Of a stretch of DNA of 64,000 nucleotides, positions 1 through 64,000 are shown one piece after another. Both the position numbers and the translations under genes were made by a program. The stretch covers positions 29,572-93,571 of the forward strand of contig JBBHKE010001737.1 of NCBI GenBank assembly GCA_037447655.1. Reading direction: 5' to 3'. Positions within the stretch are counted from its first letter, which is position 1; each line of letters opens with the position of its first letter. The notes under the pieces are model-generated. The model was not told where the DNA came from. It was given only the letters and a program-made list of their open reading frames with translations, and did no database searches. The DNA comes from Zygnema cylindricum. Taxonomy: Eukaryota > Streptophyta > Zygnematophyceae > Zygnematales > Zygnemataceae.

Positions 1-223
1 TCTCCCTCTCCCTCTCCCTCTCCGCTCCTCTCCGCTCCCGGACGGACGCAGAGCCTAACAGATCGCTCCGCGGTCTCCCGCCGTTCCGTCGAGCTGTGGC
101 GCCGGTTTCGTTTGCGGCACGGTCGGGTCCGGTGACTGTGCACCTCTCCCTTTCATCTCTTTCTCCTTCTTTTTCTCTTTCTTCTCTCACTCTCCCCTCT
201 CTCTCCCTGTCGCGTCCTTCCAG

Positions 224-510
224 GTATGGCGCCCACGTGTCAGTGGCCTGGGCTGGCACGGCGTTTGCTTTGGCCGCGGTGTCGAGCTGCCTTGCCGCCC
301 TCTGGCGCCTCGCTAGACAATCCGAGACGCAGGCAGGCCCTCGCCTCTCCTCGCCTCTCCCTCTCCCTCTCCCTCTCCCTCTCTCTCTCTCTCCCTCTCC
401 CTCTCCGTGCTTCTGATGGTTCTTGCTCTTTGTTGCGTTGTTTGGTTTCCCAATGGTTTGATCCTCGAAGTTGTGAAGCTCAGGCAAGGGCTTCTATTCA
501 GCAATTAAAT
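224..510 (+). CDS. candidate upstream exons of the histidine-kinase-like gene
   Basis: Tentative. After a possible acceptor ending CCTTCCAG (about 223), one frame encodes a hydrophobic stretch (VSVAWAGTAFALAAVSSC, then LAALWRLARQSETQ) that looks like a transmembrane helix followed by a basic cytoplasmic edge, ending near 332. A second short coding piece ends at a donor, AAT|GTAGGT, at 510 and reads ARASIQQLN. It joins in phase to the ARKLVQQLK that opens the exon at 804, giving a heptad-like coiled coil in front of the H-box. The intron between them (about 333-483) would need a GC donor or an unrecognised donor, and the true gene start lies further upstream or outside the window. Exon limits are guesses and a cDNA would be needed to settle them. 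Confidence 0.3.
349..406 (+). repeat. CT-rich low-complexity tract
   Basis: Nearly pure pyrimidine run built of CTCTCC hexamers; a shorter run of the same kind opens the window at 1-24. It may be the polypyrimidine part of an intron of the histidine-kinase-like gene downstream, but this is not provable from the sequence alone. Confidence 0.8.
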
Positions 511-803
511 GTAGGTGCTGTTGAGTATTAGTGTTTTGTGTGTTTCCTTATTTTTATTATAAAATTTTCCATCCTCCAAACTTGGTCGTTGTGTACTTTG
601 TCATGTATTTGCACGAAAGCGTGAAGCGCGTAAAAAGAAGGCGAAAAAACGTAACGAAACCAAATCAAACATAGAATAACTGAAAGAAAAAGCAGAAACA
701 ACCAAAAGAGAGCATGACGTAGCCAAAAAAAGTGTAAAAATAACCAGAATAAACGCCAAATACTGAAAACTGAAATCAGTTTCAATTTCCCTTGGAAATG
801 CAG

Positions 804-3793
804 GCAAGGAAGTTAGTTCAACAGCTAAAGGAAACCAAAAGAAGAGGGTCACAAACCGACACAAAAACCCAATTTCTCGCAAGTTTGTCGCACGAAGTTC
901 GGACGCCTCTCAACGGAATGATCGGTGAGACGAGGGCTTTTTGTCGTTGTTTTGTAATTTGTTTTAGTTTTAGTTTTAATTGGCTTTTTGGGGTGTTTTT
1001 TTTGGTTTTGATTTTTTATGACAGCCCTAAAAACCAAAACAAATGCGAAATACTAAAATCTGAAATTTTTTCACATGGAACGCAGGAATGCTCGGAAGCT
1101 TACAAGATGCGGAAGAACTAAGCGAGGAACAAAAAACAGTTGTCGATTTAGCGCTCGTTAGTAGTTGGTCTTTAACCGATTTCCTCGCGAAATTTGTTCT
1201 CGGTGAACTCGGTTTATCTCCCACCAAAAGTCCTTCAAGGAGACAATCTATTGATATGAGACTCTGGAGAAGGAGATCAATGGAGATTCTCTCACATATT
1301 CAAAAACATGAGGGAATTCGGCCGTCCATCGACAAACCAGAAAAAGACGACGAGAATCGTCCCAAAAAACATGATGAAAATTGTGGAGAAAAGGATGATA
1401 AGAATCGTGCAGAAAAGGACAAAGAGATCTGCGAGGCAGAGAACAGGTTTTTGGAAAACGGGGAGTTGTTAAAAAATAATTATCTAGATGGAGTTGGGGA
1501 GGTTGACAGGCGTGATGATGATGATGTAATGATGACGTCAGCAGTTTTGCCAGTATCACAGGAAGAGTTTGGGAGGGGAAATGGCGTAAGGGAGGAGGGG
1601 GGAGAGGGTGGGAGTTTGGAAGAAAACAAGAATCCCGACTGCGATGGAGATATGCGGTCGAAGAAAATGGTAGTGGAAACCGGAATCAGTACAGGAACGG
1701 AAAGGGAAAGAGATGTCGGTATTTTATCCGTGGATAGTCTGGATAAGTCTTTTAAAGTGGAGGAATATATCGATATAAGGTCACTTTCGGCACCAGAAAA
1801 TTTTATAGGAAATGACATGTCACTAGTTGAAAGCATAAAATATGGCATCAAAGTAGCGAAGGAAGAGGAGGAGAGAATCGAAATGATATTAGCTTCTCAT
1901 CTGAGCGAAGATGTTTTTGATTTAAGGGACAAAGAAGAGTGTCATAATAAAAATGGGAATGTTTTAAATTTACAATGTAAAATAGAAGAAAATGTTGACA
2001 AAAATTCCCCTTTCGATAAAAATTCTAATTGCAATCTTCTTCAGTTTTTTGATAAAGCAAAAAAATCATATCAAGAAACAGTAGACGATCGGATTGGTTC
2101 CAGGAATTCCACAAATTTGGATGAATTTTTGGAAAACCTTGTCGGGAATATGAATTCGGGTACGATGGAAAAGTTAGAAACTTCTCAGTCAAATGACGGA
2201 AAAAACGATGATTTCGATAGGGAAAAAGCGATTTTTGAAGAGAAAGAAATATGCGAATTTGATCATTCGATAAGTGAAACCGAAAAATTGGCTGACACCA
2301 AAAGAAGAGAGGCAGTAGAAATTAAAGATGTGACGTTTACGAATTATTCGCAACTTGACTTTCCAAATTCTCCTCCTTCACAAAAAAAGGAAGAAAAATT
2401 AGAAGATTTTACGATTTCAAGCCCTCGACTGCTGAAAGCTCCTCGTTCTCGACAAACGATAAAAAATCCTCGAAGTGTTTTTCCTTTGGGATCGCCAATT
2501 TTTGATGATAAAAAAGTGACAGTGAAAGAGAGTGAAGGAACGGGAACTCAAAACATTGTGAGACAAAGGAGTACAGTCAGAGAAAAGGAGACAATTGGGG
2601 AAGGAATGGACTTTCTGAGAGGCAAGAAAGTTCTGGTGAGATTTTTATTTGACATTTTTCTTTCTTCTACTTAATCAACGTCTTTTTTTTTTTTGGGATT
2701 TTAGAATTTTTTTAAAGGTTATCCAGTGTTCTTTTTTAAAGTTTTTGAGTGTTTTCTCAGGTTTATTTCTAGGGATGGATGGGAATTGAAGGTCCTTGTC
2801 TTCTTTTTTTGCCGGAGGATTTTCTCAACGTGATAGCGTAACCCTTATATATATATTTTTTTAGGAATTCATAATTGGTATATATATATATTTTTTTTTT
2901 TGGCTCGATAACTTTTGACAAAAAATGTCGGGTAAGTTGTTTGGTGTTTACAAGCTTATGGCTAAATTTTACGTTTCTTTTTGGTTTTCTTCTTATTTTC
3001 GGTGTTTCTTTTTCTTTTTTAGGTGGTGGACGATAATGCAGTAAATCGAAAAGTTATTGTGGCGAAACTGAAACCGTACGCATGTGAAGTCCTTCAAGCC
3101 GTGAATGGGAAGGAGGCGGTAGAGAAGCTCACACCCATCGGCAGGCATGGATTTGTGTGCGTCTTTATGGACCTTCAGGTACAAAAAAAATCGTAAAAAC
3201 ATCCATGAAATATCTATAAGAAGATATAGATATAGATCTATGTGTTTTTGTGTTAAAACACCCATTTTTAGTTTTTTTTGGAAGTTTTATCTGACATTTT
3301 TTACGCAGTTCCTTTGCTTTTCTTTTTTTTCACGGTTTAATGCAGTGAAAGATTTGGACCAAAAAAATCATGTTCGGATTATTATCCTGTCTGGACAAAA
3401 ACAAAAAACACAAAATCATGATGTGTTTCTTTTTTTTGTTCGTTATTTCTGTTTTTACTGTTGACATGTGGTTGGAAAAACAAAGTTAAAAAGTCAAAAT
3501 GTGGAACAAAATTTAAGAGGTTGATTAAAATATAGTGGGTTTAATGGGTTTTTTTTTTTTTATTGCAGATGCCGGTAATGGACGGTTACAATGCGACGAT
3601 AGAAATTCGACGGAGGGAAAAAGAAATCGAAAGTGTCGAGGGAAAAATTCACATTCCTATTTTTGCCGTCACAGCCGATGTTGTTTCTGGAGTTCGCGAA
3701 AAATGTATCGAAGTGGGAATGAATGATTTTTTAACAAAACCGTTGTCGAACGATCGTCTTCTTTCCACATTGCGAATGCTTGAATCGAAATAA
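804..3793 (+). CDS. hybrid histidine-kinase-like protein (HisKA plus receiver, no ATPase domain seen)
   Basis: Spliced gene with exons 804-924, 1086-2635, 3023-3178 and 3569-3793; introns 925-1085, 2636-3022 and 3179-3568 are GT-AG with T-rich ends, and all junction phases fit. The visible protein is 683 residues from 804, with its N-terminus in upstream exons. Residues 24-41 are an intact H-box (FLASLSHEVRTPLNGMIG; phospho-acceptor His codon at 891), followed by the second dimerisation helix (EELSEEQKTVVDLALVSS). About 450 residues of acidic, Lys/Glu/Asp/Ser-rich, apparently disordered sequence follow, and then a complete response-regulator receiver: VVDDN at residue 558, phospho-acceptor Asp in FMDLQMPVMDG at residue 607, the AVTAD switch region and the LTKPL lysine. 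No N, G1, F or G2 box of an HATPase_c domain is visible between them. The likely role is phosphorelay signalling, as an acceptor or transfer protein phosphorylated by a partner kinase. Start uncertain. Confidence 0.85.
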
Positions 3794-4604
3794 AGGGAGA
3801 AAAGTTTCGCGACTTTTTTTATTGTATTTTTGTTTTTTGTTTTGAGGAATTTGACAAAATGGTTGGTTTTTCAACGACAAATTTAAACGGAAAATCAATA
3901 TTCAAGCGAAGAATGGAGAGTCGGTTGGTTCTTTTACGGGTCGTTGAAGATTTTAAGTACTTCTTATTTTACGTAAAAAATCATTTTTTTTATAACCGCA
4001 TTTCTCGGAGGATTAGTACCGGATGCGGTATACTCGTCTTTGTTATTATTTTTTTGAGGGGATGAGGTTTAAAGGTTTTTTACCGTCTTTCCGGAGGACA
4101 AAACTGTCAAATTTAAATATCTTAACGAAGAAATTGTTTACTAACATTTTTTCGCAATTTCTCGAGTTTCTTTAATTTTAAAAACACTTTGAATTCTTTT
4201 TACAATTGCATTGCTTTCCTGTATTTTGGAACCAAGTATATTGCGCACAGAAACAATGTGGTTCAAATTTTTGGTTTCAATACCAATTTCGGACGTTATC
4301 CACTCTAATTGATGTCTTGGCATGGTTTCAATTTTTGGAAACCTTTGTTTTTTGGGAGGATGGGGGAGGAGGGAAGGGTGAGGGTGGGGGTGGAGATAGT
4401 TCCACAAATATTATGAAGGGTAAACAATCCGGTAATAATTTTGGTGATTATTCCCGAATATTGGTGTGTAAATATTTAAAACAAACATTATTGTCCTCGT
4501 AAATTAATGTCAGACAAAGTGGTATGTATATATGTATATGTATGCATATATAAATGTATATGTATATATATGCATGTATGTTGTCCAATTATTCCCCTTT
4601 GAGA
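3794..4604. other. intergenic sequence with AT microsatellite
   Basis: This stretch follows the receiver stop codon and probably includes the 3' UTR. No credible gene is visible; short open frames here have no family resemblance. At 4524-4580 there is a (TATG/TATA)-type simple repeat. Confidence 0.6.
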
Positions 4605-4664
4605 AGGCTTTCTATTCTTTGACAGGGCTTTCTATTCTTTGACAGGGCTTTCTATTCTTTGACA
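4605..4664 (+). repeat. 20-bp tandem repeat, 3 copies
   Basis: The unit GGCTTTCTATTCTTTGACAG is repeated three times head to tail, immediately before the truncated reverse transcriptase. It may mark the 5' junction of that insertion. Confidence 0.85.
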
Positions 4665-6461
4665 AGCAACCTTTCCTTCTCGACCGATAGTGATCTCATT
4701 CCTCTCTCCTCTGCGACTGGCACTCACCAAGGCGACCCTTTAGGCGGGCCCTTGTTCGCCCTCGCCCATTACCAGGCCCTTCGTGCTTCCGCAACCGCCT
4801 TCCCTTTTTGCCTTTTCCCTTCGGTTGCAGATGACACGCACATTATTGGGCCTAGAGAACAAATCGTGTTGGCATATGATTTTTTCAAGAAACGTTTAGC
4901 CGAACTGAACCTTTCAGTCCAGCCTTCGAAGTGTGTTATTTGGTATCCTCAGGATATTCCACTTTCTTTTACTCCCCATCTTCGTTTTCAAACCCCTTCT
5001 CCCTCCGATGGCATTCGTGTGCTTGGTTGCCCCATTGGTTCGGATACTTTCCCGACCCAATTCTTTGATGATGCTTTATAGACAGATTTGGCCCAGGAGG
5101 ACGACCTTCCTCACTTTCCCGATCCCCAAGTGGCTTTTGCTATGTTAACCATGTGTTTTCCCCACCGCCCTTCTTACCTTACTTGTACTTCTCCTCCCAC
5201 CTCGACGTTTGTCTCCTCTCTTTCCGCTTTTGACGATCGCCTCATAGACGTCCTCCACACCCTGTTAGGTCGTGGGGCATTCGATCGCGAGTCTGGGCCC
5301 TCAGCCCGCATTCAAGCTTCCCTCCCTGTCTCGATCGGGGGTTTGGGTCTATTATTGACTGCTCGTGTTGCTCCCGTTGCCTATTTGGGAAGATGGTGTC
5401 TCATTGCTTGTACTCTTGTTTCCCGTTTCTTGGCTGGGGACACCCCCGTTCTAGCTACCGTGGTCCCCCGAGTTTTAGACATTGTGTTCGCATTCCAACG
5501 GTCTCTATTGGACGCGTAACGTTCTCTATATCCTCATGCCCTAGTGGATTTGCCAATTCTCTCTACCCTTGTTACAAAATCGGTCGAGCGTGTCCAGAAA
5601 TCGATTTCCGATTGGGTTGTCGCCGCCAGTAAATTCGAGCTTCTCAAGGCGCTTCCCTCTGATTCTTCGCGTGCTCGTCTTCTATCTTGTTGTGGACCAA
5701 GATCTGGATCTTGCCTTTTGGCTACACCTATTTTGCCCACTCTCCGATTCTCACCTGCTCAGTTCACAACCGCCATCCGATTACGCCTTGGCCTCCACCA
5801 TCCTCCTTTACTTGGCTCTCTTGTATGTGCATGTGTTCATGTCTTGGGGCTCGATGGTGTCTATTTGCTTCATTGCTCCCATGGGGGAGATTTGATCCAG
5901 GCGCACGACACTATTCGCGATGCTGTTGCGACTATCGCTTTGGAGGGGGGCTTTTCTGTGCGTCGGTAGGTTTCTCACATTATTACCTCGCGTCGGATCG
6001 ATGTGGCTTTGCTTGATGGGGCCCGTTGCATTTTCGGTGATATTGTTTTGGCAAACCTTACTTCGGTTATGGTTGTTGGTCAGGTTGCTCGACATGTTGG
6101 TGTGGTAGCTCGTGATGTCGCTAAGTCGAAGGAGCGTGATTATGCTCACCGGAACCCTATGTATGACTTTATTCCGATGGCGGTCGAGATCTTTGGTTGT
6201 TTGGGTGTTGCAATGCACGAGTTTCTCTATACTTGCGCTCGACGTGCTTTCGAGCATCGAGGACCCAGGAGCCCTCCTCCTTCGGTCCTTACTTCTTTTT
6301 ACCGTCAACGCTTATCTGTGGCTTTACAGCGAGTGCTCGCTTCTATTCTCCTCCGATCGGCTCTCGGTGTTATGGATTGTCGCCGTGTTGCGGACCTCCC
6401 TCAACGTGCTCCCCCGGGCTGGGGCGACTCACGGGGTTGCTTTTTGTTGATTTTTAATTGA
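4665..6461 (+). pseudogene. non-LTR retrotransposon reverse transcriptase, 5'-truncated relic
   Basis: One continuous reading frame is broken by stops at 5079-5081, 5517-5519 and 5967-5969 and ends at 6461. It enters the RT palm just before motif B (THQGDPLGGPLFALA) and then has motif C as PSVADDTHIIGP, so the fingers and motif A are missing: a typical 5' truncation. A thumb-like region (RVLGCPIGSDTF), a conserved SIGGLGL stretch, a Cys/His region (RLGLHHP through HCSHGGDLIQAHD) and a VEIFGCL tail follow. No endonuclease is left. I recall the same RT family from plants and streptophyte algae. The region is markedly GC-richer than the copia sequence around it. Confidence 0.8.
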
Positions 6462-6691
6462 GTTGGGGTTGGGGTTGTAGTTTTGATTTTGTGAGTTGTC
6501 GTGCTTTTCATTTTGGGGTTTGGGTGCTTTTATTTGCCTTGTTGTTATTTCCTTTTTTGTTGTTGTGTTCCCGTCGCTCTCCTTGGTTTTTATTGTCATG
6601 GTAGTTTTTCGGTTTTGGCCATGCCACCCCTTTTGTACCCCCGGACTCAGATGGTTTACCATCGTGCTTTTTCATTTATCCTGCATCATTT
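6462..6691. other. 3' flank of the RT relic
   Basis: T/G-rich sequence with no gene. It presumably holds the 3' untranslated tail of the non-LTR element, but no poly(A) or clear target-site duplication is visible. Confidence 0.4.
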
Positions 6692-7156
6692 TGTTGTCCA
6701 CAGCCATTTCCAGCCATGGATTTACCCTCCGAACCCTCCGAAGCACCACAGACTACACCAAAAATAGCCTACTTTGAGTCCACTCAGAATTCTACAGAAT
6801 AAACAAAACAGGCTCAAACTACATGAACATATAGTTTCAAAGCCACTTAGTATTTCCACAAAATTTCATATAAAAGTACCAAACAGACTTATCACATTAC
6901 TCAGTCAAAGTTGCAGAAAAACAGTCTGCCAGAACTTTGATAAATCTGACCAGCTTCACAATGAAGCCCCAAGAAAACCAAAAACACAATAGTTCTGTGA
7001 ATTTAACACATTATTACCAATACAATGAGGAACACACATGCAAATTTTCAGATAATTCTGCCTATATATCTGAGAGCAATCCTTAGATGAAAATTACCAA
7101 AAAGGAGCAAAAACAGTTTTTGTTCAAAAAGTTCCTAAGTCCAAAATGACTAAGTC
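6692..7156 (-). repeat. inverted copia-A-type LTR relic (first part)
   Basis: Read on the minus strand, this matches the 3' portion of the Copia-A LTR. It has the same terminal ATGGCTG...GGACAACA segment (here 6692-6725) and the shared block GGCAGACTGTTTTTCTGCAA. It is cut by the hAT-like insertion at 7157, and similar sequence resumes at 8635 for roughly 100 bases before similarity fades. The far end is not recognisable and no internal region is attached, so it may be a solo LTR. Confidence 0.65.
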
Positions 7157-8634
7157 CTACATAGTAGTGTTGGGTATCGAGGACCTTTTGCCGATATTCG
7201 ATATAAATATCGAATTTCAGGTACCCGATAATCGATATATCGCTTCGATATATCGAAAATCAAAATATCGCGATATATCGGCGATATATCGTCAATATAT
7301 CGTATCGACGATATATCGAGGCATTAAAAATAAAATAAAATGAAAAGTTTCACAAGTCTCCAAAGTCACGTGCCTTCGGACAAGGTGACCGTGAAATCTT
7401 TTCCAAAAATAAATACGGTTTTTTCCTGGAAGTCAACAGAGTGAAGGAGATCTCTGAGGTACATTGACGCGGTACACTTGTGAAGTACACGTACATAATA
7501 CGCAAGTACGGATTTCCATACGAAAATGGTCGGTTTTCAAATCTTTGACGATTTTAGAGATTTGATCGTCAGCTTACAAAGAACCACTCAAATAAAAACA
7601 CATATGTGAAAACTTGTTTACAGAAGATACGCGATGTTAACCGAGGCCTTTGTAATACATAAATTTTGTTGTCCGTACTATTACATAGACCTCCTCATGT
7701 AACCATACCCCGAATAAGTAATAAATGAATTACATAATTTGTACTTTTTGTCGGTTAGATTTTGCGGCGTCTACCTTTAAGTCACGGAACGAAAATCACG
7801 TAGTAAGTGGCGTATCAAACAATTTGTTTCTTTCGCTTAAATAACATATTATATTAAAATATAAAACATTAAATTTTTAAAAAAACTATATATCGCGATA
7901 ATTTATGTTGGTCTCGATATGATATATCGAGGAGTCTGCTCAATCGATATTCGATGTATCAAATATCGAAATTATCGTGATATGAATTTACCCGATACCC
8001 AACACTACACCGCGAATCGTAATTAGAGTAAATTACTCTAATTCGGTCGCTCGAAATTTCGACTCTATGACATCAAATAGAGTAAATGATTCTAATTTTT
8101 TCATTATTCTAATTTAGGTAAGTTTAATTAGCGTAACAGAATTGTAATATAGGTTCGTTTTAAATAGTGTGGAGTACGGATGACGTTCGACCGTGCAAAA
8201 ACTGTACTTTTTTAAGTAAAAAAGTACAAATAATGATTTAATACAATCGCGCTCGCACGTGAAATCGGACTAAGCGAAAAATCAATCACATCGAAAAAAA
8301 GCCGTTCGCATAACTCTCGTCCATCGACAGCATCGTCGTCAGTGTGAACATTAACTTACATTCAGCGCGACAAATAATACTAGCGTCATAATGACGTCAA
8401 AAATATACGGACTGACAGATTTTGTACTTCTACGTAATTTAGTGTTCATAATTTCAGCGCGGATAATTATTGCCGACATAACCCAATATAGAGTACTTAA
8501 ATAAATTAGAGTAAACTTCGACTGTGAAAAAGTTCTATCACATAAATTAGAGTTCATTACTCTAATTGTTTTTTTTGGTTTTTTTACTCTAATTTTTTCA
8601 TTACTCTAATTACGATTCGCGGTGTACTACATAG
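7157..8634. mobile_element. hAT-like non-autonomous DNA transposon with 8-bp TSD
   Basis: The element is 7165-8007, with perfect 15-bp inverted ends TAGTGTTGGGTATCG. Its 8-bp target duplication CTACATAG lies at 7157-7164 and 8627-8634. The right TSD is displaced because another transposon sits at the element's terminal TA (8006-8007). Both subterminal regions (about 7190-7320 and 7890-7990) are packed with palindromic CGATATATCG/ATATCG motifs, as expected of transposase-binding subterminal repeats. There is no transposase ORF, so it must move in trans. An 8-bp TSD and TAGTG ends fit hAT. Confidence 0.85.
8008..8624. mobile_element. Tc1/mariner-like MITE inside the hAT end
   Basis: 617-bp element with 24-bp inverted ends (CACCGCGAATCG at the outside), flanked by TA at 8006-8007 and 8625-8626. 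Taking it out, with one TA, restores the hAT 3' end directly next to that element's TSD. The interior (an AAATAG-GTGGAGTACGG block and an ACTTTTTTAAGTA block) matches a second MITE at 11087-11626. No transposase is encoded. Confidence 0.85.
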
Positions 8635-10082
8635 TATACACTAGAGCTTACTACTAACTGTACGGGGGCATACTAGCCGTACGTCATCAATCAACTACCT
8701 CTATTAATGTGAGTATACTCGAATACTTCGTGATATGTCAAAACTAATAGATCTACACTATTAATTAATACACATAGGACAAAACATTGTTGTAAATATT
8801 TACAAACACCACGGATTTCGTCAAAAGAATCTGGACCGTCCAAAACAAATATCATGTGATGGACGCAATTTCGCGTCTCTCACCAAAATGACCAAACTGA
8901 CGCCGCCGCCGTCCGTATCTCTTATTCAACATAATTGATGTCGTGTCACGTGGTCACATAATCCACTTGACGAACTGACGTCACCTCATCCAAATTAGTC
9001 AGTACTGGCGGCGTCCTTTTCACTCAATGTCGCTCACTCCACTATCAGTTCGAATTCCTTTCGTCATATTATGATTCGTACCTGCGGCGTACCTTTCCAA
9101 AACATTCCAGATCGGATCGCTTCGCGATCCGTCGTACATTTGACTCATATATTCCGTATCTTTCTTTACGTTTGTTTGCGCCATTCAAATAATTCCGTAC
9201 ATCCCAAAACAATTAGTACCATTACTCCCCCAATTCGCAAATCCATTCGAACCTCCACAGTAAATGAAGATAGCATACGCAATAAAAATCGCGTCATTGT
9301 ATTCACGAAACATTGTGTACGCACGAAACGTCGCTTATGCTCGAAACTAAGGGTAAGGTTCCATTAGGGAAAAAATGTCGTTGTCTACTGAAAGCCGTAC
9401 TCTTTCGTACAGTGCCGTACCAGAAAAAATATAATGTCAGAAAAACAAGCCTACTGAATGAGGGATTTAATTCTCCATGTTTATGGGCGTAAACGTGGAA
9501 TCGTCGGATGCATAATCAGATACGCCATGGTCTGACAATTTCATTTCGCAACAAGTGACCCGGAGTAGGTTAATTCTTTGCGCCTGAACGAATAGCATCG
9601 TGCCTTGTGGAAAAGTGCACAAATATCCATGACGACCGCGCGACCAGGGGGGTACACGTCGTATATGACATGTGCCTTCCACCAAGGAGGATGCGAGGCC
9701 ATCGAAAGACGCAAGAAAATCTTTGACGGATGATATTGTTTCACGCGTTTGTCGCCATCCACTAACCATTTTGACATTTTTGTGCGCTTAAACAAATCTT
9801 AAGTTTCAACAGCCCGTACAGATTTTATTCAATACGTCGTACGAGTCACTTTTTACCTTCACTGGTACGAATATGTGGTCACAATTTGCTGTCAGAGATT
9901 CTTTAAAGATTTCCAGAATCGTATTCATCTATTACGTGGACTAATCAAGTTTCGCCATGCAAATAAGATGTCGGTTACTGACCCGACACAATGGAACGAT
10001 GGCTTAGTAAACGATTTTTTGACGTTTACTGAGACCACGTAATGGAACAACGCTCTAACTTTTCAAAAACAACACATTTCAT
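8635..10082. other. no recognisable gene
   Basis: The first 100 bases continue the inverted copia-A-type LTR. The remainder is non-coding, rich in GTAC-containing words, and has no ORF or repeat I can assign. Confidence 0.5.
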
Positions 10083-10174
10083 ATACAGATATATATACAT
10101 ATATATACATATATATATACATATATATATACATATATATATATACACATATATATATACACACATATATATAT

Positions 10175-10253
<79 letters not shown>
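10083..10253. repeat. AT/ATAC microsatellite
   Basis: Simple repeat of ATATATAC units passing into about 70 bases of pure AT. Open frames here (IYIYIY proteins) are artefacts. Confidence 0.95.
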
Positions 10254-10261
10254 TAATTTGG

Positions 10262-10511
10262 CTAAGGGCACGGTTCCGTGTACGTCGAGGCAATCCGTGT
10301 ACGTCGAGGCAATCCGTGTACGCCGAGTTATAAATTTCAAAAATTTGGCTAACTTCAAGGATCCGTGAACGCCGAGTCAATCCGTGTACGTCGAGTTAGA
10401 AATTTTTAAAATTTGGTTAACTACTAGGATCCGTGAACGCTGAGTCAATCCGTGTACGCCGAGTTAGAAATTTCGAAAATTTGACTAACTACCAGGATCC
10501 GATCCGTGTGC
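10262..10511 (+). repeat. 68-bp tandem array interrupted by Copia-A
   Basis: The unit starts repeat at 10325, 10393 and 10461, exactly 68 bp apart. Each unit contains GAGTTAGAAATTT, GGATCCGTGAACGC and ATCCGTGTACGCCG. A 22-bp sub-repeat (CCGTGTACGTCGAGGCAAT core) stands before the first full unit. Copia-A is inserted within a unit: TGTAC at 33074 and CGCCG after it continue the broken unit on the far side. Confidence 0.9.
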
Positions 10512-12309
10512 TGTTGTGATTTGAAAGATTTAGTACTTACTAAATAGGCCAGTGCGACAGAGATTGTTACTTGGATTATTTTTGAGTATAAACACGTCAA
10601 TACTGACCTCTAAAAATGTGAGAATAACTCACGTACAAACAAGTGTAATTTACTTCATGGGACAAGCGGCCCGATCAAATGTATCCGTACGATAACGATT
10701 CAGTACGGAATCCGAAACAATGACACACCACAAATTGTACGATACAGCAATGAACGGCGGATACGAATCGAGTCAACGGTCGCGATTCGAAGTGGGACCA
10801 CATTAAGACAATGTTGCTGAACGCGTGTCGTCCATCGCGAAGATATATATTACATCTTACGTCGATCTGTACATTCAGGATGACTCCTGCACGAACGCTA
10901 ATGTATTTGGTCGATCCCGCGAACATCGACGGCGGAGAAAATCTGACAGGACCACAGTTGACTAAGCAAGTCGCGTCGCTTTGCGCGACGGACTTGCTAC
11001 CAAGAGATTTGAGTTTCTGCAAGTACAGTCATTTGGACGGATTAACCAAATGCTGACGAAGCAAGTGGCACAATGTTTGTACGGTACACCGCCAATCGCT
11101 ATTAGCGTTGTGTACGCTAATCCCGTCCCGCTTTTATTTTGTTTTATTCTCAAATAGCGTAGTTTATTCTATTTTTTTCTTTATTCTATTTAGGGTTATA
11201 TTCAGTACGTTGTCTCTTAAATAGAGTGGTGTACGGTCAGTGTCAGACCGTACATAAATGTACCTTTTTAAGTTAAAAATTACAATAAATTAGTTTTAGT
11301 AACCGCGGACGCATGAGAATGTGCGTTCTAAAAAGGAAAAAAAACCAGGTCGTAAAAAATCCCGCTCGCACATATTCGTCCGACAGCCGCGTTTCGACCG
11401 TGTGAATGTACGATTTGTGTACGATTTGTCAGATTTTGTACGGAGACCTATATTAGTGTAAGCATGTTTGCGACCGACATTTTTTTTTTCAAAGACCCAA
11501 ATTACCATAATCAAACAATTAGAATGTATGATTTTTTCCAAAATTTTCAAATTCTTAAATAGCGTACACCACGGTAATTATTTGTATACGCTAATGAAAC
11601 CTACACGCTAATAGCGATTGGTGGTGTACCTATTTGTAAATATATGAAGCAACATAAATTTGTACGTAGTGAATTAATTTTTAGTGTTACAATATTAAAA
11701 TAGGATAGAAGTTATAATTAGGGTTTGGAAGTACTTCCGGTACAGTAGATGTACCGTTGACATACAATGTCGTTATTCAAGTACAGTACTTAGTTAACGT
11801 GTAGTTAGTTGATTAGTGTAGATTAATCAGTAGATTAATGTGAGCATAAAATATAGGACTTAATTTATTTTTGATCATCATAGTTGAGTTTATCAAATTA
11901 ATGGCAGACTGTTTTTCTGCAACTTTGACCCGATGGTGTGATCGCCCTGATTGATGTTTTTGTATGAAACTTAACGGTTCTGTTTGACGACCTATAAACT
12001 ATTTTTTTACGTAGTTTCATTTTGTTTTGTCATTTCAATAGAATTATGTGAGGAGTCTACTTGGTTAGTTTGATAAGCTGTCAGTTGTTTTTGGGAAACT
12101 CTGGAGCTCATATCTTTTAGATTCCTTTATTTTTGAGGCTCTAATTTTAAGAGGTCATAGTGTCTAGTATATTCTCCATACTGCTTGAGTTTGAACTGCT
12201 TTTATTTATTGTGGAGTAATCTATGCTGTCTAAAACACAGCTGTTTTTTGGGGTAGTTTGTGGGTGTCTTTTGTGAGTAATCCATGGCTGAAATAGGCTA
12301 TGGACAACA
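10512..12309 (+). repeat. Copia-A 5' LTR
   Basis: Starts TGTTGTGATTTGAAAG and ends GGACAACA. It is 1,798 bp, or about 1,256 bp after removing the MITE at 11087-11626 and its duplicated TA; this agrees with the 1,251 bp of the split 3' copy. The last 26 bases (12284-12309) contain the gag start codon. Confidence 0.9.
11087..11626. mobile_element. Tc1/mariner-like MITE in the Copia-A 5' LTR
   Basis: 540 bp with imperfect inverted ends (CACCGCCAATCGCTATTAGC against one mismatch on the right), TA at 11085-11086 and 11627-11628. The empty site is preserved in the 3' LTR, where ACGGTACCTATTTG is uninterrupted at 32389-32402. It shares ends and interior blocks with the MITE at 8008-8624. No coding capacity. 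Confidence 0.92.
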
Positions 12310-13489
12310 GGTTATGGGCCCACGCCCATGGCTAACTATATTTGATGGATCTAACTATTACTACGGGAAGTGTGTGCTCGATAACTACTTCAAGATGATA
12401 GAGCTAATGGATGTGGTGGATGTGAACTTGGCCGAAACATCAAGTGGATGGGAAAAGAAGAACCGTGAGTGTCTAAGGGTTATGAAGAACTCCTTGACAA
12501 AGAAACTGGTAATGACATACCATAAGTTGAAAAGTGCAGCTGAATTATGGAAATGTCTAGAATGTAGGTATTTAGAGACTTCTTTGTATCATGGTTTAGT
12601 AGCGACACTAAACTTTATGGATATAAGTATGTAGGCGGAAGCATGGTGGAGTATTGTACTGGTATAGAAAGATTGTTTGCAGAAAATGCCAGATTGTTTG
12701 CAGGAAATGCTTTGGCAGGAGGAAGCTTTACAGATGCACAACAAGATGTCTTATTAATGAGAGGCTTACCTAGTGACTATAGAAATACATCAAATAGACT
12801 TGCTCAAATTGATAAAAAAAATTGGAACTTAAGCCAGGCAATCCGCATAGTATTGGATGAAGAAGATAGTAAAAAGTTTTTTTAAAAGGAATATTGAGGT
12901 CTCTAAGTCACAATTTCGGAAAATTAGAGGAAACAGTAGGTTCGGAAATGGTCCTAAAAATTGTTTTTACTGTAATGATTTAGGACATACGTTCATGGTA
13001 TGTCCATCATATAATAGTGCATGTGATACTGGAAAATTCAGAGATGGATGGGACAACAACCGAGTTCAACCTTCAACAAGGAGGGAAACAAGTGCTTTTG
13101 TGAATGAGGAACAAGATTCGACTGGTGACAAAAGGCTTACACCTTCCGTTGACGAATTCATTTACGTACCGACTATCTATGTTTTTCGGAATATGGTAAA
13201 AGAGGAAGGAAAGGGAAAATTTGCTGTCACCGAAAATGGAGTGGAGAAAGAGGTAACAAAAAAAAATTCTCTTAGTGTCAATGTTTCCAATGACAGATTG
13301 GTGAGTGGCACAAAGAAAGGGGTTACTGAAATAGGAGTTGAAGGAAGTAAAGGGCACTCGAAAGTGGAAGTGGAAAGAATTGAAAATAGTGTGGTCACCC
13401 AAGATTGTGTGGAGAAAGAAGAGAGTGAAAAAGACTCGGTGTTTGTGAGTCTTTCTTGTGACAAATTGGTGTGTGAAAATGATTTATAA
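12284..13489 (+). pseudogene. Copia-A gag
   Basis: Starts at the ATG at 12284 inside the LTR: eight codons, then a Gln codon split by the LTR/PBS boundary, then VMGP from the primer-binding site. A UBN2/gag-like domain (IFDGSNYYYGKCVLDNYF, then ELWKCLECRYLE) is followed by a frameshift near 12610. The MVEYCTGIERLFAENARLF helix and the LMRGLPSDYRNTS segment come next, then another frame change near 12870, then a CCHC zinc knuckle CFYCNDLGHTFMVC (about 12963-13005). The segment after the knuckle contains two diverged copies of a roughly 57-residue unit (VEKE-V..K.S.SV..S.D.LV). Gag packages the RNA; this copy is broken. Confidence 0.75.
12310..12321 (+). promoter_or_regulatory. primer-binding site, initiator-tRNA-Met half-tRNA type
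   Basis: GGTTATGGGCCC directly follows the 5' LTR. It is the reverse complement of GGGCCCAUAACC, the anticodon-arm sequence of eukaryotic initiator tRNA-Met (CAU anticodon), which Drosophila copia and yeast Ty5 use as a half-tRNA primer. The same site follows the LTRs of Copia-B (15539), Copia-C (34780), Copia-K (46839) and Copia-F (62104). Confidence 0.8.
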
Positions 13490-13510
13490 GGGGATGAGAC
13501 TCTTGAAGAA

Positions 13511-14430
13511 ATGGGAGTAAAAGGAAGTGAAGTAAACTTAAAATTGAATGCAGAATATTCTTTAGATATGGAGAAAACTGAACTGAAAGCAAAAGTTAGA
13601 GAAGGGCAAAGAGAAGATGAAAGAAAAATTAGAGTAAGGGAGGAAGATGATGAAATAGAAAATAGTGAATTCACAGAAGATGGGGAATTAACATTTGAGA
13701 TAAAAAATAATGTGGGTTTAAAAATTAATGAATTCAGCGAAGGATCGGTAGAGATTGTTCAGAAATTGAGGTTCAAAAAAAAAGTTTATGAGAGCGTAAA
13801 AGGTCATAAAATTGGAAAAAATTGCAAAATAAGAAAGAATGTTAGGAGGAGGAAAGAGCAGCTAAAAGAAAAGGGGATCAGAATGAAAGTATTCAAGATG
13901 CATACACTTAAGCGGAGTGGTAGATCTACAGAAAAAAAAACCAAAAATTAGTGAGTAAAACCACACTTTGTAGAAGTAATAGGGAGGCAACTCATAGAAA
14001 AGGTACAAAGTCTATGATGAGATCAGAATGTTGTAAGAAAACAAGAAAAAGATACAGATTAAGGAAGACCAGCTGGGGAAGAAGCAACTCCAAAGGCGAC
14101 CACACCATCGACAGGAAAAACCATTATATTTTAAGGGGAAAAATCGAAGACTTCCATGAAAAAAACTTACATTTAAACAAGCCAGAAATAGTGTCGTTGA
14201 TTAAAGGTTTACAAAATATTAGATTTACAATTATAGACTGGCTTGGCTTTAAAACATCCAAAACTTATGAGGAGTGTTGGTTTTTGTGTAAATTTTGGAT
14301 GTTTAGTAGTGGAGGTTGTGAGAGGGAATTCCCGCACTTAGTATATTTGTTTACTTCTTACTTCAATATGTATCTAAATTACAGTAGACAATTATGTAGA
14401 CAGAGTAAAGTACCGAGTCTAAAGCTTTAG
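13511..14430 (+). CDS. Copia-A lysine/glutamate-rich ORFs in place of pol
   Basis: Two abutting frames (13511-13951 and 13951-14430) fill the space between gag and the polypurine tract. The first is very rich in Lys, Glu and Val/Ile with charged repeats and no recognisable enzyme motif; the second starts basic and ends in an aromatic/Cys-rich tail (YEECWFLCKFWMFSSGGC). No DSGA protease, integrase DDE or YVDD motif occurs anywhere in Copia-A. The AAAGCTTTAGGGGAG polypurine tract follows at 14421-14435. Function unknown; it may be diverged gag tail or filler. Confidence 0.45.
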
Positions 14431-14435
14431 GGGAG

Positions 14436-14559
14436 TGTTGTGAATTGAAAGCTTTAAAACTCAGTAAATAGGTCAGTGAGAGAGATTGGTACTTAGAATA
14501 TTTTTAAGTATAAATACTTCAGTACTGACCTCTAATACTGTGACAGTAACTCAGGTACA
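14436..14559 (+). repeat. Copia-A 3' LTR, left part
   Basis: TGTTGTGAATTGAAAG start, colinear with the first 129 bases of the 5' LTR, interrupted at AAAGA by Copia-B. The rest of the LTR is at 31947-33073. Confidence 0.9.
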
Positions 14560-14564
14560 AAAGA

Positions 14565-15538
14565 TGTTGAAATTAAAGCTTTGATCTCAGCAGATAATAG
14601 TGTGAGGAGGATTTTAGGACTTAGAATATTTTTGTCTAAGTCAAATTGTAATACTTACCTTTATTAGTGTTGCTTGGTAGAGTATATTGCACGTCTACAT
14701 AGAAACGCAGCTCGATATCTAAGGCTTGTGCATATTTCGAAGAAGCGTGACAACAACATACATGCCATCGACATCGAGCGGAATCACGATCGGACGGATG
14801 AGATTATGTAGCGTTTAGGAACAAATTACACGGAATAATGAGTACCGCTGGTAAGGAATGAGTCTGACGGACGAGAATCCTGCGGGGACCACAGGTGACT
14901 AAGCATAACTGTACGCGCCCACGTGGACCGTAGTTATGAAAAACAATCGGGTGGACTGTCGCGACTGACGATGCCTAAGCAAAACCAACATTAGTTGTAC
15001 GGCGTCAAAACTGAAAATATTTGAAACACATTGTTTTGTTTTTAGCACATTAAAATTTGGTGTTTCGTCACTTAGATTATGGCTAGCGGAAATTAGGGTT
15101 TTGAAAGGACCGTGAGTACAATGACGTACAATTCCGGTACCTTGTCATTTTGTAGTGCAGTACGATAGTGCGAGGTGTTAGTTGTTGATTAGTCAGTTAG
15201 ATCAGACATACTCTCAGTGCATAAAAATTAGGACTTAGAAAAAAAAATGTATCATCCAGTTTTTAGAATATGGAAACTTAGAGGCATTTTTTGGGAAACC
15301 TCCAGCTTTGATATCTTATGGTTTACTAGACAGTTTATGCTGCAATTTTGGGAATTGACACTGTGCATGGTGATCTAATTGTATGCTGATTTTGGTTGTA
15401 TTTGGAGTTGTGAGTCTGATTCTGTAGTGTTCAAAAAACTGCTATTTGGTAGGATTCTTGTTAGCTTTTGTTGAAAAACATGTCTACTCCTACAACTACT
15501 GCTGCAGCTCCACCTGTACCGATAGTAATAGAACAACA
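14565..15538 (+). repeat. Copia-B 5' LTR
   Basis: Starts TGTTGAAATTAAAGC and ends GAACAACA. The last 59 bases carry the gag ATG (15480) and 19 codons plus two bases. The primer-binding site at 15539-15550 is a decayed form of the half-tRNA site (AGTTATAGGC...). Confidence 0.9.
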
Positions 15539-16475
15539 AGTTATAGGCATGTCTTCAAGAATTCCTTTCTTTAATGGGCACAAATATGGTTATTGGGCGG
15601 ATATGGTTGAGTCGTACTTTGAAACTGCAGGTTTGATGGAGATTCTGGATGGATCACTTGACGAGTCTGATCCAACTTGGGCGAAAAAGAATTCATAAGC
15701 TCAAAATACTTTAAACGATGTCTCTTGGAGAACCTAGTTATGTCACGAATCAAAATGAAGATGGCGATTGATATTTGGAAATCTCTTAAGACGCCTTATG
15801 AGAAGGCGAACGTTCAAGAAGAATTTGTGTTGGCAAAAAAGATCTGGGCCTACAAATACTCGGGGGGAACGATGGCCGAGTATACCGATAACTTTTGAGC
15901 TCTTATTGATTTTCATGCTTGTGCTAGTGGTACCGTTCCTGAATTTCAACAAGTTGCTTTGGTCATTAGAGGTATTCGTAGCAGTATGAAAGATGCATCT
16001 GTTGCAGTTTAAAAACATGATAAAGCTAGGTGGACAATTCAGTTAGCTATAAATATTATTTTGGAAGAAGAGTCTACGTCAAAGATTCTTAATGGAGAAA
16101 AGCAAATCGAGGCTTTTATCACAGATTTTGAGAGGAGAGGTCAGTTTAACCAGTCAAAAAATAAGTTTAATCAACCTAGGAATCAACTTAACCAAAATCA
16201 GGGTCAGTTTAAACAGTTTAATCAAGGACAAATTAGACAGTCCTTGACCTCCTGTTTTTATTGTTCGGAACATGGTCATGGCTATAGATACTGTCATGCA
16301 CTGAAAAAGGCAAATGAAACAGGTGTACATAGGCCAGGTTCGCAACATAGTCCATTTAATCAAGGCTTCTCTGAAAAGCAGGTTTTAACCAATTCTATGT
16401 TTGCTTCATCTGCTACTGAGGAGGATCAGTCGTTGAGCTTCAACAAACAGGATGAATTGGAACTATTTGCTATGG
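15480..16475 (+). pseudogene. Copia-B gag (cut by Gypsy-G)
   Basis: Begins MSTPTTTAAAPPVP inside the LTR, then VIEQQVIG across the LTR/PBS junction, then the FNGHKYGYWADMVESYFE gag domain. The reading is broken by a stop near 15698 and by frame changes; it continues through WAYKYSGGTMAEYTDNF and a Gln/Asn-rich stretch to a CCHC knuckle CFYCSEHGHGYRYC (about 16253-16294). It stops at LFAM, where the gypsy element entered the gag-protease boundary. Confidence 0.8.
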
Positions 16476-16802
16476 TGTCGAGCGTGCCAGAAAAACAGAA
16501 GGGAAGGGCCCGCTGCCCGGAATGGCCGGTCTCGACGTCCTGCAAAGAACCCACCAATGCGAATGCTTCCCAGAATAATGATAATGCCTATTGCTGACCC
16601 CATCCCTCCTAACAGGAATGCATGCACAGTTAGGAGAGGCACAAGGATAGGGAATAGGGATGAGTGCATGGGAAGGCGAAAAGATCTCCCCTCCCCCTTA
16701 CTTTTCCCATTAAGCCCGGGAAAGGGGTTGCGTTCTCGGTAATCGGGTCGGTGCCCCAATTTCCCCTCCTCTTAGTCAACCGTGACTAAGAAAAAGAAAT
16801 AG
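16476..16802 (-). other. Gypsy-G 3' non-coding end
   Basis: A purine-rich tract on the minus strand (AAGAGGAGGGGAAA, about 16764-16777) could be the polypurine tract, leaving about 285 bp to the insertion boundary as a short 3' LTR. No matching copy is seen at the 5' end. Confidence 0.45.
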
Positions 16803-16985
16803 TTACCCGCCCAATTCACAGTTCCCGCAGAACCATGGACTAGGGGATGGAGGGCGTGGTTCCCATGAGGAGGGGAGACAAGCTGGATGCCAGCACTGCC
16901 CGCACTGATGGCAGACCAAGATGTCTTGCTGCTGGGAGGACAAGTTGCAGGACGATGAACAGGAAAGAGGATCGGCAAAGTAAGT
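16803..16985 (-). pseudogene. PHD-finger-like C4HC3 module at the pol C-terminus of Gypsy-G
   Basis: In the same frame as the integrase C-terminus, immediately after a TGA (16986-16988), 60 codons encode a C4HC3 pattern: C-x3-C, x10, C-x2-C (CHQC), x4, H-x2-C (HPAC), x13 ending in Trp, then CGNC, and the reading stops at TAA 16803-16805. The spacing and the Trp before the last Cys pair fit a PHD finger, a reader of histone H3 tails. In chromoviruses a chromodomain occupies this position, so a targeting role is a reasonable inference. Not a RING by spacing and aromatic position, though this cannot be excluded. Confidence 0.6.
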
Positions 16986-18419
16986 TCAGTGGAAAGTGGG
17001 GTCGTCTTCTAATCCTCGGAGGTGACAAGGGGCCATATTGATTTGATTCTCTTTAATTCGTCGCCCATCTTTCCCTTCCAAAGTCAGAACTCCCTTATTT
17101 GAAACTTCCACCACTTTCAAGATCACCAGCCCGACAGAAATGTCAAGCGTGTCCTTTTTCTGTTGCATGCGATAAACAAAGTCTCCCGACATAAATCGTC
17201 ACTGTTGGGGCACGTAATCTCCGCTCCGGCGCTGGGAATACCACAATTGATCCCGGTGTTGTGCCGCCTGTAAATTCCGTATGGCGAGAGGCATCTCCCG
17301 GTGGAAAATTTTGGCACGGTCGGCGATCAGTTTTTCGACAGTTCCCTTGTCATCCATTGCCGGGAGGATCACCGCTTGGGCAGAGGCAGCCCCAGGCAGA
17401 ATGGGATGCCGTCCGAATAAAATGAAGTAAGGGCTGTAGGAGTGAAAGAAGCCTGTCTGCTGAACCGGTATCCCATGGCAATCAAGGCACCATTTTCTCC
17501 CACTCTCCCAAGTCCTCTTCAACTGCATATTTCCGTAGTGACCGCTTCACTGTCTGTACGCACCTTTCGGCCAAACCTTCGGCTTGGGGGTGGTCGCGGC
17601 TGGTAAGTTAATGGTCGATGAGGCATTTCTCCTAAAGATTGGTAAATTCTACGGCGAATTCCGATCCCTGGTCGGTCAGAACCTCTGCGGGCGCCGCAAA
17701 CTGTGACAGGACTCTCAGCAGAAAGGCGTCGGAAATGAACTTGGACTCCTTTCGGGGCAGGACCACAAGCTCTATCCATTTTGAGAAATGTTCAATCATG
17801 ACCAGAACGAAACGATTCCCACGTCTGCTGGTCAAAAGAGCTCCCAAAAGATCCAAAGACCACTTATAAAACATTCCCCTGATGGGAAGAGAATGGAGCT
17901 CAGTCCCGCCATTTTTGTCAAAAGATGCCTTAACTCGATCGCAGGAAGAGCAAGTCTGTACAATTCGCTTGACTTGGTCCCGCAACGCGTGCCACCAGTA
18001 AGAGCCTGTAACCAAGGAAGTGGTTCGCTTCTTTTCGAAGTGTCCACATTGTTTATGGAGATTGGTAATCAAAGTTTCTCGATCTGAGGGAGGGGGAACC
18101 ACTTTCCTAGTACTGTCTGTCCATTTCCGGAGGAGCACTCCTCGGTCCCACTCATACGCCGCCATCCGGGTCTGAACTCGGGATAATGGAATTCCAGCCA
18201 AGTGGGGAAGAGGGGATCCCTGCTGAATAGATTGGAGAGCTTCGGAGTCATTCCAAATGTCTTTCCGTCCGGCTCCCATGGGGGCCTGCCCCTTTACATC
18301 TGCTGCAAAAGTTGACAATTCCCCCCCAGATGGAAGAAGCCAAATGAAGGCGGAGGATGCTCGAATGAGTCCCAAACTGATTTCCGGATCCTCGTCGTGC
18401 CGAGCCCCGGTGGAATCCA
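16986..18419 (-). pseudogene. Gypsy-G integrase with C-terminal module
   Basis: HHCC zinc domain LHKQCGHFEKKRT with CSSCDRVK (about 18070-17940), then the DDE core: SLDLLGALL, LTDQGSEFAVEF (about 17680-17645) and, after a frame change near 17635, HPQAEGLAERCVQTVKRSL carrying the Glu. The C-terminal part reads FFHSYSPYFILFGRHPI and then MSGDFVYRMQQKKDTLDIS, VEVSNKGVLTLEGKDGRRI: an SH3/GPY-F-like module. Stops occur at 17199-17201 and 16986-16988. It inserts the cDNA into the genome. Confidence 0.82.
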
Positions 18420-20089
18420 GGGTCGAAGGATCGGGGTTTCGGCTTAGTCCGTCGGCATTCCCATGAATTTCCCCTGCCCGGTGGACAATGCTGAAATCAT
18501 ATTCCTGCATGATAAGAACCCATCTGGCGAGTTTGCTGGTCAACTTACTATTTTCCATGATCCACTTCAAGGGTTGGTGATCGGTGATTAGTGTGAAATG
18601 GACCCCGTACAAATAAAGCCTGAAATGCTGGATGGCCCAAACCGCGGCAAGAAGCTCCCCATGATAATTGCTATAATTTCCCTCAGCTCGGTTATTGCTC
18701 CAGCTGGCGTAAGCCACCACATACTCGGCACGTGCGTCGTCAACTTGAGCCAAAACAGCTCCCAATCCAAACCTGCTCCAATCAGTGTAAAGGAGGAAAG
18801 GCCTCTGGTGATCAGGCATCCGGAGCACTAGGTGCTGCTTCAGGGCATCCTTCAAGAATTGGAAAGCGATCTGCTGTTCCTCGGCCCACTGCCATTCTTC
18901 ATCTTTCCGTAATAGCTTATTGAGGGGCTGGGCGTGACTAGTGAACTCGGGAATAAACCTGCGATAGTAGTTAGCCAGGCCGAGAAAGGTGCACAAGGCA
19001 GAAATATCCTACGGGGGAGGAAAAGCGTCGAGGGCTGCAACCTTCACCATATGGGGACCCAATGTCCCAGGAGTTACCTCATGTCCGAGGTAAATGATTT
19101 TCAGCACTCCAAAAATACCCTTGCCTGGGTGACATTTCAAGCACGTTGCTTGAAGAGCCCGGAGAACGATCTGGATATGCTCCAGGTGTTCTTCAAAGGT
19201 CTTGGAAAATATTATCACATCGTCGATGTAGCACGTGGCACAATCGATTCCTCGGAGCACTTCGTCCATGGCCCGTTAGAACTTTGCTGGTGCATTCTTC
19301 AGTCCGAAAGGCATGTAGATCCACTCATAAAGTCTGGATCCGACCCAGAATGCCGTTCTCTCCCGGTGGTTTGGTTCCATGGCAATCTGGTGGAAACCAT
19401 TCTTCATGTCCAGTGTGGAGAAAATAGTGGCCCCAGCAAGAGAGTCGAATATCTCTTCCGGAGTGGGCATTGGTTACCGGTCAAGAATGGTGGCCGTGTT
19501 CAACATGCGGTAGTCCCCACACATTCGGAAGTCCACGGTTTTCCCGGATGAATCCTTCTTAGGAGGGAGAACTGTGGGGGAAGCAAACCCATGGAGTCCG
19601 GTACTTTCCTGAACCAACCCTGCGTCCACCAATGTTTGAACCTTTGCAGTAATAAACTCTTTCTCTTTGAAGCTGAGAGGATATTGTTTCTGCCAAACCG
19701 TTGCGGTTTCTCGATCAAATCTAACCGAAAGGGGGTTCCTTTGAAGATTCCGACATCTGTTTCGGACCATGAGAAAACCTGAGTGTTTCTAGCCAAGAGT
19801 TCTGTTAGCTGTTCTTTCTGCTGAGGGTCCAGCTGCTCCCCCAGAGTCCAGTCCATTTTTCTCGGCTCAACCGCAGCCCAAGCTTCCGGTGGTCTTCCCC
19901 AGAGGTTGATGTCGAATTCTAGCCCAACTTGTGGATCTGCCTCTATTCCTCCGGATAATACTTTACTGCTGACAACTTCCGCTAAGGTGTCTCCTTCTCA
20001 GCTTCTGTCCCCCCCCGCTGAAGGAACTCTCGGGTGTAGAATTTTTCTCTTTTCTCTCCCCCCCTCAAGCTGCAAAGTTGCTTGCATGG
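18420..20089 (-). pseudogene. Gypsy-G reverse transcriptase and RNase H
   Basis: After a linker (LEFDINLWGRPPEAWAAVEP) comes a frame change near 19690, then RT: SFKEKEFITAKVQTLVDAG, PTVLPPKKDSSGKTVDFRM, STLDMKNGFHQIAM (motif A), MPFGLKNAPAKF (motif B) and CYIDDVIIFSKT (catalytic YIDD, about 19236-19201). RNase H follows with YTDWSRFGLGAVLAQ and ITDHQPLKWIMENSKL. The RT/RNase H frame has three stops (after ILDR, after APAKF and in PP*DIS), two of which replace Gln codons. It copies the element RNA into DNA. Confidence 0.85.
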
Positions 20090-21265
20090 ACAGTAACTGT
20101 GGAGCTTGAAGGTAATTTCTGCGTGAATCTGGAGCGTGGAGACTAGAATAGGCAAGAACATGCTTTACAACCCATGTAATGGCATTTAAATCCATGCTTT
20201 GCCCTATGAGGCTGCACCGCTGTAGGTCTGAAATACCTGGTGCTGCCGTGGTTTCCGGATAAATCCCATTGCCTGTTCTCTTTCAGATATTGTTGGTGCT
20301 GTCCAAAGTCTTTCCTTGCTGTCAAAAATCATTCCAGCTGCCCCTTTCCGGTAGGCGTGACTGTGAGGAAAAGATACCAACGTGGGGAGTGCTTTACGTA
20401 GGAATCTGGGGATATTGCATTGGAAGAAAGGTGTACGATCCGGTTTGGTTACAGGTGTCGCCATTCTCCCTTTTCCAAGTATCTGCTGCACTGAAATCTG
20501 GGAGTCGGGGGTTTGTTTCTCCAACAGTTGCCGGAGGACTAGAAGAGGGATCATATTGGTCCAATATGCCTGGAGTCTGTGCGCTCGAGATCCCATTTGA
20601 GCAGCGTCAAAAACCAAGGGAGCTCCCAGAATACGGGTTACCTGATTCCAACTTTCTGCAACCTGCTTTCGTTTATCATCCCCCGGGCGGACATTCTCCA
20701 GAATGTACCCCACTGGTGTGTCTTGGAGCTGCTGAATCCACGATATCAATGTAATCATCTGATAGAAGGTTCCACTTTGGTGGTCCTGATGCCCTTTTCC
20801 TTGTCCTGCTAGGGAGTATCCCTGACAAGGCCATCCCGCCACAACCAGATCTACTCTTCCCAGACTAGCTAAATGATCTGCCATTATATTATCCACATTC
20901 TGGCGAAGACTCCGGTGAGCTTTAAAAATGGAAGACACTGGAAGCTATTGAGGATATAAGCGGTGCAGTTGATGTAGGCGGTGTTCGCTGACAGCTCGCG
21001 CTTCCGGTGAAATTTCCACTGCTGTGTATGACTCCACTCGATACCCTGCCTTTAAAACTGCCTCCAAATCAGAACTGATTCCTGAAAATAAAGATAAAAT
21101 CCGAAGTCCGGAGTCTGGGACTGTCAATGACACCACTTGTCGATTGAAGTCCTCGCTCCCAGTCTTGGTTTTGAAATCATCTGACTGGATCGTCGAATCT
21201 GTTTTCGGTGATAGTAAGGCCGAGAATGTTTGATCCACTCCCCGCCGGAGTTTCGCCACCTGCAA
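20090..21265 (-). pseudogene. cytosine-5 DNA methyltransferase domain embedded in Gypsy-G
   Basis: Lies between protease and RT. Motif I is LRILSLFSGISSDLEAVLKAG, followed by AVEIS (motif II). A single in-frame TAG at 20945-20947 interrupts the frame, then DLVVAGWPCQGYSLAGQG is motif IV with the catalytic Cys codon at 20825-20827. YILENV (codons near 20698) is motif VI, QMGSRAHRLQAYWTN motif VIII, a roughly 80-residue target-recognition-like segment follows, SEREQAMGF is motif IX, and LIGQSMDLNAITWV is motif X, reached by a frame change near 20215. The order and spacing are those of DNMT/Dcm-type enzymes that methylate C5 of cytosine. About 350 residues, all motifs present, two lesions. The domain has no separate promoter and is read as part of pol. 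Confidence 0.9.
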
Positions 21266-21313
21266 TAATCTGTCTGCGTATTCTCTCTCCCACCGCTTGG
21301 AAATCGGGAATTG

Positions 21314-23185
21314 CTAGATGTCTTCGGCAATATCTGTGGAACTGTCTAACAGCTCCGCCGGAGAGGTGGTACAATACACGGGGTAACAGCCAGACACCGG
21401 AACATTGGTCTTTCCCCGGTTCCATAAATCTAAAGGAACCACAACTTTGGTTCCTTCGGGATTTCCTGGGTCCCGAACTGTACATTGCTCCTTCCAAACA
21501 CTCAAACTCATATTCATGCGGGTCTAAGTTGCCATTCCCAACAAAATTTCAAACTGATTCCCTTCTACCACTAAGAAAGGAAGTCCAATTTTCACCTTCT
21601 GTCCCGCATCATCTGAGAATTCAATGTCCATGGCTTTGATGATCCCATGGACTGGCTGATTGCCGCTGCTGACTGTGCTCAAGCAGATGTTACTCGGGCA
21701 GATGTGGGGTCTGAGTTATTCTAGCATTTTCTGCAATGCAGAAGTAGTTATGAAGTTGGGAAGGGCTCTGGTATCCACCACAGCGTCCTGATACCCTCCG
21801 TACCCGTTCAGTTTGAAATTCCCGGTCTGGTTTAGAATTAGTGCCACGGACAAAGTTTTGTAGTCCCTATCCGCCATAGGGGTCTTAGGATCTGAAGAGA
21901 AGGATACCGCCGTGGGTGGTGTCACCTTGTCGACTTTGTCTTTTCCAGAATGGATCTCTTCTCCCAGTGCCTGAATGAGGATCTCTTCGGGCAGATTATG
22001 GGAGGAAGCAAGGGTCTTGACATGGGTCAAGGCATAAGGCATCAAATGCGGGACTAGCATAACAGCAGGCTTGGAGGAATGGAACGGAGCTTTTGGGGAG
22101 GATGTTGGCGAATTTTGTTCCTGATCCGGTTCTATCTTTTCGTTGCCATCAGTTTCGGAACCGAAATCGGGTACGGGTGGAGTTTTTGGTGCATCTTCGT
22201 CCGGGCGTTCGGCCATAAACCGTTCAAACCAATCCTGTGTACTTTGGTTGTCCTCTTCCAGTGATTTTGTCTCCTGCTGCAGTTTCTCTTTCTTGTAAAA
22301 TTCGAAACCGGGAGGCAGTCTAGGTTGAGGAGGAAGAGGAGGGGGTTGAGTGGGCTTGATCCCAAGGCCTATGTCACTGTTCAAAATGATTGCCTTGGGC
22401 GTGAAAGACAAAGGCCCGGTGGCCTTCCGGTTGTGGTCCTTTTGGCCCGTTTTCCGGCTGTCTCTCCTTTGATCCAAGGTTGAGGAGCAGAGTTGTCTAA
22501 TACCATCTCCCACTCCAACATTCCATGCTCCGTGCAGGACATTGTTTGCATGGTGGGCATTTGGGGGTTCCAAATCCCAGCCCATCAAATCATCGTCATT
22601 AACACCCGATGCGCTTTGAAGCTCAAGCTCCGCTAGCTTTTGTAGTAACTCTTGCTTTTGTCTTTGAAGTCGTTGCGCTGCCGTAAGAGGAGCAGGCCGG
22701 TAAGTCGACCCCAAACGAAGTGCAGCCAATTCTGCAGCCATGGCAGCCATCTGGTGACTCTGCTGTTGGATTATTATCTCAGGTGTAAGGCTTGCCGGAG
22801 CAGTCGTTAATGGTTTTGGCGTCACTGGTGGAGGCAGCACTGGGCGCTCCCAAGGATAAAGGAGTTGTAGGGGAAGAGGGTTAACGGCAATCTCTCCTCC
22901 TCCCGTGAACAAAGCGAATTGCATCATTTCCTTAGGTATCCCGTTCTTCCGGAAACATTGTCCTTCCTTGTGCCCCATAAAACCACAGGCTTTGCATTTG
23001 TGACCCTCAGTGGTATACTTGCTTCGAATCTCGTTGGAGATCTGAGCATCGTCAAACTTTGGTAGTTTGATTTGCCGCAGTTGGGACTGGGACATTTTTG
23101 AAGTTTCGCTTCGGGGAATGGGTCGGTAATTGTTCTTTGTGACCGGTGTTCTCCCCCCCCCCCCCTGCTTTGAGCCTTTCTTCAT
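21314..23185 (-). pseudogene. Gypsy-G second zinc knuckle, linker and aspartic protease
   Basis: The frame after the G-run reads RQIKLPKFDDAQISNEIRSK, then a second CCHC knuckle CKACGFMGHKEGQC (about 22995-22954). A long Gln/Pro-rich linker with a coiled coil (AAELAALRL, then LQRQKQELLQKLAELELQ) leads to the retropepsin region GYQDAVVDTRALPNFITT. The active-site triplet reads DTR instead of DTG, and a stop follows at 21716. The protease frame continues past it as AMDIEFSDDAGQKVKIGLPF, then VVEGNQFEILLGMAT, then a TAG near 21523. It would process the polyprotein; this copy is dead. Confidence 0.7.
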
Positions 23186-24263
23186 GCTGCTTCTGGCTCC
23201 TTTCTGAACGCTCTACCTCCCATTTTTTCAACTTGAGGGCTAGCTCCGGTTTGAGTTTCCTGCTGCAACGTTTCCATCCATGTCCAGGTTGTTGACAATT
23301 TAGGCAATTGTACAGAATCACCCGATCGTCGGCCCCCATTGCATGTTCTGGCCCGCTGTCCACAACTTGCTTCCCTTTAAGCTTCCGCAAAGCTTGGAGT
23401 TCCTCTTGTTCTTCCCCCCTTAAGGAAGTTTCCCCGGCGAATCCTGCAAAATTTGCTCTTGCCTTGCCGGTCACGGCTTTTTCTCTCGCCTCACTGTGAA
23501 CGAAATGGTCGTATAACTTCATGGCCACCAGGGATATGTCCTTGGCCGAGGGATTAATGTCCTGGATGGCCTGTCCTGCGATCCAGTTATCCAAGGCAGT
23601 CTGCCCTGTCGGTCTGAAGGAATTACGGACAGCAATGAAATACTTGGTCGCCATTGCGGGAAGGTCAATGGTAGATAGTTTAGTATTCTGACAAAGACTA
23701 GAGAGGCGGTTAAAGAGTGTCTGAGGCGTCTCATTCTTCAAACACCGGAATTCCGTGAATTCCTTGATGGCTGATTCGTTCCTCTCGGTGTAGAGGAGTC
23801 TCCAGATGTTAAGAAGAGTGGTGGAAGGGGTAGGATTCCCACTATACGAGTTGAAACCCGAGCTGTCTGAATTGCTTGCAGCTGGTTAACATAGGCCCTC
23901 CCTTGGGCCTGCAACTTCATATCATCGGTGATGGTAGTTGTTACAGGGGTCACCGCTGCGGCAGCCAAATCTGCCTCCGCTCGTAAAACTTCTGCATCCA
24001 GGGCCGGATCTGAGATTTTGATGCTTGGAGCCATCAAGAGAGGTTGACGCTCCTTATAATCCGCCAACGCCCCTCCAGAGAGGTAGTTGACCATCATGGG
24101 AAAGAGAGTTGTTTCGAAGTCGTCAGGAATAGCTCCTCCCCTGTACTTATTAATTTCAAATTGGGTGAAGGATTTCCACAACAATTCGAAATCGGAGAAA
24201 GCTATCCCAGAACTATCTCCTGTAAAGATTCGGATGTCCCCCATTTCCTTTTCCTCCTCTGCT
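23052..24263 (-). pseudogene. Gypsy-G capsid and first zinc knuckle
   Basis: MGDIRIFTGDSSGIAFSDFE opens the capsid domain, with RGGAIPDDFETTLFPMMV and helical repeats. One frame break lies near 23740, then TLFNRLSSLCQNTKLS leads into a CCHC knuckle CLNCQQPGHGWKRC (about 23309-23268). The frame ends in a 13-base poly(C)/poly(G) run at 23153-23165, after which the downstream frame continues. In the second copy the corresponding site has no homopolymer and stays in frame. Structural protein of the virus-like particle. Confidence 0.75.
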
Positions 24264-24400
24264 GAATGTGTGAACTAAGACAAGGAAGGTCCGGTGGGAC
24301 TGACAAACTGGGCTGGCGAAGTGGCTCCTAGGTCCTCTTCCTCGGGAATGGATCCGACTCCTCCTCCAGTAGGAGGTGTTGCCCTGTGAGGTGTGGAATC

Positions 24401-26526
24401 TCATCCAGCAGAGGAAGTACCCGTGCCTAGAAATGTGGTAGGAGGAAGGGTATTCCTTGATGATTCTCTTGGTGCAGAGGATATCCTTGGGCCTGTCTGT
24501 CCGACTGAAGTAGAAGGGCCCCACTCCCCTATATCAACCTCTCTATATCCACTGGAGTATCGCTCGTCCCGGAGAATTGTTTCCGTGGACGGGATGTGAA
24601 GCCGAGGTCGGTTTGCAGGTGGATATTGGGGTTGGCATGGAGAAGAAGATGGAGATGAAGGCCGGTTCTGGGGAGAAGGTGTCTGTCTCCTAAACGCGGT
24701 TGGTTTCCGATGCCTTCTTCTGGAGGTTTCAGGGGGAGGAGTTCCAGAACTAGAGGATGGGGAACGCCGGTGAGGAGGGGAGTATACGTCGTACTTATAG
24801 GGTAAATTCAGCGGACCTGGGGACCCACGGTCGTCTCCAGTAAGAGAAACAGAAGGAGATGGAGAGGAGATGGGATTGTCCCGGGGTTCTGCTGCCGGAG
24901 CCTGGGAGTGGGAAGTAGGAGGATGAGGAGGGAAAGGAGGAGGATCAGGGGACAATCTGGGTGGAGGAGAAAGAGGTGTAGACGGTCACAAGCGGATGTG
25001 AATTCTTTCGTCTGGTCGTAACTCCACTAAGGCCTCAACAGCTTCAGAAACCTCCACCGAAACAAAAGTAGGCTCTTCCCGTGGAGCCGCTTCGAGTTCA
25101 GACAGTAAATCTGCACTCAAACCCCCAATATTAGGTCTTGTGTCTGCCCCCTCTTCCCGCTGAAGAGGAGGTTCCTGACTAATCTCTGAAGGAGGAGCCT
25201 GGGTGGAGCTCCGGGCGGGGTTTCCACTATTGGTGTTGGAGGGATTAGCTCACTGAGGATCCCACTGGACCTCCGCCTAGCTTCCCGGATGAGATTCAAT
25301 TCCTGCTCCCACAACTTTCTCCGTTCTTCCTCCAATGCTTCCCAATCTATTGAAACGGGTCCAGTCCCCGCCGTAGCCGAGCCCTAAGATTTTAAAATTT
25401 CCACTAGTTCCTTAGCCCTTTCCACTACTCCGGTCAGATCAGCTATCCCTGCTCCTAGAATTTCTGGATCTGTAGGCCTGGCTCGAAACAATCCCTCGGA
25501 CAACTCTTCTGGTTCAGTTTCCGGAACCTTTGGGTCAGTGGGTTCGGGTCGCCAGAACCCTCCATCAGGGCGGACCCGGGGTGCCGGAGGGGTAGATCTC
25601 TCGGTGGAGACTGGCACTGGCGTTGGGGAAGGTTCTTCCTTGGGAATAGGTGCAAATCTACCCTTGCTATCCCTGTGGTCATATTTCTTCCCCCTCCCCT
25701 GCTCTGGAACCCCGCTATCGCTGCCACCTGCTCTCCTACGAGACCTCGAAGCTGGGCGCCCCCGGGACGGTCGGCTTGCTCCAGTGTCTTGGGAAGAAGA
25801 TGGAGGAGGGCGAGAAGGAGGAGCCCTCTTGGGCCGTTCCCGCAAGGACTGGGAGGAACCACTCTCTGAAGAGCTACTTAGAATCTCCACTACCCCTCCG
25901 ACTGGTTTAACCACCCGAGGTCGATTCGACCGAGACACTCTTTGCACCAACTCCTACTTAACCTTCAGTTCATGAAGATCATGAAGAGCAAGGAGTTCCT
26001 TTCGACCAGGGCGGCTGGGATCCGTCAAAACCGCAGGGTCAATGTGAATTTCGGCCCTGGGAATCTTTGATCTGGTGTGAAGCCCGACCTCCGGAAGGGG
26101 ACCCAAAAGGGGCTCCCGCTGAGCTTGCCTCTTTGGCCTGGCCCGGGGTAACACTCGGTTTCTTTCTTGAGCCTGTGCTCTAGACTCCTTTCTTTCCTCG
26201 GCAAAGGTTCTGGAGGCCTCCGCCAAGGAGGGAAAATGTTCAGGAGTGAGGCTAGGAGGAGATGGGGGCGAAGTTTGTGGTTCGGGTGGTTTTGGAGGAG
26301 TTTCAACCCTAACAGGCTCAGGCATCATCCCCTGGAGAAACCGCTCTATGTTGGTAGGCGAGGTGAAGGGGACGGATTCTTCGGGAACATGTGACTCTTC
26401 TTCTGATACCACCGCTTCTCGATTCGCCCGTTCTTCCGGCCTGGCACCGGAGAGATTCTTATCTTGAGCTTCACCTCCTCCCATGATGACGAAGGTCTCG
26501 AAAGAGGGATGAACGACAGAAAACAA
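24401..26526 (-). pseudogene. Gypsy-G N-terminal proline/serine-rich region
   Basis: About 700 codons of low-complexity, Pro/Ser/Arg-rich sequence ahead of the capsid, in frames 26526-25954, 25950-25384, about 25335-25117 and 24955-24401. The first two are the same frame separated by a single TAG where the second gypsy copy keeps a Lys codon. Recognisable anchors shared with that copy are TNIERFLQGMMP, DHRDSKGRFAP and an EALEEERRKLWEQELNLIREA coiled coil. Family unknown; probably a disordered gag extension or linker. Confidence 0.6.
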
Positions 26527-27788
26527 TACTCGTTTCCGCCAAGAGAGCTTCTAAAGTCAAAAAGCTCCTATCCCCTCTAATCGGAAGGAGACAGGGAGGC
26601 TTTTCACTACCGTGCTTATTCCACAGGAAGTCTATAGCATTTGTTCCCTCAAAACCCACTGTTTCGATGCCAGGAAATTGTAGTTTTACCCCGGGAAGTC
26701 CCCGCCAAAGCAAAAGAGACTAAAAGTGAAGACACAAATGCACTACCACGTGGACATATAAAAATAAATAGGAATGGCTATTTCAGATTTAACAATATCA
26801 CCTTGACCACAGAATTAAAATTTAAGATGGAAGATATAAAAGATGGCGAAGCAAGCTTAACATACCCCGGCAATTTACGATGACAATGGGAGAAAGGCGA
26901 AATCTCTCCTGATGGTAGTGTAAATAGGTATGGTACTCCTTCAACCCTCGGTGTCCTCAGCTTAGAACTGACTAGACTCTTCTCAGTTTCAAGCAGCCAA
27001 AAATCCAAAAATCACCCAAAGGGACGGTAGTGCCAACCACCAGCCCGAACTATGATTCCCAAAATGGACAAATCCAAAACAGAGATGGCAATAGAGTCAA
27101 ACAACACAAAGATTCTCCGAAAGAAGGTTTGTTGGAATTTCTGAGGGTTTTCACAGGAGACTGTACTGAAAAGCAACTTGTCTCCTTCGGCCCCAAGCGC
27201 CTTATACATCAAAGTTTGTCCAAAATTAGGTCCAAAAGTCAAACCTACGCTATTAGCCAATGAGCAACCAGCAACGGCAATCAAACTGACATAAGACAAA
27301 ATAATGTGTACTACTCTTGGGGCAAAAAGTTGGACCTCTGACCACGGCTATATCCGCGGCCGGAAGTTATTATTTCTTCCACAGTTTTTAAGACAAAGTA
27401 CTAAAAAGACACGGAAGTGCCAAGCTTTGACTTAATGTAATTAATTAACCACTGGTCAGCTGAATCTGAACTGAATTGCTACAGACAGCTAACAACAAAA
27501 TCTAGATTACAGTCCGGAAGTCTACGTGGCAATCCACAATGTACCCTCCACTAGGGCTGGTGGAAGCTAGTACTATGTGACGGAACTGCGATCTTTCAGA
27601 CGGTAGAACTTTGTCGTCCAGCCTCCGTTAAGCACGAAACAAAGTGCGTCTTGTTCAGTAGAGGAAATACTTCAATCCTTCCGGCAGGTTGTGCTGGCTT
27701 CTCCGAAATCTGAGAATAATACGGGTTGGAAGGGTACGGAAATCCTCGGTAATATAGAAGTGTGCCTGAAAAGCACTCGAGCTTGACA
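26527..27788 (-). other. Gypsy-G 5' non-coding end
   Basis: About 1.2 kb between the insertion boundary and the first gag-like frame. It should contain the 5' LTR and leader, but shows no similarity by eye to the 3' end (16476-16802). No gene recognised. Confidence 0.5.
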
Positions 27789-30700
27789 ATGGCGGCAACA
27801 ATGGAGGGATCAAAGGACGCGGATGGATCATGGACACCGGAGTATTGACCCGCATGTGCTGGAACAAGTCGATCTTCACTAATCTCAAGGCTACAACTAC
27901 AAGGAATATTTACTATGCATGTGGCATGAGTGTTCAAACTCATGCTTAGGGTGATTTCTCTTTGCTGGTAGATGTAGGAGGGAAGTCAGTTGAAAGAACA
28001 CTTCACAATGTTTTGTATGTCCCTGACTTAAAAAAAGCCTTTTTTCTACATCACTAGTTAAAAGCAAAGGATTTGAGGTCACCCTTAAAAGGGGTAAGCA
28101 AGTTGTTAGAAAACCAGAAAGGTAGTTGTCACAAGAACTATAGATGAAAGCAAAACGTACAGCATGGATATGGCTAATACGAAGGAAAATGATGTTCTCT
28201 TTTCCAATGTTTTGTTTGAAAATGAGTTATGGTATAAAAGACTAGGACATGTTAACTATGATAGTTTGAGAAAAATGGTAAATGCTGGCAAAGTAGAAGG
28301 TGTTTCTCTCACAATCCAGCCAGTTAAGACTTGTGATGAATGCTCATTAGGTAAAATTCATACGTTACCGTTTCCTCAAGAGTTAGAACATCGTTCGGAA
28401 AAAGTACTCTAGCTCATACATTCTGATGTTTTAGGCCCGGCTCAGGTGCCTTCTACTGGAGTTCGCTTCATGGTCACATTTACTGACGATTTTTCTTGAT
28501 TTACAAAAGTTTATTTTATGAAAGAGAAGAGTGAAGTGTTCGAACACTTCAAACACTACAAAGCTTGGACGGAGAAATTACATGGAGTCCGATTTTGGAA
28601 TTGAGATCGGACAACGGAGGGGAGTATATGTCCAATGAATTTAAAAAGTTTCTTTTAGATGAGGCTATTAATCTGCAGCTGATGGTTCCATATACGCCTC
28701 AACAGAATGGTGTTTCAGAAAGGTTAAATAGAACAATTACAGAGAGTGCTACATCGATGCTTGCAGACAAAAATGTAGATTTGAAATTCTGGGCAGAGGC
28801 CCTTAACTGTATAAAGAATAGGATTGCATCAAGATCAGTTAGCACTACACCATTTGAGCTATGGACAGGTAGGAAACCTCAAGTCAGTCATTTTAAAGTT
28901 TTTGGCAGTAAGTGCTTCATTCTTAACACATCACAAAATACTTGGAAAATGGAACCGAAAGGCCTACTGGGTATTCTAATGGGATATGATGATAACTCTA
29001 AGGGGTATAGGGTGTATGTATTTGATAAAAAAAAAGTGGTTGTGTCAAGGAATATCATTATAAAATATAAAGGAGAATCGGCTGATTATTTCACCATGAC
29101 AGATAAACCGGCAGAAGAAAAATTGCAGGATTATGTCATCTTTGAAAAAAAAAGACCATTTACTTTCAGGTTACTCAGCAACAACCTATGGAGACTGTGT
29201 CCACGGACCCTCAAGTCCATCTTACGGCTCCGTCGGAGCGAGCTGCACCACTCTAGGAGGACACACATCCCGCTCCACGACAAACAAAGAACGCCAAGCA
29301 TCCATCGATCTCAGCATCAAAATTTTCGGGGGGAAGGAGATCTAGCAACCGTTTGTAATATGGATTGTACTTTGCATTCTCTACAACCTCAGAGAAACCT
29401 CTAAACATTCGGGAGGCCTTCTCATCACCGGAAAGAACTCATTGGATTGAGGCATCAAATGACGAGATGAAATCTATTATGGAAGCTCAAACGTGGGAGT
29501 TGGTGGAGTTTCCTTCGAACAGAAAAGCCATCGGGAGTAAGTGGGTGTTCAAGGTAAAATTAAACCCGGATGGCACAATAGAAAGGTATAAGGCCAGACT
29601 TGTGGCCAAGGGTTATAATCAGAATGAGAGAATTGATTTTGAGGAGACTTTCACTCCGATTGTAAGATTTCCAAATGTTAGAATTATGCCAAGTCTAGCT
29701 GCAATTGAGAATATGGAAGTCCATCAGATGGACGTCAAAACATCCTTTTTGCATTGAGAGTAAAAATAACCTATATCTACGCAGCAACCAAAAATGTATG
29801 AAGAAAAAAGAAAGGAGAAATTTGTGTGCAAACTATTAAAATCCCTTTATGGGCTAAAACATGCCCCTAGGATGTGGAACCTAAAGCTAGATGAGTTTTT
29901 GATTGGACTAGGTTTTAAAAGGATTAGTAGAGATCACTCTGTGTATGTATTGCAAGGGGAGGATGGAGTAATTTATATTGCCGTATATGTAGATGATCTA
30001 CTATTTATTAACAAGTCTATAAGTGAAATAAACCGCATTAAAGAAGCCTTAAAATCAAGATTTGACATGAAAGACCTCGGAGAGGCCAAGTATATTTTAG
30101 GAATATAAGTAGAGAGAGATAGGAACAATAAAATAATCATTTTGACTCAAAATGAGGCTATAGGAAATATGCTTGAAAAATTCGAAATGAAGGAAGTAAA
30201 AGGGTGTGTAACTCCTATGGAGTTTAGGCAGAAATTCGAGGGAGATGACTCAGATTCTCGTATCCTAGTCAGTGAGAGTCTAGAGTTAGGGGAGGAGGAG
30301 TTTATGGCCTCTAAACCATACATGCATGTAGTCAGCAGGCTCATCTATTTTATGAATCGCACGAGGCCGGATATCGCAGCTGTTGTTGGTGTTCTAAATA
30401 GAAGCTTGCAGAATCCGAAGAAATCAGACTAGGAAGCCGCAAAGAGGGTTATGAGATACCTGGCAGGGACTCGGAACCTCAAACTTGTTCTCGGAGGTGA
30501 GAAGTGAAACTGCAGACTTGGAGCGATGCTAGCTATGTCGACATGCCTAGCAAAAAGTGAACGACTGGTTTTGTGTTGCAGATTGGAAAATGGAACCTGT
30601 TGCTGGAGCAGCAAGCTTCAGAAGGTCACGGCACAATCAATAATGGAGTCAGAGTATACGGCTGCAAGCTCGGCACTTAAAGAGCTCTTATGGGTGAAGG

Positions 30701-30960
30701 CACTTCTACAAGAACTTGGGTACATGCAGACTGGACCTGAAGTCATTTGGTGCGATAACCAGGCAGCCATTGCCATTGCCTCCAATCCCAGCCATCACTT
30801 TAAAAGTAAGCATATGAAAATCAGGCAACACTTTGTCCGAGAAAAGATGCTTGCTAGAGTCATCAAATTGTGTTATTTGGCTGATAAAAAATGGTCGCAG
30901 ACATGCTAACTAAGGCTCTCCCTGCACCTAAGTTATAGTTTTGCAGAGATGTTATTGGAC
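27789..30960 (+). pseudogene. Copia-B pol (protease region, integrase, RT, RNase H)
   Basis: Resumes after the gypsy TSD with a frameshifted protease region (NIYYACGMSVQTHA), then GAG-pre-integrase LGHVNYDSLRKMVNAGKVEG, and integrase catalytic triad IHSDVLGP, LRSDNGGEY, NGVSERLNR. A stop in KVL*LIH replaces Gln, one in DFS*FTK replaces Arg. RT follows: WVFKVKLNPDGTIERYKARL, MEVHQMDVKTSFLH, LKSLYGLKHAPRMW, YIAVYVDDLLF; a TAA in ILGI*VERD, then a TAG for Trp at KSD*EAAKR. RNase H runs from 30526 (QSIMESEYTAASSALKE, VIWCDNQAAIAIAS). The polypurine tract lies just before the 3' LTR at 30995. Confidence 0.9.
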
Positions 30961-30994
30961 TAAGTGACTAGCTGAGTCTAAAGCTTTAGGGTAG

Positions 30995-31946
30995 TGTTGA
31001 AATTAAAGCTTTCATCTCAGCAGACAATTGTGTGAGGAGGATTTTAGGACTTAGAATATTTTTGTCTAAGTCAAATTGTAATACTTACCTTTATTAGTGT
31101 TACAATAGCAGAGTATGTTGTACCTCTACTGAAACACGCGTCGGTATCTAAGGCTTGTGTAGATATTTCGGAAGAGCGCCGATAACAACATACATGCATT
31201 GATTATCGAGCGAGCGAAATCACATGATCGGACGGCCAGAATTAAAAGCGAGCATTTGGGAACAATTACCTGTACAGAATAACGAGTTTTGTTGGTAATG
31301 AATCGAGTCGATGGACGAGATTCTTCCGGGGGTGGACCGAACTTCTAAACAACAATCGGGTGGACTGTCGCGATTGACGATGACTAAGCGAAACCAACAT
31401 TAGTTGTACAGCGTCAAAACTGAAAATATTTGAAACACATTGTTTTGTTTTTAGGGCATTAAAATATAGTGTTTCGTCACTAAAATTACGGCTAGCGGAA
31501 ATTAGGGTTTTGAAAGTACCGTGAGTACAATGATGTACAATTCCGGTACCTTGTCATTTTGTAGTGCAGTACGATAGCGCCATGTGTTATTTGTTGATTA
31601 GTTAGTTAGATCAAACATACTCTCAGTGGATAAAGTTTAGGACTAAGAAAAAAAATGTATCAACCAGTTTTGAGAATATGGAAACTTAGAGGCAATTTTT
31701 GGTAAACTTCCAGCTTTGATATCTTATGGTTTACAAAACCGCTTATGCTACAATTTTGGGAATTAACAGTGTGCATGGTGATCCATTTGTATGCTGATTT
31801 TAGTTGTATTTCGAGTTCTGAGTCTGTTTCTGTAGTGTTTAGAAAACTGCTGTTTGGTAGGATTCTTGTTTGCTTCTGTTGAAAAACATGTCTCTTTCTA
31901 CAACTACTACTGCAGCTCCACCTGTACCGGTAGTCATAAAACAACA
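30995..31946 (+). repeat. Copia-B 3' LTR
   Basis: Colinear with 14565-15538. It still ends with the ATG-containing MS-Ser/Thr-rich gag leader and ACAACA, followed by the TSD copy AAAGA. Confidence 0.92.
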
Positions 31947-33073
31947 AAAGAATGTAATGTACTTCATAGGACACGCAGCGCAGATCAAATGTATACGTAT
32001 GACAATGATTCACTTTTGAATCCGAAATAATGGCACACAACAAATTGTACGATACAACAATGAACAACGAATACGAATCGAGTCAACGGACGCGATTCAA
32101 AGTGGGACCACATTAAGTCAATGTTGCTGGTCGTGTGTCCTCCATCGCGAAGATATATATTACATCTTATGACGATCTGTATATTCTAGAAGACTCATGC
32201 AAGGACGCTAATGTAATCGGTCGGTCCCGAGAACATTGACGATGAAAAAATTCTGACGGGACCACAGTTCACTAAGCAAGCCGCGTCGCTTTGCGCGACC
32301 GACTTGCTACTAGGAGATTTGAGTTTTGCACGTACAATTATTTGGACGGATTCACCAATGTTGACTAAACAAATGACACAATGTATGTACGGTACCTATT
32401 TGTAAATATATGAAGCAACATAAATTTGTACGTCGTGAATTATTTTTCAGTGTTACAATATTAAAATATGATAGAAGTTATAATTAGGGTTTGGACGTAC
32501 TTCCGGTACAGTAGATGTACCGTTGACGTACAATGTCGTTATTCAAGTACAGTACTTAGTTAACGTGTAGTTAGTTGATTAGTGTAGATTACTCATTAGA
32601 TTACAGTGTATAAAATATAACACTTAGTTTATTTTTGATCATCAATGTTGATTTTATCAAAGTAATGGCAGACTGTTTTTTTGCAACTTTGACCTGATGG
32701 TGTGATTACCTTGATTGATGTTTTTATATTGAACTTTATGGTTCCGTTTGAAGATCTAGAAACTATATGTTTATGCAGTTTTATTGTTTTTTTTCAATTC
32801 AGTAGAATTTTGTGAGAAGTCTATTTGGTTAGTTTGATAAGTTGTTAGTTGTTTTTGGGAAAATCTGGAGCTCATATCTTTTAGATTCCATTGTGTATGA
32901 GGCTATAATTTTAAGAGGTCATAGTGTCTAGTATATATGGCATACTCGTGTAGTTTGAACTGCTTTTTTTTATTGTGGAATAATCTGTGCTGTCTGAAAC
33001 ATAACTGATTTTTGGGGTAGTTTGTGGGTGTCTTTCGTGAATAATCCCGGGCTGAAATAGGCTATAGACAACA
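31947..33073 (+). repeat. Copia-A 3' LTR, right part
   Basis: Continues the LTR broken at 14559 and ends GACAACA at 33073. It carries the uninterrupted TA (32393-32394) that shows where the MITE entered the 5' copy. No gene is present between 31000 and 33073. Confidence 0.9.
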
Positions 33074-33083
33074 TGTACGCCGT

Positions 33084-34049
33084 GAAACTCTGAGACTTCC
33101 ATTGATCCTTAGAGTAGGAAACTCAAAAAATGCTTATCTGGATAGTGCCGAATTGAAGTTGATTTAAAATCCAAATGATGGATCCTTTGAAAATTACAAC
33201 CCCATAATATCTTCACCCTTGTGAAATAAGACTTTCTGTGTGCTCAATTCCACCACAAAATGCAAAGTTAGAATATGACTTTTGGATAATATTTACCACT
33301 TTGACTTTCCCTTAGAAATGTAGCCACCCTCGCAGGCAAACACTCTGACTGACTACACCCCTCTCTAGCCTGGACTCCTCTAAGTCCGTAGCAACAAGAA
33401 TCACTGAAAATGGTCCACAGTGATTTTTAATTAAATTTTTAATTAAATGGCAAAGTTTGCCTATTTATACGATGCTATCTAGGAGAGACGCGACTACCTA
33501 CCAAAATTATTCGAAGTCCTAGAACCCCTCTCTAAGCTCCCTAATAGAGGGGTACGGTCCAATCGTAAGATTGTACCATACAAAAAAGTACAGGTACCGT
33601 CGTACTTTCTATACGGTCGATGTACGACATCACCAGAATGTGACATTTGTCACATCCAAAAATATCATCTCGCTTTTCGGAAATCCCACAACCCTCCCGG
33701 TTCCTGCCACGTGTCATCCGCAGTGGCGGTGCCCGAAAATGACAAGTCGTCCACTCCAGAATCTCGGCTCGCACTACGGCCGTTCGATGAAGAACGACAT
33801 TTAAAATTGGCCGTCGAAATAATTGCGCGGTATTTGTTTCACATTTGAAACAAATGCACGATATCCGTTTCGAGATAATCCGTAGTCCGTACAATACAAA
33901 TTATATCTATGTCTTACTATCCCGTTTAATGAATTAGTTTAAATGTTAATGTTTATATATCTATCGTACCTTATATGTTCTAGCACTCGTCTTAGACTAC
34001 AGGATAAAACTACCGGCTATAAGATTCTTGACGGACGACATGTACCAGG
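33084..34049 (-). repeat. Copia-D 3' LTR, first part (inverted)
   Basis: Begins directly after the broken 68-bp tandem unit. On the minus strand its end reads ATGGAAGTCTCAGAGTTTCA, a gag leader of the same 20-nt length as Copia-K. It contains the ATTTGTTTC hairpin (33832-33855) and the tRNA-like hairpin that Copia-C has entered. The LTR continues at 39766-39994; total about 1,195 bp, matching Copia-K LTRs (1,177-1,179 bp). Confidence 0.85.
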
Positions 34050-34779
34050 TGTTGTCTTTTGGAAATTTTTCAGTCTCAGAGCAACGCAGAAGCGCAGCAA
34101 CGCAACTGCTATATAGACAGAGCAGCGTAGCTGCTATACAGACAGAGCAGCGCAGCAGCAGAGTAGCGCAGCATCAGAGCAGCGTAGCAGCGAAGCTGCA
34201 ACACAGACAGGACAACGCAACCACGATTATATTTGATATGGTCCGTACGGACAACGCAACGTCTGATATTCCTAATGTGATTCTGTACAGAATAGAGCAA
34301 CTGCGAAATATACGACTCTAGTCAACTTAGTGGGTAAACTCAGTGGTAGCTTAGTTATAGCTCAGTGGAAGCTTAGTGATAGATCAGTGGTAGCTATGAT
34401 TAGTGGTAGCTTGGTTGTTTGACGTACCACTGAAGCATACTGGTATTGTCAGTTCAACACAAGTATAAGACTTATGACTCAGAACATATTTTGAATCCAA
34501 ACTTCCAAGTAGTAAAACTGGAAACAGTTTTTGGGAAACTTCTGAGTATTATATCTTGAGTGTTGTCAAGTCAATTGTGCTAAAACTTTGGGAGTTATCA
34601 GTGTTTATGCTACTCTATATTCTGATAGAGTTTTGTGTGGTTTGGATGCTTATGTAAGAATTTATGAGCACTTAAAAATAGTTGTTTGGTAGGATTCTTG
34701 ATAGCTTCTGAGAGTGTATCATGTCTACTTCTACTACTACTGCTGCTCCTCCACCTGCACCGGTGGTTGTAGAACAACA
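34050..34779 (+). repeat. Copia-C 5' LTR
   Basis: Starts TGTTGTCTTTTGG, ends GAACAACA. It contains a CAG/GCAGC-rich internal repeat (about 34082-34210) and short AGCTTAGT-type repeats (about 34330-34430). The gag ATG is at 34721, 59 bases before the LTR end. The PBS GGTTATGGGCC follows at 34780. Confidence 0.9.
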
Positions 34780-35745
34780 GGTTATGGGCCTGTCATCAAG
34801 AATTCCTATCTTTTCCGGGGATAAGTATGTTTACTGGGCGGATATGGTGGAAACACATTTTGAAAATGTAAATCTTTTGGATATATTAGATGGTTCGCTG
34901 GATGAATCTGATCCGTCATGGTCTAAGAAAAATACGCAAGCTCGTTCTATTCTGAAATTTTGTATATCTGAGGACTTAGCTATGTCTCGGATAAAGATGA
35001 AAAAAGCAATTGATATCTGGAAATCTCCTTAAAAGTGATTATGAAAAGGCTAATGTCTAGGAAGAGCTTCTATTGGCTGGAAAAAATTGGGACTATAAGT
35101 ACAGTGGCGGTACAATGGCTGAATATTCTAACAAATTTCGTATTCTTGTAGATGCACATTCTTGTGCAGATGGGGTGTTATCTCCGTTTCAACAGGCAAC
35201 ATTGCTCATGAGGGGTCTCCCTCGTAGTATGAAAGGAGCATCTGACATGCTCAAACACAAAAAATAAAGCTTGCTGGACTTTACAGTTAGCCATCAATAT
35301 TTTACTAGAGGAGGAACCTACATCTAATATTCTCAATATTGAGCAAGTAGAGGCTTTTAATTAAGACTTTGGGAGGAAAGGTCAGTTTAATAAGCAACGT
35401 AATGAGTTTACCCAGTTCAGACAGTTTAATCAGGGTGGAAATAGACAATCCAACAATGCATGTTTTTATTGCAGTGAGAGAGGTCATAGATACAAATTCA
35501 GTCCTAAACTTAAACAAGCTAACGATATAGGTTTATACAGGCCGGGATGGCAACAAAGTCAGTTTTACAAAAGCCTCACGGGGCCTACACCTCGTGGAAA
35601 TGCACTGTTTTCAGCTTCTTCATCACATTAGGACGAGACTTTGACATTTTCTGAGGAGGACGACACAGATCTCTTCGCTATGGCGGCAGCAATGGAGGGC
35701 GCAAAGGAACCTGGATGGATAATGGATACATGAGCGTCAGCCCAC
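34721..35745 (+). pseudogene. Copia-C gag
   Basis: MSTSTTTAAPPPAPVVVEQQ is LTR-encoded, followed by VMG from the PBS and the gag domain (SGDKYVYWADMVETHFE, DESDPSWSKKN, LAMSRIKMKKAIDIW). It is broken by frame changes near 35030 and a stop near 35267. The zinc knuckle reads CFYCSERGHRYKFS, with its last Cys replaced by Ser. Ends at the protease boundary. Confidence 0.85.
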
Positions 35746-38700
35746 ATGTGCTGGAACAAGGCCATCTTCAAAAATTTGAAAGCAACGCCGGAGAAAAATA
35801 TTTATTATGCTTGTGGAATGAGTGTCCAGACTCGTGCTATGGGTGATGTGTCCTTCCTAGGTGATGTAGAAGGAAAATCAATTGAAAGAACCCTTCACAA
35901 TGTCTTATTTGTGCCTGAATTTAAGAAAAATCTGTTTTCTACGTCGTTGGTAGAGAGTAAAGGCTTTGAGGTTAATTTGAAAAATGGTCGGCACGTTGTT
36001 AGCAAAAATGGCAAGGTTGCAGTTACAGGTACTAGAGATAGTAGCAAGATGTATCGCATGGATATGGCTAATACCAAGGAGAATGATGTACTATACTCCG
36101 GTGTTTTGCACTCAGATGAGTGTTGGCATAAAAGATTACGCCATGTCAACTATGATAGTTTGAGGAAAATGGTCCGTGCTGGAAAAATAGAGGGTGTATC
36201 AATCACAGATGAGCCGGTCAAAACTTGTGATGGTTGCGCTTTGGGAAAAAATCCACCGATTGCCATTTCCTAAAGAGTGTGAGCATCGGTCCACAAAACT
36301 GTTGCAACATATTCATTCGGATGTTTTTGGTCCTGCGAAGGTTCCATCTGCCGGGGGGATGAAATATATGGTCACCTTCACAGATGATTTCTCCAAGTTT
36401 ACAAAAGTTTACTTCATGAAGGTGAAGAGTGAAGTGTTTGGTTACTTCAAACACTATAAAGCATGGGTTGAAAAACTTCATAATTCACCTATTTTGCAGC
36501 TCAAATCGGACAATGGTGGTGAATATACGTCAAAATAATTTGAAACCTTTTTACTCGAGGAAGGTATTAGTCATCAGTTGACTATTCCATATTCACTGGA
36601 ACAAAATGGGGTGTCGGAAAGACTAAATAGAACTCTCACGGAGAGCTCTAGGTCGATGCTCGCAGATAAAAATGTGGATCCGAAATTCTAGGTTGAGGCT
36701 CTAAATTGTGCAGTTTATATTAAGAATAAGATAGCATCTAGATCAGTAGACACTACTCCTTACGAGATCTGGACAGGTAGCAAACCTGATGTTAGCCATT
36801 TCAAAGTCTTTAGTAGTCAATGCTTTATCTTCGATACGCCTACGGACAGATGGAAAATGGAACCGAAGGGACTACCAGGTTTTTTGTTAGGATATGATGA
36901 TCACTCTAAAGGTTACAAAGTCTTTGTATTTGAGAGGCAGAAAATAAATGTAGCAAGGAATATCATTATCAAAGATGAGCTTGACTCGATAGATATATTT
37001 CAAATGACAGAGCAACAAAAACAACAAAAAGTACAGGAGTATGTCATCTTAGATTGCATGCAAGAAATTGTTGCGCAGGTGCAACATTCTCCGGTAATGA
37101 CTCCACAGTCAGACTCTCTCCAAATTCCTCATCCAGTTTAGTTCAAACCGGACCACTTGCTGTCAATACACACGGATCGCAACCAGCGCAATCAGCGCAA
37201 TCAGCGCAATGCGCGGCATCCGACGATCTCAGCCTCAGAATTTCCGGGGGGAAGAAGATCTTGCAGCCGCCTGCAAGCAAGTTCTCACTTTGCCTACTCG
37301 GCAGCCTCAAGGGAGCCTTTGACCATTCAGGAGGCCTTCTCCTCACGAGAACGGAATCATTGGATCGAGGCAGCAAACACGAAATAAAGTCCATCATGGA
37401 GGCTCAAACATGGGAGCTTGTGGACCTTCCTCCGGATCGAAAAGCGATTGCCCGCAAATGGGTATTCAAGGCGAAGTTAAATCCCGACAACACCATTGAA
37501 CGTTATAAGGCCAGACTTGTGGCAAAAGGGTATAATCAAAAGGAAGGAATTGATTTTGAAGAAACATTTCCTCCGGTTGTAAGATTTCCGACAGTTAGGA
37601 TTTTGTTGTTTTTAGCTGCTATAGAAGATATGGAAATACATCAGATGGATGTAAAGATGGCCTATTTGCATGGAGAACTAGAAGAGACTATTTACATGAG
37701 CAACCTGAAAAGTACGTGGAACCTGGAAAAGAGCACTTAGTATGCAAGTTGCTAAAATCTTTGTACGGCCTAAAACAGGCCTTAGACAATGGAATTTAAA
37801 GCTTGATGATTTCCTAACTAGCCTAGGATTTCAAAGGATAAGTTTTGATCACTCTGTCTACGTTCTAAAGAGTGAAAATGGGATAGTGTTTATAGCGGTG
37901 TATGTAGATGATTTAGTATTAATTTGCAAATCAATGGCTGAAATTAACAAAATCAAAACTGCTCTAAACTCACAGTTCGAGATGAAAGACCTTAGTGAGG
38001 CAAAATATATTTTGGGTATTCAGGTAGAGAGGGACAGAAATAAGAAAGTAATAAAATTAACTCAAAAGAAGGCTATTGGAAACATGTTAGATGAGTACTG
38101 AATGCGGGGGGCAAAAGGATGTCTAACTCCAATGGAGGTTCGGCAGAAGTTAGAGGGAGAAGAGACAAAACCAGGTGTCATTGTTAGCGAGTATTTAGAA
38201 TCAAGGGAGAATGATTCTATGACACAAATACCTTACAGACAGATAGTGGGAAGCTTAATATATTTTATGAAGTGTACCCGTCTTGACATTGCTGCAGCAG
38301 TCGGGGTACTGAGCAGGAGTCTAGAGAATCCGAGAAAATCTGACTTTGATGCAGCAACGAGAGTCTTAAGATATTTGGCCGGAACCAAAGACCTCAAACT
38401 CACACTAGGCGGAGGAGAAGTAAAATTACGAACGTGGAGTGATGCAAGCTATGGAAACATGCCAAGCAAGAAATCCACCACAGGATTCGTTCTACAAGTT
38501 GGGAACGACACTTGCTGCTGGAGCAGCAAATTTCAAAAGGTGAGAGCACAGTCGATAATGGAGTCAGAATATATGGCAGCAAGCTCGGCCCTCAAAGAAC
38601 TCTTATGGGTAAAATCCATGTTACAAGAACTAGGATACATGCAAATTGGTCCACATGTGATCTAGTGTGATAACCAGGCTGCCATTGCCATTGCTTCTAA

Positions 38701-38900
38701 CCTGAGTCATCACTTCAAAAGCAAGCACATGGATGTACGATTACACTTTGTAAGAGAAAAAGTGTTCTCTAGAGTGATTAAATTATGTTATTTGCCGATG
38801 CAAAAATGATTGATGATATGCTCACTAAAGCTCTTCCTGCTCCTAAGCTGAAGTATTGTAGAGACGCAGTGAGATTAAGTGAATAGTTGAATTGCTGCAC
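35640..38900 (+). pseudogene. Copia-C pol
   Basis: Protease signature GWIMDT*ASAHMCWN (TGA replaces Gly next to the catalytic Asp). GAG-pre-integrase HVNYDSLRKMVRAGKIEG, integrase HSDVFGP, LKSDNGGEY, NGVSERLNR with stops at 36536 and in KF*VEAL (Trp codon). RT: IARKWVFKAKLNPDNTIER, MEIHQMDVKMAYLHGEL, VYVDDLVLI; RNase H: TWSDASYGNMPSKKSTTGF, QSIMESEYMAASSALKE, then VI*CDNQAAIAIAS with TAG for Trp at 38663. Polyprotein organisation as in Ty1/copia. Confidence 0.9.
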
Positions 38901-39046
38901 TGCTACACTGCCACTTTGCGATAAGTCCACCATAGAGATATAGTAGGACTGGGTGGCTTGCTAACTGCTATATTGGTATGCTGCGATGCTGCGCTAGTTT
39001 ATCATCGCAGCTGCGCCGGTATACTGAGTCTAAAGTTTTAGGGGAG

Positions 39047-39760
39047 TGTAGTCTTTTGGAAATCTTTCAGTCTCAGAGCACCGCAGCAGCACAGCTGCTA
39101 TATAGACAGAGCAGCGCAGCTGCTATACAGACAGAGCAGCGCAGCAGCAGAGCAGCAGAACAGCGCACCAGCGAAGCTGCAACACAGACAGGACAACGCA
39201 ATCATGATTATATTTGATATGGTCCGTACGGACAATCGCATCGTCTGATATTCTTAATGTGATTCTGTACAGAATAGAGCAACTGCGATAGATACGACTC
39301 TAGTCAACTTAGTGGGTAAACTCAGTGGTAGTTTAGTTATAGCTCAGTGGTAGCTTAGTGATAGCTCAGTGGTAGCTCAAATTAGTGGTAGCTTGGTGGT
39401 TTGACGTACCACTCAAGCACAGTGGTATCGTACGTTCAACACAAATATAAGACTTAGGACTCAGAACATATTATGAATCCGGACTTCGAAGTAATAAAAC
39501 TACAACCAGTTTTTGGGAAACTTCTGAGTATTATATCTTGAGTGTTGTCAGGTCAATTGTGCTGAAACTTTGGGAGTTGTCAGTGTTTATGCTACTCTAT
39601 ATTCTGATAGGGTTTTGTCAGGTTTGGATGCTTTATAAGAATTGGTGAGCAATTAAGAACTGTTGTTTGGTAGGATTCTTGATAGCTTGTGAGAGTGTAC
39701 CATGTCTACTTCTACTACTACTACTACTCCTCCACCTGCACCGGTGGTCGTAGAACAACA
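39047..39760 (+). repeat. Copia-C 3' LTR
   Basis: Colinear with the 5' LTR and preceded by the polypurine tract AAGTTTTAGGGGAG. It ends in the same Thr-rich gag leader and ACAACA. Confidence 0.92.
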
Positions 39761-39765
39761 CCTGG

Positions 39766-39994
39766 ATCCAATCCTGGGTCCGTCAAGACCATTTTTGGTA
39801 AATCTACCAAAAACTATAGCATGTCTCTCTCTATAGGCAGTATGGGCAGCCATGGCTCTAGCTTCCTCTCCAACCTTCAGTGACTACGACAAGTGTGGGG
39901 GTTTGGAGAGTGGAGCGAGAGTCAAGCTGCCTTTGCTGACTTCCCTTTTTAATTTTTCGTTTAATCAGACCTAGAAAATACACACATTTCAACA
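39766..39994 (-). repeat. Copia-D 3' LTR, second part (inverted)
   Basis: Ends ...TTTCAACA on the plus strand, that is, the LTR begins TGTTGAAATGTGTG on the minus strand. The reverse-complemented polypurine tract CTCCCCTTAT adjoins at 39995. Confidence 0.85.
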
Positions 39995-41735
39995 CTCCCC
40001 TTATAATCTAGTCTACTTTTCTTTCAACTCATACCAAAAATCATTTTTCTTTTCTTTTTCTTCTTTCTTTTTTTCTCATAGATTTTTAAGTAAATAACCT
40101 CATAGTCATAAAGGTCTGTTAGATGAGCTAAAATAAACATTGCATCTTGTTGATCACACATTTTGTTTAGCATCCCACTTTTCATAAATCCGAACAAAGA
40201 TTTTATCCACCTCATTTCTTTTCCATCCACACAAAATCCATTTTCCCTTTTGCAATTCAAACAACCAGCCCCATTTCCTATTTTCAACACACACCCAGAT
40301 GCTAACCCTTGGCACACCTTCATAGATGTCATGACTCCCATTAGTGATGTCAAAACCATTACTCCCCGAAATTATCCTTAAATCAAGTGTTCCCACTAAG
40401 TTCCTTATAAAATCTACATCTTCTGAACCCATATTTTTATCCATGATAATTACTCCATTTTCTGAACTTTCCGCACTATCTCCCATGGAATTCTTTCCAC
40501 TATCACTTTTTATTTTTATTCCCAAAATATATTTCTCCTCCCCTAAACTTTTAATCAAATATTCCTCTTCTCCCTTATCCTTTAGAGCCCCCTTTAGACT
40601 TCTCCCCTTTTCTCGGAATCCGTTGAAGTCTCCCTTTCCGAACAGTTTTGTGTTTCCAAAATATCTATGAAACTATCCTCAATATTTTGAACTCCCTCAA
40701 GTTTCTCCTCTCTCTTTAATTCCCTTATGCTTCCAAAAGAACACTGTTGCTTTCGTGGAATTTCTGTGTGCTTTTCTTTTGTCCCCATTTTACCGATGCG
40801 GAGAAGTTCCAAAATATCTTTATCCTCTTTCTCCTCTTCCCCTTGTTCCTCCTCATCAATATTCCAACTTCTAATTTCTTCCAAACAAGGACACTCCTCC
40901 ATATTGTGACCCGACTCCTTACAAAAGAAGCAAACCCCCATTTTCAGAGCGCCCCTTTCTTTTCCTCTCCCTCTCTTTCCACCAAAATTCTGAAAAGGTT
41001 TACCTTTGTCTTTCTTTATCTCATCACGCTTCCGCTCGTCACCGTAATTCCTTTCATCACGCTTCCGCTCGTCACTGCCGTTCCTCTCATCACGCTTCCG
41101 CCAGTCACCACCAACTGTTAGTGCATTCACCCTCTCACCTCCCCTACAAAGCTTCAAAGTGTTTTCCCTCACAAGAATTATCCCCATGGGAATGCTCCAA
41201 ATCTATGAGGAGCCATCCATTTTGTGCAAACGATTAATGATGTTTTCGTTCTCATATGGGAGTTTCATGATTAGTGTGTTAATCTTTCTCTCCTCAAATT
41301 CTACGTATCGCGCACTAGCAAGCTCAACATATAACGCAACAATATCATTGCAAAACTCTATCATGCTACCGCCTTTATAAACATAGGCCTCTATTTCCTG
41401 TTTTACTAACTGCTGCCTCCGTTTAGTCTCACTCTTATAAATCTGAATTTGTGTTTCCCAGATTTCTGAAGAATTGGTTAGATTTTAAAGAGTGATAGCT
41501 ATAGACTTAGACACATATCTAAGTATGAGATGTTTTGCTATAGTGTTTTTATATTCCCAAATTTTCCTGTCATTTTCTTTAGTTTTTAGTTCAGTTATAA
41601 TCCCCACAAGTGGAACCGTAGCCGAAAGCCTAGCTCCCCTCACCATTGGTGTTCCTTTTCTTTTCTCCATTTTCCCCCTTCCATGACAATGTTTTCCCTT
41701 CACCTTCCGTTGCATCTGAAACCCGGTTGGTTTTA
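39995..41735 (-). pseudogene. Copia-D internal region: gag with shrunken pol remnant
   Basis: On the minus strand, gag starts within 41735-41485 (PLVGIITELKTKENDRKIWE, LILRYVSKSIAITL) and continues to the 41187-40594 frame. There is a Ser-stop, a triple RKRDERN-type charged repeat (about 41030-41110) and a CCHC knuckle CFFCKESGHNMEEC (40899-40940). Then, in place of about 3 kb of pol, short fragments appear: LGEEKYILGIKIKSDSG, RNLVGTLDLRI with GFDITNGS, and KGKWILCGWKRNEVDK. These correspond to pieces of RT/RNase H with the rest removed. Copia-K carries the same compressed arrangement. Confidence 0.7.
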
Positions 41736-43476
41736 CTGGGGAGAAGTAGAAATTGTTCGGAAGAATCCAAGGGAGCCATCTATTCCGGCAACCAAGTTTG
41801 AGGGAGGAAGAAGAAGCAGCAAAAGACTTCAAGAGAGACAAGTTAACAATAAGGTAACCAAACTGTCTCACCCGGATGAACCTCAAACTTATAATGAGGC
41901 AATGACTTGTTGTGAGAGAAACCAGTGGAAGACAACCATTAATGAGGAGATGGCCTCAATTATGGCGGCCGATAAATGGGAATTTGTGGATTGTCCTCTT
42001 AACAGGAAGCCAATTGGGTGTAAGTGGGTATTTAAGCTAAAACTCAACTTGGATAAAACCATTGAGCGCTACAAGGCTCGGTTAGTGGCGAAGGGATTTA
42101 CCCAAAAAGAGGGAATTTACTACGAGGCAACTTTTGCTCCGGTCGTCAAGTTTCGTTCGGTTCGGATACTTCTCAGTATGGCGGCAGCAGAAGACATGGA
42201 AGTGCATCAGATGGACATCAAGACGGCCTTCCTACAAGAGAGTTGGAAGAGGAAATTTTTATGCGACAGCCCGAAGGATTTGTGGAGCAAAGGGAGGAAA
42301 GCAAGGTATGCCGATTGATCAAATCTTTGTATGGGCTGAAACAGGCGCCTTGGCAATGGAACAAAAAGCTCAATGAGTTTCTTACAGGTTTGGGATATAT
42401 TCGGATCAACTTGGATCACTCAATTTATTTGTTTGAAGATGAGGAAGGAATTATTTTTATTGCAGTTTATGTTGATGATTTGCTTGTATTAAATAAATCT
42501 ATAGATAAAATAAATAAGTTAAAAAATGATTTAAAAGGAAGATTTGAGATGAAACATATGGGAGAAGCAAGGTATATTTTAGGAATTCAAGTAGAGAGAG
42601 AAAGAGATAGAAAGATAATAAGATTAACTCAAAAAGAGGCCATTGGAAACATGGTAGAAAAATTCCAAATGGACAAGGCTAATAGTTGTACCACTCCCAT
42701 GGAATTAAAGAAGGGAAGTGAGGGGAGTGTGGAAGAGGGAGTTATAATCTTAGATGATGAGGTAGGTTTGGAAGAGAAAAGATTTATGCAGACCATCCTT
42801 TATAGACAAGTAGTTGGCGGCCTAATATATTTTATGAATTGTACCCGTTTTGATATAGCCGCAGTTGTAGGAGTACTAAGTAGGAGTCTGAATGCTCCCA
42901 CTAAAAAAGATAGGGAGGCAGCTAAGAGAGTCCATAGATATCTCATAGGGACTAGGGATCTATGGTTGCATTTGGGTGGGAACAATACTGACATCACCAC
43001 TTGCAGTGATGCCAAATATGGGGATGCTCTTATGAGGAGATGCACATCTGGATATGTATTATATGTGGGTGATGGGGCTTGCTGCTAGAGCAGCAAGCTG
43101 TAAAAGGTCATTGCTCAGTCAACCATTGAGGCTAAGTACATGGCTTTTTGCTTTGCTATAAAAGAATTAATGTGGGTCAAGTCTTTGCTTGGTGAGCTTG
43201 GCCATCTTAAGAGTGGTGTCCAAAAAGTAATTTGTGATAATCAGGCTGCCATTGCCATTTCTGCCAATCCTAAACATCAATTTAAAGCCAAACACATGGA
43301 CATTAGACTTAGCTTTGTTAGGGAGAAAGTAGAAAACAAGATAATCACTTTGGAGTATAAACCAGATAGTGAAATGGTAGCAGATATGATGACCAAACCT
43401 GTGCCTTCCCCTAAACTAATTTTATGCCGGAAGAAGTGTGGTCTTAAAATAAAGAGTGAATAGAAAATAAAGGGAG
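41736..43476 (+). pseudogene. Copia-I pol fragment (RT and RNase H)
   Basis: Begins abruptly, head-to-head with Copia-D. RT: WVFKLKLNLDKTIERYKARL, MEVHQMDIKTAFL, a one-base deletion near 42240 shifting to EEEIFMRQPEGF, LIKSLYGLKQAPWQWN, FIAVYVDDLLVLN, ARYILGIQVERERD. RNase H: RYLIGTRDLWLHLGG, CSDAKYGDALMRRCTSGYV, a TAG for Trp at 43086, VICDNQAAIAISANPKHQ, VADMMTKPVPSPK. It ends at 43462 with a polypurine tract AAATAAAGGGAG before the LTR. This is the least damaged RT in the window. Confidence 0.9.
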
Positions 43477-43945
43477 TGTAGAAGTTAAAGCTTATTTTAG
43501 TATTTTCTAGGTTTTGTAAAAATGCAGAAAAGAAGCAGAGCCAGTCTGCCTCTAACTCCTCTCTCCAGCTCCCATACTTGTTGCAGTCATTAAAAGTTGG
43601 AAAAGGAGATAGAGCCATGGCCACCTATGCTATCTTGACGGGGACAAACATTAGATTGGTAGATTTACCAAAATAGTAATTGACGGACCTGTGATTTGAA
43701 CCTAGTACCTGTCGTCCGTCAGAGCCGCCGGTAGCCGGTAGCCTTAACCAATTAGTCTAAACTAAGGTTATACGATATAGGGTTTGATAGTTATATAAAT
43801 ATTAATGCGTTGGCTTTTTTCATTTAACGTGATTTTTGGACATAGATACAGTTTTGTTGTACAGTGTACGGAACATCGGAAACGGATATCGCACATTTTG
43901 TTTCGAAGGCGAAACAAATATCGCGCAAGTATTTATGACAAATCT
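43477..43945 (+). repeat. Copia-I 3' LTR, truncated
   Basis: Starts TGTAGAAGTTAAAGC. Carries the antisense tRNA-like block (43681-43760) and the ATTTTGTTTCG...CGAAACAAAT hairpin (about 43889-43912), then breaks into Copia-J. Confidence 0.85.
43681..43760 (-). other. antisense tRNA-like block in Copia-I LTR
   Basis: On the minus strand: a box-A/D-arm-like AATTGGTTAAGGCTACCGG and a box-B/T-arm-like GGTTCAAATC, enclosed by an 8-bp inverted repeat TGACGGAC/GTCCGTCA. Equivalent blocks with changed but still complementary stems occur in the other Copia-D/F-type LTRs. Confidence 0.55.
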
Positions 43946-44715
43946 TTTTAATCAGAACCAGAATCAGACAGTTTCATCAAGGAGGGAATAGACAGTCTTA
44001 CAATGCTTATTTTTATTGTAGTGAAAAAGGTCATGGATATTAGTTTTGTCCTAAGCTAAAGAGAGCTAACGAAACAGGATTGTACAGGACTGGATGGCAA
44101 CAAAGCCGGTATAATGAAGGCTTTCACATGATCTACATCTCGAGGAAATGCACTATTCTTGGCATCTTTATCTTACCAAGACAAATCTCTAACACTCTAT
44201 GACAATAACGTCAAGGACTTATTTGCTATGGCGGCAACAATGGAGGGTGCAAAAGACACTGGATGGATAATGGATACGGAGCATCGGCACACATGTGCTG
44301 AAACAAGGCACTTTTCAAATATTTGAAATAAAGACCTGAGAATAATATCTACTATGCCTGTGGTATGAGTGTATAGACACGTGCTGTAGGCGATGTTTCT
44401 TTGCTAGTTGATATAGAAGGAAAGGCAGTTGAGAGAACTCTTTACAATCTTATGTTTGTTTTGGATTTCAAGAAAAATATGTTCTCAACTTCTTTGGTAG
44501 AAAGTAAAGGGTTTAAGGCCAATATGAAAATGGTCGGCAAATTATTAGCAAGAATAGAAAGATTTTGGTCACATGCACTAGAGATGCCTGCATAATGTTT
44601 TGAATGGATATTGCCCGATAATAAAGAAAATGATTTTTTGTATTTTGGTGCATTATCTTTAAATAAGTTGTGACATAAGAGGTTAAGATATGTAAACTAT
44701 GATAGTTTGAAAAAA
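43946..44715 (+). pseudogene. Copia-J scrap: gag zinc knuckle to GAG-pre-integrase
   Basis: Reads YFYCSEKGHGY then FCPKLKRANETGLYRTGWQQ (knuckle with a stop), the MAATMEGAKDTGWIMDT protease start with frame changes, DIEGKAVERTLYNLMFVLDF, and RYVNYDSLKK, joined directly to gypsy sequence at about 44716. Similar to Copia-B/C; no LTRs. Confidence 0.75.
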
Positions 44716-45659
44716 AAGGGGCTTCGGAAATTGGATCTGAGGAGCAGGATAGTTAGGGTTCGTTTGCACCGGAGGAATAGTCACAAATGCCCGAGGAATC
44801 AATCCCCTATGCCTCACCTTTAAACATAGAGCGGTTTCTTAAGGGAATGATGCCTCCGGCTGTTACCGCTGAGACTCCCCCAAAACCGCCAGTGAGGCAA
44901 CCCTCTCCTCCACCTCCGCCTGTTTTTTCTCCGGAGAACTTCCCTACATTGTCCGAGGCTGTTAAAGCTCGGGCCGCGGAGAAGACTGACAAACAACCGT
45001 TATCTCCTAAATCACGTAGAAAAGGGTTGGCCTATAAGGAAGCTGTTCCTGGTCAGCCTCCCGTGGTTGGGCGCTATACTAGATCTAAGGCTCCGATGGC
45101 TAAGATGTACATTGATCCTGAGATTTTGGCAAACCTTAACCGGCCCGGTCGTAAGGAAATCTGAGCCCTTCACAATCTCCATGAGTTTAAGGTTAAGAAG
45201 GAGTTGGTGCAGCAGGTAGCCTGAACAGACCGAGCCAGGATCGTATGCCCAGTGGGACATGTAGTCGAGATACTGAGCAGTTCGCCCGAGAGCGGCTCTT
45301 CAACTTCAGTCGGGGAGCAACCGGGAACGCCATTAATTTCGCACCAGCAACTTACCCAATCTCATGACACTTGAACCAACACACCGTCTCGGGGCAGTGC
45401 TACCTCTCGGGCCCGGGTCGGGGAAATTACCAACAAACGAGAGTTACCACAACCCAAGAGAGTGCACCAGTTTGACCATAGAGACAACAAGGGCAAGTTT
45501 TCTCCCCGATCCAAAGTGGAGCCGTTCTTCCCTTCCCCCTCCGTCTCTCCGAGCTCTATGTCTCCATCAGCACCGGTTGTTCGACCTTCCAAAGGGTTGT
45601 GGCGTTCGAGACCCACAAACCCCGAGGTACTGGGTTTGGGGATTGCAAATCTCTGGGGT
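44716..45659 (+). pseudogene. Gypsy-G2 N-terminal region, part 1
   Basis: Second copy of the gypsy proline-rich region, opposite in orientation to Gypsy-G. Shared anchors: NIERFLKGMMP, YTRSKAPMAKMYIDPEI, FDHRDNKGKFSP, RSRPTNPEVLGLGIAN. It has its own stops and a deletion joining two blocks. It is interrupted at GGGGT by Copia-K and resumes at 49918. Confidence 0.8.
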
Positions 45660-46838
45660 TGTTAATATTTGAGTATTTTCTATGTCTTTATTTAGGATAG
45701 GAAAATAGTAGAGGCAGTCTGCCTCTCACTCCCTTTTTTAAGCCCCCACATTTGTTTTAGTCACTGAAGGCTGGAGAGGGAGCTAGAGCCATGGCTGCCT
45801 AAACTCTCCAGAGAGACAAGAGTAGATAATGGTATGTTTACTAAAAAGTTATTTGACGGACCCAAGATTTCATCCTTGTACCTACCGTCCACCAGACAGC
45901 CCGTAGCTCTTAGCTTTGTTCGTTTAGTCTACGACTAGTGCTAGGTTATGTACGGTCTGATAATTATATAAACATGTATGCGTAGACGAATTCATTTAAC
46001 GTCGCGAATAGATTCTTAGTTCATAGATATAGTTTAGAGTAGTACGGTTTACGGTACTTCGCGAAACTAATATTGCGCATTTGTTTTGACGGCAAAACAA
46101 ATACCGCGTACATACTTTCAACTGGTAGATTTGAATGCCGGATTTATTTGACGGCCATGGTGCGAGCCGAGATTCCTCAATGGTTGCCTTGGCATTTTCG
46201 GGCGCCGCCACTCCGGATGACATGTGGAAACGCGGTGGAGGATTGCGGAATCTTCGGAACGCAAGATAACAAGTTTGGATGTGACAGGTGTCACTTGTAT
46301 GGTCGTGTCGTACATTTGCCGTACAGAAAGTACTCCGGCGTCTGTACTTTTCTGTACGGTATAGTCTTGTGATTGGTGCCGTATTTGAGTTGAAGGGGTT
46401 TAGAGAGGGACTATGACTTAGAATTTATTGGGTAGGTAGCCGCCTCTCTCAGAGAGAATCTTGTATAAAAGGCTAACTTTGGCTAGCCATATCAATCAAC
46501 TCAGTTTACAAAATTCAGTGATTATTTTTGCTGGGGACTCAAAGAAGTCTAGGCTACACAAGGGTGTAGTTGGCTAGAGTGTTTGCCTTCCAATGTGGCT
46601 GCATTTTTAATGGAAAGTCAAAGTGGGGAATGTTATCCAAAACTAACATTCTAACCTTGCATTCTGTGGTGGAACTGAGCACACACAAAGTCTTATTTCG
46701 CAGGGGTGAAGCTGTAATGGGGTTCTGATTATCAAGGGGTTAATCATTTGGGTTTATATTAACTTGGAGTCGGCACTATCTAGATTAAATTCTTTTGATA
46801 TGCGAATTCTGTGTGGCAATGGAGCCAATAAAATTTCA
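45660..46838 (+). repeat. Copia-K 5' LTR
   Basis: Starts TGTTAATATTTGAG and ends AAAATTTCA. It contains the antisense tRNA-like segment (about 45850-45930) and a 10-bp hairpin (stem 46079-46088 with 46093-46102). The gag ATG at 46819 lies 20 bases before the end. The PBS at 46839 (TGTTATCGGCCC) has two mismatches to the half-tRNA site. Confidence 0.9.
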
Positions 46839-47832
46839 TGTTATCGGCCCACCATCTAGGGTGCTTATGTTTGATGGAACAAACTTCACTTATTGAGAGT
46901 TCACGAGGAAGGGATAACTTTTTGAAAAGCACTTATGGGAATTGTTTCGGACAAGTGAGGTCTCCGCCACCGGGCTTTGGAGGAACTCACTATGGAGAAT
47001 CATCTGGGGCTTTCCAGAGAACCAACCGGAGTAAGGATGCAATGGAAGGTGAAGGGAAAATTATTACCATGGAAGGGGGAAAATGGAAGAAAGATAAAGG
47101 GACACCGATGGTGAGAGAGCTAGGCACTCGGCTATGGTTCCACTTGTGGAGGTTATAACTGAACCAAAAATAGAAGAAAATGACAGAAAAATTTGGGAAT
47201 ATAAAAACACTATAGCAAAACATCTCATACTTAGATATGTGTCTAAGTCCATAGCTATCACTCTTTTAAATCTAACCGTCTTCGAAAATTGGGAAACACT
47301 AATTCTGATTTATAAGAGTGAGACTATACAGAGGCAGCAGTTAGTAAAACAAGAAACAGAGGCCTATGTTTATAAAGGCGGTAGCATGATAGAGGTTTGC
47401 AATGATATTGCTGCATTATATATTGAGCTTGCTAGTGCAGGATATGTAGAATCTAAGGAGAGAAAGATTCATACACTAATCATGAAACTCCCATATGAGT
47501 ACGAAGACATAATTTATCGTATGCAGGAAATGGATGGATCCTCATGGACTTGGAGCATTACCATAGGGATAATACTTGTGAGGGAAAACACTTTGGAGCT
47601 TCGTAGGGGAAGTGACAAGGGGACTGCATTTATAGCTGGTGGTGACTGGCGGAAGCGTGATATTAGGAACGGCGATGACGAGCGGAAGCGTGATGAGAGG
47701 AAGAAAGACAAAGGTAAACCTTATCGAAACTTTGGTGGAAGGAGAGGGAGAGAAAAAGAAAGGGGAGCTTTGAAAAAAGGGGTTTGCTTCCCCTGTAGGA
47801 AACCGGGTCACTATATGGAGGAGTGTCCTTGA
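46819..47832 (+). pseudogene. Copia-K gag
   Basis: MEPIKFHVIGPPSR, with the first six codons in the LTR, then VLMFDGTNFTY and a TGA in place of Trp at about 46894. The same frame continues as ENDRKIWEYKNTIAKHLIL, ETIQRQQLVKQETEAYVYKG, IELASAGYVESKERKIHTLI, a charged RKRD(I/E)RN repeat, and a CCHC knuckle CFPCRKPGHYMEEC (about 47788-47829), then a TGA where Copia-D keeps Cys. Structural protein, probably still recognisable by packaging machinery supplied in trans. Confidence 0.8.
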
Positions 47833-48735
47833 TTGGAAAAACTTAGAAGTTGGTATGTGAATGAGGAGGAAGATGGGGAAGAAGAGAAAGAGGATGAAGA
47901 AATTTTGGAGCTTCTTCACATCGGTAGAATGGAGAAGAGAGAAAAATACACGAAAATCCCACGAAAGCAAGTGTGCTTTTGGAGGCATAAGGGAAGTAAA
48001 GGGAAGGGAGGTACTTGAGGGAGTTAGAAATAATGAGGATAATTTTATAGATAAGTTGGAAACTGAAAACTCGTCTGATAGGGAGACTTCAACGGATTTC
48101 AAGGAAATGGGAGAAGTAAAACTAGAGGGGGCTTTAAAGGATAAGGGAAAAGAGAAATATTTAATGAAAGGTTTAGGGGAGGAGAAATATTTATTGGGAA
48201 TAAAGTCAAAAAGTGATAGTGGAAAGAATTCCATTGGAGAGAGTGAGGAAAGTTTAGAAAATGGGGTGAGTATCATGGACAAAAATATGAGTACGGAAGA
48301 TGTAGGTTTTATGAGGAACTTAGTGGGGACTCTTGATTTAAGGATAAGTTTAGGGGGTAATGGCTTTGACATCACTAATGGGAGTGATGCCATTTATAAA
48401 GGTGTGCCTGTAAAAGGGATAACATCTAGGTGTGTGTTGCAGATTGGAGATGGGCTTGGCTAGTTGAGTTGCAAAATCGGTTTTTGTGTGGATGGAAAAA
48501 AGATAAGGTGGATAATATCTTTGCTTGGATTTATGAAAAGTGGGATGCTAAAGAAAATGTATGATCAACTAGATGGAATGTTTACTTCAGCTTATTTAAT
48601 GGACCTTACTAAATATGAGGGTGTTGTCTTAAAGTTTTATTCAAGGAAAAAGAAAAGGAAAAGGAAAAGGGGAAGGGAATGTTTGTTTATTTGTTTGTAA
48701 GAATTGAAAGGAAATAGACTAGAAAATAAAGGGAG
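47833..48735 (+). pseudogene. Copia-K acidic linker and compressed pol remnant
   Basis: An acidic NEEEDGEEEKEDEEILELL segment is followed, in the frame 47861-48463, by GLGEEKYLLGIKSKSDSGK, GVSIMDKNMSTEDVG, RNLVGTLDLRISLGGNGFD, ITNGSDAIYKG, RCVLQIGDG. These align to scattered pieces of the Copia-I RT/RNase H (LGEARYILGIQ, IILDDEVGLEEK, RYLIGTRDLWLHLGGN, YVLYVGDG). The later frame keeps GFCVDGKKIRWIISLLGFMK. The catalytic YVDD and integrase are gone. The matching arrangement in Copia-D shows this is an inherited internal deletion form. A polypurine tract AAATAAAGGGAG precedes the LTR. Confidence 0.7.
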
Positions 48736-49912
48736 TGTTGATATTTGAGTATTTTCTAGGTCTTTATTTATGATAGGAAAAGAGCAGAGGCAGTCTGCCT
48801 CTCACTCCCTTCTCTAAGCCCCCACACTTGTTGTAGTCACTAAAGGCTGGAGAGGGAGCTAGAGCCATGGCCGCCTAAGCTCTCCAAAGAGCAGGAGTAG
48901 ATAATGGTATGTTTACTAAAAAGGTATTTGACAGGCCCAAGATTTGATCCTGGTACATACCGTCCGTCAGACAACCCGTAGCTGTAAGCTTTGTCCGTTA
49001 AGTCTAGGATTAGTGTTAGGACATGTACGGTCTAAAAATTATATAAATATGTATGCGTAGATGAATTCATTTAACGACACGAATAGATTCTTAGTACATA
49101 GATACAGTTTAGAGTAGTACCGTTTACAGTACTTCGCGAAACTAGTACCGCGCATTTGTTTCGACGACGAAACAAATACCGCGCACATATTTACGACGGG
49201 TAGAATTGAATGCCGGATTTAATCGACGACCGTGGTGCGAGCCGAGATTCCGGAATGGCCGCTTTGGCGTTTTCTGGCGCCACCACTACGGATGATACGT
49301 GGAAATGCGTTGGAGCATTGCAGAATCTCCGGAACGCAAGATAAAAAGTCTGGATGTGACAGCTATCACCTGTATGGTATTGCCGTACAGTTGCCGTATA
49401 GAAAGTACTCCGGCGCCTGTACTTTTTTGTACTGTACAGTCTTGTGATTGGCGCCGTACTTCAGTAGAAAGGGTTTAGAGAGGGACTAGGACTTAGAATT
49501 TTTTGGGTAGGTAGCCGCCTCTCCTAGAGAGCATCTTGTACAAAAGGCTAACTTTGGCCAGCCATATCAATCAACTCAGTTGACCAAATTCAGTGATTCA
49601 TTTTGCTACGAACTCAGCGGAGTCCCCGTTTCACAGGGGTGTAGTCGGTCAGAATGTTTGCGTGCCAGGGTGGCTGCATTTTTAAGGGAAAGTCAAAGTA
49701 AGTTATGTTATCCAAAACAAATATTCTAACCTTGCATTATGTGGTGCAATTGAGCACACAAAATGTCTTATTTCACAAGGGTGAAGCTCTAATGGGGTTT
49801 TGATTGTTTGGGGTAAATCATTTGGGTTTAAATGAACTTGGAGTCGGCACTATCTAGATTAGCTTCTTTGGATCTGCCAATTCTGTGTGGCAATGGAGCC
49901 CATATAATTTCA
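48736..49912 (+). repeat. Copia-K 3' LTR
   Basis: Colinear with 45660-46838, including the hairpin ATTTGTTTCG/CGAAACAAAT at 49154-49177 and the tRNA-like block at about 48925-49010. Contains no gene. Confidence 0.92.
49150..49181 (+). other. conserved LTR hairpin
   Basis: CGCGCATTTGTTTCG and CGAAACAAATACCGCGC form a near-perfect stem with a 4-base loop (stem 49154-49163 with 49168-49177). The same palindrome is in every Copia-D/F-type LTR here (33832, 43889, 46079, 60437, 61355). Confidence 0.75.
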
Positions 49913-52900
49913 CGGGTGTGGTGAGCAACACACAAAAATTGGTTGATATCTTGCAATCACAGCGTCAGGCTACAGCAAGGGCCGGATGCGTCACCATAGA
50001 ATAGGAGGCCCTTGCAGAGGAACGGAAGAAAGCACCGGAATAGGAAATGCTCCTCATTAGGTAGGCTAGAGGGAAATCAGTACGGATCCTTAGTGGACAG
50101 GTAGCTTCCCTCGTAAGATAAGTCCCTCTACTAAAAGACAACATCAGTGGCAGACGACTCCTCCTGCAACACCAGCTCTAAGGGTATCAGTGGGACCTAG
50201 ACTCGAGTCTTATCTTTAGCGAGAAGGGGGGGAAACAACAAGGCCTAACGAAGAGGGGTTGGGTGCAGATCTACCGCGTAACTTTGCAGCCACTACCACT
50301 GAGCGTCCTACCTTTGTCTCAGTGGTAGGATCTTCCACTGTGGAGGCCGTGGTGAAACTACAACACGACCAAAGACAACACATCTCCCTCGGACGGTCCA
50401 CTCCTCCACCATCACCACCCCTTTCGTCGTCTCCTTCGCCATCCATTTCTCTTGTTGTAGTAGTCCGTGGGTCACTAGATCCGCCTGTTTTACCCTACAA
50501 ATACGACATACATGCCTACTCACCTCCTTACAAACGATCTCTTTTTTCCAGCTGAAGAACCCCACCTCCCGAGACATCTAGGAGGCGAACCAAGAGACAG
50601 ATGCCTTTTCCCACAAGGCCCCCACCGTCTCCGTCATTGTCTTCGTCTCCGCCACCGTCCATTCTACAAAGTCCTTTGAACAAACCTCGTCTCCACATCC
50701 CATCGGTGGAAATAGTGCTAAGAGATGAACAATACTCTCTTGGATATAGATGAGCCTGATAGTCCACACCTCCTTTGACCGTAAGACCATCCTCAGTGGG
50801 GGGGAGGATCCAAGTTGTTACACCTGAAGGGGAACGAGGTTCGGATATAGAAGGGGCAGATCCCGGAGCAAATTCACCAGCTCAGTTTGTCAGTCCCACC
50901 AGACCTGTCTCTCCCTAGTTTACCAACCTTGTTGAGGAGGAAAAAGAAATGGGGGATATAAGGATCTTTACAGGAGATAGCTCGGAGATCACACTCTTTG
51001 ATTTTGAATTGTTCTAGAAATCTTACACCCAGTCCGAAATCAATAAATATAGGGGCGGGGCCATTTCGGATGACTTCGAGACCACTCTTTTCCCAATGAT
51101 GGTCAACTACCTTTTAGGAGGTGCTTTGGCGGATTACAAGGAGTGAGAACCACTCTAGATGGCTCCAAGCATCAAGATTTCGGACCCGACTCTCGATGCG
51201 GAGGTTTTACAAGCAGAAGCACACTTTGCTGCAGCGGCGAAAACACCAGTAACTTCCACTTTTACAGAAGATATGAAGTTGCAGGCACAGGGAAGAGCCT
51301 ATGTCAACTAGCTGCAAGCTACTCAAGCCGCGCGGGCTGCAACTCGAATGGTCGCAAATCCCAACCCTTGCACCTCTCTTCTAAACATATAGAGGCTCTT
51401 ATACACAAAGATAAATGAGTCTGCCATCAAGGAGTTCACGAAATTATAATGCTTAAAAAACGAGATGCCGCAGACCCTTTTTGATATGCTGTCAAGTTTC
51501 TGCCAAAAAACAAAATTGTCAACAATTCACCTTCCGGCGATGGCCACCAAATACTTTATCGCTGTTTGAAATTTTTTCAGACCCACGGGGCAAACTACTC
51601 TGAATTATTGGATTGCAGGACTATTCACCTTCCGGCGATGGCCACCAAATACTTTATCGCTGTCTGAAATTTGTTCAGACCCACGGGGCAAACTTCTCTG
51701 AATTATTAGATTGCAGGACACGCAATCCAGGTCATTAATCCCTCGGCCTGTACGACCATTTTCCTCCACAACGAGGCTCGGGAAAAGGCTGTCACCGGCA
51801 AGGCCAAAGCTAACTTTGCCGAATTTGCCGCAGAATCCTCTTTGAGCAACGAGGAACAAGAGGAATTTCAATTTTTGCGGAAGCTTAAAGGCAAACAGGC
51901 GGCTGATAGCGGATCAGAACGAGCCATGGGAGCTAATGACAAGATGATTTTGTTTATTTGCCTATATTGCCAACAAACATGACATGGGTGAAAACGCTGC
52001 CCCAAAAACTCAAACCAGAGCTCGCAATCAAACAAAATGAATGGGAAAAAAAACGTGTTGAGCGGACTTGAAAGCAACTAGAACAAAAACCAGGAGAAGG
52101 AGGGGAAGGAAAATCACTTGTGAACAATGAAACTTATCGACCAACTTCTAGGTGCGAAACAGAAAAAATATCTGAATCACAGCTGAGGCAAATTAAGCTT
52201 CCGAAATTTGATGAAGCCCGTGTGTCAAATGAGTTGAGCGGGAAATACACCATTGAAGGATCCAAATGTGCAGCATGTGGCTTCATTTGGCATATAGAGG
52301 AATAGTGTTTTCGTAAGAATGGAGTCCCTAAAGAGATGATGCAGTTTGCCCTGTTCAGCGGAAAAGGTGATAACGCCGCAAATCCTCTTCCACTTCAACT
52401 TCTCTATCTGTGGGGCCGCCGGGTCCCACCTACATAAGAGGAACCGGAACGAGCACTAGTTATTCCGCAAAATCTAACACTGAAAAGAATCGTCCAATAG
52501 CAAAGTCAGCAAATTGGCTGCAATGGCAGAAGAATTAGCTGCCCTCCGCTTACGATCTCCCTCTCGGGCTGCTCCTCTCACTGCAGCACAAAGACTCTAG
52601 AATCAGAGACAGGATCTGTTACAAAAGCTTGCGGAGATAGAGCTTCAAGACACAACGGGTGAAAATGATGATGACTTAATGGGTTGGGATTTGGAACCTC
52701 CCAATGCCCACCATGCACGAATTTTCCTGTCCGGAGCTTGGAATGTAGAGAAGGGAGATAACCGCCGAGAACTCCACAATTCTACATCGGAGCAAAGAAG
52801 AGACATATAGCGAATGGGTCAGAAGAACCACAATCGGAAGGTTACCGGGCCTTTGTCATTCCCTCCCAGGGCGGTGATCTTCAACAACGACATCAGACTC

Positions 52901-52954
52901 GAAATCAGACCCACTCATCCACCATTTGTTCCTACAAAACCTAATTTGCAATTC
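49913..52954 (+). pseudogene. Gypsy-G2 gag, part 2
   Basis: Resumes the gypsy frame (VVSNTQKLVDIL, EALAEERKK) and runs through the proline-rich region, the capsid at about 50950 (GDIRIFTGDSSEI, RGGAISDDFETTLFPMMV), a 98-bp tandem duplication, the first knuckle (CLYCQQT*HG*KRC), the second (CAACGFIWHIEE*C, its Gly/Lys positions changed) and KAVIFNNDIRLEI, then breaks off before the protease. Numerous stops. The methyltransferase region is not present in this copy. Confidence 0.8.
51526..51721 (+). repeat. 98-bp tandem duplication inside the gypsy capsid
   Basis: TTCACCTTCCGGCGATGGCC begins at 51526 and again at 51624; the two copies differ at a few positions, so the duplication is not recent. 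The 98-bp period shifts the reading frame. Confidence 0.92.
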
Positions 52955-53945
52955 TGTGTCCCCTATTGGATCACTAAATTCAGGAAGCCTTCAAATAGCT
53001 TTTGGCAAGCCCTCTTTCAATTTAGATCACTGCTACCCAAGCAGGTAAATAGACAATCTGACTGCACCCTTGTGCAGTTTGGACTCACTTGAGTCCACAG
53101 CAAAAAGAATCATTGAAAATGCCCAACCAGGCAATTAATTATCAAGTGGCAAAGATGCCAATATTTATACAAGCTTGTTGGGAGAGAGGCGGCTACCTCC
53201 TCAATCCTCTAAGTTCTAAACCCTTCTCGCAACCCCTATCTAGTGATGTATGAACCAATCACAAGACTATAAAGTACAGAAAGGTACTAGGGCCGATGTA
53301 CTTTCTCTACGGCCTGTGTACGACAAGGCCATGGAGTGGACGTCTGTCTCCTACAGACTTGTCCTCACGCTCCCGGAGATTGCCGCTTCCCAATAATATC
53401 TTGCCACGTGTCGACAAGTCATGTTACGTCCGAAAACCGCCAAGGCGGCTATTCCGAGATCCCGGCAATGATGCGGCCCGTCGGATCTAAACCGGCTTTT
53501 AATGTTCGCCGTCAAAAATAACAAATGTTTGGTATATTTGTTTCGTACTCACTAAGACTCAACTAGTTTCTATGTCTTTAATTTATTATTCCGTTGAACG
53601 AATTAATGATATTGCTAATGTTTAAATAGATATCAAACACTATGTATCCTAACGAACTACTTCGACAGACCGGTAAGAGCTAACTGCTATGCCTCGCTTT
53701 GCCGGTCAGAGGTTCGAGTCATGCTGGACTCAACCTTTTTGTTGAGAGTGACTTAGGTCACTCTTTAGTCCTGCCTATGGAGCTGAGGCAGCTATGGCTC
53801 CACCACCCTCTCTCTCCTTGAGTGACTACAACAAGTATGGGGGCTAGAGAGGGAAGGTGGAGGCAGACTGCCTGTGCTTTTTCTTTTAGTTATTTTACCT
53901 AATTAACACCTAGAAAATACCTTCCCTAAATCAGTGATTTTAACA
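52955..53945 (-). repeat. Copia-H 3' LTR (inverted)
   Basis: Related to the Copia-D/F LTRs in inverse orientation. Contains a tRNA-like stretch with a perfect box B (GGTTCGAGTC at 53712-53721). Ends TTTTAACA next to the reverse-complemented polypurine tract CTCCCCTTATTTTC at 53946. The left limit, at the gypsy junction, is approximate. Confidence 0.75.
53665..53755 (+). other. tRNA-like block in Copia-H LTR
   Basis: Perfect box B GGTTCGAGTC at 53712-53721 downstream of a GACCGGTAAG/CTTTGCCGGTC stem. It does not fold as a standard cloverleaf, so it is not called a tRNA gene. Confidence 0.45.
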
Positions 53946-55430
53946 CTCCCCTTATTTTCTAGTCTCATTCGGTTTCTCTTTTAAACAACTTTTTCTCTAC
54001 AATATTTTAACTTGGTAGATGGCACAAGTTTTGTCATCATATCAACCACTGTTTCCACATCACCCCTATACACCAGTTTCACAATTTTGTTTTCAACTTT
54101 TTCCCTCATAAAACTCAATCTTATATCCATATGCTTAGCCTTGAAATGATGTTTTGGATTGGCTGCAATTGCAATTGGAGCCAAATTATCACAAAACACT
54201 TCATGCACTCCTTTCTTCATATACCCCATTTTTTGCAATATAAACTTGACCCACATCAGCTTTTTCACAGCAGAAGAAGAGGCCATGTACTCAGCCTCCA
54301 AAGTGGACTCAGCAACCACCTTTTGTTGCTTGCTACTCCAGCAGCAAGCACCTTCCCCCACATACAACACATACCCAAAAGTGCATTCTCATAGGTGCAT
54401 CCCCATAACTGGCATCACTCCAAGTAGTGATGTCAGTATGCTCCCATCCGAAGTGCAACCATAAATCTCTGGTTCCCACCAAGTATCTTCTGACTCTTTG
54501 GCTGCCTTCCAGTCTCTCTTTCTAAGATCATTAAGAATCTTACTAAGGACTCCAACATCTATTGCTATGTCCGATCTAGTACAATTCATAAAGTAAATCA
54601 AGCTTCATACAACTTGTCTGTAAGGAATAGACTTTATAAATTGTCTCTCTTCTGGGCTCATCTGATCATCTAGTGTCATTACTCTTCTTTCTACACTCCC
54701 ATCACTTATTTTCTTCAAGTCTATGGGAGTGGTACAACTGTTTGCCTTTTCCATCTGAAATTTCTCAAGCATATTTCTGATAGCTTTTTTCTGAGTAAGT
54801 CTGATTATCCTCTTCCCCCTATCTCTTTCCATTTGAATTCCCAAAATATATTTAGCCTCCCCTAAATCCTTCATGTCAAATCTGCTTCTAAGATCTTTCT
54901 TTAGCTTATTGATCTTTTCCATAGACTTACTTAACACCAGCAAATCATCCACATAAATTGCAATAAAAATCACACCATTCTCATCCTCAAACATATAAAT
55001 AGAATGGTCAAAACTGATCCTAATATATCCCAGACCGGTGAGAAACTCATCTAGTTTCTTGTTCCATTGTCTGGGAGCCTGCTTCAGTCCATATAAAGAC
55101 TTTATGAGCCTACAGACTTTGCTCTCCTCTCCTTCCTTTACATACCCTCTCGCTACCGCATGAAGATTTCTTCCTCTAGTTCACCGTTGAGGAAGGCGGT
55201 CTTGATATCCATCTGGTGAATTTCCATATCTTCCGCTGCTGTTAGACTAAGGAGAATCCTTACAGATGGGAACCGAACCACAAGAGCAAAAGTCTCCTCA
55301 TAATCCATCCATTCTTTTTGGGTGAACCCCTTTGCTACCAACCGAGCCTTATATCTCTCAATAGTATTATCTGTTGATTTCTCAGAAATCCGGGATTCGG
55401 TATGTCCCATATTAGGGTAAAGTGAGCTTT
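53946..55430 (-). pseudogene. Copia-H pol fragment (RT and RNase H)
   Basis: On the minus strand: TDNTIERYKARLVAKGFTQ, MEIHQMDIKTAFLNGELEE, a broken stretch near 55100, then FIAIYVDDLLVLSKS, AKYILGIQMERDRG, YFMNCTRSDIAIDVGVLS with a stop after YRQVV, and RNase H QQKVVAESTLEAEYMASSS and VFCDNLAPIAIAANPKHH, ending at VPSTKLKYCREKVV. It stops abruptly at about 55430 against plus-strand Copia-E gag. Confidence 0.85.
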
Positions 55431-56092
55431 CATCAAGAATTCCTATCTTCAATGGCCAAAAAAGGCGAGTGAGATTTGGACATCACTAAAATCCGCTTTT
55501 GAGAAAGCGAATGTTCAAGACGAGTTGCTGGTGGCTGGAAAAATTTGGGGATACAAATACTCGGGGGGAACTATGGTCGAGTATTGTGACAATTTTCGTG
55601 CCTTTATTGATGCTCACTCTTCTGCTGGGGGTCATTTCTTGAGTTTCAACAAGCAACTCTTCTTATTAGAGGTCTCCCTAGTAGCATGAAGGGTGTGTCT
55701 ATTCAATTAAAGAGTCATGATAAAGCTAGCTGGTCATTTAAGTTAGCGTATAATCTTATATTATAAGATTATAATATAATACTAAACTCGTTGAAGGAGA
55801 AGGAAAAGTTGAAGCATTTGCCACAGACTTTGACAAAAGAAATCAGATTAATCAGAACGTAGTGAATTTAACCAGAATCAAAATCAGTTTAATCAGAGAA
55901 AGAATAGGTCATCTACTACTACTTATTTTTATTGTTATGAGAAGGGTCATGGATAGAGGTACTGTCCTAAACTGAAGAAGGCTAATGAAACAGGTTTATA
56001 CACGCCAGGTTGGCAACAAAGCCAGTATCACAAAGGCTTTTCTGGAAATCCTTCCCGTGGAAATACTATTTTTTCAGTTTTCCTGTAAAACT
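55430..56092 (+). pseudogene. Copia-E gag fragment
   Basis: Starts in the middle of the gag leader (SSRIPIFNG) with LTR and PBS missing, then EIWTSLKSAFEKANVQDELL, YKYSGGTMVEYCDNF, an Asn/Gln-rich stretch and a knuckle-like YFYCYEKGHG followed by a stop. It breaks at TTAG, where foreign DNA begins. Confidence 0.75.
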
Positions 56093-57645
56093 TAGAGCCG
56101 TATCGCGTAAGTTTCAACCGTACAAAAAAATAGAGAAAAAGAGAAGTACAGTTTGCGTCATCATCGAATTTAAGATGTACTACATGTTGTCGTCTTGTGT
56201 TTTTCGACCCACTTCGACGACGAAAAACGTCATCTTCAACCTTATGTTTAAAACACATGTGCGATGTGTTTTAAAATTAGGGATTTTATATAAACAAATA
56301 GGAACATATATTCGCGCGTGCCTTATTTTTTGAAAATTTTCAAACGATTTCAAGCGACGTGGAAGTGTACATGATTCGCTATGTTTTGTTCGTTTTTGTT
56401 TAATACGACAAAGAGAAGTAAACAATTTGTTTTGTTTTGTCCGTTTCCATCCGGTACGGATTTTTTTTTTGCAATGGTCTCAAGGTTCTGATGCCATTTC
56501 ACGTCGAGCCGACAATAGACGCAAAGGCAAAACGCATCTTCTTCAACCGTGAAACGGCACAGGCTGGAGGGCGATAGGTCTACAATGTCAAGAAAAGTCA
56601 CGCGACGTCACAAGCAGTTACGAAAAATAACGAGCGTCATCACAGATTGTAGACGTTGACAGCCGTCACTAACATTGTCGACGTATACAATCGTCATGCC
56701 CTTAAGTGACAATTTCGTTTGGTACACATAGGGACACCCGAAATCCGGGTCCGCCGGATCGGCGCTAAAAAACAAAAATAAATCTCTAAGTTTGAAGGAC
56801 ATAGAGACTCACCCTGATAGCGATACACGGTGTACTGAACTGTACTTCTCTAGCCGTCAATTTACTTACGCATGCTTGGAATACGTCTTCATTGGTCTCG
56901 AATGAAAATTGTCCGTACATAGCCACCAAATTACTGGACGTATGGAGGGACACGTCAGCATTTCTTTCTTATTGGTCCCTCAAATGTAATTGTACTTCTG
57001 TATCCGCCACATTTCTCGACGTATCGACGATTTTGTCAGGAACGTTTGTGATTGGTCCCGCGAATAAAATTTTCCTTACAAAGTCAAATGTGTCCATACG
57101 AGGTACGCTTAATGTATCCGTACGATGTACGCTTCTGTTTGAAGAAATGAGATATTCTTCGAAGTCAAAATGATGAATGAGCCTGCATGCCGTGTGCGGG
57201 CTAGATCAATAGGAGGGAATTTTCAATTTTGAGATTCTAGGGAGGTTGTTCTCATGTCAGTCTTGTTTTACATTAAATGCGTGTCGTGTAGTAGAGTTTT
57301 TTTCGTACAATCATTTTAGGTGTACCTATTGCACATTCCGAAATTCATGACCAGTACAGTGTACACCTTCGTAGTTAATGCCGTGACAAATGGTAGACAT
57401 GTAAGGAATCGACGACACATCTAGAAGGGAGGGGAAACTGCTTATAGACACCGACAATTTTCAGTATTCGATATTAAAATACACGTATCTTACAAATAAC
57501 ATGTACGATTCTGTACCTCTTTTTCGAAAAGAGGCGTTAAAAGCTCCCACCTTGTCAAAAGTCAATTTTTAAGATATTATCTTATTCGGGTTTTGTGCAT
57601 ATTTTACCAAGAAAACGTATAGTACGATTACAGTATGCGCCTCTA
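56093..57645. mobile_element. possible TA-flanked DNA transposon in Copia-E
   Basis: Between TA at 56093-56094 and 57644-57645 lies 1.55 kb unlike copia sequence. Its ends are weakly inverted (GAGCCGTATCGCGTAA against GAGGCGCATACTGTAA, about 11 of 16). The left junction coincides with the end of Copia-E homology; on the right about 400 bases of Copia-E protease region are missing, so either a deletion followed or the right boundary is wrong. No transposase and no other gene seen. Confidence 0.3.
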
Positions 57646-60003
57646 TTTCGCACGTTAAATCTGTAGATGAATACAAAGAAAATAATGTTCTCTACTCCAG
57701 TGTCCAATCTGACAATGAGTTGTGGCATAAAAGATTAGGACATATGAACTATGATAGTCTTAAGAAAATGGTGAATTTGGGAAAAGTCGAGGGAGTTTCT
57801 CTCAGTTCTCATCCTATAAAATCATGTGATGGTTGCTCACTTGGCAAGATTCACAAATTGCCACTTCCACAGGAAACGGACCACAGATCGGAGAAAGTTC
57901 TACAACTAATACACTCTGATGTTCTCGGTCCTTCACAAGTGGCTTCAGCTGGAGGCGTCCACTATATGGTTACATTCACAGATGACTACTCGAGGTACAC
58001 TAAAGTCTACTTCATGCAACATAAGAGTGAAGTGTTCACTCACTTCAAACACTACAAAGCGTGGGCGGAAAAACTTCAAAGAGTTCCGAATATTGGCGTT
58101 GAGATCGCTGAATGGGCGAGAATACACATCAAAGGAATTCGAAGAATTTCTCATTCAAGAAGGTATTAGTCACAATCTTACTGTTCCATATACACCGGAA
58201 CAGAATGGTGTTTCTGAAAGATTAAACAGGACAGTGACAGAGAGTGCTCGGTCCATGCTTGCAGATAAAGGGCTAGATTTGAAATTGTGGGCTGAAGCAC
58301 TGAATTGTGCTTTTTATATTAAGAACATAATTGCTTCTAAATCTGTTAGCACCACACCTTATGAGTTTTCGACAGGAGAGAAACCTGATGTTAGCCACTT
58401 TAAAATCTTTGGTAGCAAGTGTTTTATTCTAAATACTTCACAGGATAGATGGAAAATGGAGGCTAAAGGCTTACCAGGAATTTTTATAGGGTATGATGAT
58501 AGTGCAAAAGGATATAGAGTTTTTGTATTTGAGAAACAGAAAGCGATTATTTCTAAGAATATCCAGATAAAAGATGAACAAGATCCGGTTGACCTTTTTA
58601 ATATGCCAGATCAACCGGCAAAGGAAAAGCAAGAATATGTCATTTTTCACCATACGTCGCGAGTCAACTTTCCAATGGCAAGTGAGACACCTCTTCCTTC
58701 AATTCCTCTGGTGCCTTTACAGGATGGTTCACCACAAGCTACGCCTCAGGTGGAAGGAACTACTACAGACTATGTACAAGATTAAGTTACGGTTCACACT
58801 AAACATAAAACCAGTGGTTGCCGACGATCTAAGCCTCAAAATTATCGGGGGGAAAGAGATCTAGCAGCCGTCTGCAAGCAAGCTCTCACATTGTTTTTTC
58901 TGCAGCTACAGAAAAGCCTCTAACGATCCAAGAGGATTTCTTATCACCGGAGAGAAATCAATTAATCGAGGCGGCAAACAATGAAATGAAGTCTATTATG
59001 GAGGCACAGACATGGGAGTTGGTGGATCTTCCTCCGGGTAGAAAAGCCATCGACAGCAAATGGGTACTCAAGGTGAAGCTGAACCTGGACAACACCATCG
59101 AAAGGTATAAGGCGAGACTTGTGGCTTAGGGGTATAATCAAAAAGAAGGTATTGACTTAGAGGAAACCTTCTCTCCAGTTGTCAAAATTTCCCACTGTCA
59201 GAATTTTGCTAAGTCTAGCGGCTATAGAAATATAGAAATACAACAAATGCATGTTAAAACTGCCTTTTTGCATAGAGAGTTAAAAGAAACAATTTATATG
59301 AAACAACCTTAAATGTACGTTGTAAAGGGAAAGGAAGAATTAGTGTGTAAATTGATGAAATCTTTGTAAGGGCTAAAACAAGCCCCGCGTCAATCGAATT
59401 TGAAGTTAGATGAGTTTTTGACTGGGCTGGGATTTAAGAGAATTAGATATGTCTTACAAGGGGAGGATGGGATACTATACATTGTTGTATATGTGGATGA
59501 CTTATTATTAATAAGTAAGTCAATGGATGAAATAAACCGCATTAAAGCGGCTTTAAGGTCTAGGTTCGAGATGAAGGACCTCGGTGAGGCCAAATATATT
59601 TTAGGAATACAGGTAGAAAGAGACAAAAACAAAAGGCTGATTATGTTAACTCGAAAAGATGCAATAGGTAACATGTTGGAAATATTTGAAATGAAAGATG
59701 TAAAGGGATCTATAACTCCCATGGAATTCAGGCAAAAAATGGAAGGAAGGGATTCAGAGTCAGGCATTATGGTGTGTGAGAGTCTGGAGTTAGGGGAGGA
59801 GGAGTTTATGGCTTCTAAGCCATATAGACAAGTAGTTGGAAGTCTTATATATTTTATGAATTGTACAAGACCTGATATTGCAGCAGCTGTGGGGGTCTTG
59901 AGTAGAAGTTTGCAGAATCCTAAAAAGGCAGACTAAGAAGCAGCAAAAAGGGTGCTGAGATATCTTGTAGGTACTCGAAATCTTAAGCTTGTACTTGGAG
60001 GAG
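57646..60003 (+). pseudogene. Copia-E pol
   Basis: NVLYSSVQSDNELWHKRLGH begins GAG-pre-integrase, then GCSLGKIHKLPLPQE, integrase HSDVLGPSQVASAGG, a frame change near 58085 into LRSLNGREYTSKEFEEFL (the second catalytic Asp reads Leu) and NGVSERLNRTVTESARSML. RT: SKWVLKVKLNLDNTIERYK, a TAG in VA*GYNQKEG, a damaged middle, YIVVYVDDLLLISKS, AKYILGIQVERDKN, NCTRPDIAAAVGVLSRSL, a TAA at KKAD*EAAKR. It is cut at NLKLVLGG by the insertion of Copia-F, so the RNase H end is lost. Confidence 0.85.
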
Positions 60004-60765
60004 TGTAGAAATTAATGGTTTTAAGTATTTTCTAGGTCTGAATAGAAAGAAAGAAGCCGAGGCAGTCTACCTCTAACTTCTCTCTCCAACTCTCAAACTT
60101 GTCGCAGTCACTGAGAAATTGGAGAGGAAGCTAGAGCCATGGCTACCTAGGCTATCCTGAGGTTTACGGGAAATTTATATTAGTTCGGGTTTATTTATTT
60201 AAAAGGTATGTGCCGGCGGCAAGAATTGATCCTTGTACCTACCGGCCGGTAGACAGGGAATAGCCGGTAGCCTTAGCCGTTAAGTCTAGGAGTCATGATA
60301 CGTAGTATATAGTTTGATAGTTATTTAAATATGTACACGTACGATTATTCATTTAACTATAACAGATTACGAGATACATAGACCCGGTAATATATAAAGT
60401 ACGGATTACGGTACGGACTATAAATCAATACCGCGCATTTGTTTCGTAAATGAAACAAATACCGCACATGTATTTATTACGGCTACGATTAAATTAGATT
60501 CTAATCGGACGGCCGCAATTAGCGCCGACATCGCGGAGGAAGTTTTCGGCGGTTTGTGGCCATCGCCACATCGGATGACGCGTGGCGAAATTTCGTTGGA
60601 TCGTGGAATCCCCGGAGATTATGGCATCGAATCCGGATATGACATGTGTCGACATTTAGGCCTTGTCGTACAATGTCCGTACCTAAAGTACACCGGCAGC
60701 TGTACTTTTGCGTACGGAACTCAATTCTGATTGGTTACGTAAATCAGTAGATAGAGTCTGTGAGA

Positions 60766-61814
60766 TGTAACTCTGAGACCTCCATAAGTCCTCAGAGTGG
60801 ACAGCTTCCAAGAAGCCTCTAGGATAATCCTGACCCCTTTGTGTTTAAGCAAAAATAACTGCCACCCTAGCAGACAAAAACTCTGACAAACTTCACCCCT
60901 GTGAACGCAAGATTCCCCTGAGTCGATAGCAAAAAGAATCTCTGAATTTGCTCCCCTGAGCAGTAAGTTATGGAGGGTCAAAGTTGACCTTTTGTACAGA
61001 AGCTCTCTGGGAGAGAGGGTCCGATCTTCTAATTTTTCTAAGTCCTATCTCTCTCACAGACTCTATCTAGTGATGTACGGAACCAATCAGATTGAGTTCC
61101 GTACGCAAAAGTACAGCTGCCGGTGTACTTTATGTACGGACATTGTACGACATGGCCAAAATGTCGACACATGTCAAATCCGGATTCGGTGCCATAATCT
61201 CCGGAGATTCCACAATCTAACGGAATTTCGCCACGTGTCATCCGATGTGGCGATGGAGACAAACCACCGAAATCTTCCTCTGCGATCTCGGCGCTAATCT
61301 CGGCCGTCCGATTAAAGTCGGCTTTAATCGTAGCCGTAATAAATACATGCGCGGTATTTGTTTCATTTACGAAACAAATGCGCGGTACTGATTTGTGTCC
61401 GTACTGTAAGTCGTACATTTATATTTTACTGGATCTATGTATCCCGTAATTCATTTCAGTTAAATGGTTTATCGCACGCATAATCATTTAAATAAATATC
61501 AAACTATATAGTACGTAACACTACTGCTAGACTTAACGGCTAAGGCTACCGGCTACTTCCTATCTGCCGGCCGGCAGGTACATGGATCAAATCCTCCCGC
61601 CGGCAAATACCTTTTAATTAAATAAATAAACCCTAACATAAAATTCCCGTAAACCTCAGGATAGCCAAGGTAGCCATGGCTCTAGCTTCCTCTCCAATTT
61701 CTCAGTGACTGCGACAAGTTTGAGAGTTGGAGAGAGAAGTTAGAGATAGACTGCCTCGACTTCTATATTTCTTTTCAGACCTAGAAAATACTAATAAAAC
61801 CATTAGTTTCTACA
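60766..61814 (-). repeat. inverted solo LTR of the Copia-F family
   Basis: 1,049 bp, TGTAACTC...TTTCTACA, flanked by TSD TGAGA at 60761-60765 and 61815-61819. It is the reverse complement of the surrounding LTR, with all landmarks: hairpin at 61355-61378, tRNA-like block at 61525-61605, purine/pyrimidine start. No internal sequence is attached. Confidence 0.93.
61525..61605 (+). other. tRNA-like block in the solo LTR
   Basis: TTAACGGCTAAGGCTACCGG then a stem TGCCGGC...GCCGGCA around GGATCAAATCC. The same position in Copia-F (60205-60300, minus strand) and, with GACGGAC/GTCCGTC stems, in Copia-I and Copia-D. Confidence 0.5.
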
Positions 61815-62103
61815 TGAGAGAGATAGAACTTAGAAAAATTAGGAGATAGGACCCTCTCTCCCACAGAGCTTCTGTACAAAGGTCAACTTTGACCCTCCAT
61901 AACTAACTGCTCAGGGGAGCAAATTCAGAGATTCTTTTTGCTATCTACTCAGGGGAGTCTTGTATTCACAGGGGTGAAGTTGGTCAGAGTTTTTGTCTGT
62001 CAGAGAGGCAGTTATTTTTGCCGAAACACAAAGGGGTCAAGGTTATCCTAGAGGCTTCTTGGAAGCTGTCCACTCTGAGGACTTATGGAGGTCTCAGAGT
62101 TCA

Positions 62104-62115
62104 GGTTATGGGCCC
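62104..62115 (+). promoter_or_regulatory. Copia-F primer-binding site
   Basis: GGTTATGGGCCC, a perfect half-tRNA initiator-Met site directly after the LTR. Its internal ATG (62108) is in frame with gag and could serve as the start in this copy. Confidence 0.8.
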
Positions 62116-63181
62116 ACACTCTAGGGTACCAATCTTTAATGGAACTGGCTTTATATACTGGGAAAGTATGATGATAGGAGCTCTATGCGAAAATTTTTTT
62201 TGGGGGATTGTGAATGGACGATTGGGGCGTCCATCAAGTCTTGGAATTCCTCCAGGGTTAAAAGGAAGCAGATTCACCAGGAAAGAGGATTCACCTTCAA
62301 CGGAGGAAACAAAGGAAGGAGAGGTGGTGGACAAAGGAAAGGAGAAGGAGGCGACCACACCAATAGCAACTGGTTTAGCATTCATGTCACCTATTCCGAA
62401 GAACGAGGAGAATGATACTGAAACCTGGGACTTCAACAATATGGCGGCAAAGCACTTCATCCTACGCCATCTCACTCAAGGACTTGCATGTCCTCATTTG
62501 CAGGTAGAGAGGGCATCCGATCTTTGGATGGCTCTCATAGAGATGTACCGAAGTGGTACGATTCAGCAACAACAGTTGGCTGATCAGAAAGTTAAGGAGT
62601 ATGTATACAAAGGGGGAAATATGTTGGATTTTTGCAATGAGCTTGCTACACTCTTCATGGAGCTAGAGAGTGCGGGAAAAGTTTTTAGTGAAAAAGAAAA
62701 GGTTAACTATTTTCTAATGAAGTTACCTGATGAGTTCGAGAACATAGTCAACCGTGTGCAGGACTTGCCGAACTCAAGGTGGATAAGGAACTCAGTGGTA
62801 GGGATGATTCTTGTTCGAGAGAATACAATTGAGATCCGAAGGGGAGGAAAGAGTGGCCAAGCCTTGGCAACAGCGACCGATTGGACGAACAAGGATTCCC
62901 GGAAACCAGACGGAAACTATGGGGGTAGGGAGCAGAAAAAACAGGTTGACGAGTTCGAACCAAGGGCTCCCAAAGGTTTATGTCATTTTTGTAAGAAATC
63001 GGGGCACTATATGGCAGAGTGCACTAAGCTAACCGAGCTTCATTTAAAGGAGGGGCAGATCGGTGGTACCCCGAGAGGAAAGAAAAAGGCCCTTGTCACA
63101 CAAGTACTTGAGGCGGAATCCGAGGACGAGGACGATGAGCTCCTTTTGGATGAGGAGTTGGAGGCGAAAACTGAGGTTTAA
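62108..63181 (+). CDS. Copia-F gag
   Basis: An uninterrupted frame of 387 codons (from about 62018) ends at TAA 63179-63181. The LTR ATG is out of frame here, so I take the ATG in the PBS as the first usable start. After MGPHSRVPIFNGTGFIYWE come a linker (KEGEVVDKGKEKEATTPIA), the UBN2-type gag domain (WDFNNMAAKHFILRHL, LWMALIEMYRSGTIQQQQL, VYKGGNMLDFCNELATLF, NYFLMKLPDEFENIVNRVQ) and the CCHC knuckle CHFCKKSGHYMAEC (62980-63021), then a basic/acidic tail. It forms the nucleocapsid. This is the only apparently intact copia gag in the window. Confidence 0.85.
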   Translation: MGPHSRVPIFNGTGFIYWESMMIGALCENFFWGIVNGRLGRPSSLGIPPGLKGSRFTRKEDSPSTEETKEGEVVDKGKEKEATTPIATGLAFMSPIPKNEENDTETWDFNNMAAKHFILRHLTQGLACPHLQVERASDLWMALIEMYRSGTIQQQQLADQKVKEYVYKGGNMLDFCNELATLFMELESAGKVFSEKEKVNYFLMKLPDEFENIVNRVQDLPNSRWIRNSVVGMILVRENTIEIRRGGKSGQALATATDWTNKDSRKPDGNYGGREQKKQVDEFEPRAPKGLCHFCKKSGHYMAECTKLTELHLKEGQIGGTPRGKKKALVTQVLEAESEDEDDELLLDEELEAKTEV

Positions 63182-64000
63182 ATTCCACGAAGGCAGAAAT
63201 GTGCTTACGGTGGATTGAAAGGTGAAGCAGGCTGGATTATTGATTCAGGTGCCTCAATGCACATGTGTAAGGATAGGCACTTGTTCACTAAGATAAGAAA
63301 GATTCCCACCGTAGAGATAGAGTACGGGGATGGGAGGATAGTCACCACTACTCTTGTAGAATCGGTAGATCTGAAAGTGTTAGTAGAAGGAAAGACATCC
63401 ATATTAACATTCTCCGATGTATTGTTTATCCCGGAACTGAACAAAATCCTTATCTCTACATGTGTATTAGATGATAAGGGTTTTTTTACTAGCACTAGGG
63501 AAGGAGTCTTTACTGCTAGTTTTGAGGAGGATGTCTATTTCATTGCTGAGAAAGGTAGCCATGGGATGTTTAGGCTGATCTTAAGTAATGAAACGAAGAA
63601 ACTTTATTATGCTGGTGTTCATGATATGATGATGTGGCATAAGAGGCTTGGGCATGTGAATCTAGATAAGTTAAGAGAGATGAAAAAGATGGGAGTGGTG
63701 GAAGGGATTCAGTTCAGTGAGAGTGATGATATAAGTGATTGTAGTGGGTGTGCTCAAGGTAAAGCACACAGATTACCCTTTCCTAAAACAGCCACCTACA
63801 AGGGAGAAAAACTTCTAGATCTAGTACACACAGATATTTGGGGACCGGCTAGAGTGCCCTCACCGGGGGGGAAGAGATTTATGATGACTATAACTGATGA
63901 TTGGTCTCGGTATTCTCGGGTGTATTTTTTGAAAAACAAGTCAGAAGTTGAGGACTGTTTTAGACAATATAAAGCATGGAGCGAAAAACTCCATGAAACT
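63182..64000 (+). CDS. Copia-F pol, N-terminal part (runs off the window)
   Basis: Same frame as gag, separated only by the TAA at 63179. IPRRQKCAYGGLKGEAGWII leads to the protease active site DSGASMHMC (about 63241-63267), then VLFIPELNKILISTCVLDDK, GAG-pre-integrase WHKRLGHVNLDKLREMKKM, CSGCAQGKAHRLPFPK, and the start of integrase with the first catalytic Asp in LVHTDIWGPARVPSPGGKRF and ITDDWSRYSRVYFLKNKSEV. There is no stop to the window edge, so this may be a potentially active element. Confidence 0.88.
   Translation, partial: MPRRQKCAYGGLKGEAGWIIDSGASMHMCKDRHLFTKIRKIPTVEIEYGDGRIVTTTLVESVDLKVLVEGKTSILTFSDVLFIPELNKILISTCVLDDKGFFTSTREGVFTASFEEDVYFIAEKGSHGMFRLILSNETKKLYYAGVHDMMMWHKRLGHVNLDKLREMKKMGVVEGIQFSESDDISDCSGCAQGKAHRLPFPKTATYKGEKLLDLVHTDIWGPARVPSPGGKRFMMTITDDWSRYSRVYFLKNKSEVEDCFRQYKAWSEKLHET

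What the first reader, a model, noticed from the sequence alone, without database searches (positions are those of the whole stretch)
20090..21265. Cytosine-5 DNA methyltransferase built into a Ty3/gypsy pol
The sequence shows all main C5-MTase motifs (I, IV with catalytic Cys, VI, VIII, IX, X) between the protease and RT of one retrotransposon, in the element's orientation, broken only by one TAG and one frame change. An element that methylates its own cDNA or the host genome would turn host silencing chemistry to its own use. From memory, retrotransposon-borne DNMTs have been described in charophytes and dinoflagellates, so the principle is known; the placement (protease-MTase-RT) and the PHD finger in the same element may be a new arrangement.
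Basis: partly seen in the sequence, partly recalled or inferred. Interest (0 to 1): 0.88.

Follow-up and report, generated by a model that had tools for sequence, protein, structure and literature searches.

The report
Retrotransposon carrying its own DNA methyltransferase
A jumping gene in an unnamed green plant or alga, present in many copies, carries its own DNA-methylating enzyme and seems to make it together with its copying enzymes by reading past a leaky stop signal; the general kind is already known, but this layout adds testable details.

Summary
On the minus strand (27788 to 16476) a Ty3/gypsy-type element carries a DNMT3-type cytosine methyltransferase (MTase) between protease and reverse transcriptase. 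The window copy is broken, but the genome gives at least 150 MTase matches, and MTase, RT, RNase H and integrase all show purifying selection.

Retrotransposon-borne DNMT3 is published (KnitGypsy-Dnmt3, Klebsormidium nitens), so the principle is not new. Added here, and not seen in my searches: (1) an in-frame UAG between protease and MTase in 31 of 31 copies read, followed by CAAUUC in 30, close to the tobamovirus leaky-stop context, so the MTase is probably made by readthrough as the first domain of Pol; (2) relatives elsewhere, including Marchantia polymorpha, and a clade with the MTase next to integrase instead. The element also has an rve integrase ending in a PHD finger, and A-coding-B-A-B repeats with 4-bp target duplications.

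Likely role (inferred): Gag-Pro-MTase-Pol enters the particle and methylates the element's own cDNA. No activity was tested here; in print the K. nitens enzyme gave no detectable activity in yeast, which its authors call inconclusive. Host: a streptophyte, probably a zygnematophycean alga (unproven).

The parts
16476..27788 (-). whole element, ends TGTC...GACA, nested in a plus-strand copia-like element
   Evidence: repeat A at 27788-26612 and B at 16754-16476 by match to copy C746; 4-bp duplication ATGG on both sides
26612..27788 (-). terminal repeat A (5' end of element); followed by a possible self-priming site
   Evidence: 91.8% match to A of C746; 15-nt complementarity, up to 2 mismatches, between A and the sequence just after it
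21317..26550 (-). N-terminal ORF, gag with zinc-knuckle-like motifs, and protease, in several broken frames
   Evidence: same order in other copies; protease by weak profile in other copies and by eye
21314..21316 (-). conserved in-frame TAG between protease and MTase, context TAG CAA TTC
   Evidence: TAG in 31 of 31, TAGCAATTC in 30 of 31 copies
20168..21109 (-). DNMT3-type cytosine methyltransferase, motifs I, IV, VI, VIII, IX, X; broken in this copy
   Evidence: limits computed
20945..20947 (-). nonsense codon inside the MTase (lesion of this copy)
   Evidence: the frame is open here in other copies
19009..19997 (-). reverse transcriptase (YIDD), in broken frames
   Evidence: homology to P0015 with RVT_1
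17632..19008 (-). RNase H, integrase zinc-binding domain and start of integrase core
   Evidence: PF17917 1.4e-33, PF17921 8.4e-14, PF00665 1e-7
16986..17546 (-). rest of integrase
   Evidence: same place in other copies
16803..16985 (-). PHD finger at the end of integrase
   Evidence: PF00628 E 3e-6
16476..16754 (-). terminal repeat B, preceded by a polypurine tract
   Evidence: 92.5% match to B of C746; tract read

Best explanation
This is one decayed copy of a large family of Ty3/gypsy-type retrotransposons that took in a DNMT3-type methyltransferase and keep it as a part of Pol. Shown: the order gag-PR-[UAG]-MTase-RT-RNase H-INT-PHD in this genome, the conserved stop, purifying selection on the MTase, many copies, and related MTase-bearing gag, pol or integrase proteins in other sources. 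Inferred: some ribosomes read through the UAG, so the MTase is made as Gag-Pro-MTase-Pol, enters the particle with RT and integrase in low and fixed dose, and methylates the element's double-stranded cDNA before or while it integrates; new copies would then arrive already methylated, which could shield the cDNA from attack or keep the fresh insertion quiet. Also inferred: the PHD finger helps integrase find marked chromatin, as chromodomains do in chromoviruses (recalled).
For: Order in 10 of 10 longer copies for PR-MTase-RT-RNase H, and in 9 of 10 through INT and PHD. Searching by RNase H-integrase alone, 47 of 94 places shown to have MTase sequence upstream, the other 47 not examined. TAG 31 of 31, CAATTC after it 30 of 31, codons -1 to +8 nearly invariant; type I leaky context (PMC2754532 passages). 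In C665, C161 and C746 the first Met after the TAG is residue 144, beyond motif I. TAG is a stop in this host. Median dN/dS at dS>0.3: MTase core 0.144, RNase H 0.138, integrase 0.131. In print, two SymbioDIRS-Dnmt3 domains methylate CG de novo in yeast (PMC5890265).
Against: No activity, readthrough or methylation was measured. The K. nitens gypsy DNMT3 gave no methylation in yeast (called inconclusive). No element-specific CpG depletion. CG and CHG decay is also seen in the outer copia element, so it points to the host's own methylation. In another subfamily the first Met of ORF2 is residue 19, before motif I, so restart there is not excluded. Marchantia relatives appear to have protease and MTase in one ORF without a stop between (by eye), so the stop is not general. 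RT is held more tightly (0.060) than the MTase.
Confidence: 0.55

Rival explanations
1. Self-restraint: the MTase serves to silence new copies at once, lowering harm to the host and so helping the element last; protection of cDNA plays no part.
For: Suggested in PMC5890265's Discussion. Repeat pairs show excess CG and CHG transitions, a sign of methylated, silent copies.
Against: The same trend is seen in the outer copia pair, so host silencing is enough; nothing here separates this from the main reading.
Confidence: 0.15
2. The MTase acts in trans on the host genome or on other elements.
For: Many copies, some with ORF2 open over about 1,520 codons; the authors consider this for Symbiodinium.
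Against: Placement behind a conserved stop at the head of Pol suggests low dose and packaging with RT. The K. nitens methylome is land-plant-like.
Confidence: 0.12
3. The domain does not methylate DNA: it methylates RNA or only binds nucleic acid during reverse transcription.
For: No activity of the K. nitens domain in yeast.
Against: PC, the motif VIII arginines and other motif residues are invariant in 12 aligned sequences; closest solved relatives are DNMT3 enzymes, with DNMT2 far behind.
Confidence: 0.12
4. ORF2 is expressed by restart or from a separate RNA, and the TAG is a true end of Gag-Pro.
For: One subfamily has a Met at residue 19 of ORF2.
Against: Other copies have no Met before motif I; the 27 bases after the TAG are constrained at nearly every codon.
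Confidence: 0.12
5. The MTase is a separate insertion or a dead passenger.
For: The window copy is broken by a stop and a frame change.
Against: Same place in other copies, one frame with RT, purifying selection, no target duplication of its own seen.
Confidence: 0.01

Closest known systems
KnitGypsy-Dnmt3 of Klebsormidium nitens (PMC5890265: parts 1-3 of 7 of the text, Discussion and passages read; figures not held)
   Same: Gypsy domain composition, unrearranged Dnmt3 in the Pol polyprotein ORF, DIRS-like arrangement of the repeats, purifying selection, streptophyte host
   Different: The text has no hit for PHD, protease or readthrough, so these cannot be compared; K. nitens is said to have fewer copies than Symbiodinium; sequence relation not tested, as no K. 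nitens sequence could be identified
SymbioDIRS-Dnmt3 and SymbioLINE-Dnmt of Symbiodinium (same paper)
   Same: Retrotransposon-borne MTase; in DIRS, Dnmt3 in Pol, split repeats, hundreds of copies; two SymbioDIRS domains active on CG in yeast
   Different: DIRS elements integrate by a tyrosine recombinase, LINEs have no LTR; here an rve integrase
Gag-pro-MTase proteins of Marchantia polymorpha (P0036, P0040, P0045, P0048, P0050; names from the NCBI source)
   Same: Protease-like motif upstream of a homologous MTase (40-45% identity over 60-65% of the query)
   Different: Protease and MTase are in one ORF that ends soon after the MTase (P0036, P0048, read by eye), so the ORF boundary lies on the other side of the MTase; RT not seen in these proteins
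Readthrough retroelements and tobamoviruses (PMC2754532 passages; Tca2, PMC2194720, start of abstract only)
   Same: In-frame stop between upstream and polymerase products; UAG followed by CAA UYA in type I viruses; RIRE2 of rice named as a gypsy readthrough candidate
   Different: None of these is said there to gate an MTase
Chromoviruses
   Same: Ty3/gypsy with a chromatin-reading type domain at the integrase end (family features recalled)
   Different: PHD finger instead of chromodomain

Membership tests
KnitGypsy-Dnmt3-like elements | Gypsy-type pol domains with rve integrase | tested here: met
KnitGypsy-Dnmt3-like elements | Dnmt3-type MTase in the Pol ORF | tested here: met
   one frame with RT in copies with open frames; DNMT3A best by E-value
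KnitGypsy-Dnmt3-like elements | DIRS-like repeat arrangement A-coding-B-A-B | tested here: met
   C746, C1485, C2344; but window, C161, C544 and C1920 show only A-coding-B
KnitGypsy-Dnmt3-like elements | common descent with the K. nitens sequences | not testable with these tools
   no sequence named K. nitens was returned
DNMT3 | closest to DNMT3 in sequence, motifs in the order I to X | tested here: met
   DNMT3A 2.1e-14, DNMT3B 8.9e-10, HhaI 3.7e-5, DRM2 7.9e-5, DNMT2 0.43; order
DNMT3 | place in a tree with named DNMT families | tested here: inconclusive
   DNMT3A fragment falls among the retroelement rows on a branch of 3.39; other DNMT families not in the tree
DRM | rearranged motif order | tested here: not met
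DIRS | tyrosine recombinase | tested here: not met
   integrase core and zinc-binding domain found instead; no separate recombinase search was made
Chromovirus | chromodomain at the integrase end | tested here: not met
   PHD finger there, no chromodomain match at E<=0.1 in one copy's ORF2 end
Type I leaky stop (tobamovirus) | UAG followed by CAA UYA | tested here: inconclusive
   UAG CAA UUC in 30 of 31: five of six bases fit; no readthrough assay

The most novel reading that the evidence does not exclude
The MTase acts on a circular DNA intermediate. The polypurine tract sits before B and the putative priming site after A, so reverse transcription should give BA-coding-BA, yet inserted copies read A-coding-B-A-B: that product rotated by B, as if integrase opened a two-LTR circle at the palindromic junction GACA-GC-TGTC. 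Adenine or cytosine MTases also ride in DIRS elements, which have such split repeats. A self-made MTase would then be a recurrent need of retroelements that integrate from circles (protecting, marking or licensing the circle), and the leaky UAG would meter the dose per particle.
Probability: 0.18. Interest if true: 0.85.

Novelty: new variant of a known kind. Interest (0 to 1): 0.6.

Why it matters
Transposons normally suffer from DNA methylation; here a successful family carries a methylating enzyme and keeps it under selection. The conserved stop gives a concrete, cheap-to-test idea of how the enzyme reaches the particle and the cDNA. The relatives found (Marchantia polymorpha, metagenomes, two placements of related MTases) suggest a wide family in green lineages rather than an oddity of one alga, and Marchantia is a tractable laboratory plant in which to ask what such an enzyme does.

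Tried and rejected
Separate insertion of the MTase: rejected (see above). MTase-less close relatives: of the 54 RNase H-integrase places with no MTase's capped list, I read five (C961, C2111, C519, C2630, C895) and all five have MTase sequence in place, in part or whole; C44 and C2458 were then matched by eye. The 5743-residue 'open frame' at C961 is a run of N. UAG as a sense codon in this host: rejected, because an Lhcb gene ends at the expected place with TAG. Self-methylation scar: CpG o/e of the element (0.62-0.68) is like much of the window. RNA hairpin after the stop: z about -1.5 in the first 60 bases, -4.7 to -6.0 in longer windows against column shuffles; not claimed. Viral origin: 24 IMG/VR loci, 28-43% identical over short stretches; not close. 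Target duplications: exact in the window, C746 and C2344; one mismatch in C1485 and C2497; none seen in C544, C1920 and C1374; C161, C665 and C715 not testable with the stretches fetched. Host name: not found; Zygnema cf. cylindricum (359.8 Mb, 3,587 scaffolds; PMC11096116 passages) is near in size only.

Limits. The 31 copies were chosen through their MTase, so their having one is no independent evidence. Pairs in the dN/dS medians are not independent, and pairs with dS up to 0.3 give higher values (MTase core 0.357, RT 0.225, integrase 0.569), as expected of decaying copies. In the tree I left out MTase rows spanning under 240 profile positions (P0056, P0034, P0035 and others), P0003, P0005 and the copy L027. 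The labels 'protease upstream' and 'RT downstream' there come from simple letter patterns. The paper library holds only openly licensed PMC papers. On retrotransposon DNMTs I saw PMC5890265 and passages of PMC12344493 (which calls some of them LTR Copia and DIRS) and PMC6338049 (which says methylase-encoding transposons are not present in land plants such as tracheophytes). Passages only were seen of PMC9033089, PMC10407611, PMC6317226 and PMC3350952.

Full report
What is there. The window is part of a 352.8 Mb, 2,689-contig eukaryotic genome. On the minus strand from 27788 to 16476 lies an element of about 51% G+C (coding part) nested in a plus-strand copia-like element with repeats at 14565-15539 and 30995-31947. 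Its ends are TGTC...GACA, with ATGG on both sides. Along the element: an N-terminal ORF, gag, protease, MTase, RT, RNase H, integrase, PHD finger. Protease and RT of the window copy rest on motifs read by eye and on relatives, not on Pfam matches.

The MTase. The middle piece matches PF00145 (E 1.6e-9) and, among solved structures, DNMT3A first (E 4.1e-5). The same domain of another copy gives DNMT3A 2.1e-14, DNMT3B 8.9e-10, HhaI 3.7e-5, DRM2 7.9e-5 and DNMT2 0.43; no DNMT1 or chromomethylase is named in the 60 rows shown of 61. Motifs run I, IV (PCQ), VI (ENV), VIII, IX, X, without the rearrangement of DRM; PC and the motif VIII arginines are invariant in 12 aligned sequences. The window copy is broken: a nonsense codon, a frame change, and Gln at one of those arginines. 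Copies with open frames exist (ORF2 open over about 1,520 codons).

It is a family. The MTase piece gave 1630 first-look candidates, 150 scored, all at E 5e-95 or better and 63-100% identical; an MTase of a second subfamily gave 1874 candidates, 121 scored. In 10 of 10 longer copies the order protease-MTase-RT-RNase H is the same; in 9 of 10 integrase and PHD follow (C2497 is cut after RNase H); C665 lacks the N-terminal and most gag matches, and C715 the first N-terminal one. Because these were found by their MTase, I also searched with RNase H-integrase alone (94 scored of 4394). Forty of 94 have a listed MTase upstream on the same strand, 39 at 1.86-2.70 kb and one at 5.55 kb; C44, C519, C2630 and C2458 are added (by eye), and C961, C2111 and C895 by reading the sequence. 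That makes 47 of 94; the other 47 were not examined, since the lists are capped.

The stop before the MTase. Between protease and MTase stands TAG in 31 of 31 copies (window plus 30), and TAGCAATTC in 30 of 31 (L037 reads TAGTAATTC). For codons -1 to +8 the commonest codon is found in 90-100% of copies at nine of ten positions (CCN at +3 is 55%), against 29-87% at the codons shown on either side. This holds in five copies of a subfamily whose MTase core is 67-71% identical to the window's. UAG CAA UUC fits five of six bases of the type I leaky context CAA UYA (PMC2754532 passages). In C665, C161 and C746 the first Met after the TAG is residue 144, beyond motif I; in a second subfamily it is residue 19, before motif I. 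TAG is a true stop here: an Lhcb gene ends with it. I infer readthrough; it was not measured.

Selection. Median dN/dS of pairs with dS above 0.3: MTase core 0.144 (29 sequences, 210 pairs), motif I region 0.115 (31, 186), motif X region 0.196, linker 0.308, RT 0.060, RNase H 0.138, integrase 0.131. Copies not aligned over 93% of a region in one frame were dropped. The MTase is held about as firmly as RNase H and integrase and less firmly than RT.

Repeats. C746, C1485 and C2344 read A-coding-B-GC-A-B (A about 1180 bases, B about 210-280); C715 shows the B-GC-A-B end; the window, C161, C544 and C1920 read A-coding-B. The spacer between B and A is GC in 6 of 6 junctions. A purine tract precedes B, and the sequence just after A is complementary, over 15-25 bases with up to two mismatches, to a stretch near A606-635 in C746, C1485, C2344 and the window, as in self-primed elements such as Tf1 (recalled). 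On that reading the LTR is B-A, and the inserted form is rotated by B. Eleven repeat pairs of seven copies differ by 0.3-6.6%, median 2.9%.

Methylation traces. Between these repeat pairs, transitions per site are 27 of 497 (CG), 35 of 571 (CHG) and 37 of 1986 (CHH); the outer copia pair gives 0.243, 0.260 and 0.155. Of 62 nonsense codons in the aligned regions, 18 stand where the commonest codon is CAG and read TAG. This fits plant-like CG and CHG methylation by the host and is no evidence of self-methylation.

Relatives. Three protein searches gave P0001-P0056. MTase followed by RT: P0015 and P0042 (both by Pfam), P0034 (RVT_1 listed, MTase by profile), P0035 (RT by eye). Protease followed by MTase: P0038 and P0041 (protease by Pfam, weak in P0041), P0019 and five Marchantia polymorpha proteins (protease by letter pattern, with P0036 and P0048 also read), and P0018 (protease tail by eye). 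In P0051 the MTase lies between RNase H and integrase, with a PHD finger after integrase; P0046, P0052 and P0056 have MTase, then integrase, then PHD. A quick tree of 54 rows (SH-aLRT) puts six copies of this genome in one clade (100), with P0015 and P0020 (82); P0051, P0046 and P0052 fall in an 8-row clade (98) beside a 16-row clade with the Marchantia proteins (both together 99). So protease-MTase-RT is widespread, and the integrase-side placement looks like one later change. The DNMT3A fragment falls among these rows on a very long branch, so the origin is not settled.

Host. Apart from a multi-domain LHCI chain that tops both lists, two Lhcb genes match best a moss-type LHCII and land-plant Lhcb3 (organisms of the PDB entries recalled). 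NAC gives 11 exon matches on 6 contigs; radial spoke none (where no control rang either); dynein AAA_6 four exon matches, all at one place. This suggests a streptophyte alga without flagella, probably Zygnematophyceae; the expectations for each group are recalled and the name is not proven.

Known or new. A Dnmt3 in the Pol of a gypsy element with DIRS-like repeats is published for K. nitens, with purifying selection and an inconclusive yeast assay (PMC5890265). Its text has no hit for PHD, protease or readthrough, but its figures are not held, so I cannot say that domain order or PHD finger are new. The conserved leaky-stop site, the Marchantia relatives and the second placement were not seen in the searches listed under Tried and rejected. 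I file it as a new variant of a known kind.

Noticed in passing
50865-52872 (+): Partial second gag region related to the element (70-76% identical stretches, opposite strand), with no MTase match noted beside it.
   Followed up: partly
14565-31947 (+): Outer copia-like element split by the MTase element; its repeats differ by 13%, against a median of 2.9% for repeat pairs of MTase-bearing copies elsewhere.
   Followed up: partly
10072-10501: AT-rich palindromic simple repeat beside an array of about 68-bp tandem units.
   Followed up: no
G000:C1304:128984-129718, outside the window: A further MTase match on the same contig, 65% identical.
   Followed up: no
G000:C519, C2590, C1116, C610, C1077: Arrays of chlorophyll a/b-binding-type genes in alternating orientation.
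   Followed up: no
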